Virus record (IMG/VR): IMGVR_UViG_3300010160_000025
Span: 88,809 to 152,808 of that record
Strand: one strand, 5' to 3'
DNA from: a virus
Length of the DNA stretch: 64,000 nucleotides
The position numbers and the translations under genes were made by a program. Below, piece after piece: positions 1 through 64,000 of this stretch. Under the pieces are notes generated by a model. The model did no database searches. It saw nothing but the letters and a program-made list of their open reading frames with translations, and was not told the DNA's origin. The number at the start of each line of letters is the position of its first letter. The first letter of the stretch is position 1.

Positions 1-3000
1 AATCTAGTTGAAGGTATGCGTGTATTGTTTACCGCAGACACTGACATTAGAGTTTCAGGAAGAATATTTACAGTAAGTTTTATAACACATTTGGGACAAC
101 GCAGAATTACACTATTGCCTACAGATGATACTGACCCACAAGCCGGCGAAACTGTTCTAGTAACAGAAGGAAGTAGTTATAGAGGTACCATGTTCCATTA
201 CATGGACGGTACATGGATGCAAAGCCAAGACAAGACTACTATAAATCAAAGCCCATTATTTGAAGTAGTTGACCCTACAGGAACTAGTTATGGAAATACA
301 ACAAAGTATCCTGGTACTACATTTAAAGGAACAAAAATATTCAGTTATCAAACAGGCACCACATACGATACTGAATTAGGGTTTGATATTACATATAGAA
401 ATATTGGCAACTTTGGAGACATTGTTTTCAATTTTAATCTTCATACTGACAAACATACCTATCAAAGCAGTACAAATCTAGTAGAACCGATTGATATAGA
501 ACTTGGTTACCTGCGTATTAATAATACGTTAACTTCTTATGATCACGCCAATGGGTGGACTATTGCTAATACAAAAACTAAACAATTTGTTGTTAGACAA
601 TATGTAATTGATCAAGTACGTAATATGTTTTTAATTGATGTATACGCAGACAGTGGCCTATTAACTGATTTAACAGTTAAAGTATATCTAAACGGACATA
701 GAAAATACGATACTGATTATACAATCACTGTTATTAATAAGAAAGCCTATGTTGAATTCTTTAAAGATTTATCTGTTGATGATGTATTAATAGTTAAAAC
801 AAATTCTTCCGCACCAAAAATTAATGGCTATTTTGAATTTCCTTCTAATCTAGAACACAATCCTCAAAATTTAAATTTAGACACTTTTACTCTAGGTGAA
901 ATTAATAATCATGTAAGTTCAATTGCAGACAATATTGACAAGTTTATTGGTACAATCCCTGGCTCTGCTAGTCTTCGAGATTTAGGAAATATTACTCCGT
1001 TAGGAACAAAGATTGTGCAACATTCTGCACCACTGTTACCTATAGCATATCATATTACTAATAAAAATTATAATGTAATTAATGCATTAAAAACAGCCAG
1101 ACTTGATTATGCAAAATTCAAAAGAAATGTATTACGCAAAGCAACTGATTACGGATATGATGGCGTAACAAGAATTCACTTAGATTTAATTTTAAAAGAA
1201 GTGGTTAAGGACTTTACAAAAGATAGTCCGTATTATCTAAGCGACATGATACCTGCAGGTCCTAATTTTATTTTTGAACAAGAAATAATTGATAACTCAA
1301 TTACTGAATATCCATTAACTTTTGATTTTAATCTAACCACTGTTAGTGAACGTGCTGTACTTGTTTACGTAAACGACGAACTATTAGTTTACGGTAAAGA
1401 TTATGAATTTATTGACGTTAATTTTGTAAAAATCTTATCAACAATTGCGTCTGGCGACAATTTAAAAATTGTTCAATACGGAAAAACGGACGGCTGTTTC
1501 TTGCCGCCAACTCCGACAAAATATGGATTGTATCCTAAATTTGAACCACAGATTTTTATTGATACTACCTATCAAAATCCAACTAAAGTTATTCAAGGCC
1601 ACGACGGTAGTATAACTATTGCGTTTAATGATTTTAGAGATGATTTATTATTAGAATTTGAACGTAGAATCTATAACAATATTAAAATTGCATATGATAC
1701 AAAGTTATTTGATATCTATGATTTTGTTCCGGGGTACAATAGAACTACTGATCTAACATTCGATGATATTAATAACATTATGGCAGGAGATTTCTTGCAC
1801 TGGTCAAATTTAATAGCTGATGATTATACCAAACACTCTTTCTTTGTACGTAGTAATCCAAAAACCTACAACTACCGAGAATTTAGATCATCTACTGGTA
1901 CAGAACTTCCAGGATTTTGGAGAGGTATATTTAAATTAGTATACGATACTGATCGACCACATACACATCCCTGGGAAATGCTAGGATTAAGTATTAAACC
2001 AACATGGTGGGAAACTACCTACGGTCCGGCACCATATACTAGCAATAACTTAATTCTATGGAATGATTTAGCTGCCGGTATAATTAGAAATCCTAGTACT
2101 AATTTTGTTAAGAACACTAAGTTTGTAAGACCACAGTTGTTATCAATGTTGCCGGTAAACGAAGACGGCGAACTACTAGCACCTAGCAATATTGGTATTA
2201 TTGACGGCTACACATCTTCATTAATTGAAGGAGAGTTTAGGTTTGGAGACCAAGCTCCTGTCGAATCAGCATGGAGACGTAGTGCAGAATATCCATTTTC
2301 TTTAATAACAGCGTTAACTATACTACGACCTGCGCAAGTATTTTCCAGCTGTTTTGATCGTGTTCGACAATACAGAGATGATACAAATCAATTAGTTTAT
2401 AAAGTTACTAACGGAAATTTAAGATTTAATGTTACCAATTTAATTACTCCTAGCACCGCAGATAGTACATCAAGAGTATATACTGCTGGCTTAATAAACT
2501 ATATTACTGATTATATTATTGGAAGACAGTCTCTTTCAGAAATTCCTGTTTATAAAAACGAATTAACAAATTTAATAGTTCGCTTATCAAGTAAACTTGG
2601 TGGATTTACTACTAAAGAAAAATTTAAATTAATATTAGATAGTCGTAATCCTTTAAACACAGGCAATGTGTTCATTCCTGAAGAAAATTATAATATTATA
2701 CTTAATACCAGCAGTCCAGTGTCGTCTGTTGATTATAGCGCAGTAATTATAGAAAAAGCAACAACCGGATTTATTATTAGAGGTTATAATAAATTTTTAC
2801 CAGCATTTAAATATTTCAAACCATTAATTATTAATAATGACGCTGAAATTAATGTAGGCGGTGTATCTGCTAGTTTTACTACTTGGATTGCTAATCAGTA
2901 TTATACTAAAGATAAAATTGTATTTTTTAATAATCAATATTATAGAGCAACAGTATCACATCAAGCATCATCAGTATTTGAAATAAAATATTTTGCTAAG

Positions 3001-6000
3001 TTGCCGTCGTTGCCGTTAACTGGCGGTAGACAAATTGTTATTAGAACAAAATTTAATGATACAGTTTCTACATTACATTATGGTGCTGAGTTACGAACTA
3101 TTCAAGAAGTAGTTGATTTTCTATTAGGCTACGGTGCTTATTTAAAATCAATCGGCATGCTATTTGAAAATTTTAATTCTACCATCAGAACAATAACAGA
3201 TTTTCAAACTAGTGCAAAAGAATTTGCATTTTGGACTACACAAAATTGGTCACTCGGCGCAGTAATAAGTGTAAGCCCGTGTGCTGAAGAAGTTAAATTT
3301 AATCAAAAATATTCTGTAGTTGACAATATATATGACAATTTTTATGAGTATTCAATATTAAAACAAGACGGTGCGGCGCTGTCTTCATTGTATACAGGTA
3401 ATACTAGAGAAGGTAACCTATTCACACTATCACCTAAAAATACTGCTGATGGTATATATCATGCTACTTTAAATTTAGTACAAAAAGAACACGTATTAAT
3501 TTTAGATAACACTACTATATTCAATGATGTGATTTATGATCAGATACAAGGATATAGACAAGAACGTATCAAAGTGGTTGGTTATAGAACAACTAACTGG
3601 AATGGCGATTTTGATATTCCTGGATTTATTTACGATCGTGCAATAGTTAAATTTTGGAAAGTATGGACTGATTATAAATTAGGTGATACTGTTAAGTACA
3701 AAGAATTTTATTATAGTGCAAAGGCTAATGTTCCAGGCAGCGAAACGTTTGACTACTCTGAATGGAATAAATTAGAAGCTAGACCAGAACCTAAGTTAAT
3801 TCCTAACTGGGACTATCGAGCCAATCAGTTTCCTGATTTCTACGACTTAGATACTGATAGTTTTGATTTAAACCAGCAAAAATTTGCACAGCATCTTATT
3901 GGCTACCAAAAGCGTCAGTATCTTGAAAATATCATTAACGATGATGTAAGCCAATACAAGTTCTATCAAGGATTCATTACTGAAAAAGGCACTGAAAATA
4001 GTTTTGCTAAATTGTTTGATGCTCTAAGTACTAGCACTAAAGAAAGTTTAGAGTTTTATGAAGAGTGGGCAATCCGTGTTGGACAGTACGGAGCCAATGC
4101 CGGCTTTGATGAAGTTGAGTTTAGACTGGACGAGGTTAAATTTTTAATTAATCCTCAACCAGTTGAGCTGGTAAAATCTATTGATAATTCTTTATTAGAT
4201 TTTGTTTATAGAATTTTACCTGACCAAGTTTACTTAAAGAGTAAAACATATTCACACAGCCCATTTGAAACACATCAGTTGTCAAATTATTATGTATCAA
4301 CTGCGGGATATGTTAATGCTGAAGATGTTGAATACAAATTAAACACTATAGAAGAAATATTTTCTGTCAATATAAACAAATTAAATGACGGATATTATTT
4401 CTGGATTGCTAGCGATAAAAATACTTGGAATGTTTATAGATTTACATTATTTGAAAACTTAGTTAGAAAAGTTTCAATTATACAAAATACTATTCGAATC
4501 ACACTAAACAGGGTTGTTGACACTGATATTAATGTTGACAGTTATATTGGCATTAATAATTCTATAGCAACGTTAGAAGGATTTTATAAAGTCACCGCGG
4601 TCGGAGTTGACTATATTGAATTTGATAAACCAAAAATACTTAACACAGCAGATACTGTTGGGTTAACTTTGAATTTATATAAGTTTGTATCAGTGCGAGT
4701 ACCGTCAATTGAGATTATTAATAATCTAGGAATAGCTTCAAAGAAAAACGGTGATCTAGTATGGGTCGACGGAGTTGACAATCAATGGACAGTTTGGAAA
4801 TATCAAAACGAGTATAATTTAACAACAGTTTCAAATAACAAAACAAAGTTTGGTATTAATGTATCTGTAAATGAAGCTAGTACAGTAATGATAGTCTCAA
4901 TAGAAAACAGTATGCTATATTATACTAGACCTACTGCTAAGTCTAATTGGGCGTACAGAGAAGAGCTAAGTCCGGTTACTACACAGGATGCAAATAATCC
5001 TAATCCAACAATATTATTAACAAATAATTCTTTTGCTTCGTCAACGTCCGTAAGAAGTGACGGAGCTTTCTTGGCAGCAGGTGCTCCTGCGGCAAATGCC
5101 GCACCATTAGTTGTAGGAACAACTACATCAAATGGTAACAGGCTAGTATTATCGGCTGGCACTACTGCTAATTTTATTATCAACGGCCCAATTGTATTTT
5201 CAAATACTACACTTGGTACTATAGTTGCTGGCAAAACATATTATGTGTCACAAATTATAGACCCAATACGTTTTACAATATCAGAGACTCAGGGCGGCCC
5301 AACTTTTGTGTTAGAAAATCGTTCAGGAGCAATGCCAGTATATGCTAATCACGGATACGTGGTTTTATATACACGAAACGCCAACGGATATTATGTATTT
5401 TCAAATTTAGTAACCGCACCTACTAAAACAAATAATCAATTTTTTGGTCAGAAGGTAGCAGTAGTTGGAGACAAATTATTTGTAGCATCAAAAGGCTCTG
5501 CAACTGTTGCACCATCTTTAACTGTTTACTATATTTCAAAACTTGTAGCAAATGCACTTGATCCTGCGTTTGTTAGCAGTAGCGCGACAGTTGGAGCACC
5601 AGTAGTGTTTACATTAGGGCATGACTTGCTAGACATGTCAGTGGCCGCTAACGGAAACGTTATCCTTTCTTTTAGCAACAATTTATCTCGAGGCAATGAT
5701 ACAATTCGTATATGGAATTATTCTAATAATTATGAATTTAATAAAGATGTACAAACTATAGAATCTCCATTACCAGCAAAATCTAGTTTTGGCTCTACTA
5801 TTGCAGTATCTAAAGACGGCGGCAAACTAGCAATCGGATCGCCAACATATTCTAATGTACATTTAAATGAAGGCGCAGTTTCGGTATACTATAATATTCC
5901 TTCTGCATTTACTGCATGGACTGTTACATTACCGGGAGTAACAACTTCTAGTACAACCAAAATAACAATTGAACCTGGAACAAAAACATTTACTGTACGT

Positions 6001-9000
6001 AAAAGCGGTACAGGTTTATTATTAAATGCGGTAGCAACTTTTGGTACTTTAAGAGCAAATCCGGGAATTGCTAATGCAGGTTCTAAATACGCGGTAGATG
6101 ATATTGTTTATATTTCTGGCGGCGACGGCAAAGCAACTTACAAGGTTACACAGGTTAATCCAACTACAGGAGCAGTAGTTGCTGGAGAATTATTAACTAG
6201 AGGTACAAATTATAATTCTAATCCGGTGTCTGTAACTATTCCAAAGCCTTTAAATATTTTAGAATTACAACGTGTTACTATTACACATGACTTGTCTAAT
6301 TATATGGTTGGAGTTGTAACTTCTTATGACGATGCTACTGCTACTCTTGTTGTTAATGTTAAGGAAGCATATACTCCTGGAGAATATGTACTCAAAGAGC
6401 AATTAAGTAATCCTTATAATAGAGGCAGTGAGTATTTTGGATCAACTGTTAAATTTAATACAGTTGGTGATCAGTTGGCAATTACCAGTGCAGGCGGTCG
6501 ACAATTAGCACACACAAAGTTTGATAATAATAAAACTGTCTTTGATCTAGATGCTACTACGTTTTTAGAAACTGAATTAGGATCTGGTAGTGTAATGTTA
6601 TATGATCACTATGAAAATAAATTTATTTTCTCTGACAGTTTAGACGTTGGTGTTGCAGTTGGTTCTAATTATGGCTCTGCTATTGCTATGTCTGATAGAG
6701 TATACATTAGTGATTACAATACATTAACTGGTGCAATACACGAATTTTATTCTGAAAACAAATCTTGGTATAAATTTAGAACACCGGGGCAATTAGTTAA
6801 TATAGATAAAATTAAATCTGTATTCTTATATGACATTGAAGACAGTAGTATAGTTACGTATCTTGATATTGTAGATCCATTGCAAGGTAAAATTTTAAGC
6901 ATTGCTGAAGATGAATTAAAATTTAAAACATATTACGACCCTGCAACTTATTCTGTCGGAGATGATACGGTCGTAGTTGATCCTCTAATGTATTGGAAAG
7001 AAAAACATGTTGGACATCTATGGTGGGATTTAAGTAGTGCTAAATTTATTGATCCTAACCAGGGTCCTGTATTGTATAAAGCCAACTCTTGGAACACTTT
7101 ATTTGAAAATCAATTAGTAAATGTATACGAATGGGTTGAAAGCGAATACACTCCCGCTGAGTGGGATAAACTAGCCGATACTGAAGCAGGGTTGACTCTT
7201 GGCATTAGTGGTGTTAGCAAATACAAAAGCACTTCATACAGCGTTAGTAAAACATTTGACACAATTAGTAAAACATTTAAAAATATATACTATTTCTGGG
7301 TTAAAAATAAAGTTACAGTGCCTGATGTAGACGGCAGAACAGTTTCTGCTAGAGATGTTGCAAATTATATTAGCAACCCTAAAAATATGGGAGTCAGCTA
7401 CATATCGTTCCACGGCGCAAATCAGTTCTCACTAGTTAATTGTAAGGATCTAATTGCCAGTAGGAAAGTAGCGTTAAATGTTCGATACTGGATTATTGAT
7501 AATTTTGAACAATCAAATATTCATAGCCACTATCAATTATTATCTACAAGCGATATTGACAAACCAATTAACAAGTATGTTGAACAAAAATGGATTGACA
7601 GTTTGTCCGGATTTGATAGTTTAGGTAATGAAGTCCCTGACTCAAAACTTCCAGTTAAATTAAAATACGGAATTCAAAGTCGCCCAAGACAAAGCATGTT
7701 TGTTAATAGGATTGAAGCACTTAAACAGTTTGTTGAACGTGTTAATTCTGTAATAGCAACACAATCTATTATAGATGATGTTGATCTTACTAGTTTAAAT
7801 TCTAAAGACGAATTACCAAGTCTAGGATCGGGCAAGTATGATTATGAAATTAGTTCTTACAGTCAAATTAGATTTGTAGGAACAAACGAAATTGTTAGAG
7901 CAGTACTATCTCCTGTAATTGAAAACGGAAAACTTGTTAGAGTTGTTATTGTAACTTCAGGAAAGGGTTATATCAATCCGCCATTAGTAACAATTAATGG
8001 AATAGGTACCGGAGCAAAAATTACCACCGTACTTGGTTCAAAAGGACAAATTATTTCAGCAACAGTTGATAAACCTGGTATCGGATATCTTGAATCAACT
8101 ACGCTGTCTGTACGTACACTATCTGTATTAGTCACTAAAGACGAAACTGCAAATAATAGATGGTCGTTGTATACATGGAATTCTTTAAAGAAAACTTGGT
8201 TTAGAGAACGTACTCAAACATATGATACTACTCGTTATTGGAAATACATTGACTGGTACTCTGCAGGTTACAGCGAGTTTACTAAACTAGATCATATAGT
8301 TGATTTTGCTTATCAACTACCTAGTGCTAATATTGAAATTGGCGAAATAGTAAAAGTTAATAATCAAGGTATTGGCGGATGGGTACTATTAGAAAAAGTT
8401 GACAATCAAAATGTTCTTGAAACAACAGTTAATTATAAAACTGTAGGACGACAATCTGGTACAATTAAATTTACTGATAGTTTATATCGTTTTGCAGAAA
8501 ATGCAGAAGGGTTTGACGGACCAACTTTTGATTCGTTTGTGTTCGATGATCAACCAAAGACTGAATTAACAATTATCCTTGACACAATCAAGAACATAAT
8601 TTTTGTTGATAATTTAGCAAAAGAATATAAAGAATTATTCTTTGCTAGTTTAAGATATGCATTTAGTGAACAGAAATCAATTGATTGGGCATTTAAAACA
8701 AGTTTTGTAAGATCAAAACATAATCTTGGACCGTTAAAACAAAAACCAACATATCAAAACGACAACTTACCTAGCTATCAAGAATATATCAATGAGGCTA
8801 AACCTTACAGAAGTAAAATTCGTGAATTTGTTAGTACATATGAAATTTTTGAACCAACCGGAAGCCAAATATCTGACTTTGACTTACCTCCAAAATATGA
8901 TCAAACTACTAATAGTGTGATACCGTTTCAAACTAGTATTTCGGATGGTATATTAACATACAGCAGTAATGATATTAAACAATATCCATACAGCGATTGG

Positions 9001-12000
9001 TTATACAGCGCAGGATTTAATTTAACAGAAATACGAATAGTAGATGGCGGCTCTGGTTATATAACTGCTCCTGTTGTAACAATTGAGCCAGCACCTTCTA
9101 CTATTACTGCAAAAGCATATCTATCGTCTGGCAGAGTTTCTACTATTGTTATTAACGATCCGTTCGGAGAAAACTTCTTAGTTACTCCTATTATCAAAAT
9201 AAATGGGTCAATTAATGACGGCGGCACTCCTGCTAGAGCAGTGGCTATATTATCTAATAGCTTGGTACGATCTACAAAGATTGGTATCAAATTTGATAGA
9301 GTATCACCGGAATATACATTTGGATCAATTGTAGCTAAAGAAACATTTATTGCTAGCGGTTCTAAAACTAGATTTGAATTAGCTTGGCCAGTTGATGTTA
9401 TCAAAACACGTACTACAGTGTCTGATAATAATGGAGAAATATTAGGAGCTGATTACATAGTATTCAACGAACTTGATCCAAGTTACTCATATGACCGTTA
9501 TAAAGGAATATTGCAATTTAATTCAGCACCTGCAAACTTATCTAAAGTTGTTATTGAATATCATAAAAATATCAACTTATTAGATGCTGCCGATAGAATT
9601 AATTATTTTTATAACCCGGCCGCAGGCCAATTAGGGCGCGATCTAGGACAGTTAATGCAAGGTGTAGATTACGGTGGCGTTGAGATCACTGGCATTGGAT
9701 TTGATGTTGGATCTGGCTATGATGCATTACCGTGGTTTACTACAGGTTACGATCAGTTTGATCCCGATTTTACTGATTTCTTAATTAAGAGTGATGGTAT
9801 TGCTAGATCGTTTACATTAAATTATGCTCCTACTGAAATTGAATATATTAACGTATACTGGACCGGCAATCGAAGTTATATTACTGCAACGCCGTTAGGA
9901 ACAGGCAATGTTGATAGTTCATCTTTATCTGTTACCAATGCTAACGGAATTAAAAAAGGACAATCAGTTTCAGGAATTGGTATACAATCAAATACCACAG
10001 TCTCGGATATTGTTGGCGCTAAAATAACTTTGACTAAAGCATTAGTGCAGGCAGCATCTGGTGTATACTCATTTAGAACAACAGAAACATTCAATAGACG
10101 ATTAGACGATCCTAATTATATTGTAGTTAAACCATTGCTAGATAGACTAGTTGCTGTTAAAAATGAAAAACTAACTATTGCAACTAATTTAGCTACAGCA
10201 CAAGAAGATAAAGATTTTAACATTGCATTACTTGCTGACTTAACTAGTCAGCTTCAGTTGTTATTTGATGCTAGAACTGCCGCTGAAGCAATATTGCTTC
10301 AAGCGCAAATTGCATTAGATAATGCAATTGTTCTTGGTGATCCACAAATAATATCTCATGCACAAGAAGTGAGAGATGCTAAACAATCAATCTATGATAA
10401 TTTAAATTCAGATTATGTTGTTACTGAACAAGATGCAGTCACTGCTCAGTATGCTAGAGATAATGCAATTGCATTAATTGCCAACGGTTCTAGCCTCATA
10501 GCCGCATATGATATAACAAGCAACATTGCTTCTGTACAAATATTTGATATTTTTGGAAGATTAATTTTACCGAGCGGAGTAAGATTAGTTGGCCAAAGTA
10601 TTAGAATAACAGGAACATTAAGTCACGGATCAATCCAAGGATATGTTTCTGGAACAACTTATTATATAGGCGAAGTTATAAACAACACTAGTGTACGTTT
10701 AACTAGCACTTATGCTAAAGCATTGGCTACTGGAAATGATAGATTTGATATTGTAACAACAGCCGGAGTAATAACTCCCGGAGCTACAGTTACTATTAAC
10801 GGAAAAATTAATACCGTACAACACGAAATTGAAAACTTCCCAAGTATTGTTAATCAAGATGCTATTATGAATTCCTTCATTGGTGACGGTGTAAGCACTG
10901 GACCTATTGTAATTCCTAACCATGCAACATTTACAGCAACATTTGCCGCAGACATCCAAGCAGGCGATAGTATTATTCTAAGAAAGAATACAAGTGACGG
11001 CAGTTTTAAACCTAGTGATATTCAATATGATACTCAAATATTTGGTGGAGATTTTGCTTATGTAAGTGCCACTGGATTAGCGGCTGAAGATATTAACGTT
11101 GACGGTGACGGATTTGTTACTCCAACATCAAGTCATGCACCTGAAGAAGTAGTTACTGGTCAAGTAGTAGATACTGTTGATATTACAGTATACCATAAGA
11201 TTGGTGACGGAGCCCCTATTATTAATACCGTGCAGTATCTAACAGCAGACGATAATATATTTGACATTGGCCAACGCCCAGGAACATCGACTTCTGTTAT
11301 TGTAAAAGTTGATGGAAATATTATCAAACAAAATGTAAATTATACAGTTAATTTTGCTAGCCAACAAATAGAATTAACTACTAGTTATGCACCGGGATTA
11401 GAAGTTGTTATAACTAGTATTAGTCAAAACGGTTTAAATATTCTAGATTTAGATTACTTTACTGCCGACGGAACTACCACTGAATTTGTATCGACTGCAA
11501 GATGGACTACTGAAACTACTGCGTTTGTTACCGTAGACGGCGAAGCTACAGCAGTGACAACATTTAAAACAGACAGTCAATATACACTAGTTGGAACTAT
11601 TGGTATACGTTTTGAAGTTGCACCGCCAGCTGGTGCAATTATCAACTATACAATTCTAGGATCAGCAGTTGACTCTATTAGTAAAGTACAAAAACAAACA
11701 ATTGTACATAACGGTATTGATACAATTTACGAATTAACTCGTAATCCAGAATTTGCTAAACCTTTAGCTAATAATGTATTAGTAGTAACTAACGGCAGTA
11801 TTTTAAGACCAGCTGATACTTTCTATTTTATAGTAGCAGGCACAAGCAGAACATATACTGTTGACAGTTCAAAATATGCATTTAATACTGTAGACAGTAG
11901 CACAGTTATTGTAGCAGTTAACGGCGTAAATATTGTACAGGGTGTTGATTACTTTTGGATTCCGGTAAACAACCAACTTAAAGTTAAAAAAGGTGTTGCA

Positions 12001-14028
12001 AAAACCGGAGATAAAATTTCATTATCAATAGTTGCAAATTCTGACTATAATATAATTTCTACAGATAATAATTTATCCATTGAAGTAATTGGAACATATG
12101 CTCCTAACACAGTGATTACAGTGATTACTTTTAGTAATCATGATATACTTGAAATTGAACGCGAGCACGATAAGACTACTTCTGCATCAGCTTTAGTTCC
12201 CGGAGCAACAGAATACTATCGATACAATCAATTAGCCGGCGGTAGAATTAAATTACGTAGACCTGCAATTGGATCTCAGTATGTGTGGATCACGTTAAAC
12301 AGAAAACTATTAACACCTAATGTTGACTATGCTCTAGAGAGTAATATGAACTATATTAGCTTTACGCCAACTAGAGTTTTCTTAGAAACTGATATTGTAG
12401 ATATAATTGCATTTAGTAATAAAATAACAAAAAGTAGTTTTGGATATAAAATATTTAAAGACATGTTGAATAAGAATTCTTATTCAAGAATTGATGACGC
12501 ATCGTCGACTACATTATCTAAAACATTAAATTATTATGACAATGTTATAGAGTTAGTTGACGGATCAGTATTGCCAGAACCTAGTGCTAGATTAAATAAA
12601 CCTGGTGTAATTTTTATTGACGGAGAACGTATTGAGTATCTAAGAAAAGATGGTAATATTATTCGACAATTAAAACGCGGTACTTTAGGTACAGGCATTA
12701 AAGATATTCATGCTGAAGGTACTCTAGTAAGAGATCAAAGTATTATTCAATCGGTTCCTTACAAAGATGAATTTATTTCGTCAGTAACAGTATCGGACGG
12801 GTATACTAATGGCGCAAGCATTTATACAAATTCTCCTGGACTAACAGTAACATCAATAGTATTTCCTGGAGAAGATCAAACAGCCGATTTATCAGGAAGT
12901 CAAACAGTAACAGTTACCGGTACTGGTTTTAAAATCAATGTTAAGGTATTTGTCGGTGATGTTGATTGTGTAGTTAACAGAATAAGCGATACAAAATTAA
13001 CTTTTGTAACTCCCGCAAAATCTGTTGGAGCATACGATTTAATCATATATAATCCTCCAATTACATCGCTACCAAGATTTACAACAACTACACTAACAGG
13101 AACAGTAACTGGTACAAGTTTAACTACTACAATTACCGGATTATCAAATGCTAATAGCACATTACGTGTTGGTATGGTATTATCTAAAATCAGCGGCATT
13201 GGCGCAATTGGCGGCCTAACAGTAATCACTGAAGTTAATAGTGACACACAAATTACTATTAAGTCAACTACTGCAAATACCTACGGAGCAATAGAGTTTA
13301 CTGGAACAGAGGATGTAAAAACTATAACTGTTCCGGGAATAGTTAGTACTGCTGGTTTAGTATCTACGGTCACATTAACTGGATCTTATGTAAAAAATGG
13401 CATAACAATTCCTAATGCTACCAGCGGTCTAAAAGTAGGACAAATTGTTAGCAAAGTTTCTGGAATAGGAAACTTTGGCACACTGGCCATTATAACATCA
13501 ATAGATAGTTTAACAACATTTACGGTAACTGCAACAACTGCAAATACAGCAGGAGAGTTAATTTTTAATATTAACAATCAAACACCAACTAGCCGAGTAA
13601 TTGCTAAAGCAATCAAGTATTTGAAAATACAGTTAGACTTTAAACTAACTGTTCCTGTTGTTGATAACACTTGGTATAGGAAAACAATACCGTCTGCATT
13701 TAATCAGTGTAACGATGTAGAAGTATTTGTTGCAGGCCGTAGACTGCGTAAGACAACATATACTATTTGGAATCCTAATCTAGGGCCAGATAGTCCTAGC
13801 GGAGATGTACAATACGAAGCTGAATTTTCAGTAACTTCTGCAACAAACCAGCAGCCAATGCAAATTCGTTTAACTGAAGTACCGGAAGCAGGGCAGTATA
13901 TTGTAGTTCAAAAGCGCATAGGTCAAGCATGGACTACAAATGGTGTTAGTTTAGCTGATTCTGGATCCGACCCGGCTAAATTTATTAGAGCAACTTACGC
14001 TCTGCTACCAGATAAGAATAAAGTATAA
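1..14028 (+). CDS. Giant virion structural protein (5' end outside window)
   Basis: The frame is open from base 1 (codons N-L-V-E-G precede the first Met at 16), so the true start lies upstream and the visible part is about 4675 residues. It is a mosaic of beta-rich modules. FG-GAP-like repeats with the pattern FGSTIAVSxDG / LAIGSP lie at about 4970-6770 and suggest a beta-propeller. Small modules of the form GxGYxxxPxVxI recur near 6070, 7930 and 9030. A predicted coiled coil of Ala/Gln/Asp-rich heptads lies at about 10130-10480. An IPT/TIG-like domain (VTVTGTGF, then VTPA) lies at 12840-13065. Two near-identical modules are in tandem at 13110-13300 and 13380-13570. Very large proteins of this kind stand before the fibre genes in T4-like aquatic phages and are virion components. 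The exact role (baseplate, fibre or tail sheath decoration) cannot be told from sequence. Confidence 0.85.
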   Translation, partial: NLVEGMRVLFTADTDIRVSGRIFTVSFITHLGQRRITLLPTDDTDPQAGETVLVTEGSSYRGTMFHYMDGTWMQSQDKTTINQSPLFEVVDPTGTSYGNTTKYPGTTFKGTKIFSYQTGTTYDTELGFDITYRNIGNFGDIVFNFNLHTDKHTYQSSTNLVEPIDIELGYLRINNTLTSYDHANGWTIANTKTKQFVVRQYVIDQVRNMFLIDVYADSGLLTDLTVKVYLNGHRKYDTDYTITVINKKAYVEFFKDLSVDDVLIVKTNSSAPKINGYFEFPSNLEHNPQNLNLDTFTLGEINNHVSSIADNIDKFIGTIPGSASLRDLGNITPLGTKIVQHSAPLLPIAYHITNKNYNVINALKTARLDYAKFKRNVLRKATDYGYDGVTRIHLDLILKEVVKDFTKDSPYYLSDMIPAGPNFIFEQEIIDNSITEYPLTFDFNLTTVSERAVLVYVNDELLVYGKDYEFIDVNFVKILSTIASGDNLKIVQYGKTDGCFLPPTPTKYGLYPKFEPQIFIDTTYQNPTKVIQGHDGSITIAFNDFRDDLLLEFERRIYNNIKIAYDTKLFDIYDFVPGYNRTTDLTFDDINNIMAGDFLHWSNLIADDYTKHSFFVRSNPKTYNYREFRSSTGTELPGFWRGIFKLVYDTDRPHTHPWEMLGLSIKPTWWETTYGPAPYTSNNLILWNDLAAGIIRNPSTNFVKNTKFVRPQLLSMLPVNEDGELLAPSNIGIIDGYTSSLIEGEFRFGDQAPVESAWRRSAEYPFSLITALTILRPAQVFSSCFDRVRQYRDDTNQLVYKVTNGNLRFNVTNLITPSTADSTSRVYTAGLINYITDYIIGRQSLSEIPVYKNELTNLIVRLSSKLGGFTTKEKFKLILDSRNPLNTGNVFIPEENYNIILNTSSPVSSVDYSAVIIEKATTGFIIRGYNKFLPAFKYFKPLIINNDAEINVGGVSASFTTWIANQYYTKDKIVFFNNQYYRATVSHQASSVFEIKYFAKLPSLPLTGGRQIVIRTKFNDTVSTLHYGAELRTIQEVVDFLLGYGAYLKSIGMLFENFNSTIRTITDFQTSAKEFAFWTTQNWSLGAVISVSPCAEEVKFNQKYSVVDNIYDNFYEYSILKQDGAALSSLYTGNTREGNLFTLSPKNTADGIYHATLNLVQKEHVLILDNTTIFNDVIYDQIQGYRQERIKVVGYRTTNWNGDFDIPGFIYDRAIVKFWKVWTDYKLGDTVKYKEFYYSAKANVPGSETFDYSEWNKLEARPEPKLIPNWDYRANQFPDFYDLDTDSFDLNQQKFAQHLIGYQKRQYLENIINDDVSQYKFYQGFITEKGTENSFAKLFDALSTSTKESLEFYEEWAIRVGQYGANAGFDEVEFRLDEVKFLINPQPVELVKSIDNSLLDFVYRILPDQVYLKSKTYSHSPFETHQLSNYYVSTAGYVNAEDVEYKLNTIEEIFSVNINKLNDGYYFWIASDKNTWNVYRFTLFENLVRKVSIIQNTIRITLNRVVDTDINVDSYIGINNSIATLEGFYKVTAVGVDYIEFDKPKILNTADTVGLTLNLYKFVSVRVPSIEIINNLGIASKKNGDLVWVDGVDNQWTVWKYQNEYNLTTVSNNKTKFGINVSVNEASTVMIVSIENSMLYYTRPTAKSNWAYREELSPVTTQDANNPNPTILLTNNSFASSTSVRSDGAFLAAGAPAANAAPLVVGTTTSNGNRLVLSAGTTANFIINGPIVFSNTTLGTIVAGKTYYVSQIIDPIRFTISETQGGPTFVLENRSGAMPVYANHGYVVLYTRNANGYYVFSNLVTAPTKTNNQFFGQKVAVVGDKLFVASKGSATVAPSLTVYYISKLVANALDPAFVSSSATVGAPVVFTLGHDLLDMSVAANGNVILSFSNNLSRGNDTIRIWNYSNNYEFNKDVQTIESPLPAKSSFGSTIAVSKDGGKLAIGSPTYSNVHLNEGAVSVYYNIPSAFTAWTVTLPGVTTSSTTKITIEPGTKTFTVRKSGTGLLLNAVATFGTLRANPGIANAGSKYAVDDIVYISGGDGKATYKVTQVNPTTGAVVAGELLTRGTNYNSNPVSVTIPKPLNILELQRVTITHDLSNYMVGVVTSYDDATATLVVNVKEAYTPGEYVLKEQLSNPYNRGSEYFGSTVKFNTVGDQLAITSAGGRQLAHTKFDNNKTVFDLDATTFLETELGSGSVMLYDHYENKFIFSDSLDVGVAVGSNYGSAIAMSDRVYISDYNTLTGAIHEFYSENKSWYKFRTPGQLVNIDKIKSVFLYDIEDSSIVTYLDIVDPLQGKILSIAEDELKFKTYYDPATYSVGDDTVVVDPLMYWKEKHVGHLWWDLSSAKFIDPNQGPVLYKANSWNTLFENQLVNVYEWVESEYTPAEWDKLADTEAGLTLGISGVSKYKSTSYSVSKTFDTISKTFKNIYYFWVKNKVTVPDVDGRTVSARDVANYISNPKNMGVSYISFHGANQFSLVNCKDLIASRKVALNVRYWIIDNFEQSNIHSHYQLLSTSDIDKPINKYVEQKWIDSLSGFDSLGNEVPDSKLPVKLKYGIQSRPRQSMFVNRIEALKQFVERVNSVIATQSIIDDVDLTSLNSKDELPSLGSGKYDYEISSYSQIRFVGTNEIVRAVLSPVIENGKLVRVVIVTSGKGYINPPLVTINGIGTGAKITTVLGSKGQIISATVDKPGIGYLESTTLSVRTLSVLVTKDETANNRWSLYTWNSLKKTWFRERTQTYDTTRYWKYIDWYSAGYSEFTKLDHIVDFAYQLPSANIEIGEIVKVNNQGIGGWVLLEKVDNQNVLETTVNYKTVGRQSGTIKFTDSLYRFAENAEGFDGPTFDSFVFDDQPKTELTIILDTIKNIIFVDNLAKEYKELFFASLRYAFSEQKSIDWAFKTSFVRSKHNLGPLKQKPTYQNDNLPSYQEYINEAKPYRSKIREFVSTYEIFEPTGSQISDFDLPPKYDQTTNSVIPFQTSISDGILTYSSNDIKQYPYSDWLYSAGFNLTEIRIVDGGSGYITAPVVTIEPAPSTITAKAYLSSGRVSTIVINDPFGENFLVTPIIKINGSINDGGTPARAVAILSNSLVRSTKIGIKFDRVSPEYTFGSIVAKETFIASGSKTRFELAWPVDVIKTRTTVSDNNGEILGADYIVFNELDPSYSYDRYKGILQFNSAPANLSKVVIEYHKNINLLDAADRINYFYNPAAGQLGRDLGQLMQGVDYGGVEITGIGFDVGSGYDALPWFTTGYDQFDPDFTDFLIKSDGIARSFTLNYAPTEIEYINVYWTGNRSYITATPLGTGNVDSSSLSVTNANGIKKGQSVSGIGIQSNTTVSDIVGAKITLTKALVQAASGVYSFRTTETFNRRLDDPNYIVVKPLLDRLVAVKNEKLTIATNLATAQEDKDFNIALLADLTSQLQLLFDARTAAEAILLQAQIALDNAIVLGDPQIISHAQEVRDAKQSIYDNLNSDYVVTEQDAVTAQYARDNAIALIANGSSLIAAYDITSNIASVQIFDIFGRLILPSGVRLVGQSIRITGTLSHGSIQGYVSGTTYYIGEVINNTSVRLTSTYAKALATGNDRFDIVTTAGVITPGATVTINGKINTVQHEIENFPSIVNQDAIMNSFIGDGVSTGPIVIPNHATFTATFAADIQAGDSIILRKNTSDGSFKPSDIQYDTQIFGGDFAYVSATGLAAEDINVDGDGFVTPTSSHAPEEVVTGQVVDTVDITVYHKIGDGAPIINTVQYLTADDNIFDIGQRPGTSTSVIVKVDGNIIKQNVNYTVNFASQQIELTTSYAPGLEVVITSISQNGLNILDLDYFTADGTTTEFVSTARWTTETTAFVTVDGEATAVTTFKTDSQYTLVGTIGIRFEVAPPAGAIINYTILGSAVDSISKVQKQTIVHNGIDTIYELTRNPEFAKPLANNVLVVTNGSILRPADTFYFIVAGTSRTYTVDSSKYAFNTVDSSTVIVAVNGVNIVQGVDYFWIPVNNQLKVKKGVAKTGDKISLSIVANSDYNIISTDNNLSIEVIGTYAPNTVITVITFSNHDILEIEREHDKTTSASALVPGATEYYRYNQLAGGRIKLRRPAIGSQYVWITLNRKLLTPNVDYALESNMNYISFTPTRVFLETDIVDIIAFSNKITKSSFGYKIFKDMLNKNSYSRIDDASSTTLSKTLNYYDNVIELVDGSVLPEPSARLNKPGVIFIDGERIEYLRKDGNIIRQLKRGTLGTGIKDIHAEGTLVRDQSIIQSVPYKDEFISSVTVSDGYTNGASIYTNSPGLTVTSIVFPGEDQTADLSGSQTVTVTGTGFKINVKVFVGDVDCVVNRISDTKLTFVTPAKSVGAYDLIIYNPPITSLPRFTTTTLTGTVTGTSLTTTITGLSNANSTLRVGMVLSKISGIGAIGGLTVITEVNSDTQITIKSTTANTYGAIEFTGTEDVKTITVPGIVSTAGLVSTVTLTGSYVKNGITIPNATSGLKVGQIVSKVSGIGNFGTLAIITSIDSLTTFTVTATTANTAGELIFNINNQTPTSRVIAKAIKYLKIQLDFKLTVPVVDNTWYRKTIPSAFNQCNDVEVFVAGRRLRKTTYTIWNPNLGPDSPSGDVQYEAEFSVTSATNQQPMQIRLTEVPEAGQYIVVQKRIGQAWTTNGVSLADSGSDPAKFIRATYALLPDKNKV

Positions 14029-14040
14029 GAAAACTATTAA

Positions 14041-14048
14041 AATAAATA
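14041..14048 (+). promoter_or_regulatory. Late-type promoter box AATAAATA
   Basis: AATAAATACAATG lies between the giant gene and the next start (14070). It resembles the T4 late -10 box TATAAATA and is followed by a short leader with AGGTG as ribosome site. Only one box is needed by T4-type late sigma factors, so this is a plausible late promoter, but the motif is short and AT-rich. Confidence 0.45.
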
Positions 14049-14069
14049 CAATGTATAGGTGAAAACAAC

Positions 14070-14684
14070 ATGACAACAAAACCAGACGAAAATTCGGGAA
14101 TATTACTCCAAGGACATATTAAAATTTGGGATCCCGTTTCTCAAGAAGTAATCGTTAACAAACGCAATGCTATTCATTATGAGAATATGAGCATTGCCTT
14201 AGCACAGAGTCTCGCAAACGAAGGTATAGGAACAATATATCAAATGAGCTTTGGCAACGGCGGCACAGCAGTGGACCCAACAGGAATTATTACATACTTG
14301 ACCCCAAATACTACGGGATCTAACAGCAGTTTATATAATGAAACCTATACTAAAGTAGTCAACGATCGAAGCACAAATAACGTTGACCCGACTCGTAATA
14401 AGATTGATGTCCGACATGTTACAGGAACAAACTATACAGATATTCTAGTCACTTGCTTGTTAGACTACGGCGAGCCTAATAACCAAGAAGCATTTGACAA
14501 TACAACATACCTAGACGGCGAATACGTATTTGATGAATTAGGCCTTAGAGCATATAGCCCAACAGGGACAGGAAAATTACTAACCCACGTTATTTTCCAT
14601 CCAGTACAAAAATCATTAAACCGTTTAATTCAAATTGATTATACAGTTAGAGTACAGAGTCTAACAGGTTTTAACGGAGCGTAA
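14070..14684 (+). CDS. Conserved virion-type protein, 204 aa
   Basis: The start ATG has AGGTG eleven bases upstream and a late-type box before it. The protein opens with a polar tail and then ILLQGHIKIWDP; the body is beta-rich with MSFGNGGTAVDP and a conserved-looking LLDYGEPNNQEAFD segment. No enzyme motif is visible. It lies between the giant structural protein and the first fibre gene, with 2 bases to the next start, so a baseplate or fibre-attachment role is likely by context only. Proteins of this size and position are typical of T4-like aquatic phages. Confidence 0.75.
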   Translation: MTTKPDENSGILLQGHIKIWDPVSQEVIVNKRNAIHYENMSIALAQSLANEGIGTIYQMSFGNGGTAVDPTGIITYLTPNTTGSNSSLYNETYTKVVNDRSTNNVDPTRNKIDVRHVTGTNYTDILVTCLLDYGEPNNQEAFDNTTYLDGEYVFDELGLRAYSPTGTGKLLTHVIFHPVQKSLNRLIQIDYTVRVQSLTGFNGA

Positions 14685-14686
14685 AC

Positions 14687-17134
14687 ATGGCATACCAAAT
14701 TCGTTTTACCGATCAAATTAACAACACTCCGCTAACCGTAGATGATAATACTACGAATTCGGTTACTAGTCTTAACTTCCCAGGAAGAAACACAACGGGT
14801 TATGGCCAAGCAATTGGCGAAAATTTCTTACATTTATTAGAAAATTTTGCAAACACTAGCGAGCCTGTTAATCCTGTTAAAGGACAGCTATGGTATGATA
14901 CCAATGCTAGTATAAAACAATTAAATGTATATGATGGAACCCAGTGGGTTGCCGCAGGCGGCCTTAAAAAATCAAGCGGAAATCAACCCGATGCAGGTAA
15001 TAGCTTACCTGGAGATTTATGGGTTAATACTGATACACAACAATTATTTTTATTCTCTGGATCAGGTTGGATCTTAGTTGGTCCACGTTTTAGTGCAGGA
15101 GCTAGAACAGGAGCTGAACCAGAAAGTTTTAGAGATACTGATAATATTGAACGCACCGTTATTACTAATTATGTAGGCGGATTTAGAGTAGCAATATTCA
15201 GTACTGATAAATTTCAACCTAAAACAACACTCCCTGGTTTTCCTTATATCTATGCTGGTGTGACACTTAGCAGTTTATATAATGGTTACTTTGGTACAGC
15301 AGAAAAAGCTAGTAAACTAATTGTATCCGGTTATTTGTCAACAGGTTTAGAAGCAGACAACTTCCTACGTGGCGACGTTATCACTAATAACTACAAAGGT
15401 CTTAACGTTAAAAGTAACACTGGTATTCAAATTGGTGCTGACGGACAGATGGAACTTGCTGTTGACAACGGCGTCGGATACATTTATCAAAAGACATCCG
15501 GATCCAGTCTAGACATCCGTGTTAATAATAACGGAAATGAACGTGTTGTTATTCGAGTAGACAGCCAAGAACGTGTTGGTATTAATAATATTGCTCCACA
15601 AGAAGCATTAGATATTAGTGGAAATATACGCCTTGGACTAACAGAAGAAAACCCTGACTCTTCGGGACAGTTATTCATCAAAGGTACTGCTAACTCAACT
15701 AGTATTGTAACTGGTGCATTTCAGCTAGCAGGCGGAGCAGGTATTGAAAAGAATTTATTTGTTGGCGGCGACATTAGTTTAGATGGTAAAATTACTGTTG
15801 GAGCAAATATATCACCAGCAACCAATAACGGTTCTTCATTGGGATCTGATCCTACATTGGCAGACGGCAAACAATTTAATAACATATATGCTAATAAAAT
15901 ATATGCCGCAACTGAATTCAACGGAAAACTAATTGGAACAGTTAAAGGATCAATAGACGGTTCTGCTACTAACTTAGCTAGTTCAACCATATTTGAAATG
16001 ATTGGCGATGTAACTAGTAACGAAATTGAGTTTGACGGAAAGACAGGAACTAATCCTGTAAACACTACAGTCGCATCGGGCAACGGAACAATTATTAAAC
16101 TTGAATTCGATGCTCAGACAGTAGTTCCTTTCCCAGCAGGTACAGTAGTTGTTGTATCTAATATTACTCCGGTAGCGTATCGCGGCACATATAATGTTAT
16201 TGAAGGAACAAAAACTTATATAACTTTTAACGGAACAGCAACAGGTCCGCAAGCAATTGCCGGAACTATTAGTCCGGCCGGTGTACTAGGTAATAGAAAA
16301 CAGTTTGTTACAAATCTTAGTGAAACATTTGTTTCCGGCAAATTAGAAGTAACAACAGCAGCCGGTTTAGGCGAAGGCGACGATTTCTTAATAAGCCAAG
16401 GTACTGCTGGTCTTAAGAAAATTAAAAAGAATACATTGTTTTCAGCAATTCCACAACTACCAGTGGGTACTGTTGTACCATTTGCTGGACTCAAAGCACC
16501 AATGGGGTGGCTATTATGCGACGGATCTGAAGTTTCTAGGATACGATATGAAGCATTATATAATGTGATCGCTGGACTATATGGTAACTCTAATGCATAC
16601 GATGCTACTACTAATCCATTAGGTACAAAAGGATTTGATACGTTTAAACTTCCCGACTTAAGAGGTAGATTTCCTCTTGGTGCTGATAATATGTTTAATG
16701 GTAAAAAAGTTCCTGACAGAAATAGTATTTCTTCAAAGATTGATACTATCACAACCCCTGCCGGCAGAGTAACTGATCCAAACGCAACTATTGATTATAA
16801 TGATCCTACGGTTGTGCGTATTGGTGCAGGCGACGAACAGATGGAGTTAACAGTAAACAATCTTCCAGATCACGAACATGACTTAACAGGTAATAAAGAT
16901 GGACGCTTTGGCGCATACAGCCCAACAGAATTAGCTGATACTGATGCGATTCCAGTTAAAGGATTAGGCGGTGCAAACGATACAGGCAGACTTTTAAGAT
17001 CAAGCGGCGGCATATTAACAGAACCAGCTGGTGGACCATTTGGCCAACCGTTCAGTATTATGAACCCGTTCCTAGCTCTAAATATGATTATTTGGACAGG
17101 TAAATTAACAGATTACGATTCGGACTACAAATAA
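14687..17134 (+). CDS. Tail fibre protein 1 with tail-collar domain
   Basis: This 815-residue protein starts with the module shared by the next two genes: GYGQAIGENFLHLLENF, then P-x-KGQLWYDT, then PGDLWVNT and a WxLVGP end (about residues 35-130). The centre is beta-rich with an SLDIRVNNNGNERVVIRV-like trimeric fibre repeat. Near residues 595-680 it has a phage tail collar domain: VGTVVPFAGLKAPMGWLLCDG, then FKLPDLRGRFPLG. HEHD follows near residue 725. Such proteins form the distal adhesive fibre that recognises the host surface. GGAG lies ten bases before the ATG. The stop overlaps the next start (TAATG), so the fibre genes are translationally coupled. Confidence 0.85.
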   Translation: MAYQIRFTDQINNTPLTVDDNTTNSVTSLNFPGRNTTGYGQAIGENFLHLLENFANTSEPVNPVKGQLWYDTNASIKQLNVYDGTQWVAAGGLKKSSGNQPDAGNSLPGDLWVNTDTQQLFLFSGSGWILVGPRFSAGARTGAEPESFRDTDNIERTVITNYVGGFRVAIFSTDKFQPKTTLPGFPYIYAGVTLSSLYNGYFGTAEKASKLIVSGYLSTGLEADNFLRGDVITNNYKGLNVKSNTGIQIGADGQMELAVDNGVGYIYQKTSGSSLDIRVNNNGNERVVIRVDSQERVGINNIAPQEALDISGNIRLGLTEENPDSSGQLFIKGTANSTSIVTGAFQLAGGAGIEKNLFVGGDISLDGKITVGANISPATNNGSSLGSDPTLADGKQFNNIYANKIYAATEFNGKLIGTVKGSIDGSATNLASSTIFEMIGDVTSNEIEFDGKTGTNPVNTTVASGNGTIIKLEFDAQTVVPFPAGTVVVVSNITPVAYRGTYNVIEGTKTYITFNGTATGPQAIAGTISPAGVLGNRKQFVTNLSETFVSGKLEVTTAAGLGEGDDFLISQGTAGLKKIKKNTLFSAIPQLPVGTVVPFAGLKAPMGWLLCDGSEVSRIRYEALYNVIAGLYGNSNAYDATTNPLGTKGFDTFKLPDLRGRFPLGADNMFNGKKVPDRNSISSKIDTITTPAGRVTDPNATIDYNDPTVVRIGAGDEQMELTVNNLPDHEHDLTGNKDGRFGAYSPTELADTDAIPVKGLGGANDTGRLLRSSGGILTEPAGGPFGQPFSIMNPFLALNMIIWTGKLTDYDSDYK

Positions 17135-19215
17135 TGACATATAAAATTAATAAAACTGACGGTAACGTATTAGCAGAGATTCCAGACGGTCAATTTGATA
17201 CCGGCAGTAGTAGTCTTACGTTAATTGGAAAAAATGTTACAAACTTTGGCCAGGTGTTTAATGAGAACCTAGTAAAGCTACTAGAGAATTTTTCCAGCAG
17301 TACAGAACCTGAACATCCTATTAAAGGACAACTATGGTATAATACTAGTACTGGTAGAGTAAATGTGTATGACGGAAATGTTTTTAGAGCTAGCGGAGGC
17401 CCGTTAGTGAGTTCAATTCGCCCTCTTAATCTAGTTCCAGGCGACTTATGGATTAATAATGAAACAAATCAGTTATGGTTTTATGACGGTGTTGATTTAA
17501 CATTAGCAGGTCCAGTTTATTCAGCACAACAAAAAACGTCAGGATTTTTAATTGACAATATTATTGACACTAATAATAGACTTAAAGTAGTTGCTAAACT
17601 TTTTGTTAATGGAGTATTATTGGGAATATTCAGCAATAGTGCATTTACTCCTGCACTAGCAATTGAAGGATTTACAGGTAATATTGGAGTTGGATTTTCA
17701 GTAGGAACTCTACTTGGTACTAAATTTAATGTTACTGTTTCTCGTGCAGAAGGTCTAGTCACAGCATTAGGCGAAACCAAAGTAGCAGACGATATACTAT
17801 ATAACAACCAAGACGGTACAATTGTTGGTTCTTTAACAGTACAATCAGCATCTGGCGTTAGATTGCTAGGAGGAGATCCAGGCACTGGATCGGCACAAGG
17901 TGATACTAGTTTAAAACTTGAAGGCGGCAATTTCGTTATTGAAAATAACGAGTCAAGTAGATCAATTGAAATAAAAACAAAACAACCAGTTGGCGGTGTA
18001 AAAACCGCAATATATGTTGATTCTATAAATCAAAGAATTGGATTTTTTAATCGAGCCCCTACTAAGACTGTTGACATTAAAGGTGATTTAAAAGTTTCGG
18101 GCAATTTAACTATTGAAGGTGATAGTTTTACAATTAATACAACTACTTTACAAGTTGAAGATAAGAATATTGAATTGAACAAATCACCAACTGGCGTAGT
18201 AACTGATACTGATGCCGACGGCGGCGGAATTACATTACACGGTACCACTGATAAAACTTTAACATACTCATATGCACATAGCAGTTGGGATAGTTCAGAA
18301 AATTTTAACTTAGTTACTGGTAAAAATTATAACATTAACTATACTCCTGTATTATCGGCTACTGCCTTAGGAACTACAGTAATTAATTCTAGTTTAAAAA
18401 CACTAGGTAACTTAACTACTCTAAATATGGATGCTGGATTAAACATTACTGGCAATATTATTACTAGTAGGACAACTGAATTAATATTATCTTCGGCTAC
18501 TAGTGTTATAAACGTTAACGGTAAAACACTTACAAATTTAGCCAACTTAAATTATGTTACTAGTAATTTAACAGATGCAGCCAATAAAAAATATGTTGAC
18601 GAACGTGTTAGTATTCGCCCAATTTCACTATCACTAGACATTAGTGATTTTGATATAACAACACAAATAGGAACTGAGGCGGCAAATGCAAAAATAGTTG
18701 AAATTTTAACATATACTGCTTCTATCTATGACGGAGTTAATAATCCTCAAGGTATTGCTATTGTTGGAACTATTGCTAAAATTCATGCAACTCATTTAGC
18801 AATAGTAGTTAATCCTATACAATATAAACCGGTACAAACAGGTACTGAATTAACTGGCACTGAAACTATTGCATTTAGTAAAAACACAGTTAACAAAGGC
18901 GAGGGTAGCTATGATAACTGGTCAGTAGTAGAAGATATTATAGAAACACAAGTTATTCCAGCACCGTCAGCTGGCATTGTAACTACTAGATTTTATAAAA
19001 GATTTGTGGTCGTAGAACAACCAGATAATAGTCTAGCATGGGAATATATTACTGATTATGTTCCAGCGGGCAATTGGGATAATGCTACAGCATATTCTGT
19101 AAATGATCTTGTAATTTTTGATTATAAAGAATGGATTTGTATTGTAAGTGTGGCCGCAGGACAAACAAATCCTTCAGGCAACAGCACAAATTGGAAACTT
19201 TTTGCATTAATTTAA
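17134..19215 (+). CDS. Tail fibre protein 2 with carbohydrate-binding-like C-terminus
   Basis: The N-terminus repeats the fibre module (NFGQVFNENLVKLLENF, IKGQLWYNT, PGDLWINN, LAGP). The middle has the stem pattern DIKGDLKVSGNLTIEGDS followed by IELNKSP and GGGITLHGT, which is common in trimeric phage fibres. The last 50 residues (NWDNATAYSVNDLVIFDYKE, then a Trp and a PSGNSTNWKLF end) resemble chitin-binding type 3 / carbohydrate-binding modules, suggesting glycan binding. It lacks the collar domain of fibre 1. The start overlaps the stop of the gene before it. Confidence 0.8.
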   Translation: MTYKINKTDGNVLAEIPDGQFDTGSSSLTLIGKNVTNFGQVFNENLVKLLENFSSSTEPEHPIKGQLWYNTSTGRVNVYDGNVFRASGGPLVSSIRPLNLVPGDLWINNETNQLWFYDGVDLTLAGPVYSAQQKTSGFLIDNIIDTNNRLKVVAKLFVNGVLLGIFSNSAFTPALAIEGFTGNIGVGFSVGTLLGTKFNVTVSRAEGLVTALGETKVADDILYNNQDGTIVGSLTVQSASGVRLLGGDPGTGSAQGDTSLKLEGGNFVIENNESSRSIEIKTKQPVGGVKTAIYVDSINQRIGFFNRAPTKTVDIKGDLKVSGNLTIEGDSFTINTTTLQVEDKNIELNKSPTGVVTDTDADGGGITLHGTTDKTLTYSYAHSSWDSSENFNLVTGKNYNINYTPVLSATALGTTVINSSLKTLGNLTTLNMDAGLNITGNIITSRTTELILSSATSVINVNGKTLTNLANLNYVTSNLTDAANKKYVDERVSIRPISLSLDISDFDITTQIGTEAANAKIVEILTYTASIYDGVNNPQGIAIVGTIAKIHATHLAIVVNPIQYKPVQTGTELTGTETIAFSKNTVNKGEGSYDNWSVVEDIIETQVIPAPSAGIVTTRFYKRFVVVEQPDNSLAWEYITDYVPAGNWDNATAYSVNDLVIFDYKEWICIVSVAAGQTNPSGNSTNWKLFALI

Positions 19216-19228
19216 AAGCACAAAGAGC

Positions 19229-19236
19229 GATAAATA
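19229..19236 (+). promoter_or_regulatory. Late-type promoter box GATAAATA
   Basis: GATAAATAATAATAACG lies in the 50-base gap before fibre gene 3 and 30 bases before its ATG. The same GATAAATA octamer recurs before - strand genes at 28555, 47646 and 53085, which supports it as a functional late box. Confidence 0.5.
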
Positions 19237-19265
19237 ATAATAACGTTAGTTTTAGGGGCTACTAG

Positions 19266-22200
19266 ATGTCATATACAATAAACAGATGGAATAATGCAAC
19301 AGTAATAACAACTGTACAAGATGGTACAGTTGATCAAACTCTTGACATTCAGTTAGTCGGTAAAAATTATGCCGGCTACGGAGAAATTCAGAACGAAACA
19401 TTTGTGCATTTATTGGAAAATTTTGCAAGACAAATTCCACCACCAAATGCTATTTCTGGACAACTATGGTACGATACAACTAACAAAAAAATAAAAGTAC
19501 ATACTGGTGATACTTCTACTGGTGCAAAAGTGTGGAAAACCCTAACAGGTGCAGAATATAGCGCAACAGAACCACCGTTTCCTACCCCGGGAGACTTGTG
19601 GTTTGATTCAAATAAAGATCAGTTAAAAGTTAGAATTGGTGGAGTGACAGCAGACTGGTTAACAGTTGGCCCGCAAAATGCTGGTACAGGCATCACACAA
19701 ATGGTCAGTCGCAACGTTGTTGATGCTAGCGGAACACCGCACGGAATTATTGCCGCAACAGTTAATGGTGCAGTTAATTTTATCATATCTGAAGACGAAT
19801 TTGTATTAAACATTGCTGATCCAGATAGTACTATTACAGGTTTTACAGATCCTTCTTCTAAACAAATCAAACGAGGAATTACATTTCCTAACGTTGACGC
19901 AGTTGGCATAAGCGGATCTAACGGCGGCGGAACATATAAAGTTTGGGGAACAGTATCAAATGCATTGCGTTTTGGCGGCAAACTTCCATCTGAATACCTA
20001 AGTCCAGTAAACAATTTATTAACATTGCCTTACCAAGTAAAAATTAGCGTTGATGAAGGTCTTACTTTAGGAGCAAACGACGATTTAAAAATTGAAGTTA
20101 TTGCTAACCAACCACAAATTTCAGCTAGACTTGGCGGCCAGCGCATTACATTCTCGGTTAAACAAAATACAACTCCAGTATTTCCATTAATAATTGACCA
20201 ATACGGTATTAGACCGGATGCAACAAGTTCTGCATTTAACTTGGGTAGCACTAGTGCTAAATGGGCTACTGTATATGCTACAACTTTTGATGGAACAGCA
20301 ACACAGGCTAATTCACTAAAAGTTGGCACATCATATCTTCAAGCTAGTTTTATGGCAACTAATAGTGGAGATACACTAGTAGCACGTAAAAGAAACAATG
20401 ACGGAACTAGTACAATTTCAGCAGACACATTTGCCGGTAATGCGTCTACAGCTACAGTATTAAAAACTCCTCGAAATATTAACGGAAAACCATTTGACGG
20501 TAGCGGCAATATTAATATTGAGTATACTGATATAGTTGGAAAACCAACAGATCCAACATATGCAACAGTTACATTAACTGGAACAGTTACTACTGATCAA
20601 CAGGCTGTACCTAAATCATATGTTGATGCTAAGTTTGGTGTTGGCGGCATTCTAGGAATTGCTGCCGGTGGCACAAACGCTAGTACAGATACACAAGCAA
20701 GATCTAACCTTAAGGTACCGCGCACAGATGGAGTTGGTGCAACAGCTAATTCCACATGGAACATCAATATTGCACCAACAGCAGTACCAATTGCTCTTAC
20801 TAACAGCAATGCTACATTAGTTGGAACAAGTGGCGCCGCAACTTCTACTACTATTATTGTATCAAATGTTAATACATTTGCTAATCCAGGTAGTGTTCCT
20901 ACAGGAAACGGATACGACGATCTTGTCTCGGTAACACAAACTACAGTTGGCACTGGGTCTAAAACATTCACAGTACAAAAAGTACCAGGATGGCAAGTCA
21001 ATGATAGGGTTAAAATAACTAAAACCCAAAGCGGCGACACTATAACAATGTCTGGAAAAATTACAGCCGTTGATTACATTGCATTAACTATAACAGTTCT
21101 TGTTGATTCATTTACTGGTTCAGGAACTTCGTTAGCACCTTGGACTTTCCAAGGGCTAGCTGATTGGAGAGTGGGTGCTAAAGTAACTGGTACGGCAATT
21201 ACTGGTAATGTAGTGATTACAGCTATTACACCTGATGCTCCTGCATTGGGACAGAATACATTAACAATTGGGTTTTCAAGCCAAACAGTCGTCGGCGCTG
21301 GCTCATTAACTATTGTAGCAACAGACAACGGTAACGGCATCGGCGGTAATGCGGCAACAGCTACTAAGGCTAAAAATTTATCCGACGGTGCATTAGGAGA
21401 TATACCTTATCAAACAGCTGGAAATACTACTAATTATCTTTCAATTGGTTCAGTAGGGTATGTATTATCTAGTACAGGAACAGTTCCAGAATGGAAAAAT
21501 TTAGCACAAATTAGTGTAGGTAATTCATCTCAAATTTTAGTTGCTGATAAACCAACAGATATTGGTACATTCTATCCTGTATTTGTTACAGGCGGGTTAC
21601 CTGGTACAGGAAGTCAACCAAGAAGTATCTATGCAGACCAAACAACATTCTCATATGATACTAACCAAAATAAACTTACGCTTGGCGATAGTACTAACGG
21701 ATATGGTACTGTAATTGCTCGATTAAACGGCGATGTATTATCACCAAACGGTACAGTAGTTTTAAGTCAGGGAACTGGTAGTGGTACTAGTGCTTACTTT
21801 ACAGGTAAAGCGGCAACTGCTGATAAACTACAACAAGCTAGAGCCATAGCATTAGGCGGCATTTTAAAAGGTACAGCTAATTTTGATGGTAGCGGTGCTA
21901 TTACTATTTCAGCCGCGTTTGCTGATGATTTCCAATTAAGCGGTTCTAATTTATCTGGTTTAAATTATGTTGGGCAATTAACTGCTGGAAATTATATATC
22001 ATTAAATGAAGGATTGGCAGCATATTCGCCAGGACCTGGCGATAACGTTAAAATTAGCGTTAACGCTAGTACAAGTAACGTTGCCAGCACACTAGTAGCT
22101 AGAAACAGTAGCGGCGACTTTAGTGCTAACTGGATTACAGCAGACAAATTTATTGGTGTGTCAACCGAAGCATACTTTGCTGACTTGGCAGAAAAATATC

Positions 22201-22532
22201 TACCAGATGCTGATTATGAAGTTGGAACAGTATTAACTATTGGCGGTGAAAAAGAAGTTACTGCTAGTAGATACGGTGATTTAGCAATTGGTGTAGTTAG
22301 CGATAAACCTGCTTATCTAATGAATAAAGATCTAGAAGGTGGTGTGGCAGTTGCACTAAAAGGAAGAGTTCCTGTTAAGGTAATTGGTTCTGTACGTAAA
22401 GGCCAACGACTAGTAGCAGCCAATGACGGTTGTGCTGTAGCCGCTGTACCCCATGCCAATGATGTATTTGCTATTGCTTTAGAATCTAGTGATGATACCG
22501 GAGTCAAAGTAATAGAAGCGTTTATACGTTAA
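19266..22532 (+). CDS. Tail fibre protein 3, 1088 aa, processed-type C-terminal domain
   Basis: It begins with the third copy of the fibre N-terminal module ([38 protein letters not shown]). The body carries fibre stem repeats such as [19 protein letters not shown] and [15 protein letters not shown]. The last 120 residues ([18 protein letters not shown], then [23 protein letters not shown]) resemble the C-terminal domain of other phage fibres that is thought to act as an assembly or self-cleaving chaperone domain; cleavage is inferred, not shown. The stop codon overlaps the convergent thyA stop by 4 bases, with no room for a terminator. Confidence 0.8.
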
Positions 22533-23428
22533 ACAGCCATTTCAGCTTTAATGGCTGGATCAGGATTATAGTTTTGTAATACAAAATCGTCGATGTTATA
22601 GTCGGCGATTTTTTTGCCTTCTGTAAACACTAGTATAGGCAATGCTTTAGGCTCTCTAGCCAGCTGTTCTTTTACAGCATCAAAGTGATTATTATAGATA
22701 TGGCAATCACCGCCAGTCCAAACAAAATCTCCAACCTTAAAACCGCACTCGCGAGCAATGATATGAACTAGTAAACTATAACTGGCAATATTAAAAGGCA
22801 CTCCTAAAAACATGTCACAGCTACGTTGATACAGTTGACAGCTTAAATGACCATCTGTAACATCAAACTGTGCCATAACGTGACACGGCGGCAATGCCAT
22901 TTGATCTAACTCACCTACATTCCATGCACTAAGAATATGTCTACGCCCATCAGGATCTTGTTTTAAACCTTCAATAAGTTTTTCTATTTGATCAATGTGT
23001 TTGTATATAGGGTCAAAATATGTTTTGCCGTATTCATCATCAATGTCGGGATCACCTTCGGGTGTATGAGATATCCAATCGCGCCATTGTACGCCATATA
23101 CCCGGCCTAAGTCTCCTTCAAATCTTGCCTTAGGTTTCCAATAGTCTGCTTCAGCATTGGCAGTCCATATTGTTTTCTTAGAAGGATCTCGAGTACCATG
23201 TAGGATTTCCGCAAGCCGGCGTTCATCGCTACTACCCTCTAAGAACCAGAGGAGTTCGCTTACAACCGCTCGCCAGGCGAGCTTCTTAGTAGTTGTAGCT
23301 GGAAAACCTTCTTGCAGATTAAAACGCATTTGATAACCAAATACGCTACGGGTTCCTACCCCCGTTCTATCGGTCTTGTTTTTTCCGTTTGTTAGTATAT
23401 GCTTTAACGCTTGATGATATTGCTTCAT
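22529..23428 (-). CDS. thyA: Thymidylate synthase (ThyA type)
   Basis: It makes dTMP from dUMP with methylenetetrahydrofolate. The 299-residue chain has the family landmarks: [12 protein letters not shown] at the start, [30 protein letters not shown], the catalytic Cys in ALPPCH, the nucleotide site [20 protein letters not shown] and HIYNNH, and a Met-Ala-Val end near the family's closing tail. No hydroxymethylase trait was noticed. The ATG lies inside the preceding folA gene (62-base overlap), so the two should be co-transcribed and coupled, matching their joint role because ThyA makes dihydrofolate that FolA recycles. Confidence 0.95.
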
Positions 23429-23903
23429 TATGATATTCTTCTACTATACAAGATCCAAGGTTAACAGTTTGGTGTAATACCATTCCGTCTAAGAAGTCTA
23501 CTATATCGATAGTAGTATCGTTTAAATAACCACCTGATATTCGAGTAAGATAAACACGTTCTAAAACTGGTCTACTTTGCATGAGCAAATTAGGACCACC
23601 AATAATAAAAACATTTTTTCTTTTATTATGGCTTTTTAAACTTACCAATGCTTCGCAAACATCGCCACGTATTTGTTCAATATCGTCTTGATCAAAAAAG
23701 TTATTGGTAAACACTACGTTATGTCTACCGGGTAGCGGACTTGGCATATCGGGACTATCCCAAGTTTTTCTACCCATGACAACAATTTGATTTTGTGTAG
23801 TGGCTTTAAACCATTTCATATCGTCGGGGTTATTAGGCCAAGGCATAGAACCTTTCCAGCCCATTCCTCCGACACTATCTACTGCAAACATTCCTGCTAT
23901 CAT
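23367..23903 (-). CDS. folA: Dihydrofolate reductase
   Basis: This 178-residue protein reduces dihydrofolate to tetrahydrofolate. It shows [22 protein letters not shown] with the substrate-binding acid in [19 protein letters not shown], the [13 protein letters not shown] strand and IIGGPNLL of the NADPH site. Its length is close to the bacterial enzyme. The start overlaps the stop of the gene upstream (ATGA) and its last 62 bases contain the thyA start. The tail after EEYHNEA is Lys-rich and beyond the family's usual end, perhaps a by-product of the overlap. Confidence 0.93.
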
Positions 23904-24220
23904 TTTTCTCTTTTTGGTTTTTTAAGAAAACTCTTAGTTTGTTTTATTACATCTTTTTTAACTTTAGCGACGTCTAAACGAAAGTCTATATGTTGTATAG
24001 ACTCTTCGTAGTTGCTGAGTAGTTCTTTAAGATGACCTTCTAAGTCTTCTTCGCCGGAGTGTTTAGCGTATTTGGCAATGTCTATGTCCCAGACTTTACC
24101 GTTTTCAAAAATGATTCGTATGGAATCAAGATACTCTAACGGTATTGCACGAACATCTATATCACTAAAAATCTCTGGCCACGACTCGACTACGTCTTTA
24201 GGCAAAGACTTTTTTGTCAC
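23900..24220 (-). CDS. Conserved hypothetical protein, 106 aa
   Basis: I do not recognise a family. The N-terminal half (PEIFSDIDVRAIPLEYLDSI, then FENGKVWDIDIA) looks like a small alpha/beta domain. The C-terminus is strongly basic ([19 protein letters not shown]) and could contact nucleic acid. It overlaps both neighbours by 4 bases (ATGA), so it belongs to the folA-thyA operon. Proteins of this look accompany gene clusters of other T4-like aquatic phages. Confidence 0.75.
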   Translation of the reverse strand: MTKKSLPKDVVESWPEIFSDIDVRAIPLEYLDSIRIIFENGKVWDIDIAKYAKHSGEEDLEGHLKELLSNYEESIQHIDFRLDVAKVKKDVIKQTKSFLKKPKREK

Positions 24221-24831
24221 TCGTCAACGGCAGCTTTCTTCTTTGTTGGAACTAGCTCTTCGGCCATCCTACGAAGTTGAGCCGCTTCCTTACTAAGGCG
24301 ATCTGCATCAGAACGATATTTCTTTGCAAGGTCTGTATCAGTAAGTGGTTGATCTAATTGTTTAGTTTCAAATGCTTTTTGTGGAACAGTTTCTTCTTCA
24401 ACTGTTAGATCATTTACTTTAGCAACATCTTGTATAGATGTTTGATTACCTAATGCTAGATCATTGACACTAATTCCCTTTTGTTCAGCAATTAATTGGT
24501 TTAGTTGATCTAAACTAATAACAGCTTTCATATTTGGAATTACTTCAATATCGCTAGTCTTTACTTTAAGTAATTTTTTATTAACGTGTAAGTTAGACAG
24601 CATAATACTACCGTCCTGGAACCTTGTTCGTGCTAGGACTTCTGCAAATTCATAACTTGATTGAGCACCCTGTGACTCAACTAACTTCATTAGTGAGTCG
24701 TGGTTTTCATCAGTTAAGTTTTCAGTTTGGATAACCAATGCAGAATCACTCTCACCGGGCAGTGTTCTATAGGCAATCAGACATTTACGTCCGTTTGACT
24801 TGAACCTTCCAATGTGTTTGATATCGGCCAT
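24217..24831 (-). CDS. Conserved hypothetical protein, 204 aa
   Basis: The first 100 residues (IGRFKSNGRKCLIAYRTLPG, then ARTRFQDGSIMLSNLHVNKK) look like a beta-rich small domain. A linker of Thr/Val/Glu follows, and the end (KYRSDADRLSKEAAQLRRMAEELVPTKK) is a short amphipathic coiled coil. No catalytic motif is seen. It overlaps the next gene by 4 bases. The function is unknown; the mix of a compact domain and a coiled coil suggests an adaptor or scaffold role. Confidence 0.78.
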   Translation of the reverse strand: MADIKHIGRFKSNGRKCLIAYRTLPGESDSALVIQTENLTDENHDSLMKLVESQGAQSSYEFAEVLARTRFQDGSIMLSNLHVNKKLLKVKTSDIEVIPNMKAVISLDQLNQLIAEQKGISVNDLALGNQTSIQDVAKVNDLTVEEETVPQKAFETKQLDQPLTDTDLAKKYRSDADRLSKEAAQLRRMAEELVPTKKKAAVDE

Positions 24832-24835
24832 TAGA

Positions 24836-25066
24836 TTATTGTCCTTCTGCTGGTGCAGGCTGTTGTTTAGCTACTTGGTCCAAGAATGCATTTAGCTTGT
24901 TGAAGATTTTTCCAACAGCTTCCATTTCAGCGGCTTTAAATGCGCCACGTGAACTTGCTACATCGATTACTGAACGTAGTCCGGCTAGGTCTTGTACAGT
25001 TAAATCTACAGATGCTGGTGCTTCTGGTGTAGTTTGTGCTTCTGGTTGTGTAGTTGTTTCAGTCAT
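24836..25066 (-). CDS. Small acidic protein, 76 aa
   Basis: I start it at the internal ATG (MTETTTQ) because AAAGGAGTAAAAACATG gives a strong ribosome site there; the longer frame to 25105 has none. After a Thr/Pro/Ala-rich head it has one helix-rich domain (VDLTVQDLAGLRSVIDVA, then EMEAVGKIFNKLNAFLDQV). The function is unknown. A TATAAT at 25094-25099 lies just upstream, but I see no matching -35. Confidence 0.75.
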   Translation of the reverse strand: MTETTTQPEAQTTPEAPASVDLTVQDLAGLRSVIDVASSRGAFKAAEMEAVGKIFNKLNAFLDQVAKQQPAPAEGQ

Positions 25067-25106
25067 GTTTTTACTCCTTTGGTTGTAAGTACTATTATAT
25101 ATCACT

Positions 25107-25391
25107 TTAATGATTTGTATACTTTAAAAGTGGACACGCAAGCAAAAAGAAACTGGCCTCTTTTGGCTCTTCAAATCCAATTTTAATTTGTATAGTAAAT
25201 TGATTATCAGTAAGCTGTAGGCACTCGCCTAGATAGAATCTGCTGTGCAGATTTTCGTATATCCATTGTTTAACAGATGCTACGATATTATATTTAAGGT
25301 TTAATTGAAGATAATGGAAATGGGGAGGTGGCTCACCAACCTCCCTACAACCTAATACATTAAGTGGATTGATCTTATCTAAAGATAACAT
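25107..25391 (-). CDS. Hypothetical protein, 94 aa
   Basis: The start ATG shares bases with the stop of the VWA gene (TAATG), implying coupled translation. The chain has a PPPHFHYLQL segment and a beta-rich C-terminal half (FTIQIKIGFEEPKEASFFLL). No family is recognised. The His-x-His pair could bind metal but this is weak. Confidence 0.65.
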   Translation of the reverse strand: MLSLDKINPLNVLGCREVGEPPPHFHYLQLNLKYNIVASVKQWIYENLHSRFYLGECLQLTDNQFTIQIKIGFEEPKEASFFLLACPLLKYTNH

Positions 25392-26569
25392 TAGGCTGTT
25401 GAAGTTTCCATATCGTAGTATGCATAGCTACCAAACGGCGGAACAATAGTGTCGTTACCGTGTATAACAAAGATTGTATCACAGTAATCTTCGTCACCCC
25501 ATGAACTCCAAGGATAACCGTCTGTAAACATAATAAACTTCTTAGGACGAATATCATGTTCCTTCATGTAGTCCCAGTTACAGTCAAATTCTGTACCGCC
25601 ACCGCCCATGATTTCGTATTCGTCAATCTCATCGCCGTTGTAAGAGTCATAGTCTTGCTCATTATAGACCTTAGTGTCAAAACACCAAATCTTAATGTTA
25701 AAATCTTTGAACTCTTGCATAATGCCTTTGACTTCACCTAAGAAATCCGCACCCATTTCATCGCTAATAGAACCTGACATGTCAAGTGCTACGCATACGT
25801 CAATGCTAGTGTCAAAATTGCAACCTGGCAATACAGCACCTGTCATTTGACCTTTGCGGTTAGGACGGCTAAAGCTGAAGTCATTTTTAACAAGACTTTG
25901 AATGTTCATACGCAACATTTCACGCCAATCCATTTTAGGCTCAGTCATGTCTTTAATCATACGTGCAATCTCGCCTGGCACATTACCTGCACCTGCGGCA
26001 TTAGCACTTTGGATCATTGCTTCTTTAATTTCGTCACGGATCTTTTTCAGTTCTTCTTTAGAGTACTGTGGCTGTCCATCTTTACCGCCTTCTGGATCCA
26101 TATGATGATCCAACATTTGACCTAACTGGTTAAGTTGTTCTTCATCATACTTGTTATAGATTTCGTCGTAGACTTGTTCAGCTGACCAGTTGTCGTACTT
26201 GCGATCATAGAAGAACTTAACAGGAGGATCATCACCAATGCGGTCACGCTTTAGGATACCGTTAACACAATAGTCAGCGGCAATGTTCCAAATTTGTTTT
26301 TCTCTGCCTTCGTTACGCATCATGTGATCAAATACACAATGCAAGATTTCGTGTGCTACTACAAACTCAACTTGACGAGGAGTCATTTTCTCAAAAAACT
26401 CACGGTTAAAGTAGAAGTTACGGAAATCGGTAGCGGCAGTTGGTAACCAATCTGACGCATCAATGAGCTTCATTCGAGTTGCCATATTGCCAAAAAACGG
26501 ATGACGTAATAGCAGTCCTACTCGTGCTACTACAATTTTATCAATTACTGGATCGGTACTATGTGCCAT
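25391..26569 (-). CDS. VWA-domain metallopeptidase-like protein (MoxR partner)
   Basis: I start it at MAHSTDP, where TAGGAGCAAAAATG supplies the ribosome site; the frame is open further upstream but without one. The protein (392 aa) matches the DUF2201 type: a zinc-peptidase-like helix FVVAHEILHCVFDH at about residues 65-78, a charged middle, and a C-terminal von Willebrand A fold with the MIDAS motif DMSGSIS (about 263-269) and a second acidic loop GGGGTEFD. Such proteins work with MoxR ATPases, here encoded just upstream, and are thought to remodel or mature protein complexes. Its own consensus promoter lies in the intergenic gap. Confidence 0.85.
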   Translation of the reverse strand: MAHSTDPVIDKIVVARVGLLLRHPFFGNMATRMKLIDASDWLPTAATDFRNFYFNREFFEKMTPRQVEFVVAHEILHCVFDHMMRNEGREKQIWNIAADYCVNGILKRDRIGDDPPVKFFYDRKYDNWSAEQVYDEIYNKYDEEQLNQLGQMLDHHMDPEGGKDGQPQYSKEELKKIRDEIKEAMIQSANAAGAGNVPGEIARMIKDMTEPKMDWREMLRMNIQSLVKNDFSFSRPNRKGQMTGAVLPGCNFDTSIDVCVALDMSGSISDEMGADFLGEVKGIMQEFKDFNIKIWCFDTKVYNEQDYDSYNGDEIDEYEIMGGGGTEFDCNWDYMKEHDIRPKKFIMFTDGYPWSSWGDEDYCDTIFVIHGNDTIVPPFGSYAYYDMETSTA

Positions 26570-26600
26570 TTTTGCTCCTAAATGTTTACTGTATATATGT

Positions 26601-26629
26601 ATTATACAGTCATTCTGTATAAAAGTCAA
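26601..26629 (-). promoter_or_regulatory. Sigma70-type promoter for the VWA gene
   Basis: Read on the - strand: TTGACT, 17 bases, TATAAT. The -35 box starts 3 bases after the hairpin at 26632-26657. The transcript would start about 20 bases before the ribosome site of the VWA gene. This is a near-perfect host-type early promoter. Confidence 0.8.
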
Positions 26630-26631
26630 GA

Positions 26632-26657
26632 TAAAAGGTGTATTTCTACACCTTTTA
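26632..26657 (-). terminator. Hairpin terminator after moxR
   Basis: An 11-bp perfect stem (TAAAAGGTGTA with TACACCTTTTA) and 4-base loop follow the moxR-like stop by 9 bases. The arm ends in a short U run (CTTTTATC). It would end the moxR transcript just before the next promoter starts. The stem is AT-rich and the U run short, so efficiency is uncertain. Confidence 0.6.
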
Positions 26658-26665
26658 TTTTCTGC

Positions 26666-27760
26666 TTATTTGGTTTGAGCAGCCGCAATATACTTGCCAA
26701 ACTTAGTATGGAAGTCATCAAAACATGCAATCTCGTCTGGATCCAACGGCAATTGATATTGTGTCAATGCAAGTTTGGTACCCATAACAACCAATTCTGT
26801 TTCAAAATTATCCATCATAAATTGGAAGAAGTAGTTAACCTTGTCGTTAAACTTCTTATCATTCTTGTCAGCCGCATCTTTGAGCTCATAGCACAATGAT
26901 ACAGTTAAAGAATACATGGCACTAATTTCTTTAGTTTCCATTTTCTTAACCTTGCCTGTAAGGATGTCTTCTGGTTTAGGCAGTTTAGAGCTGATCTTAC
27001 GGTGAGCCATAAACTTAATAGCCAATCCTTCTCCAACTGCACCCGCAATCAAATCAGTCAATGTGTCGTTGCTAGTGTCATCATCTTCCAACAACTCGCT
27101 AACAAAGGACCAGCTACGTGGAGTAGCAAAGGCACGTGAGCTAGACTTTGGATCAAAGTCGTACAGGTCTTTCTTAGCAAAGGTGCAGTAACCAACCACA
27201 TCTGGATGTACTTTGTTTACAGTAGCCCATTGTGACCAGTCATCAAAATCTACACGCATTTCCAAGTGAACAAAACGGTTAGCCAACGGAGCAGGCATAC
27301 GGTAAGTAACACCCTTATCTGCTTCACGGTTACCAGCCGCAACAATAAGAACGTTATCTGGCAAATGATATTGTCCAACACGACGATTCAAAATCAACTG
27401 ATAAGCCGCCGCTTGTACACTAGGAGCCGCAGAGTTCATTTCGTCTAGGAACAAAATAACGTGGGGGAATTTAGAAGCAAACTCTTTTGTAGGCAGTTCG
27501 CTTGGGCTACCCCAAACCATAGTACCTGAGTTGCTGTCAAAGTAAGGAATACCTTTAATATCGGTAGGTTCCCAAAGACTCAAACGAATGTCAATAACAT
27601 GAGCATCCATTTCTGCGCCTAACTGATGAATGACATCAGACTTACCAATGCCCGGGGGACCCCAGAGGAACAATGGACGCTGTTTCTTAAATGCCTTACG
27701 AATAGCGTTCTTTGCACCGTTCGGGCTCACTTGACGATTGATAACTTCTGCTTTTGCCAT
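26666..27760 (-). CDS. MoxR-family AAA+ ATPase
   Basis: A 364-residue AAA+ protein with Walker A GPPGIGKS (about residues 34-41), Walker B VILFLDEMNSA (about 100-110), sensor-1 LIVAAGN, and an Arg-finger region in APLANRFVHLEM. This is the MoxR layout, in which the ATPase acts as a chaperone with a VWA protein; the VWA partner is the next gene downstream. The pair is separated by a hairpin and a promoter, so the two can be expressed at different levels. A consensus promoter lies upstream at 27813-27841. Confidence 0.88.
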   Translation of the reverse strand: MAKAEVINRQVSPNGAKNAIRKAFKKQRPLFLWGPPGIGKSDVIHQLGAEMDAHVIDIRLSLWEPTDIKGIPYFDSNSGTMVWGSPSELPTKEFASKFPHVILFLDEMNSAAPSVQAAAYQLILNRRVGQYHLPDNVLIVAAGNREADKGVTYRMPAPLANRFVHLEMRVDFDDWSQWATVNKVHPDVVGYCTFAKKDLYDFDPKSSSRAFATPRSWSFVSELLEDDDTSNDTLTDLIAGAVGEGLAIKFMAHRKISSKLPKPEDILTGKVKKMETKEISAMYSLTVSLCYELKDAADKNDKKFNDKVNYFFQFMMDNFETELVVMGTKLALTQYQLPLDPDEIACFDDFHTKFGKYIAAAQTK

Positions 27761-27812
27761 ACTAGCTCCTGTCTGTTAAAAAATAGTTCTGCTTTTGTTT
27801 CGCAGTATTAGA

Positions 27813-27841
27813 ATTATAACGCAGAACGCTAGAAAAGTCAA
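27813..27841 (-). promoter_or_regulatory. Sigma70-type promoter for moxR
   Basis: On the - strand: TTGACT, 17 bases, TATAAT, in the gap between the 131-aa gene and the moxR-like gene. It has the same -35 hexamer and spacing as the promoter at 26601. Confidence 0.8.
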
Positions 27842-27849
27842 GAACTTTT

Positions 27850-28245
27850 TTAATTATTTTCTTCTGTGGCTTTTTTGCTACGCATGGCTTTGGTAATTCC
27901 GTATTTTTGGACATCACCGTTAAAAAGGTATAACTCAAAACACTTTCTTTCCGAAAGTACAGTTATTGAGCGATCTGTTAAGAAATATGGACAGTCTATA
28001 AATCTATCCAAAAATATAATCACTTGTGGTTTTAAATCGAATCCGGTTGGAAACGGAACTTCGTAAACAGCCAAATCCAAAGTAGTTCTTAAAAAATCCA
28101 AACCTTTTTCGGTTAGACGCAGACCACCTTCGCTTTTGGTTCTGTTGTTTTGCCACCACACTCGCATACTGACACTAATATTTTCTTCTGTAACAGCAAC
28201 GCCTGCTGATTTTAAGAATATTTTAGTGTAGGTTTTTCTGTTCAC
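27850..28245 (-). CDS. Conserved hypothetical protein, 131 aa
   Basis: It starts with GTG (28245), overlapping the stop of the gene upstream by 4 bases. The middle holds GGLRLTEKGLDFLRTTLDL and the beta-rich FLDRFIDCPYFLTDRSITVL, followed by the helical end KYGITKAMRSKKATEE. No enzyme motif is visible. The layout suggests a small alpha/beta regulator or structural protein of the T4-like aquatic group; the function is unknown. Confidence 0.75.
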   Translation of the reverse strand: MNRKTYTKIFLKSAGVAVTEENISVSMRVWWQNNRTKSEGGLRLTEKGLDFLRTTLDLAVYEVPFPTGFDLKPQVIIFLDRFIDCPYFLTDRSITVLSERKCFELYLFNGDVQKYGITKAMRSKKATEENN

Positions 28246-28526
28246 TTTATTTCTTCACCAGTTGTTAGTTTATAAACAGCAAAGTCTTTGCTATTGAATA
28301 AAGTGTTTAATTTTTTAGCAAGATTATGTGCGTGGCCAGGATTTGAAAAACTGACTTTCTTATACTTGCTACCTGGATAACCACTTAGGCTGTTTTGACT
28401 TTTTAAGTTGAAAGGTTTTCCTAGATAGAAAACAGCCCAAATAGCTTCCGCTTCTAGGATTTGATCACTCTTATACGTTTTTTTATTAACGCTTTCAAGT
28501 ACTACATTTGGTTTAGGTCGACTCAT
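28242..28526 (-). CDS. Hypothetical protein, 94 aa
   Basis: The ATG lies 30 bases after a GATAAATA late box, with GGAG upstream at a long spacing. The protein is basic in its centre (YPGSKYKKVSFSNPGHAHNL). The N-terminal half has a helix ending in AIWAVFYLGKPF. The function is unknown. It is coupled to the next gene by a 4-base overlap. Confidence 0.7.
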   Translation of the reverse strand: MSRPKPNVVLESVNKKTYKSDQILEAEAIWAVFYLGKPFNLKSQNSLSGYPGSKYKKVSFSNPGHAHNLAKKLNTLFNSKDFAVYKLTTGEEIK

Positions 28527-28554
28527 ATATACTATCTCCAGATAACTACGTATA

Positions 28555-28562
28555 TATTTATC
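28555..28562 (-). promoter_or_regulatory. Late-type promoter box GATAAATA
   Basis: Read on the - strand, GATAAATATATACG stands 28 bases before the ATG of the 94-aa gene at 28526. It lies in the gap after the gene ending at 28572. Confidence 0.45.
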
Positions 28563-28571
28563 GCATTTACA

Positions 28572-28814
28572 TTACTTTTCCGTCCATACTCCACCGTCCA
28601 TTTGAACAGTGATTACTGGTTCTTCCTTAGCCTGCGACTGCATTAAACCTTCATAGTTGCCTGCTAATCTAGTCATTACTAATGCTAGTGTGTGATGTAT
28701 GTTTTTAGCAGTAGCAATGTCTAATCTAATTTCTCGCTGATTACTAGTATCAGCGGCCTTAATTTGATTCATAAACTGTGTCAATACAGTTGTATTAATC
28801 TTATCTGTTTGCAT
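28572..28814 (-). CDS. Small helical protein, 80 aa
   Basis: Mostly helical: TTVLTQFMNQIKAADTSNQ, then LDIATAKNIHHTLALVMTRL. The tail is EEPVITVQMDGGVW. The function is unknown. It overlaps the preceding gene's end by 14 bases, so the start at 28814 fits tight packing. Similar 80-residue proteins occur in related phages, as far as the look of the sequence allows. Confidence 0.7.
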   Translation of the reverse strand: MQTDKINTTVLTQFMNQIKAADTSNQREIRLDIATAKNIHHTLALVMTRLAGNYEGLMQSQAKEEPVITVQMDGGVWTEK

Positions 28815-29277
28815 TGTTTAACCTATGTTTCATTTCCATTTCAGTTTTAAATGGACCTTCATATTGATAGCGTTCAACAGTAATAAGTTTAGGACAAAAA
28901 CTCTTTACCCAACCTTTATCAAATTTAATAATATAGTAGCCTGCACAATAAACCGATTTTGATTTATTACTTTTAGTAAAAAGTGGTAAGTGTTTCTTTA
29001 CATCATACATGGGATTATATGGTGCGCCGCTAGTTGGATATCCGTGTACTTCTCTATCTAATGATTCAACTTCTTCGTTTTTCTTTTTAGCTACAAAGAA
29101 ATTTGATCCAAACGCTTCAAATAATTTTTTCTTATTATCAAATACTGTAATAGTATCTTTTGAACTAAAGACAAATTTTTTCTGTTCAGTAAGTTTTAGA
29201 ACACCTACTTTATTTTCGTCTTGTTCAACAATCCAAAATTTTCCGTCTACTACAGGCTTTGCATGGATTTCGGTCAT
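28801..29277 (-). CDS. Conserved hypothetical protein, 158 aa
   Basis: A beta-rich N-terminal half (KFWIVEQDENKVGVLKLTEQ, FVFSSKDTITVFDNKKKL) is followed by a basic C-terminal half with Tyr and Cys residues (SVYCAGYYIIKFDKGWVKSF). A VHGYPTSG segment links the two. No known catalytic motif. The start overlaps the RNase H-like gene by 4 bases. The position next to replication nucleases suggests early expression. Confidence 0.75.
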   Translation of the reverse strand: MTEIHAKPVVDGKFWIVEQDENKVGVLKLTEQKKFVFSSKDTITVFDNKKKLFEAFGSNFFVAKKKNEEVESLDREVHGYPTSGAPYNPMYDVKKHLPLFTKSNKSKSVYCAGYYIIKFDKGWVKSFCPKLITVERYQYEGPFKTEMEMKHRLNNANR

Positions 29278-30281
29278 TGTACTTCCTTCTTATTTAGAAC
29301 TTGCCAAGTATAGCTAGCCGCAGGATACTTAGCGTTTAAAGGATCAGCATAACTAGATGCTTGATCGGAGATTTTTTGTAAATCATAAAGTTGTGCAAAC
29401 TTTAATAGTCTAATTCCAACTTGTGTAACTTCCTTTGGCTTAATGCCACCAATGATAGTTTCTGTTATAATATTGCGAATATCTGCAGGTTGTTGTGTAA
29501 GATCAATTAACTTACGATTGCGTTCATAATCTTCTAGCACACGATGTTCGGCACCATTATGGTCAACCCAACGTTGCAACATGAGATTGTTCCACGCGAA
29601 TCCTTTATTAGCTCTATCCTTAAATGCTTCTTCTAGTTTATTCTTACGTACCTTAGGATATGCACTAAACACGTTATCGCTAGTATCACCGCGAATACAT
29701 TTTTCAAATAACAGCCATTGTGGGTCTGGAACTACTTTAGCTTCTTTAGTTTTATTATCAATAACACGCTTGCCCTTTTTATCAAAGATACCTTCGTGTG
29801 TAATAGTATGTTCCATTACTCCGTTATACTGCTTAACATTCGGAGCAATGAGTTGCACGAAATCTGTATCTGTCGAAATAATCACGTGATCGTCATTGGG
29901 ATGACTTTGAATAAAACCTGCAATCAAATCATCTGCTTCTAACTGCTGATTCTGTAATACTGTACAGTTAGTCTTTTCTGTAACGAAATCTTTAAATGCA
30001 TCAAATGATTCCCAGAACAGGGTTTCTTCTTCTTGCTCTTTTACAGTCTTTGCCGCACGAGCCGCCGCACGTTGCGCCTTGTAAGGAGTGTAATAGTCTT
30101 TGCGCCATGATCTACCTTCGAGACAGAAGACTACATGTGTGCCTCCAAAGTCTTGCCAAGCCTTGCGGATACTGTTAAGTGTAATATGGAATGCCATGCC
30201 CAACTTAATATCAGCGTCACCTTTAATGACGTGACGGGCACGGAAGAATGTGTTAGCAGTATCTACTAAAATATATGTCAT
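29274..30281 (-). CDS. rnh: RNase H-like 5'-3' exonuclease (T4 Rnh / FEN family)
   Basis: The 335-residue protein matches the FEN/PIN-type nuclease of T4, which removes RNA primers from lagging strands. Visible active-site acids: ILVDTANTFFRAR near the N-terminus, FCLEGRSWRKDYYTPYKAQR with the arch basic residues, the acid pair in QLEADDLIAGF, IISTDTDFVQL, and CIRGDTSDNVFSAYPKV at the helix-hairpin-helix start. This order is diagnostic. It overlaps both neighbours by 4 bases in an operon with a protein of unknown function and queE. Confidence 0.9.
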   Translation of the reverse strand: MTYILVDTANTFFRARHVIKGDADIKLGMAFHITLNSIRKAWQDFGGTHVVFCLEGRSWRKDYYTPYKAQRAAARAAKTVKEQEEETLFWESFDAFKDFVTEKTNCTVLQNQQLEADDLIAGFIQSHPNDDHVIISTDTDFVQLIAPNVKQYNGVMEHTITHEGIFDKKGKRVIDNKTKEAKVVPDPQWLLFEKCIRGDTSDNVFSAYPKVRKNKLEEAFKDRANKGFAWNNLMLQRWVDHNGAEHRVLEDYERNRKLIDLTQQPADIRNIITETIIGGIKPKEVTQVGIRLLKFAQLYDLQKISDQASSYADPLNAKYPAASYTWQVLNKKEVQ

Positions 30282-30730
30282 GAAACTTCGCTTTTACCTT
30301 CGGTTAACTTACGAACATTAATATAACCCGCACCTCGGTCAGTCATATCAATACCTTCTTCGCTAGCCACGTCTTTGCATAATCCTCTAAACCAACGATC
30401 TACAATCTCTTCGTCGGCATCACCGTCAAATCCGTATCCAGCTTGTTTCAATTGTAACACAAAAAGGTCATTCCAGTCAAGCTCAAAAAAGCCATTACGT
30501 ACATTGTCCGGATTTACTTTAGTATCAAGTACTGCTACATATGGCTCACCTTTGGCAGTAGCACGAGCCTTTGGATCTAATTTGGCTAGTTCTTCTGCTT
30601 TTTGCGCGGCCTCAGCGGCAGTTGCGGCTTTATTGGCTACTTGAATAGATTCTTCTGCTTGTTTTAATGCGGCTTCTGTTCTGGCTTTAATTTTATCAAT
30701 GCCAAATAATTTTTCAATCCATTTATTCAT
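30278..30730 (-). CDS. Helical protein with conserved C-terminal domain, 150 aa
   Basis: I choose the ATG at 30730 (MNKWIEKLFG) because it overlaps the queE stop as TAATG with GGGG before it; an ATG 12 bases earlier is possible. Residues 10-55 form an Ala/Glu-rich coiled coil (RTEAALKQAEESIQVANKAA). The C-terminal part (FFELDWNDLFVLQLKQAGY, GFDGDADEEIVDRWFRGLC) is a compact acidic domain. No enzyme motif is visible. Confidence 0.72.
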   Translation of the reverse strand: MNKWIEKLFGIDKIKARTEAALKQAEESIQVANKAATAAEAAQKAEELAKLDPKARATAKGEPYVAVLDTKVNPDNVRNGFFELDWNDLFVLQLKQAGYGFDGDADEEIVDRWFRGLCKDVASEEGIDMTDRGAGYINVRKLTEGKSEVS

Positions 30731-31587
30731 TAGGTTCCCCATTCATTTTTAAATAACGGTACTTGCAAACGATCACTATAACGCAAACCATTTTTCATTG
30801 CCAGTAATGCTACATTCTTATTGTTCATTGCATAGACACTTTCAACGCCGCCTACTGGCATTAAGTATACATGCCCTTTAAATCCCTGTTTACGATAAGC
30901 CGCAATAGCACACTCAGCATCGGCAAAGTCTTGTTCTGTAGCAATAACAAACTTTAAATATGCAGTACCAAACCATTCGTACTCGCAAACAATCTGTGGT
31001 TGAATAGCTTCATCCCATGATTCTCCGCTACAAGGAAGTTTAGCACTTACACTAAAGGTAATCTCTCGATCTGTATTTGCCTTACGCCAGTTGTGCAAAT
31101 ATGATCTAAATTCATCAGTTAACGGCTGAGTACCATTTGTTTCAAATGTAATTTCTTTAAGTCTACCCATACTAGCGTGTTCTAACAATTCTGGATAAGC
31201 ACGTTGCCAACCCAATAAAGGTTCGCCACCTGTGATGACAAGATGTTCTTCTTCCCAACGTTTGTGCGGCAGTATTTCCATAATTCGATTTACAATAGCA
31301 TTACTTTCAAGCATTGGACTTAGATCTTTAAAGTCTGGATGCCAACTAGCATACGAATCACAGCCTGTACTAACCAAAGGCAAGTCTTCATATTTTTCAA
31401 ATGCTTTAATCATTGTATGTGTAGCCGCAAGGTCTGTTGCTTCATGGCTTTCTTCACCACGTGGCATACCAAAGCCAGCACACTTAAAGTTACAACCAAA
31501 TGTGCGTAGAAACACAGACGGAACACCCATGTACCGTCCTTCACCTTGTACGCTATAAAATAATTCTGCAATTTTAATTTTTGACAT
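30730..31587 (-). CDS. queE: 7-carboxy-7-deazaguanine synthase (QueE-like radical SAM)
   Basis: QueE converts carboxytetrahydropterin to CDG, the core of queuosine and phage deazaguanine bases. The protein (285 aa) starts with FYSVQGEGRYMGVPSVFLR, the QueE N-terminal signature, followed by FGCNFKC (Cys32, Cys36). The third FeS-cluster Cys of the usual C-x3-C-x2-C motif is not at its normal place (Phe39). I read it as Cys76 in GCDSYASW, which lines up with the usual WCDTxxSW, making C-x3-C-x39-C with an inserted loop. ITGGEPLL and ITFETNGT are in place for SAM and substrate binding. It is coupled to neighbours by overlaps. FolE, a QueD-like protein and a DpdA-like enzyme in this window support the pathway. 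Confidence 0.88.
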   Translation of the reverse strand: MSKIKIAELFYSVQGEGRYMGVPSVFLRTFGCNFKCAGFGMPRGEESHEATDLAATHTMIKAFEKYEDLPLVSTGCDSYASWHPDFKDLSPMLESNAIVNRIMEILPHKRWEEEHLVITGGEPLLGWQRAYPELLEHASMGRLKEITFETNGTQPLTDEFRSYLHNWRKANTDREITFSVSAKLPCSGESWDEAIQPQIVCEYEWFGTAYLKFVIATEQDFADAECAIAAYRKQGFKGHVYLMPVGGVESVYAMNNKNVALLAMKNGLRYSDRLQVPLFKNEWGT

Positions 31588-31915
31588 TGTTCTTCCTAAA
31601 TTCTTCTACATCACTAATTGCCAATTGTAACACATTTGCATAGTTAAGAGCTTGTTGTTTGGTTAAATGCACACTAGATTCGGTATCGATATAACCTTTG
31701 GTTAGTAATGTCCAAATATGATACCATCGTGTTTTACTCCACCAGTTAGTTTTGCCTGTAGTATAAATGTTTACAACAATATCATGGTCGTCTGCTTCTA
31801 TCCATACATTGTGATTGTGGGATTCATCGTGACAATTACAGGCGATTCGGTAGACTTTACTATCTCCCCAATCGCCTGTTTTCATAATACCTTCTGCTGG
31901 AATTTCTATCTTCAT
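31574..31915 (-). CDS. Conserved hypothetical protein, 113 aa
   Basis: Possible metal site: RIACNCHDESHNHNVWIEAD has Cys-x-Cys-His and His-x-His. The rest is beta strands and a C-terminal helix (TKQQALNYANVLQLAISDVE). It overlaps queE by 14 bases and the upstream gene by 4, so it is expressed with queE. Function unknown; zinc binding is an inference. Confidence 0.75.
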   Translation of the reverse strand: MKIEIPAEGIMKTGDWGDSKVYRIACNCHDESHNHNVWIEADDHDIVVNIYTTGKTNWWSKTRWYHIWTLLTKGYIDTESSVHLTKQQALNYANVLQLAISDVEEFRKNNVKN

Positions 31916-32202
31916 GCTTTTAAATTTTCCATAGTTGCAATTTTTGCAATGCGATCGCCAAAGTCTTGATCATTAGTAATAATGTAAGTGGTGCTATCAT
32001 TGCGATCACTTTTACGATCATAACGTCTAAACTCTACAACCTTACCACCTACTGCTGAATAAACTTTGAAATTTAATACAGGATCATCATTAATAGTCTT
32101 TTCTTCAGCACTACTAATTAATCGACTTGATCGTGTAGATGTTTCATGTATATCTTGTGCGCTGTTTATCCAATCTCGGAATTTGAGTTTCAACCAGTTC
32201 AT
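31912..32202 (-). CDS. Hypothetical protein, 96 aa
   Basis: A basic N-terminal helix (WLKLKFRDWINSAQ) is followed by a Ser/Thr-rich linker and a beta-rich C-terminal half (FKVYSAVGGKVVEFRRYDRK, TTYIITNDQDFGDRIAKI). It overlaps both neighbours by 4 bases. No family is recognised. Confidence 0.72.
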   Translation of the reverse strand: MNWLKLKFRDWINSAQDIHETSTRSSRLISSAEEKTINDDPVLNFKVYSAVGGKVVEFRRYDRKSDRNDSTTYIITNDQDFGDRIAKIATMENLKA

Positions 32203-32372
32203 AATTTCATAATTCTTTCTAAGACTGCTTTTGCATCATCGAACTGACCACGAGCCAATTTATCTTCAATCTGAACTTCATAGTCATTACGAAGTTGGCG
32301 AAGATACGGGCGCATCTGATAAGTAGCATAGGGTTGTGTCCAGCGTATTGTATATAGGTGTTGCGGATTCAT
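32199..32372 (-). CDS. Small protein, 57 aa (short frame)
   Basis: I found this frame by translating the gap between its neighbours. The start ATG overlaps the upstream stop (ATGA, 32369-32372) and the stop overlaps the downstream start (ATGA), the spacing typical of this genome. The protein begins MNPQHLYTIRWTQPYATYQM and ends in a helix (FDDAKAVLERIMKL). The tight overlaps on both sides are the main support. The function is unknown. Confidence 0.72.
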   Translation of the reverse strand: MNPQHLYTIRWTQPYATYQMRPYLRQLRNDYEVQIEDKLARGQFDDAKAVLERIMKL

Positions 32373-32584
32373 TTACAGCTTTCTAAAAAGTTATCAAGTT
32401 GTGTAACAGCTTCATCAAAGTCAAGTGCTATTACTTTAGCACTTATTATACTATCTTTAATCTGCATGTCAAATGGTATTACGCCATTAAATCTAAAATC
32501 TTCCGGAACATCGGTTTCAACAACAAACTCTTGTAAGTTCTTTGCTCGATGAATAAGATTATTTGCCATATCTACTGAATTCAT
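32369..32584 (-). CDS. Hypothetical protein, 71 aa
   Basis: The chain has a short helix (MANNLIHRAKNLQEFV), an acidic strand region (DVPEDFRFNGVIPFDMQIKD) and a C-terminal amphipathic helix. Unknown function. One base separates it from the 165-aa gene upstream and it overlaps the 57-aa gene by 4 bases. Confidence 0.7.
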   Translation of the reverse strand: MNSVDMANNLIHRAKNLQEFVVETDVPEDFRFNGVIPFDMQIKDSIISAKVIALDFDEAVTQLDNFLESCK

Positions 32585-32585
32585 T

Positions 32586-33083
32586 TTATTCTTCCTTAGG
32601 AAATTCTGGACTAAACGGCCAACTTGTATTAGGATTTGGACGATCCTTTAATACTACATTTTCTTCGATAATAGTACCGTCATCTTCAACAAGACTAACT
32701 TGGAAAGGTGCTAACACATGAATAGCTGAATCCTCTTCTTGCCAATCATGTTCGCCGTCAAACAACCAAGCCGCACCGCCTTCATAGTATGCTTCTTTGA
32801 TAGCTTCCTGTTCTTCTTCAGTAATATCATCGCTAAATTCAAACCAGCAAGCACAGCTATCGTCTAGTTCAGCACCCCATCCTGCATTAGGATCACAGTA
32901 GGCAAGGTCACTATCTTTATACGGAAGGTTACAATCCATATCTGATTCAATAAATCCTTGACCCCATCGCCATGTTTCGTCTAAGTTAAACCAACTAGTA
33001 GAACCGTCCGCATTTTCACGAAACATTTCTACGTGGTAAACTACGCTTTTCTTTTCAAGTGGTTTAATTAGATATACTGACAT
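32586..33083 (-). CDS. Acidic conserved protein, 165 aa
   Basis: The protein is strongly acidic and Trp-rich (TSWFNLDETWRWGQGFIESD, GAAWLFDGEHDWQEEDSA), with a Cys pair in DDSCACWFEF. The end is Pro-rich (PNPNTSWPFSPEFPKEE). It could be a DNA-mimic or metal-binding protein, but no family is recognised. It sits 2 bases after the Bax-inhibitor-like gene. Confidence 0.75.
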   Translation of the reverse strand: MSVYLIKPLEKKSVVYHVEMFRENADGSTSWFNLDETWRWGQGFIESDMDCNLPYKDSDLAYCDPNAGWGAELDDSCACWFEFSDDITEEEQEAIKEAYYEGGAAWLFDGEHDWQEEDSAIHVLAPFQVSLVEDDGTIIEENVVLKDRPNPNTSWPFSPEFPKEE

Positions 33084-33085
33084 TA

Positions 33086-33784
33086 TTAATCCTTTTTATC
33101 GCCAAACAACTGTAGCAAGCTCAAGAAGATATTGATAAAGTCTAAGTACAGAGTTAGAGCACCTATTACTTCTACGGCAGGGCTAGAATCAACGCTAACC
33201 ATTTCACGAATCTGTTGGGTGTCGTAAGCAGTTAGTCCCATGAAGATCACAATGGCTAATGCTGAAATGACCATCTGCATTACACTACTACCAATAAAGA
33301 TATTGATAACGCTGGCAATAATGATGGCAATCAATCCAACAAACATAAACTTGCCTAAACTATCTAAATTCTTTTTAGTAAAGTATCCGTAGAAGCTCAT
33401 TGTTCCAAACAGAACACTAGCACCCATGAAGGCACTAAAAATACTGCTCATAGTATAGACCGCAAATATTACAGCAAAGCTCAAGCCCATGATAGCCGCA
33501 AAGCCTGCTAATAATAGTATAGCAGTTTCTTTTGGCGGATCGTTGTTAAGTGCGTAGCCAATTCCAAATACTGCAATCAACGGCGCAAACATTACCACCC
33601 AATGCATTGCACCTGTAAAGAAAAACTGCACTAACTCTGGATTGGTCCCCACAAAGAAACTGACCAGCATACTTACCAATGTGGCAAGACCCATGTAACC
33701 GTAAACACGACCCATGGCTTGATTGATTTCTCCAGCAGAACGATAGTTAATAAAACCGTTTTCTGTATAGTTTGATCCAAACAT
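33086..33784 (-). CDS. Bax inhibitor-1 family membrane protein
   Basis: 232 residues with about seven hydrophobic helices: MGLATLVSMLVSFFVG, MHWVVMFAPLIAVFGIGYAL, ETAILLLAGFAAIMGLSFAV, then four more. The family end QLFGD and the LTAYDTQQIREM helix (with the paired acids of the calcium-leak channel site) are present. Family members such as YccA/YbhL modulate membrane quality control, and YccA blocks FtsH. In a phage this could protect a phage membrane protein or delay lysis; that is inference. Expression follows neighbouring small genes. Confidence 0.88.
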   Translation of the reverse strand: MFGSNYTENGFINYRSAGEINQAMGRVYGYMGLATLVSMLVSFFVGTNPELVQFFFTGAMHWVVMFAPLIAVFGIGYALNNDPPKETAILLLAGFAAIMGLSFAVIFAVYTMSSIFSAFMGASVLFGTMSFYGYFTKKNLDSLGKFMFVGLIAIIIASVINIFIGSSVMQMVISALAIVIFMGLTAYDTQQIREMVSVDSSPAVEVIGALTLYLDFINIFLSLLQLFGDKKD

Positions 33785-33794
33785 AATATTCTCC

Positions 33795-33986
33795 TTAAAC
33801 GTCTAAAGGTAATGTATTCCACTCTTTAACTAGAGCAAGTACTTCTTCTTCTGAATTGCAAAGCGTCTTGGTAGTTTTCCAATCTTCTTTTTTATCTCGT
33901 CCACCGATTTCAACCATCCAACCGTTGTCGTAACGATTGATGCTGATATTTTCATTTACTTTTGCTAGTTTGCTTAGTTGTGACAT
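33795..33986 (-). CDS. Small protein, 63 aa
   Basis: I start at MSQLSKLAK, which has AAGGAGACCCAAATG; the longer frame lacks a site. It is a compact beta domain: ISINRYDNGWMVEIGGRD, then TTKTLCNSEEEVLALVKEW. The function is unknown. It lies just upstream of the Bax-inhibitor-like gene. Confidence 0.72.
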   Translation of the reverse strand: MSQLSKLAKVNENISINRYDNGWMVEIGGRDKKEDWKTTKTLCNSEEEVLALVKEWNTLPLDV

Positions 33987-33996
33987 TTGGGTCTCC

Positions 33997-34668
33997 TTAA
34001 AATTTGTAAATTGGTAAAGCATAGTTAGGGTCTTGCCAAACTTTGCTTTTAAATTTAATTTCTAATCTAGTTTTGCTACTGTAAACTCTTGTTTCAATAA
34101 ATGCAGAATCTGCTAATCCTGATACTTTCATAGACTTTTTTGTGAACTTACAAAGATCGTCCTCGTATAATAGATTAGTGTCAGCAACCTTAAATGCACA
34201 CAGTGAGCAGTTAAGCGTTTCTTTTTCTCTAACAATACCAATAAGATAATATTCATCTACAGATTTAACTTTGGAAAGCCACCCATCGACAAATAAATTC
34301 CAAATACTTTCAGTATCTTTTTTATTGAAATATAATTTTGTTTCTTCTTTAAATGATTGGAACATACTAGCTTCGGTAGTCGACGTTGATGTTTCTTCTT
34401 TACTAACGCCCTTGACATCTATACCTATGCTACCAATCTTAACATCGATAATGCTTTTTCCTGCACCACACCATTCTGCATTAGGAATAGATTCAGAAAC
34501 CACATACTCCCATTGTTCTTTACCTAGTGCTAATGGATATCCTTTTGCAATATATTTTCTTAAAGGAGCAATAATCAAATCCATCTCAGTTTGAAATGTA
34601 TTTACAAAATTAGCCCCTAAAAGATTATTAATCTCGGGAAGAGTCATTGGTATTAAACAGTAGGTCAT
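33997..34668 (-). CDS. Possible PD-(D/E)XK nuclease-like protein, 223 aa
   Basis: In the N-terminal third, Glu59/Glu65 are followed by GAGKSIIDVKIGSIGIDVKG. Asp75, then Asp84-Val-Lys86, gives the D-x8-D-x-K arrangement of PD-(D/E)XK restriction-like nucleases. The C-terminal half (YYLIGIVREKETLNCSLC, TRLEIKFKSKVWQDP) is beta-rich. If correct it would be a DNA endonuclease. It overlaps folE by 4 bases, so it is made together with the deazaguanine pathway. The active-site reading is from motif spacing only; an unrelated conserved protein remains possible. Confidence 0.45.
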   Translation of the reverse strand: MTYCLIPMTLPEINNLLGANFVNTFQTEMDLIIAPLRKYIAKGYPLALGKEQWEYVVSESIPNAEWCGAGKSIIDVKIGSIGIDVKGVSKEETSTSTTEASMFQSFKEETKLYFNKKDTESIWNLFVDGWLSKVKSVDEYYLIGIVREKETLNCSLCAFKVADTNLLYEDDLCKFTKKSMKVSGLADSAFIETRVYSSKTRLEIKFKSKVWQDPNYALPIYKF

Positions 34669-35435
34669 CGTGGTGCAAATTCTTGTTGAAGTTTAATGTT
34701 ATCAAAAAACTCTTTCTTTGTGTTGCCATCGGTGTTAAATGCACCTTTTAAAACTGTAGTCTGTGTTAGACTAGAGTGTGCCATAATGCCGCGATTTTCA
34801 CAGCACCCATGAACTGCTTGAACGTAGACTGCTACGTTTTCTGATCCTGTTGCCTTTTGTATTTCTCTTGCTATGTCATTACACAATTCTTCCTGTAGGG
34901 TTCCTCTACGACTACACCATTGGGCAATACGTGTATACTTGGACAATCCAATGAGTTTTTGGGCGGCGATGATCCCGATGTAGGCAACACCACTAACAGG
35001 CTGGTGATGATGGCTACACATGCTACGAAGCTCACTCCTAACCACCAACATGCCTTCATACCTATCTTTACTGTCGTTTGGAAAAGCTGTTGCATCCGGT
35101 GCTGGTTCATAACGTCCTGCCATTACTTCGTTAAAATACATTTTAGCTAATCGTCTAGCTGTACCTTTGCTATTGGGATCTGTTTCACGATCAATTAGCA
35201 ATCTATCTAACACAGTTTCAAATGCTTCAGCGGCATCGTTAATTAACTGTTCTTTGTCAGCTTCAGTAACATACTCGCTGATGTTGTCACCAGCCCAAAA
35301 GCGTTTTCCTTCACGTTTCATTTTAAAACGAAGGTAGTCGCCTAAGTATGCTTCTTTATAGTTTTTGTCGTCATCGCCCTGCTGTTCTGCGCCAGCAATG
35401 ACATTTTGTAAATCTTCTGTTGTAAATGTTGTCAA
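34665..35435 (-). CDS. folE: GTP cyclohydrolase I
   Basis: FolE turns GTP into dihydroneopterin triphosphate, the first step towards both folate and 7-deazaguanine. The conserved core is clear: VRSELRSMCSHHHQPVSG with the zinc Cys and His, IGLSKYTRIAQWCSRRGTLQ, and VYVQAVHGCCENRGI with the second zinc Cys. The 256-residue length reflects an N-terminal extension. The start is TTG at 35433-35435, chosen because GGAG lies eight bases before it. A TTGACA/TATAAT promoter lies directly upstream. In the window the matching pathway partners are QueE, a QueD-like protein and the DpdA-like enzyme. Confidence 0.93.
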   Translation of the reverse strand: MTTFTTEDLQNVIAGAEQQGDDDKNYKEAYLGDYLRFKMKREGKRFWAGDNISEYVTEADKEQLINDAAEAFETVLDRLLIDRETDPNSKGTARRLAKMYFNEVMAGRYEPAPDATAFPNDSKDRYEGMLVVRSELRSMCSHHHQPVSGVAYIGIIAAQKLIGLSKYTRIAQWCSRRGTLQEELCNDIAREIQKATGSENVAVYVQAVHGCCENRGIMAHSSLTQTTVLKGAFNTDGNTKKEFFDNIKLQQEFAPR

Positions 35436-35475
35436 TTTTAATTCTCCGAGTTAATGACGTGGATGTCTTTGTGTT

Positions 35476-35505
35476 ATTATACTACTTTATTTAGGTCGTT
35501 GTCAA
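35476..35505 (-). promoter_or_regulatory. Sigma70-type promoter for folE
   Basis: On the - strand: TTGACA, 18 bases, TATAAT. The -35 overlaps the 3' end of the upstream gene and the -10 its stop codon. The transcript leads to folE 40 bases later. Confidence 0.78.
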
Positions 35506-35779
35506 GTGTTTCCCAACATTTATTTTTATAATCCCAATGTCTATTGTCGTATATATTGCCACTTAAATTGTAGCCAAATACACCAACTTCAAAATTTGGA
35601 CCAGCATGATCTCGACCAATCCAAGATAGATCTATGTTAAAAATAAACCATTCGTAGGCATAGTAGTATAACTCTACTTCCCAAGATTTATTTTTGGTAA
35701 TCTTACCACTCCAATTATATAAACCAATAAAGTTTTCGTGTTTGAAAGGATTTAGTAAGCTGAGATTAAATTTTATCAT
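35477..35779 (-). CDS. Aromatic-rich protein, 100 aa
   Basis: Small beta-rich protein with many Trp/Tyr/Phe: SWEVELYYYAYEWFIFNIDL, WIGRDHAGPNFEVGVFGYNL, YDNRHWDYKNKCW. Proteins of this type are common in tailed phages, usually without a known function. It overlaps the 67-aa membrane gene by 4 bases, and its last bases carry the folE promoter. Confidence 0.72.
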   Translation of the reverse strand: MIKFNLSLLNPFKHENFIGLYNWSGKITKNKSWEVELYYYAYEWFIFNIDLSWIGRDHAGPNFEVGVFGYNLSGNIYDNRHWDYKNKCWETLDNDLNKVV

Positions 35780-35979
35780 GTGGGATTTGCTATACGAGCT
35801 TTACGACACGCTTGTTTTATTTCTGGACTAAAGTCTGGACTTATCTCACTCCACGTGCAGTCAATCTTAATAACATCACCTTTTTTTGACATTATCATTG
35901 GAAATACTAAAAACATTACAGCAACATATACACCGATTGCTATAGTTATTAGAATCGTTCGCTTAACAGTATGCGGCAT
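35776..35979 (-). CDS. Small membrane protein, 67 aa
   Basis: One N-terminal transmembrane segment (TILITIAIGVYVAVMFLVFP) follows a basic start, so the C-terminal half, with two Cys (IDCTWSEISPDFSPEIKQAC), would face the periplasm. The function is unknown. It overlaps the next gene by 4 bases. Confidence 0.65.
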   Translation of the reverse strand: MPHTVKRTILITIAIGVYVAVMFLVFPMIMSKKGDVIKIDCTWSEISPDFSPEIKQACRKARIANPT

Positions 35980-36155
35980 AATTCTGCATCCTTTTTTGAT
36001 TTAAATTTAAACAGCATATAGTCTGAGTCTGGATGAGACTCGTATCTATTTCCAGGTAACCCAAAAACTGATAATACTAATGCACAAGTTTCATTCCACC
36101 AGAATCCATTTTGGTTATCCCAGTCGATACGCACATCGCACTCACTTGGCATCAT
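35949..36155 (-). CDS. Hypothetical protein, about 68 aa
   Basis: I start it at MMPSECDVRI (36155) because the longer frame would overlap the CDGSH gene by 77 bases. The protein has DWDNQNGFWWNETCALVLSVFGLPG and a helix KSKKDAELCRILLSERF. It overlaps the membrane gene by 31 bases, unusually long here, so the end or start may need review. The function is unknown. Confidence 0.6.
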   Translation of the reverse strand: MMPSECDVRIDWDNQNGFWWNETCALVLSVFGLPGNRYESHPDSDYMLFKFKSKKDAELCRILLSERF

Positions 36156-36321
36156 TAGACCTAATGCTAGTGCATGAATCGTTCCATAATTCTTGAGCTT
36201 GACGTTTGTATTCCTCAAGTTCGATTTCTCTACAGCGTTCTTTATACTGTTCTTCGGTTAATGTGTGACTACCATCACACCAAGGGTCGTTAATAGTACG
36301 GCCGCAAGTACACTTACTCAT
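36142..36321 (-). CDS. CDGSH-type iron-sulfur protein, 59 aa
   Basis: From MSKCTCG the chain matches the CDGSH signature exactly: C-x-C-x2-T-x3-P-x-CDGSH (CTCGRTINDPWCDGSH). Three Cys and one His of this motif bind a 2Fe-2S cluster. The start is the ATG at 36319-36321; the frame is open upstream. The rest is a charged helix (EEQYKERCREIELEEYKRQA). CDGSH proteins are involved in redox or iron handling, but the role in a phage is not known. Neighbours are an HIT protein and a phosphoribosyltransferase, both linked to nucleotide metabolism. Confidence 0.8.
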   Translation of the reverse strand: MSKCTCGRTINDPWCDGSHTLTEEQYKERCREIELEEYKRQAQELWNDSCTSIRSNDAK

Positions 36322-36688
36322 TTTTGTAATTTCCTTTTTCTGGAATAACATGCCTAACTCCGCCACGCGGATCTTTCATATCGCCTGTACGTCTAGGTAT
36401 CATATGTACGTGTGGATACATTACTGTTTGTCCAGCAGCCTCGCCAACGTTTTGTCCGACATTAAAAGCGTCCCACCTACCCGAGTCGACTCCCATGTAA
36501 CCGAACTTGTATGCGGCTTTGTAACAGTCCCAGAGATGGTCCCAGTCTTCTTTGGTAGGCACAAATAACAGATGTCCTTCCGTAACTGGGTAGGCATCTC
36601 GGAAGACCCAATAATCTTTGGTTCGGTATTCAATACCTGTCCACGGTGCTCGTTTTTCATCAAGTGCCCTTTCAATATCAGTTGTCAT
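36314..36688 (-). CDS. HIT-family protein
   Basis: 124 residues with the HIT fold: FRDAYPVTEGHLLFVPTKE, NVGQNVGEAAGQTVMYPHVH and MIPRRTGD. HIT proteins are nucleotide hydrolases or transferases (for example on Ap4A or AMP-lysine substrates). The usual H-x-H-x-H triad reads Y-P-H-V-H, so the first His is replaced by Tyr while the catalytic central His remains. It overlaps both the CDGSH gene and the phosphoribosyltransferase gene, so the three are co-expressed. Confidence 0.88.
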   Translation of the reverse strand: MTTDIERALDEKRAPWTGIEYRTKDYWVFRDAYPVTEGHLLFVPTKEDWDHLWDCYKAAYKFGYMGVDSGRWDAFNVGQNVGEAAGQTVMYPHVHMIPRRTGDMKDPRGGVRHVIPEKGNYKNE

Positions 36689-37187
36689 TGCGCCAAAATT
36701 CTTCCCACGGATAAACTAACCAACAATCTTCTTCTGCTTTGTTAACTTCCCAAACACTATAGTCAACAGTTTCTTTACTAGCCATATTGTTTGTTAAAGT
36801 AGCAAATCGAACATTATGTCCCCATGTCTTTGTCCATTGGTTATGATCAGGAAAACAGCCACTCGGCCAGTCTTTCTTAATCCAAGCAATTGTACTTCCT
36901 TGATCATTAATGTCATCTACAATAAGGATATTTTTAGGATCTTCATCATGACCAAATGCATCTTCGGCCATACCTAAATCGCTAACACAATCTCCACCGT
37001 CTCTTAAAGACACTTGTAATGGACGCATGGGAATATTAAAAAACTGACTTAACATTACTGCGGGGATTGCACCACCGCGAGTAATGCCTACAATATAGTC
37101 AGGCCGCCATTGGCTAGAAATTACTTGTCTAGCAATATCTAAACAAGCACCTTCGACGTCTTTCCAACTGTAGTATATTTTTTTCAT
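36678..37187 (-). CDS. Phosphoribosyltransferase (xanthine/hypoxanthine type)
   Basis: The 169-residue chain has the type I PRTase motif ILIVDDINDQGSTI for binding PRPP, an N-terminal IVGITRGGAIPAVMLSQ strand-loop, and a C-terminal hood rich in Trp (WLVYPWEEFW). It resembles GPT/XPRT enzymes that salvage guanine or xanthine. In this phage it could return guanine released by the DpdA-like base exchange to GMP; that is inference. It overlaps the HIT gene by 11 bases. Confidence 0.88.
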   Translation of the reverse strand: MKKIYYSWKDVEGACLDIARQVISSQWRPDYIVGITRGGAIPAVMLSQFFNIPMRPLQVSLRDGGDCVSDLGMAEDAFGHDEDPKNILIVDDINDQGSTIAWIKKDWPSGCFPDHNQWTKTWGHNVRFATLTNNMASKETVDYSVWEVNKAEEDCWLVYPWEEFWRNDN

Positions 37188-37417
37188 GCAGTTAAACCCT
37201 GTGCAAGATTTTGCAATTCATCTTTAGTCATAAAGAAATTGTAAGTAGCAGTATCTTGTACTTCACCGTCTTTAAGACTTTCTTGAATAATATCAAGGCT
37301 AAACAAACCTTTAGGATTAATTACTTCGTGTTTTTCTAAACGAATCCTAAATCCAGGATTTTCTTTAATGGTCATTTCTTTGTAGGTATGTGCTACTGAT
37401 TCGTGTAAGGTTTTCAT
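37184..37417 (-). CDS. Small protein, 77 aa
   Basis: Beta-rich domain (NPGFRIRLEKHEVINPKGLF, then DTATYNFFMTKDELQNLAQG). No family recognised. Four-base overlaps with both neighbours place it in the same operon as the phosphoribosyltransferase. Confidence 0.7.
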   Translation of the reverse strand: MKTLHESVAHTYKEMTIKENPGFRIRLEKHEVINPKGLFSLDIIQESLKDGEVQDTATYNFFMTKDELQNLAQGLTA

Positions 37418-37857
37418 TCGTTATCTCCTTTAAGTGCATCAAATGTTCTATACTTACCCAATGCGTGTATGTATTCATCATACAGTTTCTTTAGCTTTGG
37501 GTGCTTCTTTTCTAGTTTAACATCTCGTTCGGGAATTTGCAAGACTTTTTCGATTGTATTCAACCGTTCTTCTAAGTCTATACCATTAATAACCATCCTG
37601 CCTTTGACTTCTAATTCTGGCGGATTGGTTTGTTTAACAGTTATTGCAGGATTGGCATTGATAGTGCTAGTGCCAGTGGTCCAAGTAGTTCCATTACTGC
37701 CAGAGGACGTTAAAAACTGTCCAGATGTACCTGAAGAAGTAGTTGTATAAACATGCCCGCTCAGTTGTGGAGGTACTGCTCCGTAACCAGGAGCAATGGT
37801 TACAGTACTTCCAACCAATCCGTTTTTAATGTTGCTTGTTTGTTTCAAGGTACTCAT
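37414..37857 (-). CDS. Gly/Ser/Thr-rich small virion-type protein
   Basis: I start at the ATG (MSTLKQTSNI); a TTG at 37884 is an alternative. Residues 10-80 form a low-complexity Ser/Thr/Gly stretch with TSSGTSGQFLTSSGSNG, like short fibre repeats. The C-terminal part (GRMVINGIDLEERLNTIEKV, then a basic helix) is a conserved-looking helical domain. The gene layout, with a low-complexity head and a helical tail, is shared with the gene at 38280, and a cupin-like gene lies between. A virion or assembly role is a guess. Confidence 0.68.
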   Translation of the reverse strand: MSTLKQTSNIKNGLVGSTVTIAPGYGAVPPQLSGHVYTTTSSGTSGQFLTSSGSNGTTWTTGTSTINANPAITVKQTNPPELEVKGRMVINGIDLEERLNTIEKVLQIPERDVKLEKKHPKLKKLYDEYIHALGKYRTFDALKGDNE

Positions 37858-38305
37858 CGGTGTGTATCCATTTATTATTGACAAGAAATCCCCATTCTCG
37901 TCTTTGCGGACCAGGCATAAACAAGGTCCAAGGCGTAATACCTTCTTTTAATTCAATTCGATGATAGCTAGTAGAACTACAAAATCTAAAATGACCAGGG
38001 CCTCGCCACATACGAATTTCGCCAATCATAATCCCGTTAGCAAATTTAGGCACCCATTCGTAATAGCCGCCTGCTAAAATTAAAGTAAAGTAAGGCCAAG
38101 GATGATCATGTACATCTCCAGGATCACCTTTGTGAAATTTGTGTAAGAACGCATTAAACGGAAAACGCTTGCGATCTTTCAAGAACAGATAGTAACGAGT
38201 TAACAACGGCTCGTTACATTGACGATCCATAATGATACGTTTACGATCATGTTTTTCTAAAAAGGAAAAGAATTTGTTTTTAATCTTTTGGACTATCATA
38301 ATCAT
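37826..38305 (-). CDS. Cupin-like protein, 159 aa
   Basis: The centre reads FHKGDPGDVHDHPWPYFTLI, followed by YYEWVPKF and a C-terminal GHFRFCSSTSYHRIEL. The spaced His and Asp residues (H-D-H-P early and H-R-I late) resemble the metal-binding motifs of the cupin fold. The N-terminus is basic and helical (RKRIIMDRQCNEPLLTRYYL). A role as a dioxygenase or sugar-processing enzyme is possible but not shown. It overlaps the 140-aa gene upstream by 26 bases and the gene downstream by 32. Confidence 0.65.
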   Translation of the reverse strand: MIMIVQKIKNKFFSFLEKHDRKRIIMDRQCNEPLLTRYYLFLKDRKRFPFNAFLHKFHKGDPGDVHDHPWPYFTLILAGGYYEWVPKFANGIMIGEIRMWRGPGHFRFCSSTSYHRIELKEGITPWTLFMPGPQRREWGFLVNNKWIHTDEYLETNKQH

Positions 38306-38702
38306 CTTTCACTAACTTATATGTTGTTACAAATTTTTCGTAGGCAATCTTTAATCCGGGATATTGTTCACACATGGCCTGTACTCTATTAAAGTCCGGC
38401 AAACAATTTACAAATTCTTCCGTTATGCCCCAATTATATCCTGTACCGACTCCGGTTATAGTTCCAATACTAACAGTACCAGACGACGTAAGACCTCCGC
38501 CAATTGTATAGTTACTGATACCGGTTCCGCCATTACTGATAGTAATAGTATCAGAACTGCCGCCAACTCCTGCACCGGCAGTATAATAATAGCTAGAACC
38601 AGTACCGGAGCTCATATTCCATGAGCTAGTATCGATAGTAATAGTATCAAGTACTTCTTGGGCAATAATGCCTACGTTATTTGATGTTGTTGAGTAATCC
38701 AT
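38280..38702 (-). CDS. Gly/Ser/Thr-rich small virion-type protein, 140 aa
   Basis: Residues 25-90 are low complexity (YYYTAGAGVGGSSDTITISN, GGLTSSGTVSIGTITGVGTG), then the C-terminal helix (NCLPDFNRVQAMCEQYPGLKI, YEKFVTTYKLVKDDY) resembles the end of the protein at 37414. Both look like a short fibre stretch joined to a conserved helical domain. The gene overlaps the glycosyltransferase by 26 bases, longer than the usual overlap here. Confidence 0.65.
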   Translation of the reverse strand: MDYSTTSNNVGIIAQEVLDTITIDTSSWNMSSGTGSSYYYTAGAGVGGSSDTITISNGGTGISNYTIGGGLTSSGTVSIGTITGVGTGYNWGITEEFVNCLPDFNRVQAMCEQYPGLKIAYEKFVTTYKLVKDDYDSPKD

Positions 38703-39744
38703 TTGCGCTAAAGAATTGATCGTGTAAGTCTCTTGCTTGTTTTTTTACAGTAGGAATAAACTGTGTATAATTGGTCATGTATTGGATTATCTTATGACAA
38801 AGATTCATTCGATTTTCTTCGTACTTGTCCCAACTTTCAGTCCACTCGCTCGGGTACTTAAATGTGTCGTAATACATTTCTGTATAGCTCAATCTATCAG
38901 GGACTAACGGTATAGCATCTACTACTGCACCTTCGTAACAACTAATACCAAGTGTTTCTTGTAAATTAGCACTAAAAACTAATTTAGCCTCTCCTAACAA
39001 GTTATGGTATTCATTTTTTGTTAGCTGTTGGTCCTGACATACTACAAACTCATATTGAGGTAGCCAATGTTTTAAATCACGGAAAATTTCAACCTGTTTC
39101 TCTGGCGCTATACGATGAGGGAACAGTATAAGATCACGTTTAGGCATGTTCTTATACATAGTTAACGTATCTTCCATATATTCCATAGGCCATCCTGTAC
39201 GTACAATATTTCCGTTTGCTATACATTCTTGTTTTGGAGTATCTTCTAAAAATGTTTTACAAAACAAATCTATATGGAACTGTGTAGCAAAGTAATTGTG
39301 ATCGATTGCACTGAAAAAACTAAACTCCGCATGCCTAACCCAAGGCTTATCACCAATAAGCCTTCCTAAGAAGTCCTGAGGATCATAACTACCGGCATGC
39401 CATAGTGCATGAATAGTTACAGGAATCTGTAACAACTCACTCATGTACTTTAGATTAATAATGCCTGGATGCCAAGCGTCAGTAAAAATAAAATGATCGC
39501 CGACCTTGATGGATCCTGCACAAAAAAGTCTTCCAAGTTGTGCAACTTGGTCTGCCTTATAGATATTAGTACCCCCAAAATTAAGAAATGCACCAGGAGT
39601 AGTGGCGCTAGGAATATTGCTAGGGCCAGATATAATCGTGACATCATGTCCTCTCTTTTGTAAGATAGCAGGAAGGTGAGTCTTCCATTGAGCCGTGTAG
39701 CGAGTTTCTACAGGCTCAAGATCTACTAGGTAAACAGTTGCCAT
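38677..39744 (-). CDS. GT-B glycosyltransferase (GT4-like)
   Basis: 355 residues. The C-terminal half carries a Rossmann-type donor-binding domain: DLILFPHRIAPEKQVEIFRD, then AKLVFSANLQETLGISCYEG with the family's E-x7-E-like nucleotide sugar site. The N-terminal half (VYLVDLEPVETRYTAQWKTH, then FTDAWHPGIINLKY) is the acceptor domain. The substrate cannot be read from sequence. It could modify DNA bases, surface glycans or virion proteins. It sits among small virion-type genes and not far from the DpdA-like gene, so DNA decoration is a hypothesis only. Confidence 0.82.
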   Translation of the reverse strand: MATVYLVDLEPVETRYTAQWKTHLPAILQKRGHDVTIISGPSNIPSATTPGAFLNFGGTNIYKADQVAQLGRLFCAGSIKVGDHFIFTDAWHPGIINLKYMSELLQIPVTIHALWHAGSYDPQDFLGRLIGDKPWVRHAEFSFFSAIDHNYFATQFHIDLFCKTFLEDTPKQECIANGNIVRTGWPMEYMEDTLTMYKNMPKRDLILFPHRIAPEKQVEIFRDLKHWLPQYEFVVCQDQQLTKNEYHNLLGEAKLVFSANLQETLGISCYEGAVVDAIPLVPDRLSYTEMYYDTFKYPSEWTESWDKYEENRMNLCHKIIQYMTNYTQFIPTVKKQARDLHDQFFSANGLLNNIK

Positions 39745-39974
39745 TACTGACGACCGTTGCGGTAGTTATTATAGCCACCGTTATTATTGCGTGGCTTATT
39801 GCCTTGATACTCTTTGCGTTCATAGTTGCGTGGACGCTTACTGTATTCGTAATCTCTCCAAACTTTTGAACCTCTGTTATAAAGGTCTGCCTCGTTAAAA
39901 GGAGCCATATTTAACCTGCAAAAATCATGCAGGGCCTCTAGATCGTCAAAAATCTGAACGACTTCTTTTTTCAT
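39744..39974 (-). CDS. Small protein with Arg/Asn/Gly-rich tail, 76 aa
   Basis: The N-terminal half is an acidic helix-rich part (EVVQIFDDLEALHDFCRLNM). The second half is rich in Arg, Asn, Tyr and Gly (RKEYQGNKPRNNNGGYNNYR), like RGG-type RNA- or DNA-binding tails. Function unknown. It overlaps the glycosyltransferase start by one base and is 15 bases from the QueD-like gene. Confidence 0.7.
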   Translation of the reverse strand: MKKEVVQIFDDLEALHDFCRLNMAPFNEADLYNRGSKVWRDYEYSKRPRNYERKEYQGNKPRNNNGGYNNYRNGRQ

Positions 39975-39989
39975 CTTTATTTCCTTAAA

Positions 39990-40385
39990 TTAATATTTGA
40001 TGAATGAACCATTTTCTCCGTCTTCGGAGACCTCAATCCAGATCTCACGATCTGGATACTTTAGTGCGATGATGTTATACAAATCGTCTGACATCATCTC
40101 ACAACTCTTGTAGTCAAGGCTTAGAACGGAACCTTGACCATTATACAGCGACTCGAGCCATCGTTTGAACTGGATGAACTCGATGTCCCTGTCATTATGT
40201 TGCACACTGATCCACACCCTGAAATGAAAGATGTGGCGGTGAGGATTAGCAAGGAACGATACATCATATTCATCTCCTGTAGCTAAGTTTGGATCTGTTG
40301 CCGCCGCTGGGTAGCAGTGGATACCTTCCTTGCGTAAGGTAACCCAGATCATTTTATTTGGTCTTTGGTCTTGTCTAATAATCAT
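39990..40385 (-). CDS. QueD-like / 6-pyruvoyltetrahydropterin synthase-fold protein
   Basis: The chain (131 aa) fits the QueD layout: a first His (His23), an H-x-H pair after a strand (NPHRHIFHFRVWI, His49 and His51) as zinc ligands, an acid-rich helix DRDIEFIQFKRWLESL, and LDYKSCE where QueD has LDHxxLN. The usual catalytic Cys four residues before the H-x-H pair is absent and the catalytic His is Tyr92. A Cys95 nearby may substitute. QueD makes carboxytetrahydropterin, the substrate of QueE. It overlaps the next gene by 4 bases and is close to the DpdA-like gene, which fits the pathway, though the activity may have diverged. Confidence 0.7.
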   Translation of the reverse strand: MIIRQDQRPNKMIWVTLRKEGIHCYPAAATDPNLATGDEYDVSFLANPHRHIFHFRVWISVQHNDRDIEFIQFKRWLESLYNGQGSVLSLDYKSCEMMSDDLYNIIALKYPDREIWIEVSEDGENGSFIKY

Positions 40386-40930
40386 TTTAAGATAGTGTCA
40401 TTTTTGTAATCTGCCCACGGGGTGAACTTCTTACGGTCTTGGAGATCGTGTAGGCTATGAGACCACACGCCGGGATTAGTTGCTTTAAAATCTTTGTCAT
40501 CAATTTTAAGCATTGTATTATAATTCCATAATTTAATATAAGGAATTGGAACTCTAATTTGTGGAATAAAGTTTGCATAATCATTTAACCCACCATCGTG
40601 AAACTCTTCTACTGCACTTAATGGGATATCTAATGAGCATAGATAGTCTCGATCTAAGAAATAGGTAATCATTTCTTCCCACGATTTCCAACCTTCATAG
40701 TCATTCCATTGCGGATTAAAACTATGATTAGCACCAAAGAAAATATGTTTAATATGCTTACTAGTATCAAGTAAACAGTTTTCATCTCCAAGCAAATGTT
40801 CAATCACTTGCTCGTTATGAATACCGGTAACAAACAAGGTACGCATACCAAACGCAGGAGTATGTTCTACTTCATTACCAATGAAGAAGTTTACTGCTTC
40901 ACTTACGCCATCTGTATAATCACGTTTCAT
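40382..40930 (-). CDS. Unknown protein between QueD-like and DpdA-like genes, 182 aa
   Basis: I do not recognise the family. It has VEHTPAFGMRTLFVTG near the N-terminus, HIKHIFFGANHSFNP, LCSLDIPLSAVEEF and a C-terminal RVPIPYIKLWNYNTMLKI strand set with many aromatic residues, suggesting an alpha/beta fold. It overlaps the DpdA-like gene and the QueD-like gene by 4 bases each, so it is made in the same operon. A role in the deazaguanine pathway (base processing or delivery) is a reasonable guess from position only. Confidence 0.7.
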   Translation of the reverse strand: MKRDYTDGVSEAVNFFIGNEVEHTPAFGMRTLFVTGIHNEQVIEHLLGDENCLLDTSKHIKHIFFGANHSFNPQWNDYEGWKSWEEMITYFLDRDYLCSLDIPLSAVEEFHDGGLNDYANFIPQIRVPIPYIKLWNYNTMLKIDDKDFKATNPGVWSHSLHDLQDRKKFTPWADYKNDTILK

Positions 40931-42459
40931 TCAAATAAACTCGGGTTAAGTATAATTTCTTTAGGTTCAACTTTGGCTTTCTTTTCTGGTTCTAGGTTAG
41001 CTTCGATTTCAAAATGTATGTCTGCATGTGTTTGTGCATTTACAGTCTTTTTACCTGTTGCGCCTCTAGTACCAATAATACTCATCCAGTATCTGCTGTA
41101 TTCTTCTACAACAGCATCGGCAATGCCTCTATCACTGGTTGAAAATATTGCTTCTACTATGTCCTTATAATACACTCTATCAAAGCGTTCGTCAACTAAC
41201 ATGGATGGCAATTTGCCCAAATCATATTGTCGATTGGCTTCCTGTACCGCATTGATATGCATCCAAACATTATGTCCCATCATTAGTGCATAGCTAAAAC
41301 TATCCCAACTAGTACGACCTTCTTTACCATTCTTATTTAGGTCGCCTGGCTTATAGATACAAATATCTTTCATTTGCATTTGATCAATGATTGGACTTGA
41401 TTCAAATTTTTCAAATATCTTGTCTTGTAGTACAGCATCTTTAAATAATCTGGTATCAGTAGCATACTTTTTATCATCAGCTGATGCTTGCATACGATAG
41501 ACCCATTTAGTACGATCGTCTGTTTCGGTGTTAATATAAATCTGCCCATTAGCAGTTGCTAAGAATGGACTTGCACAGTCAAAGCTAATAGTAAACTGAC
41601 TATTATGATGTTTACGTACAGCACGTTGAATGTCTGTTAATAGAACAGCCCACTCTAACTTACTAGTACCTAAAAAGTGCATCCAGTCTTGATGGCCTTT
41701 TTCTAACAACCCATCAAAACGTAGTGCTACTAGACGTTTAAGTACTAAGTGGATATCACACATATTCTGTCCACCCATACCCCAACCGTTAAATGCACGG
41801 TCGCCATAGATTGTTGGGTCACTGTATTTCTTCATATGCTGATACCAACCTTCGGCATCAGCATGGTTCTCGCCTTGAAGAACATTTAAAAACTTACAGT
41901 TGCCATTACGATTGTTAATAAAATATTCATTATTAATAAACGTACCTTGTACTGCTTCGTTATATGTACTAATACCAGTAGCCGCACGTCCTGCCGGGCT
42001 ACGAGCGACCCACGCAGGAATGTCAAGACCCATGCCATAGTCCATTAGACTATCCATCCAAGTTAAAACTTGTTTACGCTTCAATGCGGCTTTAGGACAG
42101 TTAGGATCTTTCCAATCAGCAGGCCAAACACCTTTACCGATCTGGAATCCACCCGAGTCACCTAATACCCAACTGGTATTACGATCACGATTACGGAACA
42201 TGTCTTCAGTTTCGTCTGGTTTATTAAGGTCTAAGTTAGCATGACCTGCTGAATACAAACAGTGATCAAAGTAAAACTGACCCTTGTCTGGATTAAGATA
42301 GTTAAGGCTTTCCACACCATTAGCAAGACTTGGAGGAATACGTGCAGGATCTACATAGTTTCCATAGCGTTGTTTGCCTATGAATGTACTATAGAATCCT
42401 GACGTAGCTGGCAAGAAATATGCGTAATCGCTTTGCGTTGCTGTTAGATTTTTATTCAT
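40927..42459 (-). CDS. dpdA: DpdA-like DNA transglycosylase (TGT fold)
   Basis: The 510-residue protein follows the tRNA-guanine transglycosylase (TGT) motif order: DSGGFQ (residues 101-106, general acid Asp), a LNVLQGE strand (TGT: VQGG), WGMGGQNMCD, HFLGTSK (TGT: LMGVG) and SFDCASPF (nucleophile region, Asp294; TGT: FDC). The usual C-terminal zinc Cys cluster of TGT is not evident. DpdA enzymes exchange guanine in DNA for a 7-deazaguanine and this modification blocks host restriction in other phages. The C-terminal 150 residues are phage-specific. Neighbours are a QueD-like protein and an unknown protein, with FolE and QueE elsewhere in the window. Confidence 0.85.
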   Translation of the reverse strand: MNKNLTATQSDYAYFLPATSGFYSTFIGKQRYGNYVDPARIPPSLANGVESLNYLNPDKGQFYFDHCLYSAGHANLDLNKPDETEDMFRNRDRNTSWVLGDSGGFQIGKGVWPADWKDPNCPKAALKRKQVLTWMDSLMDYGMGLDIPAWVARSPAGRAATGISTYNEAVQGTFINNEYFINNRNGNCKFLNVLQGENHADAEGWYQHMKKYSDPTIYGDRAFNGWGMGGQNMCDIHLVLKRLVALRFDGLLEKGHQDWMHFLGTSKLEWAVLLTDIQRAVRKHHNSQFTISFDCASPFLATANGQIYINTETDDRTKWVYRMQASADDKKYATDTRLFKDAVLQDKIFEKFESSPIIDQMQMKDICIYKPGDLNKNGKEGRTSWDSFSYALMMGHNVWMHINAVQEANRQYDLGKLPSMLVDERFDRVYYKDIVEAIFSTSDRGIADAVVEEYSRYWMSIIGTRGATGKKTVNAQTHADIHFEIEANLEPEKKAKVEPKEIILNPSLFE

Positions 42460-42809
42460 TTAAGTAAATGTTGCGCCAATACCATACAGCTGATCCAAGC
42501 CCATATGGTGTTAAATCCTACTAGTGTGGGTAACAGTTTCTTTTCACTGGCCCATATAAGTGTTAGGCTTGTTGCTAATGTGAAGAAATATAACCACCAA
42601 ATGCTAATACCAAAGATTAGGCCGGGAATAATGATACAGGCCTTGGCCGCCCAACTGGCAAACTCTACAGTATTATAATCAGTCCAGTATTCTTTTTTCA
42701 ACCACATGCCGTAACATTCTTTCATCTTGTCAAATCCTATGTGCCGATATACAGCACCACACAGTACCAAGAACGCTAAACATGCTGATATTATCTGTAC
42801 GCTATTCAT
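42456..42809 (-). CDS. Membrane protein, 117 aa
   Basis: Four hydrophobic helices: IISACLAFLVLCGAVY, AAKACIIIPGLIFGISIWWL, FFTLATSLTLIW and FNTIWAWISCMVLAQHLL. No signal peptide cleavage site and no enzymatic residues. It overlaps the DpdA-like gene by 4 bases. Its function is unknown; membrane anchoring or ion balance are options. Confidence 0.75.
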   Translation of the reverse strand: MNSVQIISACLAFLVLCGAVYRHIGFDKMKECYGMWLKKEYWTDYNTVEFASWAAKACIIIPGLIFGISIWWLYFFTLATSLTLIWASEKKLLPTLVGFNTIWAWISCMVLAQHLLK

Positions 42810-42811
42810 AA

Positions 42812-43546
42812 TTACTTGCTCTGCGCTGGAAGGATGTAGTTATATTCTGTAACACCAGAATCAACAGTGATCTGCATAGCACCTGCATCACTAATTTTCA
42901 TAGTAATATTGCCAGAAAGATTTAGGATGCTAATAACTTGTTGTACAGGCCATGCCCATGTATGCTTTAACTTGCCGCTAACATTTGCTTGGAACACAAA
43001 CGAACCTGCATGTGTACTTGCATCGCCGAAGAAGAATACCAAGTTACCATTGTCTGTACGCACTTGGAAAACAGTTTCGTCAGTGTGTACAGCCGCTTGC
43101 AATTTCAAACGCTGAATAGCAGTAACAGTTGGCTCAAAACTTACGTCCCAGCTTGCACCTTTAAACTTGACAGTCTTTAACTTTTCGTTAATGATATCTG
43201 CATTCATAAAGCGATAGTCGTTCTGGAAGTCGCCTGTTTGATTTTCAAAATGCAAACCAACAGGAATAGTAGCACCGTTGCGTTCTGCGGTAGAAACATC
43301 AATTTTTGCATTTTCTTTATACTCTGGGTTCTTCAAGTGAAGATTCAACTTGTCTAAGTTTGGCATACCAAATGTGCCTTCAAATTCGTCAACTGCCTTA
43401 TGAGCACTAGCAGTTACAATAACTGAACGATCCTCAGCCATTGACTCAATTGTTGTGGTAGCCTTGTCACCTGTAATTTTTACCAAAGGTAAAAAACCCA
43501 AGCTGTGTGTATGTGCTACGATGTCTGTTAAAATGTCCTTAATCAT
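42812..43546 (-). CDS. 45: DNA polymerase sliding clamp (gp45-like)
   Basis: 244 residues, close to T4 gp45 (228). T4-type clamps are trimers that hold the polymerase on DNA and activate late transcription. Seen: repeated strands (GLPLVKITGDKATTTIESMAED start region, ATIPVGLHFENQTGD, VFQVRTDNGNLVFFFGDAS) and the two-domain repeat of the clamp fold. It is downstream of the polymerase with a promoter between them (43565-43593), so it can be made from its own transcript. Confidence 0.85.
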   Translation of the reverse strand: MIKDILTDIVAHTHSLGFLPLVKITGDKATTTIESMAEDRSVIVTASAHKAVDEFEGTFGMPNLDKLNLHLKNPEYKENAKIDVSTAERNGATIPVGLHFENQTGDFQNDYRFMNADIINEKLKTVKFKGASWDVSFEPTVTAIQRLKLQAAVHTDETVFQVRTDNGNLVFFFGDASTHAGSFVFQANVSGKLKHTWAWPVQQVISILNLSGNITMKISDAGAMQITVDSGVTEYNYILPAQSK

Positions 43547-43564
43547 AAAATTCTCCTTAGTTGT

Positions 43565-43593
43565 ATTGTATATTGATTAATATGTATTGTCAA
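43565..43593 (-). promoter_or_regulatory. Sigma70-type promoter for the clamp gene
   Basis: On the - strand: TTGACA, 17 bases, TACAAT, in the gap between the polymerase stop and the clamp start. A TAAGGAG ribosome site precedes the clamp ATG. Confidence 0.72.
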
Positions 43594-43597
43594 CCTT

Positions 43598-46267
43598 TTA
43601 AAACTCAAAGAGTTGATTAAAAGTGTTTTTTTCTTCCGTACTCTTAATGTCCCAACCTAAAACTCCAATTAAGTTTTCTAGTTTGTTGTCAATAATAGTC
43701 TGTTCCATTTCTGCGTCGTCAAACGGTAATTCCATAAACCATTTAGGCAAACGTAATTCGTCTACTGGATATGCAACCGAAGTGAAGCCAATTGGATTTG
43801 GCTTTAGTTTACAAACAATGACTTTTTGTCCGTCTGTAATCTGCATAGAATACTTGTCTCCATTCATACGGCGTAGTGTATTCCAATTGATACTTGCTCG
43901 AACATGTCCGGGCATATTGGCTTTACCTGCTTTTGCTTCTTTAGCCTGATAGTCCGTAATGTTGTTAGCACGTTTAGGACTGCCCTTCTCCCATCCTGGC
44001 CTAGCTTTAAACTCACTGCGGAATCGGGTAATGTGTTCTAAAACTTCATCCTCTGAGCCAGCAGTTAACACACGTTCTAAAATATCACTCAAGAAATTCT
44101 GAATAAATTCAGGGGTATCACTGCGTTTTAAATCTAAACCCATAGCCTTAATCTTACCAGGCTTGCCATCTATATCTGTACGCTTGCCTTCTTTATCAAA
44201 GTAAAGAACAGCATAACGCTTCTTAGTAATGAATAAGCCTTTAATAGCAACAATTTCTCGACCGGCTTTAATAACTTCTCCGCGACTATGCGGACAATGA
44301 AACGCATCTTCCATAAAGCTGGGGAATGTTTTATTAACTTCGTTGCCGACTTGGTCATACAATGCAATAACGTTTTCTTTAGTCCAAGGGATAGCACCGG
44401 AGTCAATGTCTTTCTTTAGCGTTGTATATCCAGAGAAATAACAGGAGTCAGTATCACCGTAGATAATAGCTTTACCACGATAATCAAAATCGCCTGTAAT
44501 AATCTCGTTCACCTTACCAGCCATATGTTTAACAATTTGTCGTCCTGTTAGGGTAGTTGACTGTCCAATACGCTTGTCAAAGAATCTACAACCAGCGTTA
44601 AGGATAGCACCGTACAGACTATTTAGGTTAATCTTCTTAACTAACTGTCTTTTATCCCAATATTCTTCTTCGACTTTGTTTTCTGCTTTGATACAATCTT
44701 TAAGTTTGGCCTGCATTTCTTTACGTTCAGCATACCAACGCTTTAACAGTCCCGGAATAATACCTTCTTTTTCATAGGTAAAGATAGTGCCGTTAGCACT
44801 AATCATCCATGGTTGATTACTGTCAAAGATTAACTTGTAGACTTCGGCGGCAGAGTGTTCGGTGTTATTACCATCTTCCCAATCAATGGTAATAGTTTTA
44901 TCAATACGTTGTTCCATAACATATTGATATTCTAATGATCCAAACATACCTTCCCAACTTGCGGCAAATGACTTTTTCTTAAGTGTCATTTGTTCGTGGA
45001 TAAAGTTATCAGTTTCAGTTTGACGTAACTGTCCAACAATAGTCTCTGGACCCATGTTAAGCGCACGAATGGCTGACGGATAAAGACTGTTAATATCTAA
45101 AGAACCAATCCATTCGTGAATACCTTCTTTGGGATAAGCAACATACGCACCTGCGGCGCTGTTGTCAGCATCTTCGTCACGCTTTTGTCTATTAGGAACT
45201 TGGAATCCTCTACGATGACATTCATTAATAATAGCCTGTTCAGTAACAGCAACAGCACCCATTGTGGTCTGTAGCAATACAGTACACTCGTGTGCTAGTG
45301 TGTTGGCAAGATCAATAAATTTTAGTTTATCATCTAGTTTGTTTAACAGTAGTGTATCTTGTCTGTTATAGATAATAAATTTGTGAAAGTCATTGTTGTA
45401 CAACTGATCAAGGGTACCTTCGTAGACAGTTTTGTTTTCTCCTACTTCCATTTCACCAATAGCATCTAATCGATATGTATGGCGTTCTTCATATGTATAT
45501 TTGCGATATAGTTCAAGACTATCTAAATGTACACGACCGTGAAAGTCATATGTAACAGCCTGCTTCCCATATTTTTCATATTCACGTTTCTTGGGTAACT
45601 GTCCCCATAGACAGAAGCGTTTGGTATCTTCTTTGCTTAATACACGAGTAACACGATTAACAGTATACGGAACGTCATAGCCTTCGCTGTTCCAACCACT
45701 GATAATGTCAGCGTCTTGGATTAAGTCCAAGAATGTTTCTAACATATCACCTTCATTGTCAAACAAATGTGTATCCGGAATATCAGACACTAGTTTAACA
45801 GCATCTTCCATCTTCATGCCTTTAGGAGGCATTGCTAGTGTAATTAACTTCTTCATCCATTTTAGGTAAACAGTAATCGCAGTGATTGGCATGAACGCAT
45901 CTTCTGGAGTGCTGTAGCCACGTTCTGGATCAAAGTCTACCTCAATGTCGAAGAAGCAGATATTTAATTTAGGCGCATCTTGATTTAGATAATTTTCAGA
46001 TAAGTGTACAAAGATTGGATTAATATCACTTTCGTACAATTCTTTATTTGAAGCAATAGAAACTTCTTTCCGGAAGTCTTTAGTGTTCTTGCATACTACC
46101 TTAGTAAGTGGATCACCATAAATGCTAGTAAACTTGCCTCGTTGATCCGGGTAGTAAAATGTGTAGCGTACAGGGTGCTCTTTATAGACCCGTTCGCCTT
46201 TATTGTTTCTTTCGACGACTTTAATAGTGTCGTTCTCTCTGTCAAAGAGAGCATCTACATAACTCAT
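43598..46267 (-). CDS. 43: Family B DNA polymerase (T4 gp43-like)
   Basis: This is the replicative polymerase, with 5'-3' synthesis and 3'-5' proofreading. I start it at ATG 46267 (MSYVDALFD) because TAAGGAG stands five bases upstream; the open frame reaches back to a TTG that has no site. The protein is 889 aa, close to T4 (898). Motifs in order: Exo I FFDIEVDF (residues 105-112), Exo II SGWNSEGYDVPY, Exo III YNRQDTLLL, Pol A SLDINSLYPS, Pol B KINLNSLYGA, Pol C YGDTDSCYF, and TKKRYAV. Two tandem hairpins lie immediately upstream of the ribosome site and may control translation. Confidence 0.95.
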   Translation of the reverse strand: MSYVDALFDRENDTIKVVERNNKGERVYKEHPVRYTFYYPDQRGKFTSIYGDPLTKVVCKNTKDFRKEVSIASNKELYESDINPIFVHLSENYLNQDAPKLNICFFDIEVDFDPERGYSTPEDAFMPITAITVYLKWMKKLITLAMPPKGMKMEDAVKLVSDIPDTHLFDNEGDMLETFLDLIQDADIISGWNSEGYDVPYTVNRVTRVLSKEDTKRFCLWGQLPKKREYEKYGKQAVTYDFHGRVHLDSLELYRKYTYEERHTYRLDAIGEMEVGENKTVYEGTLDQLYNNDFHKFIIYNRQDTLLLNKLDDKLKFIDLANTLAHECTVLLQTTMGAVAVTEQAIINECHRRGFQVPNRQKRDEDADNSAAGAYVAYPKEGIHEWIGSLDINSLYPSAIRALNMGPETIVGQLRQTETDNFIHEQMTLKKKSFAASWEGMFGSLEYQYVMEQRIDKTITIDWEDGNNTEHSAAEVYKLIFDSNQPWMISANGTIFTYEKEGIIPGLLKRWYAERKEMQAKLKDCIKAENKVEEEYWDKRQLVKKINLNSLYGAILNAGCRFFDKRIGQSTTLTGRQIVKHMAGKVNEIITGDFDYRGKAIIYGDTDSCYFSGYTTLKKDIDSGAIPWTKENVIALYDQVGNEVNKTFPSFMEDAFHCPHSRGEVIKAGREIVAIKGLFITKKRYAVLYFDKEGKRTDIDGKPGKIKAMGLDLKRSDTPEFIQNFLSDILERVLTAGSEDEVLEHITRFRSEFKARPGWEKGSPKRANNITDYQAKEAKAGKANMPGHVRASINWNTLRRMNGDKYSMQITDGQKVIVCKLKPNPIGFTSVAYPVDELRLPKWFMELPFDDAEMEQTIIDNKLENLIGVLGWDIKSTEEKNTFNQLFEF

Positions 46268-46278
46268 ATTTCTCCTTA

Positions 46279-46325
46279 TGTCATTTAGGGCTGACAAATA
46301 CCAATGCAGTCATTTATGGCTGACT
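46279..46325 (-). promoter_or_regulatory. Tandem stem-loops before the DNA polymerase start (possible translational operator)
   Basis: On the - strand there are two 18-base hairpins, 46325-46308 and 46296-46279, each with a 5-bp stem and an 8-nt loop. The stems are AGTCA/TGACT and TGTCA/TGACA; the outer pair differs (A-U against U-A) yet still pairs. The loops are GCCATAAA and GCCCTAAA. The TAAGGAG ribosome site follows the second stem immediately. In T4, gp43 represses its own translation by binding a hairpin with a 5-bp stem and 8-nt loop beside the ribosome site. Loop bases differ from T4's. Confidence 0.6.
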
Positions 46326-46336
46326 AAACCTTTCTC

Positions 46337-46630
46337 TTAATTACTTAGCATCCTAATCAAGCCTATACTATCAATAGTGGTCAACAGTATATAGTTAGCC
46401 AACATACCAAAAGATTTCCTAGTCCAACTAGCCCAAGCATACATGGCACAGCCAGTGATCCAAATAGGATAAAGAATAATAAGCGGTGGAGTAGGGACTG
46501 TGAGCGCCATAGTAATACTGCAACCAATACTAATAGCCCAAGCGAGCAACTCAACGCAAAAACGTAGAGGATGACTAGACCAATCATCTCTAATCCATTG
46601 TAGAGTTGGAGCAAATATTGTAGCAATCAT
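46337..46630 (-). CDS. Membrane protein, 97 aa
   Basis: Three hydrophobic helices: FCVELLAWAISIGCSITMAL, PLIILYPIWITGCAMYAWAS, MLANYILLTTIDSIGLI. No motif of a known transporter. The start overlaps the DsbA-like gene (ATGA), and the gene ends 12 bases before the polymerase leader hairpins. A membrane protein of this size beside the polymerase gene is seen in other T4-like phages; function unknown. Confidence 0.75.
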   Translation of the reverse strand: MIATIFAPTLQWIRDDWSSHPLRFCVELLAWAISIGCSITMALTVPTPPLIILYPIWITGCAMYAWASWTRKSFGMLANYILLTTIDSIGLIRMLSN

Positions 46631-46887
46631 TTATCCTTGCCTACAGTTACGATCAAAGTTTCAAGATCGTCAAAGTCGCTGAATACGTCATTCCAGTTAC
46701 CTTTATGTGCAATGGAAATAGCTTTATTAATTAGTGCGGGTTTGATTTCTAACTCTTCGGCAACTGCTTTAACAGTTTCTTTGAGTCCTTCTGACAGGCT
46801 TTCCATTTCATATTTGATTTGAACGCCTTCGTTGATAAGTCTTTCTAGCTTGGCCTTTTCTTCTGGTCCATAGGTACGTGCGCCCAT
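46627..46887 (-). CDS. dsbA: DsbA-like double-strand DNA-binding protein
   Basis: 86 residues, almost all helical: YGPEEKAKLERLINEGVQIK, LSEGLKETVKAVAEELEIKP, then NKAISIAHKGNWNDVFSDFD. The size and helix-turn-helix look match the small dsDNA-binding protein DsbA of T4-like phages, which helps late transcription. A TTGACA/TATAAT promoter lies upstream and the gene overlaps the membrane gene by 4 bases. The identity is from overall pattern, so moderate. Confidence 0.6.
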   Translation of the reverse strand: MGARTYGPEEKAKLERLINEGVQIKYEMESLSEGLKETVKAVAEELEIKPALINKAISIAHKGNWNDVFSDFDDLETLIVTVGKDK

Positions 46888-46909
46888 AACTTCTCCTTAG
46901 TAATGCCTT

Positions 46910-46938
46910 ATTATATAGCCTTGCGTTGACAGTGTCAA
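46910..46938 (-). promoter_or_regulatory. Sigma70-type promoter with a palindrome at -35
   Basis: On the - strand: TTGACA, 17 bases, TATAAT. The -35 lies in a perfect 15-base palindrome (GTTGACA G TGTCAAC, 46925-46939), so a dimeric regulator could bind here. The transcript would lead into dsbA and on to the polymerase. Confidence 0.75.
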
Positions 46939-46945
46939 CTATATT

Positions 46946-47260
46946 TTATCCAATGTTTGGATCAATGCCTCTTGAACGGACGCCACCTTTTTTACGTTGC
47001 GCGGCCAGTTCTTCTAGACCATGTCTAATCTGTTCAACGTTCATTGCTAGTTCTGAAAAGTTTTTAGAAATCGTTTCCCATTCTAATGGACTAGCGTGTT
47101 CTGCTCTTTTAGCAAGATCCTTTAACTGACCTGCCGCACGTAGCATACGATATTGTAGCTTGCCTGGATTAGCGCCTTGATGACTATGTACTAAGGGATT
47201 CATTGGCTCACTAGGATCAAAGTCAATAGGTGCTTCTGTTAATAGTTCGTTTATTTTCAT
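46946..47260 (-). CDS. Putative packaged protein with targeting peptide, 104 aa
   Basis: Begins MKINELLTEAPID: L-T-E at residues 7-9 fits the (I/L)-x-E cleavage site of T4 gp21 protease. The rest is helical with MNPLVHSHQGANPGKLQYRM and NFSELAMNVEQIRHGLEELA. It overlaps the next CTS-type gene by 4 bases, and ends shortly before the dsbA promoter. The call as an internal head protein is an inference from its N-terminus. Confidence 0.6.
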   Translation of the reverse strand: MKINELLTEAPIDFDPSEPMNPLVHSHQGANPGKLQYRMLRAAGQLKDLAKRAEHASPLEWETISKNFSELAMNVEQIRHGLEELAAQRKKGGVRSRGIDPNIG

Positions 47261-47640
47261 ACGCCGTATTTGTTTCTTTTTGGTTTAGCTACTGGACTTG
47301 TTTTATGTGTACCAGGAAGTTCTTCACTACGTTTACCAGTCCAGTTTTCTGGAACACCTCCGCCTACAGCCTTAGCGGCAGCTTTGACCATATCCATTTC
47401 TTCTTTAGTATACGGTGATAGTAAAGGATCACCACCAATCCAGTTATCTGCTTCCATCTTGGTAGGATAATCAGGTGCGCCTGCAAGAGCAATACCCATG
47501 CGCCAACCTAAGTAGGCACTTCCTGTACTTTGATTCATACTAGGAAATGTCATAACATTTCTTATCGCGGCTTTATGTGTAGGATCAATCTTCTTTGTCC
47601 CACCGTGGCCTTGTTCAATAATAAATTCTTTTGCTCTCAT
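47257..47640 (-). CDS. Putative packaged protein with targeting peptide, 127 aa
   Basis: Begins MRAKEFIIE, very close to the T4 internal-protein leader MKTYQEFIAE, with I-I-E as the expected cleavage site. The body has HKAAIRNVMTFPSMNQSTGS, AYLGWRMGIALAGAP, YTKEEMDMVKAAAKAVGGGV and a basic end (KTSPVAKPKRNK). Nothing catalytic. A GATAAATA late box lies only 5 bases before the ATG and I see no ribosome site, so the mRNA could be leaderless. Confidence 0.65.
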   Translation of the reverse strand: MRAKEFIIEQGHGGTKKIDPTHKAAIRNVMTFPSMNQSTGSAYLGWRMGIALAGAPDYPTKMEADNWIGGDPLLSPYTKEEMDMVKAAAKAVGGGVPENWTGKRSEELPGTHKTSPVAKPKRNKYGV

Positions 47641-47645
47641 AGTAA

Positions 47646-47653
47646 TATTTATC
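47646..47653 (-). promoter_or_regulatory. Late-type promoter box GATAAATA
   Basis: On the - strand GATAAATATTACTATG: the box overlaps the desaturase stop codon and lies five bases before the next ATG. Confidence 0.5.
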
Positions 47654-48347
47654 TAAGTTTAGCTAGTCTAAGCGTTTTAAATATGGTAAACCACATCCAA
47701 CCCATGTCAAACTCAAACCAACTTCTGCTTAGTTTAGGATTAGCTGGATTAAGGTGATGATTATTATGTAGCTCTTCACCGCCGATAATAATACCCCAAG
47801 GGCTAATATTGCGGCTTTGATCCTTTGTTTCGCCGTTACGATACCCAACCCAATGTCCGACTCCATTGATAACACCAGCGGCCCAGAATGGTATCCATAT
47901 CATTTGTACACCCCACACTATAAGGCCTAACGGCCCAAATAACAATAAGTTTATAACTAACATTAGGAGAATGCCCAGGCGACTGTGTTGGGTGTACACG
48001 TTGCGTTCAATCCAATCATCGGGTGTGCCTACACCGTATTGTTGGATCATTTCAGCGTCTTTACTTGCAGAATGATACAATCCTGCACCTTTAAATAATA
48101 CATGCCATATACCATATACATGCGGACTATGAGGATCACCGGGTTCGTCACTAAATCTGTGATGTTTTCGATGTATAGCTACCCACTGCTTAGTAACCAT
48201 TCCGGTTGTTAGCCATAACCAGAAGCGCATAAAGTGTTCTAGTACAGGATTAAAAACAAATCCCTTATGCGCTTGCCCTCTATGTAGGAACAGGGTAACG
48301 CAGACAATTGTGATATGTGTTACTATTAGCGTATATAATATAATCAT
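47649..48347 (-). CDS. Fatty acid desaturase (acyl-CoA/lipid type)
   Basis: 232 residues with the three His boxes of membrane desaturases: HRGQAH, HRKHH and EELHNNHH, and several membrane helices (IILYTLIVTHITIVCVTLFL; LGILLMLVINLLLFGPLGLI). These enzymes add a double bond to fatty acyl chains using a di-iron centre. The sequence looks complete, about as short as bacterial delta-9 type enzymes allow. Within a late virion-gene block it could alter host membranes before lysis. A CTAAATA box and an odd GC-rich segment precede it. Confidence 0.9.
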   Translation of the reverse strand: MIILYTLIVTHITIVCVTLFLHRGQAHKGFVFNPVLEHFMRFWLWLTTGMVTKQWVAIHRKHHRFSDEPGDPHSPHVYGIWHVLFKGAGLYHSASKDAEMIQQYGVGTPDDWIERNVYTQHSRLGILLMLVINLLLFGPLGLIVWGVQMIWIPFWAAGVINGVGHWVGYRNGETKDQSRNISPWGIIIGGEELHNNHHLNPANPKLSRSWFEFDMGWMWFTIFKTLRLAKLR

Positions 48348-48351
48348 CTAA

Positions 48352-48358
48352 TATTTAG
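48352..48358 (-). promoter_or_regulatory. Late-like box CTAAATA before the desaturase
   Basis: CTAAATATTAG lies four bases before the desaturase ATG on the - strand. It resembles the GATAAATA boxes but lacks the first two bases. No ribosome site is visible. Confidence 0.35.
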
Positions 48359-48360
48359 CC

Positions 48361-48470
48361 GTAAAAAAATGCTCACTTTCAGGATTCCCGGTAGCGAATC
48401 GGGCCGTCCTGCGCCAGCAGCCGGCGCACACTTGAGTCAGTAACGAGTACTGGTCCTAAGGTAGTGTGTT
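48361..48470 (-). ncRNA. GC-rich structured segment, candidate RNA or leader
   Basis: This gap between the HAD gene and the desaturase is much richer in G and C than its surroundings and has no gene. Read on the - strand it folds in series: a stem CACACT/AGTGTG enclosing CAGTA-CTCGT-TACTG, then TGCGCC/GGCGCA with a 7-nt loop, then CCCG/CGGG, and a seven-T run (48362-48369 area). On the + strand it contains GGTCCTAAGGTAG and GCCAGCAGCCG, short strings found in 23S and 16S rRNA. No tRNA cloverleaf was found. It could be a small RNA or a control leader of the desaturase. The strand is assumed. Confidence 0.4.
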
Positions 48471-48472
48471 CT

Positions 48473-49234
48473 TTAATGTTTCTTTGCTCGCCCTGCTTTC
48501 ATATTTGCTAACCAGTGTGCTAGTTGACCTTTACGGCCACCTTGTTTAGCAGTTTTACGTAAACTGCTTACTGATGCTTTAGTGTTAATGCCGTGACGTT
48601 TAGCATCACCTTTATCTTCTGGGTGCTTTCCATCAGCAAAATTTTCATCGGTACGTTGATATTCGCTTGCTTTGCCCTCTAAGCTAACATGCCAGGCATA
48701 GAACTTGGTCTTTGGATATTCTTTCTTAAGTTCTACAAATGATTCTAAGTTAGGAACAGCATCATCATACATTATGGCTTTAGTATAAATGTCCTTGTCT
48801 AACAAGTTACGTATAATAATTTTTTTCTTTTCTTCTGTTTGAATCTTGCCAGTCATATTGCCTGCACGATAAACATGAACTTTTGCCATGTCTACACCAT
48901 ACTTGCGGAATGTATCTAAGAATAGCTCTTTATCATCAAAGTCAGCACGAGCAGTTACCATTACTACTTTGTTACCAGTAGCGATGTCTTGCTTGAGTTG
49001 ATTCATCATTGGAATGATCGGTTTACTTTTGTGGAAAAAGTCATGTGCGTTACGAAAGTTCTCAAAATCAAACTGTTCTCCCGGTTGTAGTTTATAGTGT
49101 GTAAACTCATGACTGTTAAGTTCTTTAGTTACCTGTCCGTCTTTGACCACGTGGACTTTAGTTTGTGTATGAACCAGCGTGTCATCTATATCAAAGATAA
49201 CTAGTTTTTTTGGCTGGAACTCTTTTGCTCGCAT
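48473..49234 (-). CDS. HAD-superfamily phosphatase with basic C-terminal domain
   Basis: Starts at ATG 49234 (MRAKEFQPKK), which overlaps the preceding stop as TAATG. It has the HAD nucleophile motif LVIFDIDDTLVHT (about residues 11-23), VVMVTARADF (second motif) and AIMYDDAVPNL (third). The first six residues equal the packaged-protein leader MRAKEF, but the cleavage site is missing. The C-terminal 60 residues are basic (DKGDAKRHGINTKASVSSLR, then GGRKGQLAHWLANMKAG), a phage-type domain. HAD enzymes of this type act on nucleotides or polynucleotide 3' phosphates; substrate unknown. Confidence 0.82.
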   Translation of the reverse strand: MRAKEFQPKKLVIFDIDDTLVHTQTKVHVVKDGQVTKELNSHEFTHYKLQPGEQFDFENFRNAHDFFHKSKPIIPMMNQLKQDIATGNKVVMVTARADFDDKELFLDTFRKYGVDMAKVHVYRAGNMTGKIQTEEKKKIIIRNLLDKDIYTKAIMYDDAVPNLESFVELKKEYPKTKFYAWHVSLEGKASEYQRTDENFADGKHPEDKGDAKRHGINTKASVSSLRKTAKQGGRKGQLAHWLANMKAGRAKKH

Positions 49235-49956
49235 TAACAGTTCCAACGACGACGTGCCGCACAGATTGCCTTATCTGGAGTCTTTGAACAATCTATATGA
49301 TGCATACGTTTTTGTCCAGCGGATCTAGAACAATAACTTGATCGACGCTTGGCACTTTTGCTACCTCTTTTTAGTTTACTAGGTTTAGTCGTTACGGCAG
49401 TTTTTAGTTTGCTACCTGGATTTTCTCTACGATAGGCATTGACAGCCTTTTGACTCATGCCCGAAGTCTTATCGTGTTTGTTAACTTTCTGCCAATCTTC
49501 ATTAACTGGTTGTGTAACAGCAAACACATATAGCTCATCGTCTGTGAGTGTTTCTAAATCTTCCCAGACAGCATCTTCGTTAACACCATTACGTAAAGCT
49601 AGGTTGGATATAATCGATTCAATAAGATCAAACTCTTCTTCTAGCTCTGTGCTTTCGTTCTTTACACAGTTACGTACTGAACCGTTCTTACCTTTCTTTG
49701 TACCTGCGGCATGATATCCGGACCAACATTTAGTAAAGCCGTTGCTGTCTTTGGCACCTTTTTTAATTTCACTAAGATTGCCATGGGATTCACACATGTT
49801 GCAATCAGGGCAGACCATTTCCATTTCAACACTTTCGTTGTGTTTCTTTCTGCCGGCACAGTGAGCACGTTGACTAAAGCCTTTAGGATGCGAGCAGTTA
49901 ATACTCTTTTTGTATTTCTGACTCCATGATTCGATTATAAATTCACTTGCTCTCAT
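49234..49956 (-). CDS. Cys-rich protein with targeting peptide and basic C-terminal domain
   Basis: I start at MRASEFIIES (49956), which gives I-I-E at residues 7-9. Cys-rich parts follow: INCSHPKGFSQRAHCAGRKK and MVCPDCNMCESHG (possible zinc ribbon), TKCWSGYHAAG. The end (MSQKAVNAYRRENPGSKLKT, then many Lys/Arg and Cys, ending ARRRWNC) looks like the DUF6321-type DNA-binding domain of related phages. The combined picture is a DNA-binding protein that may be packaged. It is coupled to the HAD gene by TAATG. Confidence 0.65.
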   Translation of the reverse strand: MRASEFIIESWSQKYKKSINCSHPKGFSQRAHCAGRKKHNESVEMEMVCPDCNMCESHGNLSEIKKGAKDSNGFTKCWSGYHAAGTKKGKNGSVRNCVKNESTELEEEFDLIESIISNLALRNGVNEDAVWEDLETLTDDELYVFAVTQPVNEDWQKVNKHDKTSGMSQKAVNAYRRENPGSKLKTAVTTKPSKLKRGSKSAKRRSSYCSRSAGQKRMHHIDCSKTPDKAICAARRRWNC

Positions 49957-50089
49957 AATCTTGTAAATCTCCAATAGTCAAAGGAATACCAGCTAGGCCG
50001 CACCCAAACAATGCTAGGCCATTATACAGGGCTGTAAGGGTTGCGAGGACGGTCGGTGCCATCATCTTCTGGATAGACTGGATATTCAT
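49943..50089 (-). CDS. Possible small hydrophobic protein, 48 aa
   Basis: In the gap after the Dps gene, a frame from ATG 50089 reads MNIQSIQKMMAPTVLATLTA followed by LYNGLALFGCGLAGIPLTIG and ends inside the next gene's start. GAGAG precedes the ATG. Its hydrophobic core could span a membrane. A second frame in another phase (ATG 50099, 25 aa, MRENEYPVYPEDDG) overlaps the Dps stop as ATGA and is an equal candidate; probably only one is real. Confidence 0.35.
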   Translation of the reverse strand: MNIQSIQKMMAPTVLATLTALYNGLALFGCGLAGIPLTIGDLQDYESK

Positions 50090-50095
50090 TTTCTC

Positions 50096-50539
50096 TCATT
50101 TTAATGTAGAACGTAGGAACCAGCTGTGCTTGCGGTGTGCATCTTGACGATCAGCTAAGAAGTTAGATAGACCAAACTCGCCTGCGGCATCAGCCATTTT
50201 ATAAACCATTGCCATTAACTGTGCTAGTTTATCACTGTCAGCTAACAGTTCAGCAGTCATTGATCGTGGATCAATAACTTGATTCTCATCTTCCACTGTG
50301 GTTAACATACTAAATCTAGATAAGCTAGCAGGAGTGTATGCACCGCTTTTACGAATATTTTCTGCAAATGCATCAATACTTCCGTAAACTTCGTCATAGA
50401 TTGTTTCAAACAACAAATGAAACTCGTAAAAGTCTGGACCTTCAGTGTTCCAATGAAAGTTTTGTGCTTTTAATGCAAATGCATATTCACTGGCAAATGC
50501 TATTTTTAATGCGTTGATTAACTGTTCCATATTAGCCAC
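50096..50539 (-). CDS. dps: Dps-like ferritin
   Basis: 147 residues with the Dps signature: a four-helix bundle opening with LKIAFASEYAFALKAQNFHW, with ferroxidase His in NFHWN, then the Asp/Glu positions in FETIYDEVYGSIDAFAENIR, and the C-terminal helix EFGLSNFLADRQDAHRKHSW. Dps binds iron at subunit interfaces and protects DNA from oxidants. A phage copy in a late block could protect packaged DNA or detoxify the host. It overlaps the 77-aa gene by 8 bases. No targeting peptide is seen. Confidence 0.9.
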   Translation of the reverse strand: MANMEQLINALKIAFASEYAFALKAQNFHWNTEGPDFYEFHLLFETIYDEVYGSIDAFAENIRKSGAYTPASLSRFSMLTTVEDENQVIDPRSMTAELLADSDKLAQLMAMVYKMADAAGEFGLSNFLADRQDAHRKHSWFLRSTLK

Positions 50540-50765
50540 ATATCTGTATTACTGCATAGATGCCTGTGACTAACATGGCCTTAAGAGCCATATCGTCTGC
50601 TTCTGCATCTAATCTATCTGTTCTAACCAAATCTTCTAATAACTCTTTTGCTTCACTTGGATCAATCTGTCCAGATTCTAATGCCTGTCCAATCTGATAT
50701 GCTGTATTAGCACGTTCAGCCGCCCAGCCTTTACCTGAGTTAATACATTGCATAAGTTCGTTCAT
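50532..50765 (-). CDS. Helical protein, 77 aa
   Basis: Four short helices: MNELMQCINSGKGWAAERAN, YQIGQALESGQIDPSEAKEL, LEDLVRTDRLDAEADDMAL, ending in a hydrophobic AMLVTGIYAVIQICG that could touch a membrane. Function unknown. It overlaps the lipoprotein gene upstream by one base. Confidence 0.72.
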   Translation of the reverse strand: MNELMQCINSGKGWAAERANTAYQIGQALESGQIDPSEAKELLEDLVRTDRLDAEADDMALKAMLVTGIYAVIQICG

Positions 50766-51154
50766 TAGAATCTCCCTAGTACTACACTAGCCGCACGTTC
50801 GGCCTGTGTAGTCATTAACTTTTTCTTAATCTCGCAATAGGTATCGCTACCTTGCTTTTCACTTGTACTACGTTTGTAAAAATCATCTACAGTTTCTTGC
50901 ATTGGTTTAATCAAACGCAATACATCGTTTTGTCTTTCGCCTTTACTAGTACTATATAGTTCAAACCATTCTAGGTTATCTTTAATCTGTTTAACTTGCG
51001 GTGCATGTGGTTGTTTGCAATCTAACTGTGCTACACTTTGACGCACATCAATAATCTTAGCTGATTGATTAACGTCTTGAAAACTAGGAATCATTTCCTT
51101 AATACTAGCACATCCAGTTAAGCACAATATTAGTGCAACAGCTAAGTATCTCAT
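50765..51154 (-). CDS. Lipoprotein, 129 aa
   Basis: A classic lipobox ends the signal peptide: MRYLAVALILCLTGCASIKE, cleaved before Cys15. The mature part is helical and charged (VNQSAKIIDVRQSVAQLDCK, NLEWFELYSTSKGERQNDVL, then DTYCEIKKKLMTTQAERAAS). It probably sits in the outer membrane, like a spanin-type or superinfection-exclusion lipoprotein, but a second spanin pair is present at 62817-63562, so its role is open. It overlaps both neighbours by one base. Confidence 0.75.
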   Translation of the reverse strand: MRYLAVALILCLTGCASIKEMIPSFQDVNQSAKIIDVRQSVAQLDCKQPHAPQVKQIKDNLEWFELYSTSKGERQNDVLRLIKPMQETVDDFYKRSTSEKQGSDTYCEIKKKLMTTQAERAASVVLGRF

Positions 51155-52008
51155 TATTCAAGACCTTTTTTAGCTTCTGTTAAATTAAAATAATCTTTAA
51201 AACTTAGACCTTCCGCCACACCTTGCTCAACACTTTCTGTTTTAGGAGCCCACCATTTGCCGACGCCAAACTCTTTATCAGCTCTGCCCTTTTGAAATTT
51301 AAAAGAATCACCGCTAGTAGTATATTTGGTCTTTGCCCACTTACCACTTTTTGTTTTCTTAACACCTAAACTTGCGGCAAGTTCTTCTTGACCTGGTTGT
51401 ACATTATAAAAGAACATGCCAGTCATTACAGGTCTGTCTTGCGGAGCTTGATAACGTTGACCACGTGGCTCATTAGGATATTCATCATATCCGCCGCCTT
51501 GAGGATTGCCATCACTGTCATACCCTTTTGGCCCATTAGTTCTACCCATACCACTTACGCTACTTGCATAATCTCTATCGTATGCTGTTGGACTACCAGG
51601 TTTGCGGAATGCACCAGCTTCATCAACTTGTTCTTCTGTGCTTTCGCCCATGCTGTCGTTAAACATGTCTGGTTGTAGAATACCTTTGCCAACATTGTGA
51701 TAAGCAGTCATGAACGCATTAAACTTATCCATCATGTCACGTAGGCTAGCTTCGTCTGCGTTAATCTTAATCTTATTGACCTGTGCCATTACTTCGTCTT
51801 GGATAGTATCAGCAGCCAATAAGAACGCATTAGCATCACCGCCTACTGAACCTTCTTCAAAACTTGTAATAACAGATTCTTGTGTAGGTGTATATGGATT
51901 ACTGCTTTCTCGAATAATAGATACAAATTTTTTCATATCATTAGCACCTTGAACAGGCTTCTTCGTAGTTGCCCCGTCAAAGGCTTGTAATATCTTCTTC
52001 ATATCCAT
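51154..52008 (-). CDS. Putative processed head or core protein, 284 aa
   Basis: The chain has two internal elements that look like the targeting leader: MKKFVSIIRE near residue 25 and GLSFKDYFNLTE near the C-terminus; both end in an (I/L)-x-E site. Between them are a helical part (DTIQDEVMAQVNKIKINADE), a Gly/Tyr/Pro-rich stretch (PKGYDSDGNPQGGGYDEYPN) and a Lys-rich domain (SLGVKKTKSGKWAKTKYTT). Several cleavage-type sites in one chain fit a head-core protein that is cut by the prohead protease. Function is inferred. Confidence 0.6.
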   Translation of the reverse strand: MDMKKILQAFDGATTKKPVQGANDMKKFVSIIRESSNPYTPTQESVITSFEEGSVGGDANAFLLAADTIQDEVMAQVNKIKINADEASLRDMMDKFNAFMTAYHNVGKGILQPDMFNDSMGESTEEQVDEAGAFRKPGSPTAYDRDYASSVSGMGRTNGPKGYDSDGNPQGGGYDEYPNEPRGQRYQAPQDRPVMTGMFFYNVQPGQEELAASLGVKKTKSGKWAKTKYTTSGDSFKFQKGRADKEFGVGKWWAPKTESVEQGVAEGLSFKDYFNLTEAKKGLE

Positions 52009-52020
52009 TTTGTCTATTCC

Positions 52021-53061
52021 TTATTTGGCAGCGTTTTTCCACATAGCGGCAGCGGCAATCTTCTTACCTTTCTCACCACCACCTGCGGCTTTAGCTACCT
52101 TGTCAAAGCTCTTGCCTGGTTTGCCAACGTCACCGCCTGCCTTAGCTTTTTTAACTAATGCTGACTTAGCACCTTTACTCATGCCTGCGCTTGGCTTTGC
52201 CGCTTCGTATGCCATTGTACTACCACATTCTTTTAGACCGTGTACTGGACACTTCTCACCTTTAGCAGAGTGATTGCATTTGCCATCAGCTTCTTTTAAA
52301 CGTCCGTCTTTTTCAGCTGACTTTAACATTGCCGCACGATCTGCATAGCTACCACGCTTGACATCTTTAGCGGCTTTCTTCTCACCTGGAGTAGGATTCT
52401 TAACGTGCTTTAGCGGATCAAACTTTGCTTCAGCAACGCCTTTGCCACTGTAGTTTTTACCAGCAGTATGTTTGATACCGGTCTTGGTCTTTTCAATAGT
52501 ACCACCAGTGCTAGACTTTTTCTTTTCGCCTGGCTTCATGCCTGCTGTACCCTGTGCATTTTTCTTTGCATCATCGACAGTTGGGAAACCTTCTTTGAAT
52601 GGCTTGCCTGCTTTTGCCGCAGCCTTGGCACGTGATCCCCAAACTTCATCTTTGTTTGTTTCAACTTTGCCATCGCCATCATAATCTTTCTTGGCTTTCT
52701 TAACAGCACTTTCTAATAGTGCCTGTAGTTTTTGTTCGTAGTTCATAGATTCTTCCATTTCCATTTTTTCGTCATCGGCTTCTTCTGCGGCACGAGCGGC
52801 AGTTTCCATATCTCCAGTAATGTCATCAACACTTGACGCAACTGCGCCTTGTCCAAACTTTACTTGATATTCCATATAGTGGTAGATACTGTCTAAGTAA
52901 TCTGCCGCTTTAGTAATCTTTGCTTGTACCCAACCTTCTAACTGTTGGTTATTCTGAATCATTTGAAACAGTTTCATAGAGTGCTTGGCAGCTCTATATA
53001 GGTCAGCACGGGCCATTCCGCCTTCGTCATCTGGTCCTTGCATTTGTACTTGTGGTTGCAT
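52021..53061 (-). CDS. Protein with EF-hand-like loop and Cys/His cluster, 346 aa
   Basis: After a helical head (LYRAAKHSMKLFQMIQNNQQ) and an acidic linker it has LQALLESAVKKAKKDYDGDG KVE..., an EF-hand-like calcium loop (Asp-x-Asp-Gly-Asp-Gly). The middle is rich in Ala/Lys with repeated motifs. Later CNHSAKGEKCPVHGLKEC holds three Cys and two His, a likely zinc site. L-L-E in the linker region is a possible protease site. It is preceded by a GATAAATA late box with a normal leader and GGAG. Similar Lys-rich DGDGK proteins occur in T4-like aquatic phages. The function is unknown, probably virion-associated. Confidence 0.7.
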   Translation of the reverse strand: MQPQVQMQGPDDEGGMARADLYRAAKHSMKLFQMIQNNQQLEGWVQAKITKAADYLDSIYHYMEYQVKFGQGAVASSVDDITGDMETAARAAEEADDEKMEMEESMNYEQKLQALLESAVKKAKKDYDGDGKVETNKDEVWGSRAKAAAKAGKPFKEGFPTVDDAKKNAQGTAGMKPGEKKKSSTGGTIEKTKTGIKHTAGKNYSGKGVAEAKFDPLKHVKNPTPGEKKAAKDVKRGSYADRAAMLKSAEKDGRLKEADGKCNHSAKGEKCPVHGLKECGSTMAYEAAKPSAGMSKGAKSALVKKAKAGGDVGKPGKSFDKVAKAAGGGEKGKKIAAAAMWKNAAK

Positions 53062-53084
53062 GAGGTAACTCCGTTGTCTTTATG

Positions 53085-53092
53085 TATTTATC
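53085..53092 (-). promoter_or_regulatory. Late-type promoter box GATAAATA
   Basis: On the - strand GATAAATACATAAAG, in the 3' end of the upstream gene, followed by a 24-base leader with GGAG and the ATG of the 346-aa gene. Confidence 0.5.
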
Positions 53093-53420
53093 GTTTTAAG
53101 CTGCCACCAGTAAGTAAGTTAGTACCCTTAACATCTAATGCATTTTTTGTTGTACCGTCTTTATTCTTATTAGTTTTACCTGTTTTGTTAGGGTATACTG
53201 GCCCAACTCCTACGTTAGCCGCACTAGTAGCACCTGCACTAGCAGATTCAGCCATTTCATAGTCTTTATTCTTGTGTTTAGCATCACCTTGCTTTGCGGC
53301 TTTCTTTTTGTCTTTATGTGCGCCAGCGCCAGTATTGATAGCATTTTTAGCTACAAAGTTACGTGGCTTGGGTGTTTCGGCTTTTTTAGTTTTTGCTTCT
53401 AATAGTTCGCGCATTTTCAT
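53088..53420 (-). CDS. Basic protein with targeting peptide, 110 aa
   Basis: Start at ATG 53420 (MKMRELLEAK), with GAGGAAAATATT before it. L-L-E is the expected cleavage site. The body is Lys/Ala-rich (AKNAINTGAGAHKDKKKAAK) and ends NLLTGGSLKR. It is largely disordered and basic, as are the T4 internal head proteins that enter with DNA. Inference only. Confidence 0.65.
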   Translation of the reverse strand: MKMRELLEAKTKKAETPKPRNFVAKNAINTGAGAHKDKKKAAKQGDAKHKNKDYEMAESASAGATSAANVGVGPVYPNKTGKTNKNKDGTTKNALDVKGTNLLTGGSLKR

Positions 53421-53454
53421 AATATTTTCCTCATGCAATATTTAATATATTTTT

Positions 53455-53862
53455 CTAATCTTTATTTGTATTAGCACGTTGTAAATCTATTCTATAACTT
53501 TTAATACCTTTTTCTTTTAACCATTTAGCAACAGCTTTTTCTGCTTCTGCCGGACTTTGATATTCAGTACCTAGATTGATTTCTTTTTCAATCGTCTTGC
53601 CATTTACTGTCATAGTAATATGAGCAACAATATCGGGAAGTTTATATTCTACATCGTTAGCATGAGCCGGTGTTCCTAACATATTTGCCGCTGCCATTGC
53701 GGCACCTGCAACTTTAGTTTTCCAACCTTCGTCTAGGTCTTCTGTTGTATGGGGCGCTTCTGCTTTCTTTGGCTTGATTGGTTCAATAAACTTCTTAGGT
53801 TTCTTGTTATATTTTTTAGCACGAATGCCTTTTTTATGTTCAAACAGTTCACGTAAAGTCAT
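53455..53862 (-). CDS. Protein with targeting peptide, 135 aa
   Basis: Begins MTLRELFEHKKGIRAKKYNK: L-F-E at residues 6-8 is the expected cleavage site and a basic stretch follows. The second half is a compact domain (DIVAHITMTVNGKTIEKEIN, AEKAVAKWLKEKGIKSYRID). It overlaps the next gene by 4 bases. The fold is alpha/beta; function unknown. Confidence 0.65.
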   Translation of the reverse strand: MTLRELFEHKKGIRAKKYNKKPKKFIEPIKPKKAEAPHTTEDLDEGWKTKVAGAAMAAANMLGTPAHANDVEYKLPDIVAHITMTVNGKTIEKEINLGTEYQSPAEAEKAVAKWLKEKGIKSYRIDLQRANTNKD

Positions 53863-54146
53863 ACGGGAGGTTCTCCGGTAAGATAAGGACGACTAAACCA
53901 TAACTTAAACCATTCTTTAGTTCCAGGTTGTATGTTATGCTTCTTCATTAGTTCGCCCTTGCTATCTCCAGTAACACTTATGTTACTACCTTGATTGGCA
54001 CGATACTCGTGTAGTCTAGCTTCTGCACCTAGTCCGCCCATACCTGATAATATTTTTAGTTCATGTACAGGATCATTGGGCGCAAGATAACAATCATCAG
54101 GACTATCCTGATTTAAATCTTGACTTGTTATCTTATATTGTTTCAT
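53859..54146 (-). CDS. Hypothetical protein with C-terminal EWF motif, 95 aa
   Basis: It has no targeting leader. Near the C-terminus is MKKHNIQPGTKEWFKLWFSR; a similar GTNEWFRHML lies at the end of the Pol-beta-like protein at 56323. The repeated G-T-x-E-W-F element may bind a common partner. It overlaps both neighbours by 4 bases. Function unknown. Confidence 0.62.
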   Translation of the reverse strand: MKQYKITSQDLNQDSPDDCYLAPNDPVHELKILSGMGGLGAEARLHEYRANQGSNISVTGDSKGELMKKHNIQPGTKEWFKLWFSRPYLTGEPPV

Positions 54147-55174
54147 TTTACTAGTCTAAATGCTTTGAGATTTTTACGGGGTGTACCTTTGTTTACATCC
54201 ACAGTTGAATTCTGTTTAGTAATGATACCTACACCTGCGGCATCTTCGTGCAATCCAAAGCCTTCACGTATATCGTTCATTAATTCACTAACACTTGCTT
54301 CAGTATTGGGTAGATTACCTTTATAAGCATCATCAATATGAGGATCACCGTCTTCTACTGTACCTAGTGCATAATGAAACATGTTGTTACCTGCATTTTC
54401 TATGATAACAAAATAAAACTGATCGTCAGTTTCTTGACCTTTAGTTGAGAACATAAACGCATCATCGCCTTTACGTTGACCTTTCCAACCCATAGCCCTC
54501 ATTGCGCTGTTAACTTTGTTTGCAACTTCTGGCCACTCTAATGCAGTTCCTAAGGTGGCTTCTGTTACGCCTTCCACAGGAGCCGCAACTTTTTTCTTTG
54601 CTACTTTCTTTACAGGTGCATTAGAGTATGGTAGCAGGTATTCTGCTACTAGATCAAAGAACGGTTTACCAGCTACAGGAGTATCAGCATCTACACCAGC
54701 GGCAGTGGCAAACGCTTCACGATCACCTTTAGAAACTGCATCACGTAATGCTGTAGCTGAACTTAAACGTGGTGTTGGTTTTTGTTTAATAGTTTTAAAA
54801 TTATAGAAACCGTGTGCGCCTTCTTTACCATTATACTGTACAATGGTTTTAGTAACCCAATCTTCATCAGTTAGACATAGTAGTGTAACATCACCGTGTT
54901 TTTCATAGACCAGACTGGCTAGCGTTAGCCATGATGTTTCTGCAATAATATGTCCTTCAACTTCTGGCCATATAGCAGTCATTGCTTCTACCTTAATGCC
55001 GTAAGGCAATGGATCTTTTGGACCTACTGTGCTTTCGTTAGTACCTACATACCAAACAGGACTCTTAGCGGCAAGTTCCCATGCGGCTCTATGTCCCTTG
55101 TGCGGAGGATTAAAGCGACCAAATATAATGGCAACTTCTTGTCCTAGCCCTTCAAATATCTGTCTTAGTTTCAT
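54143..55174 (-). CDS. Cytidylyltransferase-like nucleotidyltransferase with targeting peptide
   Basis: The leader MKLRQIFE has I-F-E as a cleavage site. The catalytic domain follows: IIFGRFNPPHKGHRAAW with the HxGH-type motif HKGH (residues 25-28), WYVGTNESTVGPKDP, and LSSATALRDAV (the second, ISSTxxR-like motif). This is the nucleotidylyltransferase fold used by NadD/NadM, CTP:phosphate and similar enzymes. The C-terminal 130 residues are a separate domain (MRAMGWKGQRKGDDAFMFST). Neighbours are another nucleotidyltransferase and a KxDG ligase-like protein, so the three may act together on nucleic acid or NAD. Confidence 0.8.
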   Translation of the reverse strand: MKLRQIFEGLGQEVAIIFGRFNPPHKGHRAAWELAAKSPVWYVGTNESTVGPKDPLPYGIKVEAMTAIWPEVEGHIIAETSWLTLASLVYEKHGDVTLLCLTDEDWVTKTIVQYNGKEGAHGFYNFKTIKQKPTPRLSSATALRDAVSKGDREAFATAAGVDADTPVAGKPFFDLVAEYLLPYSNAPVKKVAKKKVAAPVEGVTEATLGTALEWPEVANKVNSAMRAMGWKGQRKGDDAFMFSTKGQETDDQFYFVIIENAGNNMFHYALGTVEDGDPHIDDAYKGNLPNTEASVSELMNDIREGFGLHEDAAGVGIITKQNSTVDVNKGTPRKNLKAFRLVK

Positions 55175-55183
55175 AATAAGTCC

Positions 55184-56326
55184 TTAGGTCGGCGTCCAAC
55201 GCTTGCGAGGTACAAGTTTAACGTGACCTAGCTGTTTATTTTGATCCGCATATCGAACACGACCTTCGCCATTTGTGTCCCATATCTCACCCTGTTCGCC
55301 TTCGATTTGATCAATGATGTCGTCTTTCATTGCTTGTATTCTTTTTACCAGTGTAAAGATAGTTGCTAGTGCAGTTGGGTTTGCCGCAACTAGATCATTA
55401 ATCTTTTGTTGTTTGCCTGGACTAGTCTTTGATACAGCTAACCAATCTGTAAAATGTTTTGGACTTAGACTGTCTAACTGTTTTGCTTTGGCAGTTTGAT
55501 TTACATAAGTGTAGATAATATTTTTTAGGTCGCTTAGTCCCGGAAGCCCTTGTAGGAATCCATCCATTTGACCACCGTGCGCCTGTGCAAACTGCTCAAT
55601 GGCATCGACTGCTGTAGTATCAATCTTAACAGGCTTGCTGTTGTATATTGGGCCAAGAACAATTAACTGTGGATTACTATTGAACTGACTGAAGTCACTG
55701 ATAGGCTTTTGACTAGCATCTGGCATACCAAACTCTGGAAAAAACGCATGTCCCACTACCATTACTTGTGCATTAGCAATACGCTTACCTAATCCGCTAT
55801 TGGATCTCACATGATAACATGTTTGACTTTTATTATTGGGACAAAAGTTATATATGCCTTCTTTATCTGCTGGAGGTTGTTGTAAGAACAAACCATCTGC
55901 ATATACAAAGCCCACGAAGTCTCGTGGAGTAGCTTTGTCAAACAGGGGATACAGACTAGCGAACTCGCTGGCAAATTTATCTCTTGCTTCTTTCTCTTCG
56001 GGAGTTTTTGGACTTCCCGACTTATTGGCAATAAAATCTTGTACTGCTTCTGGACTATCTGTTACAGCACCTTTGCTCCAACCATTATGTCCTGCAAGTA
56101 TTAAAGGACCGTTAGCCTCAGCACGGCCCCAATATATTTGTGGATTACCGTCCCACTTCATACGAATACTATTAGCTCCTTCTTGACTAGCAAAATCTTT
56201 GATATGACTTAGTGCTTCAAGTGTGCCTTTAGTACCGTGAAAGAAAACTAGATCTTCTAGGTGGTTAAATGCTCGACCTAACTGTTTAGGTGCTTCTGCT
56301 TCTTTAAACAGTTGTCTTAATCTCAT
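55184..56326 (-). CDS. KxDG ligase-like nucleotidyltransferase (DUF6267 type)
   Basis: 380 residues. After MRLRQLFKEAEAPKQ it has HLEDLVFFHGTKGTLEALSH and then NSIRMKWDGNPQIYWGRAEA: K57-x-D-G is the motif I of covalent nucleotidyltransferases such as DNA and RNA ligases. DFVGFVYADGLFL and a late HVKLVPRKRW could be motifs IV and V. The leader F-K-E is less clean than in its neighbours. Ligase activity is inferred; capping-type activity is another option. Confidence 0.7.
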   Translation of the reverse strand: MRLRQLFKEAEAPKQLGRAFNHLEDLVFFHGTKGTLEALSHIKDFASQEGANSIRMKWDGNPQIYWGRAEANGPLILAGHNGWSKGAVTDSPEAVQDFIANKSGSPKTPEEKEARDKFASEFASLYPLFDKATPRDFVGFVYADGLFLQQPPADKEGIYNFCPNNKSQTCYHVRSNSGLGKRIANAQVMVVGHAFFPEFGMPDASQKPISDFSQFNSNPQLIVLGPIYNSKPVKIDTTAVDAIEQFAQAHGGQMDGFLQGLPGLSDLKNIIYTYVNQTAKAKQLDSLSPKHFTDWLAVSKTSPGKQQKINDLVAANPTALATIFTLVKRIQAMKDDIIDQIEGEQGEIWDTNGEGRVRYADQNKQLGHVKLVPRKRWTPT

Positions 56327-57084
56327 AACTGTACCTTATCCAACATGTGGCGAAACCATTCATTAGTTCCAATACGATAACTTTCTTGACGGACTGGTAC
56401 TTCTTTCCAGTTGGCATCTTCTTTGGCTTTTGCTAGTAATGCATCTGCTTCTTGTTTTGGTAATGCGGCAAGAATACTTTCTACGCTACCTAAATCTTTA
56501 GCACTACCGTTAGGTCCAAATAGGTGTTTAGCTACATCATCTAAGTTGTCAGCAACTAGGTCGCCCTTCTTACCTTCTGGTGTACGACTAAACAATCCCT
56601 GCCATGCTGACCACATGTAGTTTTTCTGTTTGGCAAGGATAGCCATCATTAGTTGTTTGTTGACACCCTTGTACGGACTGTTATCGGGAATAGTATGTGT
56701 GTGAAACTTAGATACTTTCTCAGCATTAGCTGATACCATAACATCTACTTGATGAAATTCTCCGCCAACTGGAACATTTACGTGAACGTTAATACCGCTT
56801 TGTGCTGTTTCTAAACCTTTACTGCTGATATAATCGTTAAGTGCTTTACGACCTGCTTTAGCATCTTTGACTTTAAAGTAGTTTAATACAGCCTGTTCGT
56901 CAACAATAACATCCATATCGCCACTAGTCTTACCTGGTTTAGGAGTTGCGGCAGAGCCAACGGGGATAGCAGTAATACCTGTGCCAGCTAGTGCTCCGTT
57001 AATTGTTTTGAGTATTGCAGGAACATCTTTGTGATCAAATGGAGTTGCATTAGCAAATACATTTCCGCCTTCTAATAAAATCAT
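56323..57084 (-). CDS. Pol-beta-type nucleotidyltransferase, 253 aa
   Basis: The start MILLEGGNVF gives L-L-E at residues 3-5. The catalytic face is PVGSAATPKPGKTSGDMDVI: G-S, then Asp56 and Asp58, with a third acid in FHQVDVMVS, the metal triad of the DNA polymerase beta superfamily. The C-terminal part ends in ESYRIGTNEWFRHMLDK. Members add nucleotides to RNA, DNA, proteins or antibiotics. Overlaps with both neighbours (4 bases) place it in one operon with the other two nucleotidyl-transfer-type genes. Confidence 0.75.
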   Translation of the reverse strand: MILLEGGNVFANATPFDHKDVPAILKTINGALAGTGITAIPVGSAATPKPGKTSGDMDVIVDEQAVLNYFKVKDAKAGRKALNDYISSKGLETAQSGINVHVNVPVGGEFHQVDVMVSANAEKVSKFHTHTIPDNSPYKGVNKQLMMAILAKQKNYMWSAWQGLFSRTPEGKKGDLVADNLDDVAKHLFGPNGSAKDLGSVESILAALPKQEADALLAKAKEDANWKEVPVRQESYRIGTNEWFRHMLDKVQL

Positions 57085-57425
57085 TGGTCGTCTCCATCAT
57101 AGTCGCCCTGCTCAATGCGATCCTTTTCTTGACCAAAAATCTTACGGGCTAGTTCGTCACGGTCAATGTTAGTAAACACTGACTTATGGTTATCGGGAAT
57201 ATTAAATTTTTTGCAGTATGCTTCTGCGGCATGATCAACTACAGGACGAAAAACACCATCGTGACAACGATTACCTGCTTTAATGTGTGCTTTAACCTTG
57301 CTAATCATAGGAAAGAACACTTTACGATAGAAATTGTGATCGTTATGCATGAAGAAATGTAGATCGTCAGGCAGATCCATTTCTTCTAGATTTAATACTG
57401 AGTTTACAACTTCATCCATTCTCAT
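57081..57425 (-). CDS. Conserved protein of the late block, 114 aa
   Basis: Features LPDDLHFFMHNDHNFYRKVF, KAHIKAGNRCHDGVF and VVDHAAEAYCKKFN: many His, Asp and Cys, so a metal-binding fold is possible. It begins MRMDEVVNSVLNLEE and is preceded by CATAAATA, a late-type box, and an AAGG ribosome site. Function unknown. Confidence 0.72.
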   Translation of the reverse strand: MRMDEVVNSVLNLEEMDLPDDLHFFMHNDHNFYRKVFFPMISKVKAHIKAGNRCHDGVFRPVVDHAAEAYCKKFNIPDNHKSVFTNIDRDELARKIFGQEKDRIEQGDYDGDDQ

Positions 57426-57448
57426 AGCACAGATACCTTATTATAGAG

Positions 57449-57456
57449 TATTTATG
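57449..57456 (-). promoter_or_regulatory. Late-type promoter box CATAAATA
   Basis: On the - strand CATAAATACTC, 24 bases before the ATG of the 114-aa gene, which begins the late block of putative packaged proteins. Confidence 0.45.
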
Positions 57457-57472
57457 CTATTTTGAAGTTAGG

Positions 57473-58126
57473 TTAAATTTCCGTTGTAGTGACTAACTGC
57501 TCTACTTTACGTATTTTATCAGCTAAAAAGATGTGACAAAGGCTTAAAGTCTTTTCATCTGCTACGTAAAAGTGCCCACCGTACTTGTATTTGTTGTTAG
57601 TAGTCTTAATCTTAGGCAGTTTAACGGCCCATTCTTTAAAATTATCAGCAGAATCCCATAAGCCAGTAATAGTTACTTTATACTTATGAGTGTACTCTCC
57701 ACGAATAATAGCTTTGGGATTTGACAATAAGAAGTCACGAACTTCGTCAGTTTCAGGAACGGCAATTTCTTCTACATCAATATTAACAATATTAGTAATT
57801 TTTGAGATAAAATCTAAATCATTAGAGTACAAACCTAATGTACTATTTTCAACCCTAAGTGTAAAATCACTCAGCGACTCTAATTGATCTAATAGCAATA
57901 GACCAACAAACACATCTGTTGATGTTGCTTGTTGTCTGCTTCGCCACCCGTTGGTTATATTAGTCGATGATACTCGATTATTGCTAAATCGATCAGCTAG
58001 AACTTCGATCTGTTGTCTAGTGTTTGGAAGATTTTTACCTCTAAACAGCGTAGACAACGGAGTACGAACTGCTACCTTATAAACAAACCTGTTAAAGAAT
58101 AGTTTGGTAGTTTTCTTCTGATACAT
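57473..58126 (-). CDS. Hypothetical protein, 217 aa
   Basis: Overlaps the ClpA-like gene's end by 35 bases. A basic N-terminus (KKTTKLFFNRFVYKVAVRTP) is followed by a region with helices and strands (STDVFVGLLLLDQLESLSDF, IRGEYTHKYKVTITGLWDSA). No recognised motif. Being next to the ClpA-like gene, it could be an adaptor for that unfoldase; speculative. Confidence 0.7.
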   Translation of the reverse strand: MYQKKTTKLFFNRFVYKVAVRTPLSTLFRGKNLPNTRQQIEVLADRFSNNRVSSTNITNGWRSRQQATSTDVFVGLLLLDQLESLSDFTLRVENSTLGLYSNDLDFISKITNIVNIDVEEIAVPETDEVRDFLLSNPKAIIRGEYTHKYKVTITGLWDSADNFKEWAVKLPKIKTTNNKYKYGGHFYVADEKTLSLCHIFLADKIRKVEQLVTTTEI

Positions 58127-60344
58127 TCTCTTTAACTTTCAATATAATACCAGAGTCATTAACATCAATCTCAACTGTGCCGCCGTCTTTTAATCCACCA
58201 AATAACATTTCGCGTGACAGCGGACGTTTAACATCTTTGTCAATAACACGCTGTAATGGCCTAGCACCCATCTTGCTGTCAAAACCTTTTTCTACCAAGT
58301 AGTCGATAGCTTCGTTGCTAATAGTAACTTTAATGCCTTTATCATTAACTTGAGCTTTGAGTTCTACTAGGAACTTGCCAACAATTTTAATCATTGTTTC
58401 TTTGCTTAGTTTGCTGAATGTAATGATACCATCTAAACGATTACGGAACTCTGGAGCAAAGAACTTCTTAAGTTCTTTATCTTCGTAGTCGTTTTCTTGA
58501 CTACCAAAACCAATAACATTACGATCTGCGTCAGCGGCACCTAAGTTAGTGGTCATAATAAGCACTACATTTCGGCAGTCTGCTTCTTTACCATTAGATC
58601 CTGTAACTTTACCATTGTCCATTAACTGTAATAAGATAGTTGACACATCTGGGTGTGACTTTTCAATCTCGTCTAGCAATAATACACAATGTGGTTGTTC
58701 TTGCAGTTTAGTAATCAGTAGACCTGCGTTTTCTTCAAAGCCAACATAACCTGGAGGGCTTCCAATTAACTTGCTTACAGAATGTTTTTCTTGATATTCA
58801 CTCATATCAAAACGGATCATTGGAATACCCAATTGTCTAGCCAATTGTTTGGCCGCTTCAGTTTTACCAACACCAGTTGGGCCCATGAACACAAAACTAC
58901 CAATAGGTTTATTTTCTGCTTTCAAGCCAGCCTGTGCAACAAGAATCTTGTCAACAACTTCTGTAATAGCTTCGTCTTGTCCGTAAATTTCACCTTTAAG
59001 ATTCTTTTCAAGGTGAACAAGATTTTCACTTTCTTTTTCTTTGACAGTTTCTTCAGGTAAGTTAGCCATCTTAGCAAGCTCAAATTGAATCTCAGCTACA
59101 TCAACACTTCTGTTATCAACTTGTTTGATGTTAAAGCGTGAACATGCAACATCGATCAAGTCAATAGCCTTGTCTGGTAGCTTACGATCAGTCAGATACT
59201 TAACGCTTAACTTAACTGCTGACTCAACAGCCGCATCGCTAATAGTAGCATTGTGGTGCTTTTCGTAATACTTCTTAATACCTTTAAGAATATCAATGGC
59301 CACTTCTGGAGTAGGCTCGTCAACGGTGATACGTTGGAATCGACGCATCAATGCGCGATCTTTTTCAAAGTGCTTGCGATATTCTTCCCATGTGGTACTA
59401 GCTACAACTTTGATAGTGCCTTTACTCAATGCTGGCTTCATCATGTTAGCAAGATCATTACTACTATTGCTACCACCGGCACCTGCGCCACTAATCATGT
59501 GCGCTTCATCAATGAATAAAATAGTCTTACCTTTGCCGGCAAGAGCTTTAAGCACTAGTTTGAAACGTTCTTCAAAGTCTCCACGATACTTACTGCCGGC
59601 AAGCATAGCACTAATATCTAAATTGAATACGGTGTATTCTTTTAAGAATTCTGGAACAGCACCGTGAATAATATTAAATGCAAGGCCCTCTGCGATAGCA
59701 GTCTTACCAACGCCCGGGTCTCCGACTAATAATACATTGTTTTTAGTACGACGACCTAGTCCTAATGCAATTTGCTCAAGCTCTTCCACTCGACCAATTA
59801 CAGGATCAACTTTTGCTTTCTTAACTTGATCATTAAGGTTAGTGGTAAATGCTCTTAATGCTTTTTCGCTTTGTGCATCTACTACAGTATCTTCTTCTTC
59901 TTCGTTGAGTTCGTTATTAACAAAATCGGCAAATTTATCACGCTCAATACCGCCCTTATTAATATAATAAACAGCGTAGCTACGTTTTTCACTAAGGATA
60001 CTTAAAAACACATCAACAAGTTCAATACTTTGACGTCCGCTAAACAACACCTGTGTAAACGCACGATTTAGCACACGCTCGACTGTCTGCGTCTTTTTAG
60101 GTTTAAATCCCCTTGGAGCATTTTCAATTTTAATCTCGTCAAGATTAGTTTTCAAATAATGCTCTAGGTTGGTTTTGATATATGTTGTATCAGAACCAAA
60201 ATTTGTTAATAGCTCAAAGAATTTTTCTTCGCAAAGCATAGCATACACTAAATGTTCTAGCGTTACATACTCGTGCGAGAGTTTTTTACAGTCTTCAACT
60301 GCTTTTTCAAATACTTGTTGTAATTGATCACTTGGTTCTACCAT
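58092..60344 (-). CDS. ClpA-like AAA+ unfoldase
   Basis: 750 residues with the full ClpA layout: an N-domain (HEYVTLEHLVYAMLC), D1 with Walker A GDPGVGKT (208-215) and ILFIDEAH, D2 with GPTGVGKT (488-495) and VLLLDEIEKSH, and an APEFRNRLDGII box. The loop NVIGFGSQ (IGF at 611-613) is the tripeptide by which ClpA/ClpX dock onto ClpP. No peptidase is in the window, so it would use the host ClpP. Unfoldases need adaptors; the N-domain may bind phage or host targets. A promoter lies just upstream. Confidence 0.92.
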   Translation of the reverse strand: MVEPSDQLQQVFEKAVEDCKKLSHEYVTLEHLVYAMLCEEKFFELLTNFGSDTTYIKTNLEHYLKTNLDEIKIENAPRGFKPKKTQTVERVLNRAFTQVLFSGRQSIELVDVFLSILSEKRSYAVYYINKGGIERDKFADFVNNELNEEEEDTVVDAQSEKALRAFTTNLNDQVKKAKVDPVIGRVEELEQIALGLGRRTKNNVLLVGDPGVGKTAIAEGLAFNIIHGAVPEFLKEYTVFNLDISAMLAGSKYRGDFEERFKLVLKALAGKGKTILFIDEAHMISGAGAGGSNSSNDLANMMKPALSKGTIKVVASTTWEEYRKHFEKDRALMRRFQRITVDEPTPEVAIDILKGIKKYYEKHHNATISDAAVESAVKLSVKYLTDRKLPDKAIDLIDVACSRFNIKQVDNRSVDVAEIQFELAKMANLPEETVKEKESENLVHLEKNLKGEIYGQDEAITEVVDKILVAQAGLKAENKPIGSFVFMGPTGVGKTEAAKQLARQLGIPMIRFDMSEYQEKHSVSKLIGSPPGYVGFEENAGLLITKLQEQPHCVLLLDEIEKSHPDVSTILLQLMDNGKVTGSNGKEADCRNVVLIMTTNLGAADADRNVIGFGSQENDYEDKELKKFFAPEFRNRLDGIITFSKLSKETMIKIVGKFLVELKAQVNDKGIKVTISNEAIDYLVEKGFDSKMGARPLQRVIDKDVKRPLSREMLFGGLKDGGTVEIDVNDSGIILKVKENVSEENYQTIL

Positions 60345-60371
60345 TACGTTTCCTTGGGTTATGATGAGTTA

Positions 60372-60399
60372 ATTATACACGAATTAAGATTATTGTCAA
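60372..60399 (-). promoter_or_regulatory. Sigma70-type promoter for the ClpA-like gene
   Basis: On the - strand: TTGACA, 16 bases, TATAAT. The -35 overlaps the last codon of the dnaJ-like gene. The ClpA-like ATG follows 28 bases later. Confidence 0.75.
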
Positions 60400-61226
60400 C
60401 CGTACTTGGATTTTAAATGTCTTAATATTTCAGCATCTTCGTAGTCTATTGACTTTGGAACAACAACATCAATTTTAACATACAAATTACCGCGTCGGTG
60501 TTCATGCATACCAAGTGGCAATCCGTATTGATTACATGACATAGTAGTACCTGGATTGATACCTGCCGGTATGGTGATATCCAATGTTGAATCTTCTACA
60601 GTTTGAATCTTAATTGATGTTCCAAGCATTGTATCAAACACAGATATCGGTGCAGTGGTGTACAGGTCTGCACCCCTACGTTCAAACTGTGGATGCGGTA
60701 TTTCTTGAATAACAGCAATTAGGTCTCCACGTTGCAGTTGCGGATGAGTATCGTCTCCCATCTCGTGGAATCGAATACTGTCGCCCATTGCAACCCCTCT
60801 AGGGATTTTAAGTTGCAGTGCTTGTTCTCTACCGGAAGGTAATCGAATACTACCAATAACATCTTTACCATGCAGAATATCTTTAAGAGTCATCTGTACA
60901 GTGATATTGATACTTTTATTTTTACGCATCATTCCACGTTGCTGAAATCCGCCAAACGGTCCGCCAAACATATTACCAAAAATATCATTCATATTTCCGG
61001 TATTAAAGTGGAATCCACCTGGCCCGCCAAATTGTGGTTGCGGGTTATCGTACTCGGCACGTTTTTGATCGTCACTGAGTGTTGCGTATGCTTCTTGCAG
61101 TTGTTGAAACTGTTGTGTATCACCACCCCTATCTGGATGATGTACAGCGGCTAGTTTTCTATAGGCTTTTTTAATGTCCTCGGGGCTAGCACCTCTAGGA
61201 ACACCTAATACATTATAATAGTCCAT
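60396..61226 (-). CDS. DnaJ/CbpA-like co-chaperone
   Basis: 276 residues: J domain (residues 1-65) with YYNVLGVPRGASPEDIKKAY and the HPD motif in HHPDRGGD; a Gly/Phe-rich linker (GGPGGFHFNTGNMNDIFGNM); and the two C-terminal substrate-binding domains. The zinc-finger repeats of DnaJ are missing, so it is of the CbpA type. It would bring substrates to host DnaK. Together with the downstream ClpA-like gene it forms a small chaperone module with its own promoter. Confidence 0.93.
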   Translation of the reverse strand: MDYYNVLGVPRGASPEDIKKAYRKLAAVHHPDRGGDTQQFQQLQEAYATLSDDQKRAEYDNPQPQFGGPGGFHFNTGNMNDIFGNMFGGPFGGFQQRGMMRKNKSINITVQMTLKDILHGKDVIGSIRLPSGREQALQLKIPRGVAMGDSIRFHEMGDDTHPQLQRGDLIAVIQEIPHPQFERRGADLYTTAPISVFDTMLGTSIKIQTVEDSTLDITIPAGINPGTTMSCNQYGLPLGMHEHRRGNLYVKIDVVVPKSIDYEDAEILRHLKSKYG

Positions 61227-61244
61227 ATTTTATTTTATTGGTGA

Positions 61245-61279
61245 AAAAAGGTATAGTAAACATTATACTATACCTTTTT
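61245..61279 (-). terminator. 14-bp hairpin terminator before dnaJ
   Basis: A perfect 14-bp inverted repeat (AAAAAGGTATAGTA with TACTATACCTTTTT) and 7-base loop follows the 75-aa gene. Read on the - strand it ends in a run of T, so it ends the lysis block transcript. The TATAAT of the next promoter is inside the loop and stem. Confidence 0.75.
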
Positions 61280-61290
61280 ACTTATGTCAA
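61262..61290 (-). promoter_or_regulatory. Sigma70-type promoter for the dnaJ-like gene
   Basis: On the - strand: TTGACA, 17 bases, TATAAT. The -10 overlaps the terminator hairpin of the gene upstream. Confidence 0.78.
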
Positions 61291-61295
61291 GACTT

Positions 61296-61523
61296 TTATT
61301 TCTTCTTGCCGTCTGGAACAGCTTCACCTTCTACTTTTTTATGAGTTTTGATTTTTTTACAATCTTGAGCTTGTTTACCAGTTTTCTTATCATTCACTGG
61401 CTTGCCAGCTTTGTCCACTTTTGGTGTACAAACTTCTTTAACCACTGCTTCTGCGTATGCAGTAGCTTGATATCCTACAAAAGACCATATTACAATGTTT
61501 AATGCAATTAAAAACTTTTTCAT
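61296..61523 (-). CDS. Small exported Lys-rich protein, 75 aa
   Basis: A Sec signal peptide (MKKFLIALNIVIWSFVGYQA, cleaved after TAYA) leads a mature part with two Cys (EVCTPKV and AQDCKKI) and many Lys. It would be periplasmic, perhaps with one disulfide. It is the last gene of the lysis block, so it may act in host envelope breakdown; inferred. Confidence 0.72.
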   Translation of the reverse strand: MKKFLIALNIVIWSFVGYQATAYAEAVVKEVCTPKVDKAGKPVNDKKTGKQAQDCKKIKTHKKVEGEAVPDGKKK

Positions 61524-61524
61524 T

Positions 61525-61647
61525 TTATACTCCTTTCTTAGCTAACATAGCTTGAACTTTTTCTTGAATAATCTTTGCCCAAAACGGCTGTGGAAAATTC
61601 CATCCTACAAATGCTCCTAGTGCTACCCAAAATAATGTATCTAACAT
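61525..61647 (-). CDS. Tiny membrane protein, 40 aa (short frame)
   Basis: ATG 61647 with AAAGGAG and eight bases spacing. The protein begins MLDTLFWVALGAFVGWNFPQ, a membrane helix, and ends in a basic amphipathic stretch. It lies one base from the exported gene downstream and 11 after the holin-like gene. Tiny holin-type proteins in this position are common. Too short for usual gene calling. Confidence 0.7.
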   Translation of the reverse strand: MLDTLFWVALGAFVGWNFPQPFWAKIIQEKVQAMLAKKGV

Positions 61648-61658
61648 ATCCTGCTCCT

Positions 61659-62189
61659 TTAAATTGCTGGTTGTGGCTCGTCAGGCACAATCTTTTTGCC
61701 GCCGGCCGTTGTTGCTACTGGTGTTGTACTCCAACTTGCTGGGGGTGTAAAACTTGATGTTGCTGGAGCTGGAGGTGTGCTTCCAAACCCGCTTCCGCTA
61801 AAGCTACTTGTTGGTGCTGGAGAACCGAAGCCCCCTGTCTGGGCACCAAATCCTGACGCAGGTGCGCTAGGTGTTGTAGACCCGCTTGATGGTAGTTGTG
61901 CTCCGCCATTGTTTGCTCCGTTTAATTTTTCTTGTGTACGACCAAATGCCGCAATGCCTAATACTGCACCCATTGCGATATGGAATAGTCCAGCACCCTG
62001 TAAGGTCAATGGATTCCATTGTGTAATTTGTGTATGGGTAAATGTCTGCAATAAACTCCACAGAATTGGGAATACAATCATGTCCATAGTACATACTAAC
62101 ATGTACATCCAACCCATCATTGGACGCCATTTTGAATTCATCCAATCTTCTTTTTTTGATTCGCTTGTGCTTTTAACTTCTTCGCTCAT
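61659..62189 (-). CDS. Holin-like protein, 176 aa
   Basis: The first half is hydrophobic with SKWRPMMGWMYMLVCTMDMI, PILWSLLQTF and LFHIAMGAVLGIAAFGRTQE: the W-R-P start and G-R-x-x-E-K end match the 3TM holin (GTA type). The second half is a Gly/Ser/Pro/Thr-rich flexible tail (FGAQTGGFGSPAPTSSFSGS). Holins open the inner membrane to time lysis. It lies after a DUF4337-type membrane protein and before a 40-aa membrane protein. Confidence 0.75.
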   Translation of the reverse strand: MSEEVKSTSESKKEDWMNSKWRPMMGWMYMLVCTMDMIVFPILWSLLQTFTHTQITQWNPLTLQGAGLFHIAMGAVLGIAAFGRTQEKLNGANNGGAQLPSSGSTTPSAPASGFGAQTGGFGSPAPTSSFSGSGFGSTPPAPATSSFTPPASWSTTPVATTAGGKKIVPDEPQPAI

Positions 62190-62205
62190 TTGTTGCTCCT
62201 GTATT

Positions 62206-62790
62206 TTAAAATATTAGTAATGCGCCCTGTAGACTCAATACTAATCCTAATCCTGCTACTACAAAACTACCCCAGAACAACGGCATGCTAACAGCAAGAA
62301 TACTTGCTGACAATAATACGATTGCCAACTGGTATGCTGTGCTTGCATATCCAATCCATGGGCTACGTGTTTTAGCATCGTCACGTTCTGCTTCTAATGC
62401 TTTGGCTTTTGCCATAAGATCTTTTTTACCTTCTTTAGGCTCGTTTTCGTAACGTTCAATCTTAGCAGCCATTTCAACAGCACGGGCTTTATCGCCATTG
62501 TGTTGTGCTTCATATAGATTTTGTTCTGCAAGTGATTGCTTGATTGATTTTGCTTGATAAAAACTGTAGGTGTCGTTAGCCTTGATAGTATTGTTTAATA
62601 CTGTGCTAGACAACTTGCCGCCGTACCATGCGTTGACTGCTAGACATAGTGCAAATATGTTAATAACCATACCCGCTTTATCTTTGATCTTCGCTTCACG
62701 CTCGCTACGTGATCCAACCGGAGGCTTAGGTGCATCCGGATCTTTAGGTGTCTTGTTTACTAAATTTAGTACGCTGTCTATTAGTGCCAT
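62206..62790 (-). CDS. DUF4337-like membrane protein, 194 aa
   Basis: One N-terminal membrane helix (GMVINIFALCLAVNAWYGG), a long charged coiled coil (SFYQAKSIKQSLAEQNLYEA, ERYENEPKEGKKDLM), then two membrane helices (STAYQLAIVLLSASILAVSM, WGSFVVAGLGLVLSLQGALL). This matches the DUF4337 pattern of unknown function. AAGGAGCGAAGATG gives a clear ribosome site after a late box. Confidence 0.75.
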   Translation of the reverse strand: MALIDSVLNLVNKTPKDPDAPKPPVGSRSEREAKIKDKAGMVINIFALCLAVNAWYGGKLSSTVLNNTIKANDTYSFYQAKSIKQSLAEQNLYEAQHNGDKARAVEMAAKIERYENEPKEGKKDLMAKAKALEAERDDAKTRSPWIGYASTAYQLAIVLLSASILAVSMPLFWGSFVVAGLGLVLSLQGALLIF

Positions 62791-62813
62791 CTTCGCTCCT
62801 TCTATTATGTTAG

Positions 62814-62821
62814 TATTTATT
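62814..62821 (-). promoter_or_regulatory. Late-type promoter box AATAAATA
   Basis: On the - strand AATAAATACTAACATAATAG, 24 bases before the DUF4337-like ATG; this can drive part of the lysis block late. Confidence 0.5.
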
Positions 62822-63077
62822 TGATACTATCAAATATTTTCTTTTGGGATTTATACCAATCAATCCAGTTATCCACTGTGTCTTTGCAGGTATAATACTG
62901 TCCGTAGTTGTCTACAACTGTAGGTAATACTTCGCTTAACTTAGTTGTTTCTGGTATTAGTTTTAAATCTGGACATGTTTCTAACATATCTCTAGGAACA
63001 TCTGGAAACTTTACAGCTACTGGAACACTCGAACAGCCTGTAATTAGTAACACAGCTACTATGATAAGATGTTTCAT
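62817..63077 (-). CDS. Outer-membrane spanin-like lipoprotein (Rz1 type)
   Basis: 86 residues with a lipobox (MKHLIIVAVLLITGCSSVPV). The mature part is short, with two more Cys (CPDLKL and YTCKDT) and a helical Trp-rich end (DNWIDWYKSQKKIF). Its start overlaps the stop of the coiled-coil protein upstream as ATGA, the usual Rz/Rz1 arrangement. Spanins fuse the inner and outer membranes at the last step of lysis. Confidence 0.75.
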   Translation of the reverse strand: MKHLIIVAVLLITGCSSVPVAVKFPDVPRDMLETCPDLKLIPETTKLSEVLPTVVDNYGQYYTCKDTVDNWIDWYKSQKKIFDSIK

Positions 63078-63562
63078 TTCTTAACCTCCTCAATAGTAAC
63101 AGTTCCTTTCTTTATAGAGTTTTTAGCCGCATCATTTAAAATGTTTATTGCTTCAGGAGCAACTTTACACTCTGCATCTATAACTTGTGTTTCTTTAACA
63201 ATACGCTCTTTGACTGTGGTAATGTATTCTGTACGAACTTTTTGTTTTTCTTTAATCTTAGCTTCTAGTTTAATATTAACTTCTTGGCTAGCGGCTTCTG
63301 CTTTGGCTACTTTTGCTTCAGCTTCTGCAACTTTAGATCGCCAAGCCATTTCTACATCATATCCACCGCGTAACCAAACACCTAATATTACTAACGCAAT
63401 TCCAACAGGTTTTAAGATACCTACATACTTGCCATACATAGGAATAAATTTACCAAACCATCCGGCAAACATTCCTGTAATACCGACGGCAATAATAGCC
63501 CAATATACCCAGTTCAGTATTGCATCTGGGATGATGCTAAACATCCACTGAAGTTGACTCAT
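63074..63562 (-). CDS. Inner-membrane spanin-like protein (Rz type)
   Basis: 162 residues: two hydrophobic stretches (WVYWAIIAVGITGMFAGWFG and VGILKPVGIALVILGVWL) and then a long coiled coil (SKVAEAEAKVAKAEAASQEV) with one Cys in DAECKV. It sits between the endolysin and the lipoprotein. Two membrane spans are more than the single one of lambda Rz, so the topology is uncertain, but a periplasmic coiled coil is the spanin hallmark. Confidence 0.7.
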   Translation of the reverse strand: MSQLQWMFSIIPDAILNWVYWAIIAVGITGMFAGWFGKFIPMYGKYVGILKPVGIALVILGVWLRGGYDVEMAWRSKVAEAEAKVAKAEAASQEVNIKLEAKIKEKQKVRTEYITTVKERIVKETQVIDAECKVAPEAINILNDAAKNSIKKGTVTIEEVKK

Positions 63563-63565
63563 TTT

Positions 63566-64000
63566 TTATCCTTGTAGAACGTGTATAGCATGATTATAAT
63601 GCTTTATACGATCCTCTAGTCCAATAGTACCGCCGTTGATGCGTTTTGTTAATGTAAGTATATCACCTGCATCGGCCCATTGATTTAGATTGTTAGCTTC
63701 CCAGAACCAAGCGGCTGATTGTACACAACCTTCAAATGTTGTTAAATGTTCGCTGGCTTCTTCTACGCTAATTTCTAAACTCTGTGCATAACGAGTATAG
63801 TTATCTTTGCCAGTCAACTGAATAAGACCACGTCCGCAAAATTTCCAACCATCACCGCTTTCTTCTGGACCATTGCCCATACGATTTCCGTACGCACGAT
63901 TTGCAATACGTTCTGGTTGCATTGCATACTGACGTGCAATATCTATGTTGGGAAATAGTCGGGGCCAAACACGACACAGACTTTCTGCTTTGTAGTTTAA
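63566..64000 (-). CDS. Endolysin, GH19 chitinase-like (partial, 5' end outside window)
   Basis: The frame is open to the window edge (NYKAESLCRVWPRLFPNIDI), so the start and the catalytic Glu region lie beyond. The visible part, about 144 residues, has QPERIANRAYGNRMGNGPEE, WKFCGRGLIQLTGKDNYTRY and the family's late AAWFWEANNLNQWAD, a GH19 lysozyme-type fold that cuts peptidoglycan. It is the first of the lysis genes. Confidence 0.88.
   Translation of the reverse strand, partial: LNYKAESLCRVWPRLFPNIDIARQYAMQPERIANRAYGNRMGNGPEESGDGWKFCGRGLIQLTGKDNYTRYAQSLEISVEEASEHLTTFEGCVQSAAWFWEANNLNQWADAGDILTLTKRINGGTIGLEDRIKHYNHAIHVLQG

Follow-up and report, generated by a model that had tools for sequence, protein, structure and literature searches.

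The polymerase leader and its two hairpins

Does the short leader of a phage DNA polymerase gene carry a translational operator, and is that operator of the kind known from T4? The question is raised by a window of 64,000 nt (the whole stretch of DNA analysed), which comes from a virus record of 152.8 kb and encodes a family B DNA polymerase with Pfam matches to PF00136 (DNA_pol_B) and PF03104 (exonuclease domain) and a PHROG match to phrog_262. The closest solved structure is that of RB69 polymerase (1clq, E = 6.4e-65), and the protein is homologous to gp43 of RB69 and T4; its nearest annotated phage counterparts belong to giant phages, i.e. Sinorhizobium phage Phosso (52%), Agrobacterium phage Atu_ph07 (47%) and Escherichia phage 121Q (43%). 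The mechanical ORF list puts the first start of the polymerase ORF at a TTG (46297), but on sequence grounds the start is the AUG at 46267, as the N-terminus MSYVDALF is conserved and UAAGGAG precedes it. The preceding ORF stops at 46337, leaving a 69-nt gap that is nearly filled by the putative operator structure (Table 1).

A first-pass annotation had described two 18-nt hairpins in this gap and proposed that they form a translational operator of the T4 gp43 type. Re-reading the sequence located both hairpins exactly where they had been placed on the minus strand, with an outer pair that changes from A-U to U-A between the copies while pairing is kept, and with the second stem ending at the base next to the Shine-Dalgarno sequence. 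It also revealed a feature absent from that annotation, a GGU on the 5' side of each stem that is complementary to the GCC of the loop.

Table 1. Positions in the window of the leader elements and of the genes and sites discussed in the text
Feature	Position	Strand	Remarks
Family B DNA polymerase gene	43598..46267	minus	889 aa; AUG 46267-46265; begins MSYVDALF
Shine-Dalgarno UAAGGAG	46272..46278	minus	right after pseudoknot 2; adjacency kept in relatives
Pseudoknot 1, S1 5' strand GGU	46327..46329	minus	pairs with loop GCC; pairing kept in all genuine relatives' units
Pseudoknot 1 hairpin AGUCA-GCCAUAAA-UGACU	46307..46324	minus	18 nt
Pseudoknot 1, S2 AGUCA/UGACU	46324-46320 with 46311-46307	minus	
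Pseudoknot 1, S1 3' strand GCC	46319-46317	minus	
Pseudoknot 1, L3 AUAAA	46316-46312	minus	A-rich
Pseudoknot 2, S1 5' strand GGU	46300..46302	minus	pairs with loop GCC
Pseudoknot 2 hairpin UGUCA-GCCCUAAA-UGACA	46279..46296	minus	18 nt
Pseudoknot 2, S2 UGUCA/UGACA	46296-46292 with 46283-46279	minus	
Pseudoknot 2, S1 3' strand GCC	46291-46289	minus	
Pseudoknot 2, L3 CUAAA	46288-46284	minus	
FolE	34665-35435		
QueE-like protein	30730-31587		
Protein with DSGGFQ motif	40927-42459	minus	510 aa
DsbA-like protein	46627-46887	minus	86 aa
Sigma-70 type promoter	46910-46938	minus	TTGACA-17-TATAAT
Genes sharing an N-terminal motif	46946-57084	minus	
DesA-family desaturase	47649-48347	minus	

The folding energy of the leader was ordinary (MFE z = 0.06; 103/200 shuffles folded as well). 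A motif search of the window allowing up to 3 mismatches gave 3 sites, two of them exact matches, against 1.7 expected, and Rfam had no family at gathering score in the window and none at E up to 1 for positions 46200-46400. As the energy of the window's own sequence gives no support, the case has to be made entirely by comparison with relatives.

Covariation of the hairpin stem

We collected the leaders of 66 IMG/VR relatives and, with later sets, 208 distinct leaders; the close relatives are all uncultivated metagenome contigs, many of them fragments. Both units were present in 126 of the 133 distinct leaders of the closer clade in IMG/VR. The seven exceptions include several in which an ORF is inserted between leader and polymerase, and two (L319 and L320) that are intermediate to a sister clade.

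The sequence of the hairpin stem (S2) varies while its pairing is held, e.g. GUCA/UGAC, GUGA/UCAC, GCGA/UCGC, GCCA/UGGC, GCAA/UUGC, GCGG/CCGC, AUCA/UGAU and GUCU/AGAC, among others, and some first copies contain a one-base bulge, e.g. GC[U]GG/CCGC. Across 40 distinct units 96% of cells were paired and all five pairs had changed on both sides, giving a covariation score of 0.79 against 0.29 in shuffles; none of 500 shuffles scored as high, and the score also exceeded that of every slid register. When mapped on the polymerase tree, each S2 pair of the first hairpin required 9-22 parsimony changes; in the second hairpin, the pair second from the loop changed 34 times and the third 30 times. The check proposed by the first-pass annotation, a search for compensatory change across relatives' leaders, was therefore positive at all five S2 pairs, and one of the results it had named as refuting, a sequence that is kept while pairing is lost, is the reverse of what was found, i.e. 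the stem sequence varies and the pairing stays.

A second, crossing helix

Comparison of the units gave the layout 5'-GGY - L1 (1-3 nt) - S2 (4-5 bp, any sequence) - GCC - L3 (NNAAN) - S2'. GGU lies 1-3 nt upstream of the stem in nearly all units and the loop nearly always starts with GCC, so that the first three bases of the loop can pair with the upstream GGY as a 3-bp helix, S1. S1 and S2 abut with no L2, the A-rich L3 of 5-6 nt spans S1, and an L1 of 2-3 nt lies opposite a 5-bp S2; loops of these lengths can span the grooves of a minimal H-type pseudoknot. The AA of L3 was fixed by the later search patterns, although the first leaders, which were gathered via the polymerase alone, already have it.

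In a search that did not require GGY, this motif was found within reach of 331 of the 332 GCC hairpins, the exception (L339) not being a unit; GGY was present in 14% of random 8-nt windows from the same leaders. The 331 of 332 is the unbiased figure for S1. Because MAFFT misaligned GGY where L1 was shorter, S1 was otherwise counted on equal-length units, a set that required A/G-G at the first two positions, and here the first copies had 100% of S1 cells paired (0/500 shuffles). Pairing was retained as GGC:GCC in many phages, as GGU:ACC in three lineages (L032, L305 and L311) that each branch from within GGU:GCC relatives, and as the double change AGU:GCU in two separate lineages (L027 and L287), while true units contained no GGR, no AGU with GCC and no GGC with ACC. 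Re-dealing the observed S1 strands at random kept all pairs in 17 of 200,000 trials. S1 has only 3 bp, however, and is mostly invariant, entirely so in the aligned second copies. We therefore regard its covariation as real but modest; besides U to C changes, it comprises five clean cases other than GGY:GCC. With two crossing helices, of which S2 covaries strongly and S1 modestly, the sequence comparison indicates that each copy is a compact H-type pseudoknot.

Distribution of the element

A covariance model run over 13 records (1.55 Mb) gave strong matches solely at the polymerase leader, together with four weak matches of 15-17 bits (G002, G006, G009 and G010), and there was no confident site before other genes of the relatives either in this 1.55 Mb or in 0.96 Mb covered by a descriptor scan. 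Pattern scans of the whole IMG/VR collection were made without using the polymerase, and their counts are among the matches listed. The polymerase gene followed in 79 of 80 matches listed by the first scan, the single exception lacking the pairing, and in 119 of 120 listed by the second, where the exception was a contig end with both units present. With a pattern for the sister clade, 112 of 120 matches listed preceded the polymerase and the other eight were GC-rich sequence without the element. The element is thus common in IMG/VR, with at least 79 and at least 119 polymerase-leader matches in the two scans. A GC-rich unit pattern was also found in bacterial genomes; it looked like background, its hosts being widely scattered, and was set aside.

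A BLAST search of cultured phages with the leader gave no match, and no unit was seen in the leaders of the cultured relatives Phosso, Atu_ph07, 121Q, XbC2, SCTP-2 and 2.275.O, whose polymerases are 42-52% identical. The element is therefore characteristic of a clade, not of the polymerase family as a whole. Its near-exclusive location before the polymerase fits a dedicated operator, not a general repressor or a metabolite regulon.

Copy number and variant leaders

From the start of one loop to the start of the other the distance is 29 nt in 93 of 124 leaders; in the others it is 28, 30 or 31 nt. Two of the 124 (L339 and L357) are mis-parsed members of the sister clade. As in the window, the second copy adjoins the Shine-Dalgarno sequence in the relatives. 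The sister clade, with polymerases ∼57-65% identical to that of the window, retains a single unit, whose S2' strand is commonly CGG and in many members runs into the Shine-Dalgarno GGAG (CGGAGA). In this clade (leaders L322-L401, alignment A4) a different covarying hairpin, UCG[NNNN]ACGUUAC[NNNN]AUG, replaces the first pseudoknot; this ACGUUAC-type hairpin is possibly a second kind of operator site. In one further leader (L156) a terminator-like hairpin, AGTGGTTGATAGGTTTCAACCACTTTTTTT, substitutes for the first pseudoknot at most 32 nt upstream of the second unit, which remains.

In L326, L338, L301, L296, L345, L533 and L576, inserted ORFs separate the leader region from the polymerase. The insert resembles an HNH endonuclease in L338 and encodes small CxxC proteins in L301, L296 and L345; the inserted ORFs have ATGA-type or similar overlaps, suggesting translational coupling. 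The operator lies upstream of the insert in L326, L533, L576 and the contig of L301 (L133). Where an unrelated ORF stands between operator and polymerase, direct control of polymerase initiation would require such coupling.

Neighbouring genes

Two genes upstream of the polymerase, and also upstream in several relatives, lies a gene for a protein resembling the T4 late-transcription regulator DsbA (PF11126, E = 4e-4; PHROG 639). It is preceded by a perfect sigma-70 type promoter (12/12) whose -35 element falls within the palindrome GTTGACACTGTCAAC, which suggests a repressor site there. Further upstream, many successive and otherwise unrelated proteins share a similar short N-terminal motif (MRAKEFIIE, MRASEFIIE, MKINELLTE, MRLRQLFKE, MKLRQIFEG, MTLRELFEH, MKMRELLEA), which is reminiscent of the capsid-targeting N-termini of T4 internal head proteins. 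The replication genes also have an auxiliary metabolic gene nearby, for a DesA-family fatty-acid desaturase (NF049918, above cut-off). On the other side, a protein with a DSGGFQ motif like that of tRNA-guanine transglycosylases is kept in all seven records searched, with no Pfam or NCBIfam match; together with FolE and the QueE-like protein, it suggests 7-deazaguanine DNA modification.

Proposed function and alternatives

The structure of the element, its conservation, its specificity for the polymerase gene and its placement are established by the comparisons above. Given these and the analogy with T4, we consider it probable that the 69-nt gap encodes a translational operator of two tandem pseudoknots; its binder is probably the polymerase, which would thereby repress its own synthesis. 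The precedent is gp43 of T4, RB69 and RB49, which represses translation of its own mRNA by binding a hairpin in the corresponding position (PMC3014915). That the tandem pseudoknots act as a switch limiting the amount of polymerase is very probable, and it is likely that the polymerase itself works the switch. In the mechanism we propose, polymerase that is free or in excess over replicating DNA would bind the pseudoknots via the conserved GCC/NNAA surface and stabilise them, holding S1 and S2 shut, and the closed pseudoknots would block 30S binding. Where S2' and the Shine-Dalgarno sequence overlap, as in the sister clade, closure alone could exclude the 30S subunit. Protein binding, the polymerase as binder, repression as the effect and cooperation of the two copies are all inferred; a fixed distance between two sites could make the response sharper, but cooperativity is a guess for which this spacing is the sole support.

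The same operator might instead be bound by another phage protein, i.e. an SSB/gp32-like protein, the clamp, the clamp loader or a general repressor resembling RegA. Precedents exist in T4, where the leader of gene 32 contains a pseudoknot that gp32 itself recognises and where many replication mRNAs are repressed by RegA (PMC3014915). Even so, we think such a binder rather unlikely, since the targets of gp32 and RegA are their own genes or many genes, whereas the unit stands only before the polymerase in 1.55 Mb and almost only there among the IMG/VR matches listed. RegA targets, moreover, are without defined structure (PMC3014915); a search of six records for the RegA family gave no match, in a test whose control likewise matched nowhere. 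A switch that needs no protein, whether sensing a nucleotide or deazaguanine-type metabolite or acting by itself as an intrinsic attenuator or mRNA stabiliser, would suit the preQ1-like compactness of the units, the FolE and QueE-like genes of this phage and the DSGGFQ protein conserved beside the polymerase in 7/7 records. We nevertheless find it quite improbable, because the element precedes neither deazaguanine genes nor any other gene in the scanned records, matches no Rfam family at E up to 1, and offers little from which to build a ligand pocket, as its stem sequence is free and only GCC and AA are constant; QueC, in addition, is present in only 2/7 records.

The pseudoknots themselves could be questioned, if the leader formed simple hairpins only and GGU were conserved for a protein contact or as a standby site, unpaired with the loop. 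Most S1 pairs never vary and the aligned second copies lack S1 variation, as this reading would expect, but it becomes very doubtful in view of AGU:GCU in two lineages and GGU:ACC in three, of the mismatched combinations that are absent from true units, and of the fully paired S1 cells that no shuffle equalled. More tentatively than the polymerase-bound operator that we favour, the element might be placed in a new class of phage RNA regulator, in which tandem minimal (∼23-nt) H-type pseudoknots serve one gene in a large uncultivated clade of giant phages, with either the polymerase (in a non-T4 binding mode) or a small nucleotide-type ligand as partner; if ligand-bound, they would rank among the smallest natural switches.

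Comparison with known systems

The only replicative DNA polymerases known to us to be controlled autogenously through a hairpin in their mRNA are those of T4, RB69 and RB49, and the first RNA SELEX experiment was reportedly directed at the T4 operator. The element described here would be a second, structurally different solution to polymerase control, with over a hundred natural variants behind it that predict exactly which mutations should break and restore function. How a polymerase that copies any DNA recognises one specific RNA thus becomes testable from natural variation.

Compact H-type pseudoknots with A-rich loops resemble the aptamers of the preQ1 class, riboswitches that are likewise small and close to the Shine-Dalgarno sequence; the element differs in that it has no Rfam match, its loop pairs to the 5' side and, in the records scanned, it is found only before the polymerase gene. 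An H-type pseudoknot in the leader of a replication gene, tied to translational autocontrol, is also known from T4 gene 32 (PMC3014915). That, however, is a different gene, and its one, larger pseudoknot precedes an unstructured tract to which gp32 binds, whereas here two minimal pseudoknots with conserved loop letters stand against the Shine-Dalgarno sequence.

The closest parallel is the gp43 operator. The T4 leader reads AGCCU-AAUAACUC-GGGCU followed by UAAGGA, i.e. the 5-bp stem, 8-nt loop and position are the same as here, and Klebsiella phage KR8 (AGACU-AAUAACUC-GGUCU) has the T4 loop with a compensated stem. The shared features are the leader of a gp43-homologous polymerase, adjoining the Shine-Dalgarno sequence, and a conserved structure with a stem of ∼5 bp and a loop of 6-8 nt. 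The loops differ from that of T4 and there are two copies, as the first-pass annotation had rightly noted: the consensus here is GCCNNAAN rather than the T4-type AAUAACUC or -UAAC-, and two units at a fixed spacing of 28-31 nt take the place of a single unknotted hairpin. UAAA is present in only some first-copy loops, as reported for RB49 (PMC3014915). Upstream of the hairpin in T4 and KR8 there is no sequence complementary to the loop, in contrast to the GGY that forms the pseudoknot here. According to a review of T4, evidence of a pseudoknot in the gene 43 operator is lacking, some T4-related polymerases do not autoregulate, and no gp43-RNA structure exists (PMC3014915). Of the proposal of a T4-type gp43 operator, the part that stands is a structured, polymerase-specific element by the ribosome site, as borne out by compensatory change and near-exclusive occurrence, and the part that does not is the T4-type structure, which is replaced by pseudoknots, a GCCNNAAN loop and two copies. 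By analogy, the element probably works like the T4 gp43 operator, with a structure that is not of the T4 type.

Follow-up and report, generated by a model that had tools for sequence, protein, structure and literature searches.

Candidate T4-type capsid-targeting leaders in a cargo-rich gene block of a freshwater T4-like phage

Results

Leaders in the gene block

The analysed window (64,000 nucleotides) is part of the 152.8 kb genome of a freshwater T4-like virus of bacteria, and contains a minus-strand block of genes, several of the products of which begin with a short leader ending in a hydrophobic residue, any residue and Glu (Table 1; a slash marks the putative cut). The first-pass annotation had listed at least seven such leaders, likening them to those which gp21 protease removes from T4 internal proteins. 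Every leader that it quoted was found in place on the minus strand, and the two described as partial are so, i.e. MRLRQLFKE ends in F-K-E, rather than having I/L, and the MRAKEF of the HAD protein is without the Glu. A search for more leaders added MKKFVSIIRE, which had been missed within the block, and MKLYEVLLE/D, on a 392-aa protein beyond the window.

Such leaders are more frequent in the block than expected by chance. The pattern [ILVMF]-x-E, counted where its Glu falls at residue 8-10, is present in 7/20 block genes versus 5/130 elsewhere in the genome (Fisher P=1.4e-4), two of the latter five being gp22 and the 392-aa leader protein; shuffling of residues 2-16 of the block N-termini gave a mean of 1.5 matches versus the 7 seen (P=2e-4). 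Most leaders are of 8-9 residues, with 5 in the Pol X-like protein. Because about half of the block genes, including those for a desaturase, a Dps-like ferritin and a lipoprotein, are leaderless, the proposal that the block is a set of leader proteins stands in so far as it is cargo-rich, but the set is not a pure one.

Table 1. Genes, leaders, between-domain sites and late-promoter-like sites of the block
Feature	Position	Strand	Remarks
104-aa protein	46946..47260	minus	Leader MKINELLTE/A (47234-47260); module recurs within longer proteins of relatives
127-aa protein	47257..47640	minus	Leader MRAKEFIIE/Q (47614-47640)
ATAAATA late-promoter-like site	47646..47652	minus	Upstream of 127-aa gene, 6 bp from its start
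HAD phosphatase	48473..49234	minus	In PHROG polynucleotide kinase family; leader degenerate (MRAKEF, 49217-49234); ENFADGK module at C terminus
240-aa Cys-rich three-module protein	49234..49956	minus	Leader MRASEFIIE/S (49930-49956), its start codon an ATG within the listed ORF; DUF6321 C-terminal
Internal NLSE/ site, 240-aa protein	49768..49779	minus	Next module leader-fronted in relative L010 (MRANEFITE/IKKG)
Internal PVNE/DW site, 240-aa protein	49498..49509	minus	Next module alone with leader in L065 (MKVNEIISE/DW) and L014 (MRAKEFINE/DW)
284-aa protein	51154..52008	minus	Conserved MKKFVSIIRE/S; LxE/VxE sites near C terminus
Leader MKKFVSIIRE, 284-aa protein	51907-51936	minus	Residues 25-34
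346-aa Lys/Ala-rich protein	52021..53061	minus	Internal GVAE/A site; without N-terminal leader
ATAAATA late-promoter-like site	53085..53091	minus	Upstream of 346-aa gene
110-aa Lys-rich protein	53088..53420	minus	Leader MKMRELLE/A (53397-53420)
135-aa protein	53455..53862	minus	Leader MTLRELFE/H (53839-53862); mature part starts Lys-rich
343-aa cytidylyltransferase-like protein	54143..55174	minus	Leader MKLRQIFE/G (55151-55174)
Internal EGVTE/A, 343-aa protein	54560-54574	minus	Ahead of WPEV module
Internal FGLHE/D, 343-aa protein	54245-54259	minus	Ahead of C-terminal module
380-aa DUF6267 protein	55184..56326	minus	Leader MRLRQLFKE/A (56300-56326)
253-aa Pol X-like nucleotidyltransferase (putative)	56323..57084	minus	Short leader MILLE/G (57070-57084)
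114-aa protein	57081..57425	minus	First gene past promoter; without an obvious leader here
ATAAATA late-promoter-like site	57449..57455	minus	Upstream of the block's first gene
392-aa protein	genome 71612-72790		Leader MKLYEVLLE/D; outside window

Conservation and exchange of leaders

The leaders are conserved in related phages, a point on which the first-pass annotation had allowed that its reading might fail. A leader is kept in 47/47 orthologues of the cytidylyltransferase and in 74/77 of the ligase-like DUF6267 protein, and conservation reaches orthologues of only ~30-50% identity. The residues vary around a nearly invariant Glu, placed shortly after a hydrophobic residue and encoded by GAA as well as GAG, and those directly behind it are variable, e.g. 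orthologues of the 127-aa protein begin MRAKEFIVE, MRAKEFIKE, MRAKDFITE, MRAHEFITE or MKVREIIAE. Relatives of the HAD protein have leaders of cleavable type (MRASDFINE, MKIIDLFE, MKITDLLE) and also of a D type (MRASDFIKD, MRASDFVKD), and the MILxE form is absent from 24/56 orthologues of the Pol X-like protein. Melnitz, a related phage of Methylophilales, has the leaders MKKFSEIIE/A and MLTLINFSKYITE/D. Among relatives the same leader type fronts different domains, i.e. the tags are interchangeable between cargos, while their position is kept. No similarity was found between the block proteins, so gene duplication as the origin of the common leaders was rejected. A DNA-level search with part of the block gave no matches in phage records.

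Head genes and late promoters

The first-pass annotation had advised looking elsewhere in the genome for the prohead protease, and a gp21-type enzyme is present (Pfam Peptidase_S77, E 3e-26). The portal protein gp20 (Portal_T4, E 2e-109) and gp23 (Gp23, E 2.5e-98) were likewise identified by Pfam; gp22, the N terminus of which is leader-like, was assigned from gene position and PHROG similarity to head-scaffold families. The gp23 cut context in the genome is KYLSE/S, and an internal YEMAE/SASAGATSAANV in the 110-aa protein resembles this KYLSE/SATAGATSAGNV context. The 346-aa protein is a candidate prohead-core or cargo protein. Of 28 ATAAATA sites, 22 lie ≤60 bp upstream of gene starts, compared with 2-15% for permutations of the motif, and three such sites are in the block; thus, judged by the T4-type promoter motif alone, the block may be transcribed late.

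Enzyme-like cargo

A Pol beta-type fold is predicted for the 253-aa protein (AF2 pLDDT 89); the model matches Pol lambda/beta in Foldseek (E 3e-8, prob 1.00, TM ~0.5), and the catalytic Asp residues D56, D58 and D114 are invariant in 27 sequences. It is thus a putative DNA polymerase X-like protein, though it could be another nucleotidyltransferase of the same fold. The 380-aa DUF6267 protein has the ligase-type motifs KWDG (57-60), EGRV (354-357) and KLV (370-372), corresponding to motifs I (KxDG; K57, D59, G60), IV (EGxV; E354, G355, V357) and V (K370), the residues of which are invariant down to 20% identity. Its AF2 model (pLDDT 90) has no significant PDB match, the match to T4 Rnl1 being weak (E 0.27), and profiles of both families gave chance-level matches only in sequence searches of solved structures; by its motifs, the DUF6267 protein is a putative member of the covalent nucleotidyltransferase (DNA/RNA ligase) superfamily. 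Together with the phosphatase, the Pol X-like and ligase-like proteins may have a role in nucleic-acid end repair.

Modular proteins and between-domain sites

The domain that follows the leader of one protein often sits within a longer protein of relatives, and standalone modules start directly behind the Glu of their leader. At 49/150 non-redundant junctions [ILVMF]xE occurs in exact register, versus ~4% at other offsets; Glu is missing at 76/150, and about two thirds are without a full site at the exact position. Since internal [ILV]xE is no denser in the block (1.12 versus 1.19 per 100 aa), it is the placement of these sites at junctions on which the polyprotein idea rests; this placement suggests cargo polyproteins cut between domains.

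Virion proteomes of relatives

The best support for a role of the leaders in packaging comes from published mass spectrometry of the virions of relatives. Cytidylyltransferases are reported from four cyanophage virions and all bear leaders: S-SM1 GC190 (MKKFSAFLNE/A; PMC3037559), S-SZBM1_140 (MRFRQFIIE/A; PMC9146016), S-SCSM1_91 (MKSFLQFLKE/A; PMC9602691) and S-CREM2 ORF154 (MKNFSSFLTE/A; PMC10665884). By contrast, three leaderless homologues went undetected, in that CBB_73 is absent from the CBB virion list, PA5oct EST35_0307 is without the ESI-MS/MS tag borne by its neighbours, and the S-PM2 GC190 protein was not detected in S-PM2 virions (PMC3037559). The authors of the S-CREM2 (PMC10665884) and S-SCSM1 (PMC9602691) studies allow that the enzymes which they detected might represent carry-over in particles purified on CsCl.

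The 10-residue pattern also occurs in S-CREM2 ORF6, 13, 14 and 136. This strict T4 pattern, composed after the S-CREM2 N-termini had been seen but with positions taken from published T4 work, matches 5/52 virion versus 1/167 other S-CREM2 genes (P=0.003); with the loose pattern earlier applied to CBB, P=0.024. The virion-detected S-CREM2 ORF137 carries at its end the Cys-rich DUF6321 module of the block, and has SMNE/DW where the 240-aa protein has PVNE/DW. In CBB, the gp23 of which is 68% identical to that studied here, the loose regex matches ~12% of N-termini and is not significantly enriched in virion proteins (9/52 versus 55/477, P=0.16), so the bare motif is not taken as proof. A leader PSSM from freshwater relatives placed 5 S-CREM2 virion proteins in its top 10 (P=0.06, not significant), because the cyanophage leaders are longer.

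Discussion

The protease gene, the conservation of the leaders and the virion proteomes of relatives support the proposal of T4-type capsid-targeting sequences (CTS) cut by a gp21-like protease. The specificity of gp21 is L/I-x-E, and residues 4, 7, 8 and 10 are the T4 CTS determinants (PMC9026906). It is very probable that the whole explanation, i.e. CTS-type leaders, late expression, core docking, gp21-type cutting and carriage in the head, is correct. The block would be transcribed from the ATAAATA promoters late in infection, and the leader, short and with hydrophobic residues at spacings close to those of T4 MKTYQEFIAE, would dock the protein onto the prohead core. The gp21-type S77 protease would then cut behind [ILV]-x-E, so releasing a mature enzyme or basic protein within the head; DNA would be packaged around the freed head proteins, and part of the cargo would enter the cell together with it at infection. 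For this phage we infer packaging, cutting and injection; by analogy with the tagged proteins inside the particles of relatives, those encoded here probably share the head with the DNA and reach the host when the phage infects it. The between-domain sites, the Pol X-like fold and the late promoters extend the first-pass annotation.

Leaders of this type might target proteins that, once cut, simply build or condense the head interior, with no action in the host. T4 IPIII acts in head morphogenesis (PMC9026906), several leader proteins (e.g. the 110-aa and 135-aa proteins) are small and Lys-rich, gp22 shares a leader-like N terminus and the 110-aa protein the gp23 cut context. However, the larger leader proteins resemble enzymes and conserve catalytic residues for which a scaffold would have no use, and T4 ejects its internal proteins and Alt (PMC9026906); a purely structural role is thus unlikely. 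Much further from the evidence is the idea of the leaders as some unrelated N-terminal feature, such as a membrane-binding amphipathic helix, a degron or a translation-start constraint, in proteins acting late within the infected cell: the motif is short, with loose matches common in other genes, and is missing from about half of the block, but neither the near-invariant Glu, which follows a hydrophobic residue, precedes variable ones and uses both codons, nor the presence of tagged homologues in virions and absence of untagged ones fits such a feature, which we regard as highly improbable. That the leaders reflect chance or common ancestry is scarcely credible; [ILVMF]xE is frequent by itself, as the CBB N-termini show, but the Fisher and shuffle results, the lack of paralogy and the conservation across diverged orthologues argue against it.

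With respect to the internal sites, it is quite possible, if somewhat short of an even chance, that the leaders target while the [ILV]xE sites within the proteins are just inert linkers, the multi-domain proteins remaining whole in the head. The unraised internal motif density and the many junctions without an exact full site, or without Glu, are as this would predict, but the enrichment in exact register and the standalone modules starting directly behind a leader Glu are not. The cut motif at the domain borders of modular cargo means that one gene would probably yield several mature head proteins, and, if the cuts are real, that the prohead protease makes these from a single gene. A more elaborate version, which we hold only tentatively and think rather doubtful, has the heads of this phage group carrying capsid-matured polyproteins of interchangeable modules joined by prohead-protease sites, with a nucleic-acid end-repair set (PNKP-like phosphatase, Pol X-like polymerase and ligase) acting on the incoming genome or on nucleic acids of the host ahead of phage gene expression.

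Similarities to the T4 CTS system (IPI, IPII, IPIII, Alt; gp21) include the short N-terminal propeptide with similar hydrophobic spacing, the L/I-x-E cut motif, the S77 protease gene adjoining gp22-gp23 and the late-promoter motif. By contrast with T4, the leaders here are mostly shorter, the cargo is rich in enzymes and has no relation to IPI-III, and some proteins comprise several domains, with the cut motif where these join. Pfam and PHROG scans found no homology of the mature parts to IPI, IPII, IPIII or Alt, and the kinship proposed concerns the targeting mechanism alone. The ejection proteins of phiKZ/SPN3US are likewise cut after Glu by a gp21-related prohead protease (gp175/gp245), with many head proteins cut and several cuts per protein, but these phiKZ-type phages have long propeptides and a virion RNA polymerase as cargo, and are without an interchangeable short leader on enzymes.

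African swine fever virus packages Pol X and a ligase in its virion. The likeness lies in the pairing of a Pol X with a ligase-type enzyme and their proposed travel in the particle; the viruses are unrelated, and here packaging is predicted and the ligase is called from motifs only.

The cyanophage cytidylyltransferase/NMNAT-like proteins are of the same family and leader type as the protein here and were seen in purified virions, but have leaders mostly of 10 residues with other modules behind. The leader is unmentioned in the available text of those reports (PMC3037559, PMC9146016, PMC9602691, PMC10665884), and may explain the recurring puzzle of such enzymes in cyanophage virion proteomes. 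A motif of a few small T4 proteins could thus become a testable predictor of the cargo that T4-like phages carry into hosts, with many hypothetical modules, including DUF6321, DUF6267, ENFADGK and CWxGY...NC, as candidate injected proteins.

Leaders in the block and their conservation

The leaders quoted in the first-pass annotation, which had proposed that proteins of this block share a T4-type capsid-targeting peptide (CTS) ending (I/L)-x-E, are all encoded where it placed them; the window covers bases 88809-152808 of the 152,808-base virus record. Seven of 20 block genes, versus five of the 130 others, have an [ILVMF]-x-E motif whose E falls at residue 8-10 (Fisher P=1.4e-4), and shuffling of residues 2-16 gave a mean of 1.5 block matches (P=2e-4). 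No similarity among the block proteins was detectable by own-genome comparison. Two proteins within the block, one fatty-acid-desaturase-like and one Dps/ferritin-like, are leaderless.

Conservation of the leader in related phages, on which the proposal also depended, is borne out in 80 related loci, with the leader kept in 47/47 orthologues of the cytidylyltransferase-like protein and 74/77 of the DUF6267 protein; an MILxE-type leader is present in 32/56 Pol X-like orthologues, and in four the initial M stands directly at GGxVF, i.e. the expected cut point. The leader letters vary freely, even on one domain, with the E constant (MRLRQLFE, MRAFEFLKE, MRYQEIIE, MRFNEFRMIKE and others).

Prohead protease, proposed cut sites and relation to T4

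The same annotation had proposed searching the rest of the genome for a prohead protease and more leaders, and both are there, i.e. a gp21-type protease, a leader-like N-terminus on gp22 (MLDALKQLFE) and a leader on a 392-aa protein (see table), the last two being among the five motif matches outside the block. With a leader profile made from relatives, these two and an acidic gp21-adjacent protein, all absent from the training set, rank in the whole-genome top ten; the high rank of the block proteins is partly by construction.

T4 gp21 cleaves after L/I-x-E, and the first ten residues of IPIII are enough for packaging; residues 4 and 7 of the T4 CTS serve targeting, residues 8 and 10 cutting, and a D at position 10 prevents cleavage while targeting is kept (PMC9026906). 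D-form leaders occur on HAD orthologues of two related loci, L052 and L054 (MRASDFIKD, MRASDFVKD). In gp23, KYLSE/SATAGATSAGNV (slash, proposed cut) lies ahead of the conserved mature part, the putative cut being assigned from the T4 position, and its context recurs in the 110-aa leader protein (YEMAE/SASAGATSAANV). The targeting mechanism is like the T4 CTS system in its working, and is probably the same system, whereas the mature parts of this phage's cargo are unlike T4 internal proteins. A search for 'capsid targeting' with 'cyanophage', confined to open-access rather than subscription full texts, returned only the T4 review cited above (PMC9026906), in which the one mention of cyanophage found stands in the reference list.

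Modules and domain junctions

Junctions, i.e. the post-leader domain of one protein found inside another, were collected from ORFs of relatives, the block and the Methylophilales phage Melnitz, and were limited to pairs with unlike leader regions, giving 150 non-redundant cases. At the exact mapped position, [ILVMF]xE was present in 49/150 (33%) and E in 74/150; at other offsets (-8 to +12) the full motif occurred in 1-17 cases (mean ~4%), the highest counts lying within four residues, as expected from small indels. In the window, VEGVTE/ATLGTALEWPEV within the 343-aa protein resembles MRASEFIKE/AKLGNVLPWPEV of L022, and, within the 240-aa protein, PVNE/DWQKVNK resembles MKVNEIISE/DWNKVNK of L065 and NLSE/IKKG resembles MRANEFITE/IKKG of L010 (all related loci). 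At junctions of the ENFADGK module, the E may be the module's own, since P3 is frequently non-hydrophobic. The block is probably an enzyme-rich modular cargo set with cuts between domains.

The virion proteins S-CREM2 ORF12 and ORF14, S-SM1 GC190 and S-SCSM1_91, otherwise unlike, have in common a post-leader GLxSDGHGxWxDxxGxxVAxTxxGxLxFYD-like segment, which is a further interchangeable module; ORF12, annotated as Cas9 without Pfam support, has an internal FASFMAE/A site. Two cyanophage proteins (L104:9422-10843, L103:18989-20362) comprise an acidic half rich in LxE, then LLSE/D, then a strongly basic Ala/Lys-rich tail. Such proteins resemble precursors that would be cleaved to give DNA-binding head proteins, and one protein of the type, S-SZBM1_139, has been detected in virions.

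Virion proteomes of relatives

Among S-CREM2 proteins, 52 are virion-detected (PMC10665884, Table 3). A strict 10-residue T4 pattern, written after the S-CREM2 N-termini had been viewed, matches 5/52 detected versus 1/167 undetected proteins (P=0.003), i.e. ORF6 MKDFDSFLEE, ORF13 MKDLHSFLTE, ORF14 MKRFDAFLTE, ORF136 MQTFSMFFSE and ORF154 MKNFSSFLTE; the loose pattern previously applied to CBB gives P=0.024. The loose motif showed no enrichment among CBB virion proteins. Also virion-detected are ORF137, the C-terminal end of which is the window's DUF6321 module (SMNE/DWQKANRKDKTDGMSQ), and ORF156, with a weak NTP_transf_2 match. Virion-detected cytidylyltransferase/NMNAT proteins begin MKKFSAFLNE/A in S-SM1 (PMC3037559), MRFRQFIIE/A in S-SZBM1 (PMC9146016) and MKSFLQFLKE/A in S-SCSM1 (PMC9602691). 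The S-CREM2 (PMC10665884) and S-SCSM1 (PMC9602691) authors consider carry-over possible.

The leaderless homologue CBB_73 (MVYGRFNPVHLGH) is missing from the CBB virion list, and that of PA5oct, EST35_0307, is without the ESI-MS/MS tag borne by its neighbours. Leaderless S-PM2 GC190 was undetected in the S-PM2 virion (PMC3037559), and the leaderless DUF6267 protein S-SZBM1_141 is not on the S-SZBM1 virion list, on which the adjoining _140 appears. In S-PM2 (L105:1270-3049) two neighbouring genes, GC71 and GC190, carry the DUF6267 and cytidylyltransferase regions without a leader, and the C-terminal part of DUF6267 is fused ahead of the cytidylyltransferase.

Candidate late promoters

ATAAATA is part of the T4 late promoter TATAAATA and of a motif reported for CBB (PMC5259590). 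Of its 28 genome copies, 22 (79%) precede a gene start in the correct orientation at a distance of ≤60 bp (6-54 bp), compared with 2-15% of sites for same-letter permutations. It also precedes the portal and 392-aa leader genes; the block sites are, by motif, candidate promoters from which the block would be expressed late. ATAAATA is rarer than its permutations yet strongly positioned, and also stands ahead of several non-structural left-arm genes.

Predicted cargo functions and other genes

The 253-aa protein is modelled with high confidence (pLDDT 89), and its fold matches that of the lambda and beta DNA polymerases (E 3e-8, prob 1.00, TM ~0.5), with D56, D58 and D114 invariant. KWDG, EGxV and KLV, which are motifs of the covalent nucleotidyltransferase (ligase) superfamily, are retained in the 380-aa DUF6267 protein at identities as low as 20%; a PDB search with its model gave no significant match. 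The PHROG matched by the HAD protein is annotated as polynucleotide kinase. Together the Pol X-like fold, ligase motifs and PHROG match suggest that these proteins may repair nucleic-acid ends as infection begins.

Features of the phage genome
Feature	Coordinates	Frame	Strand	Remarks
Block		window	minus	between DNA polymerase gene (43598-46297) and ClpA/B-type gene (58092-60344)
ATAAATA late-promoter-like sites in block	57449-57455, 53085-53091, 47646-47652	window		
Desaturase-like and Dps/ferritin-like genes	47649-48347, 50096-50539	window		
Giant ORF	16-14028	window	plus	~4670 aa
gp21-type protease	63826-64455	genome		Peptidase_S77, E 3e-26; beside gp20 (Portal_T4), gp22-like scaffold and gp23
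392-aa leader protein	71612-72790	genome		leader MKLYEVLLE/D; outside block
Presumed FAD/tryptophan-halogenase-like genes (four paralogues)	14726-16279, 17550-19022, 22311-23807, 24498-26087	genome		left arm
GroES-like and GroEL-like genes	10070-12038	genome		adjacent

The paralogy of the four left-arm genes, presumably FAD/tryptophan-halogenase-like, was computed by own-genome comparison; several related small proteins interspersed among them may be 2OG oxygenases. The phage also encodes adjacent GroES-like and GroEL-like proteins, and its single giant ORF adjoins tail-type genes.
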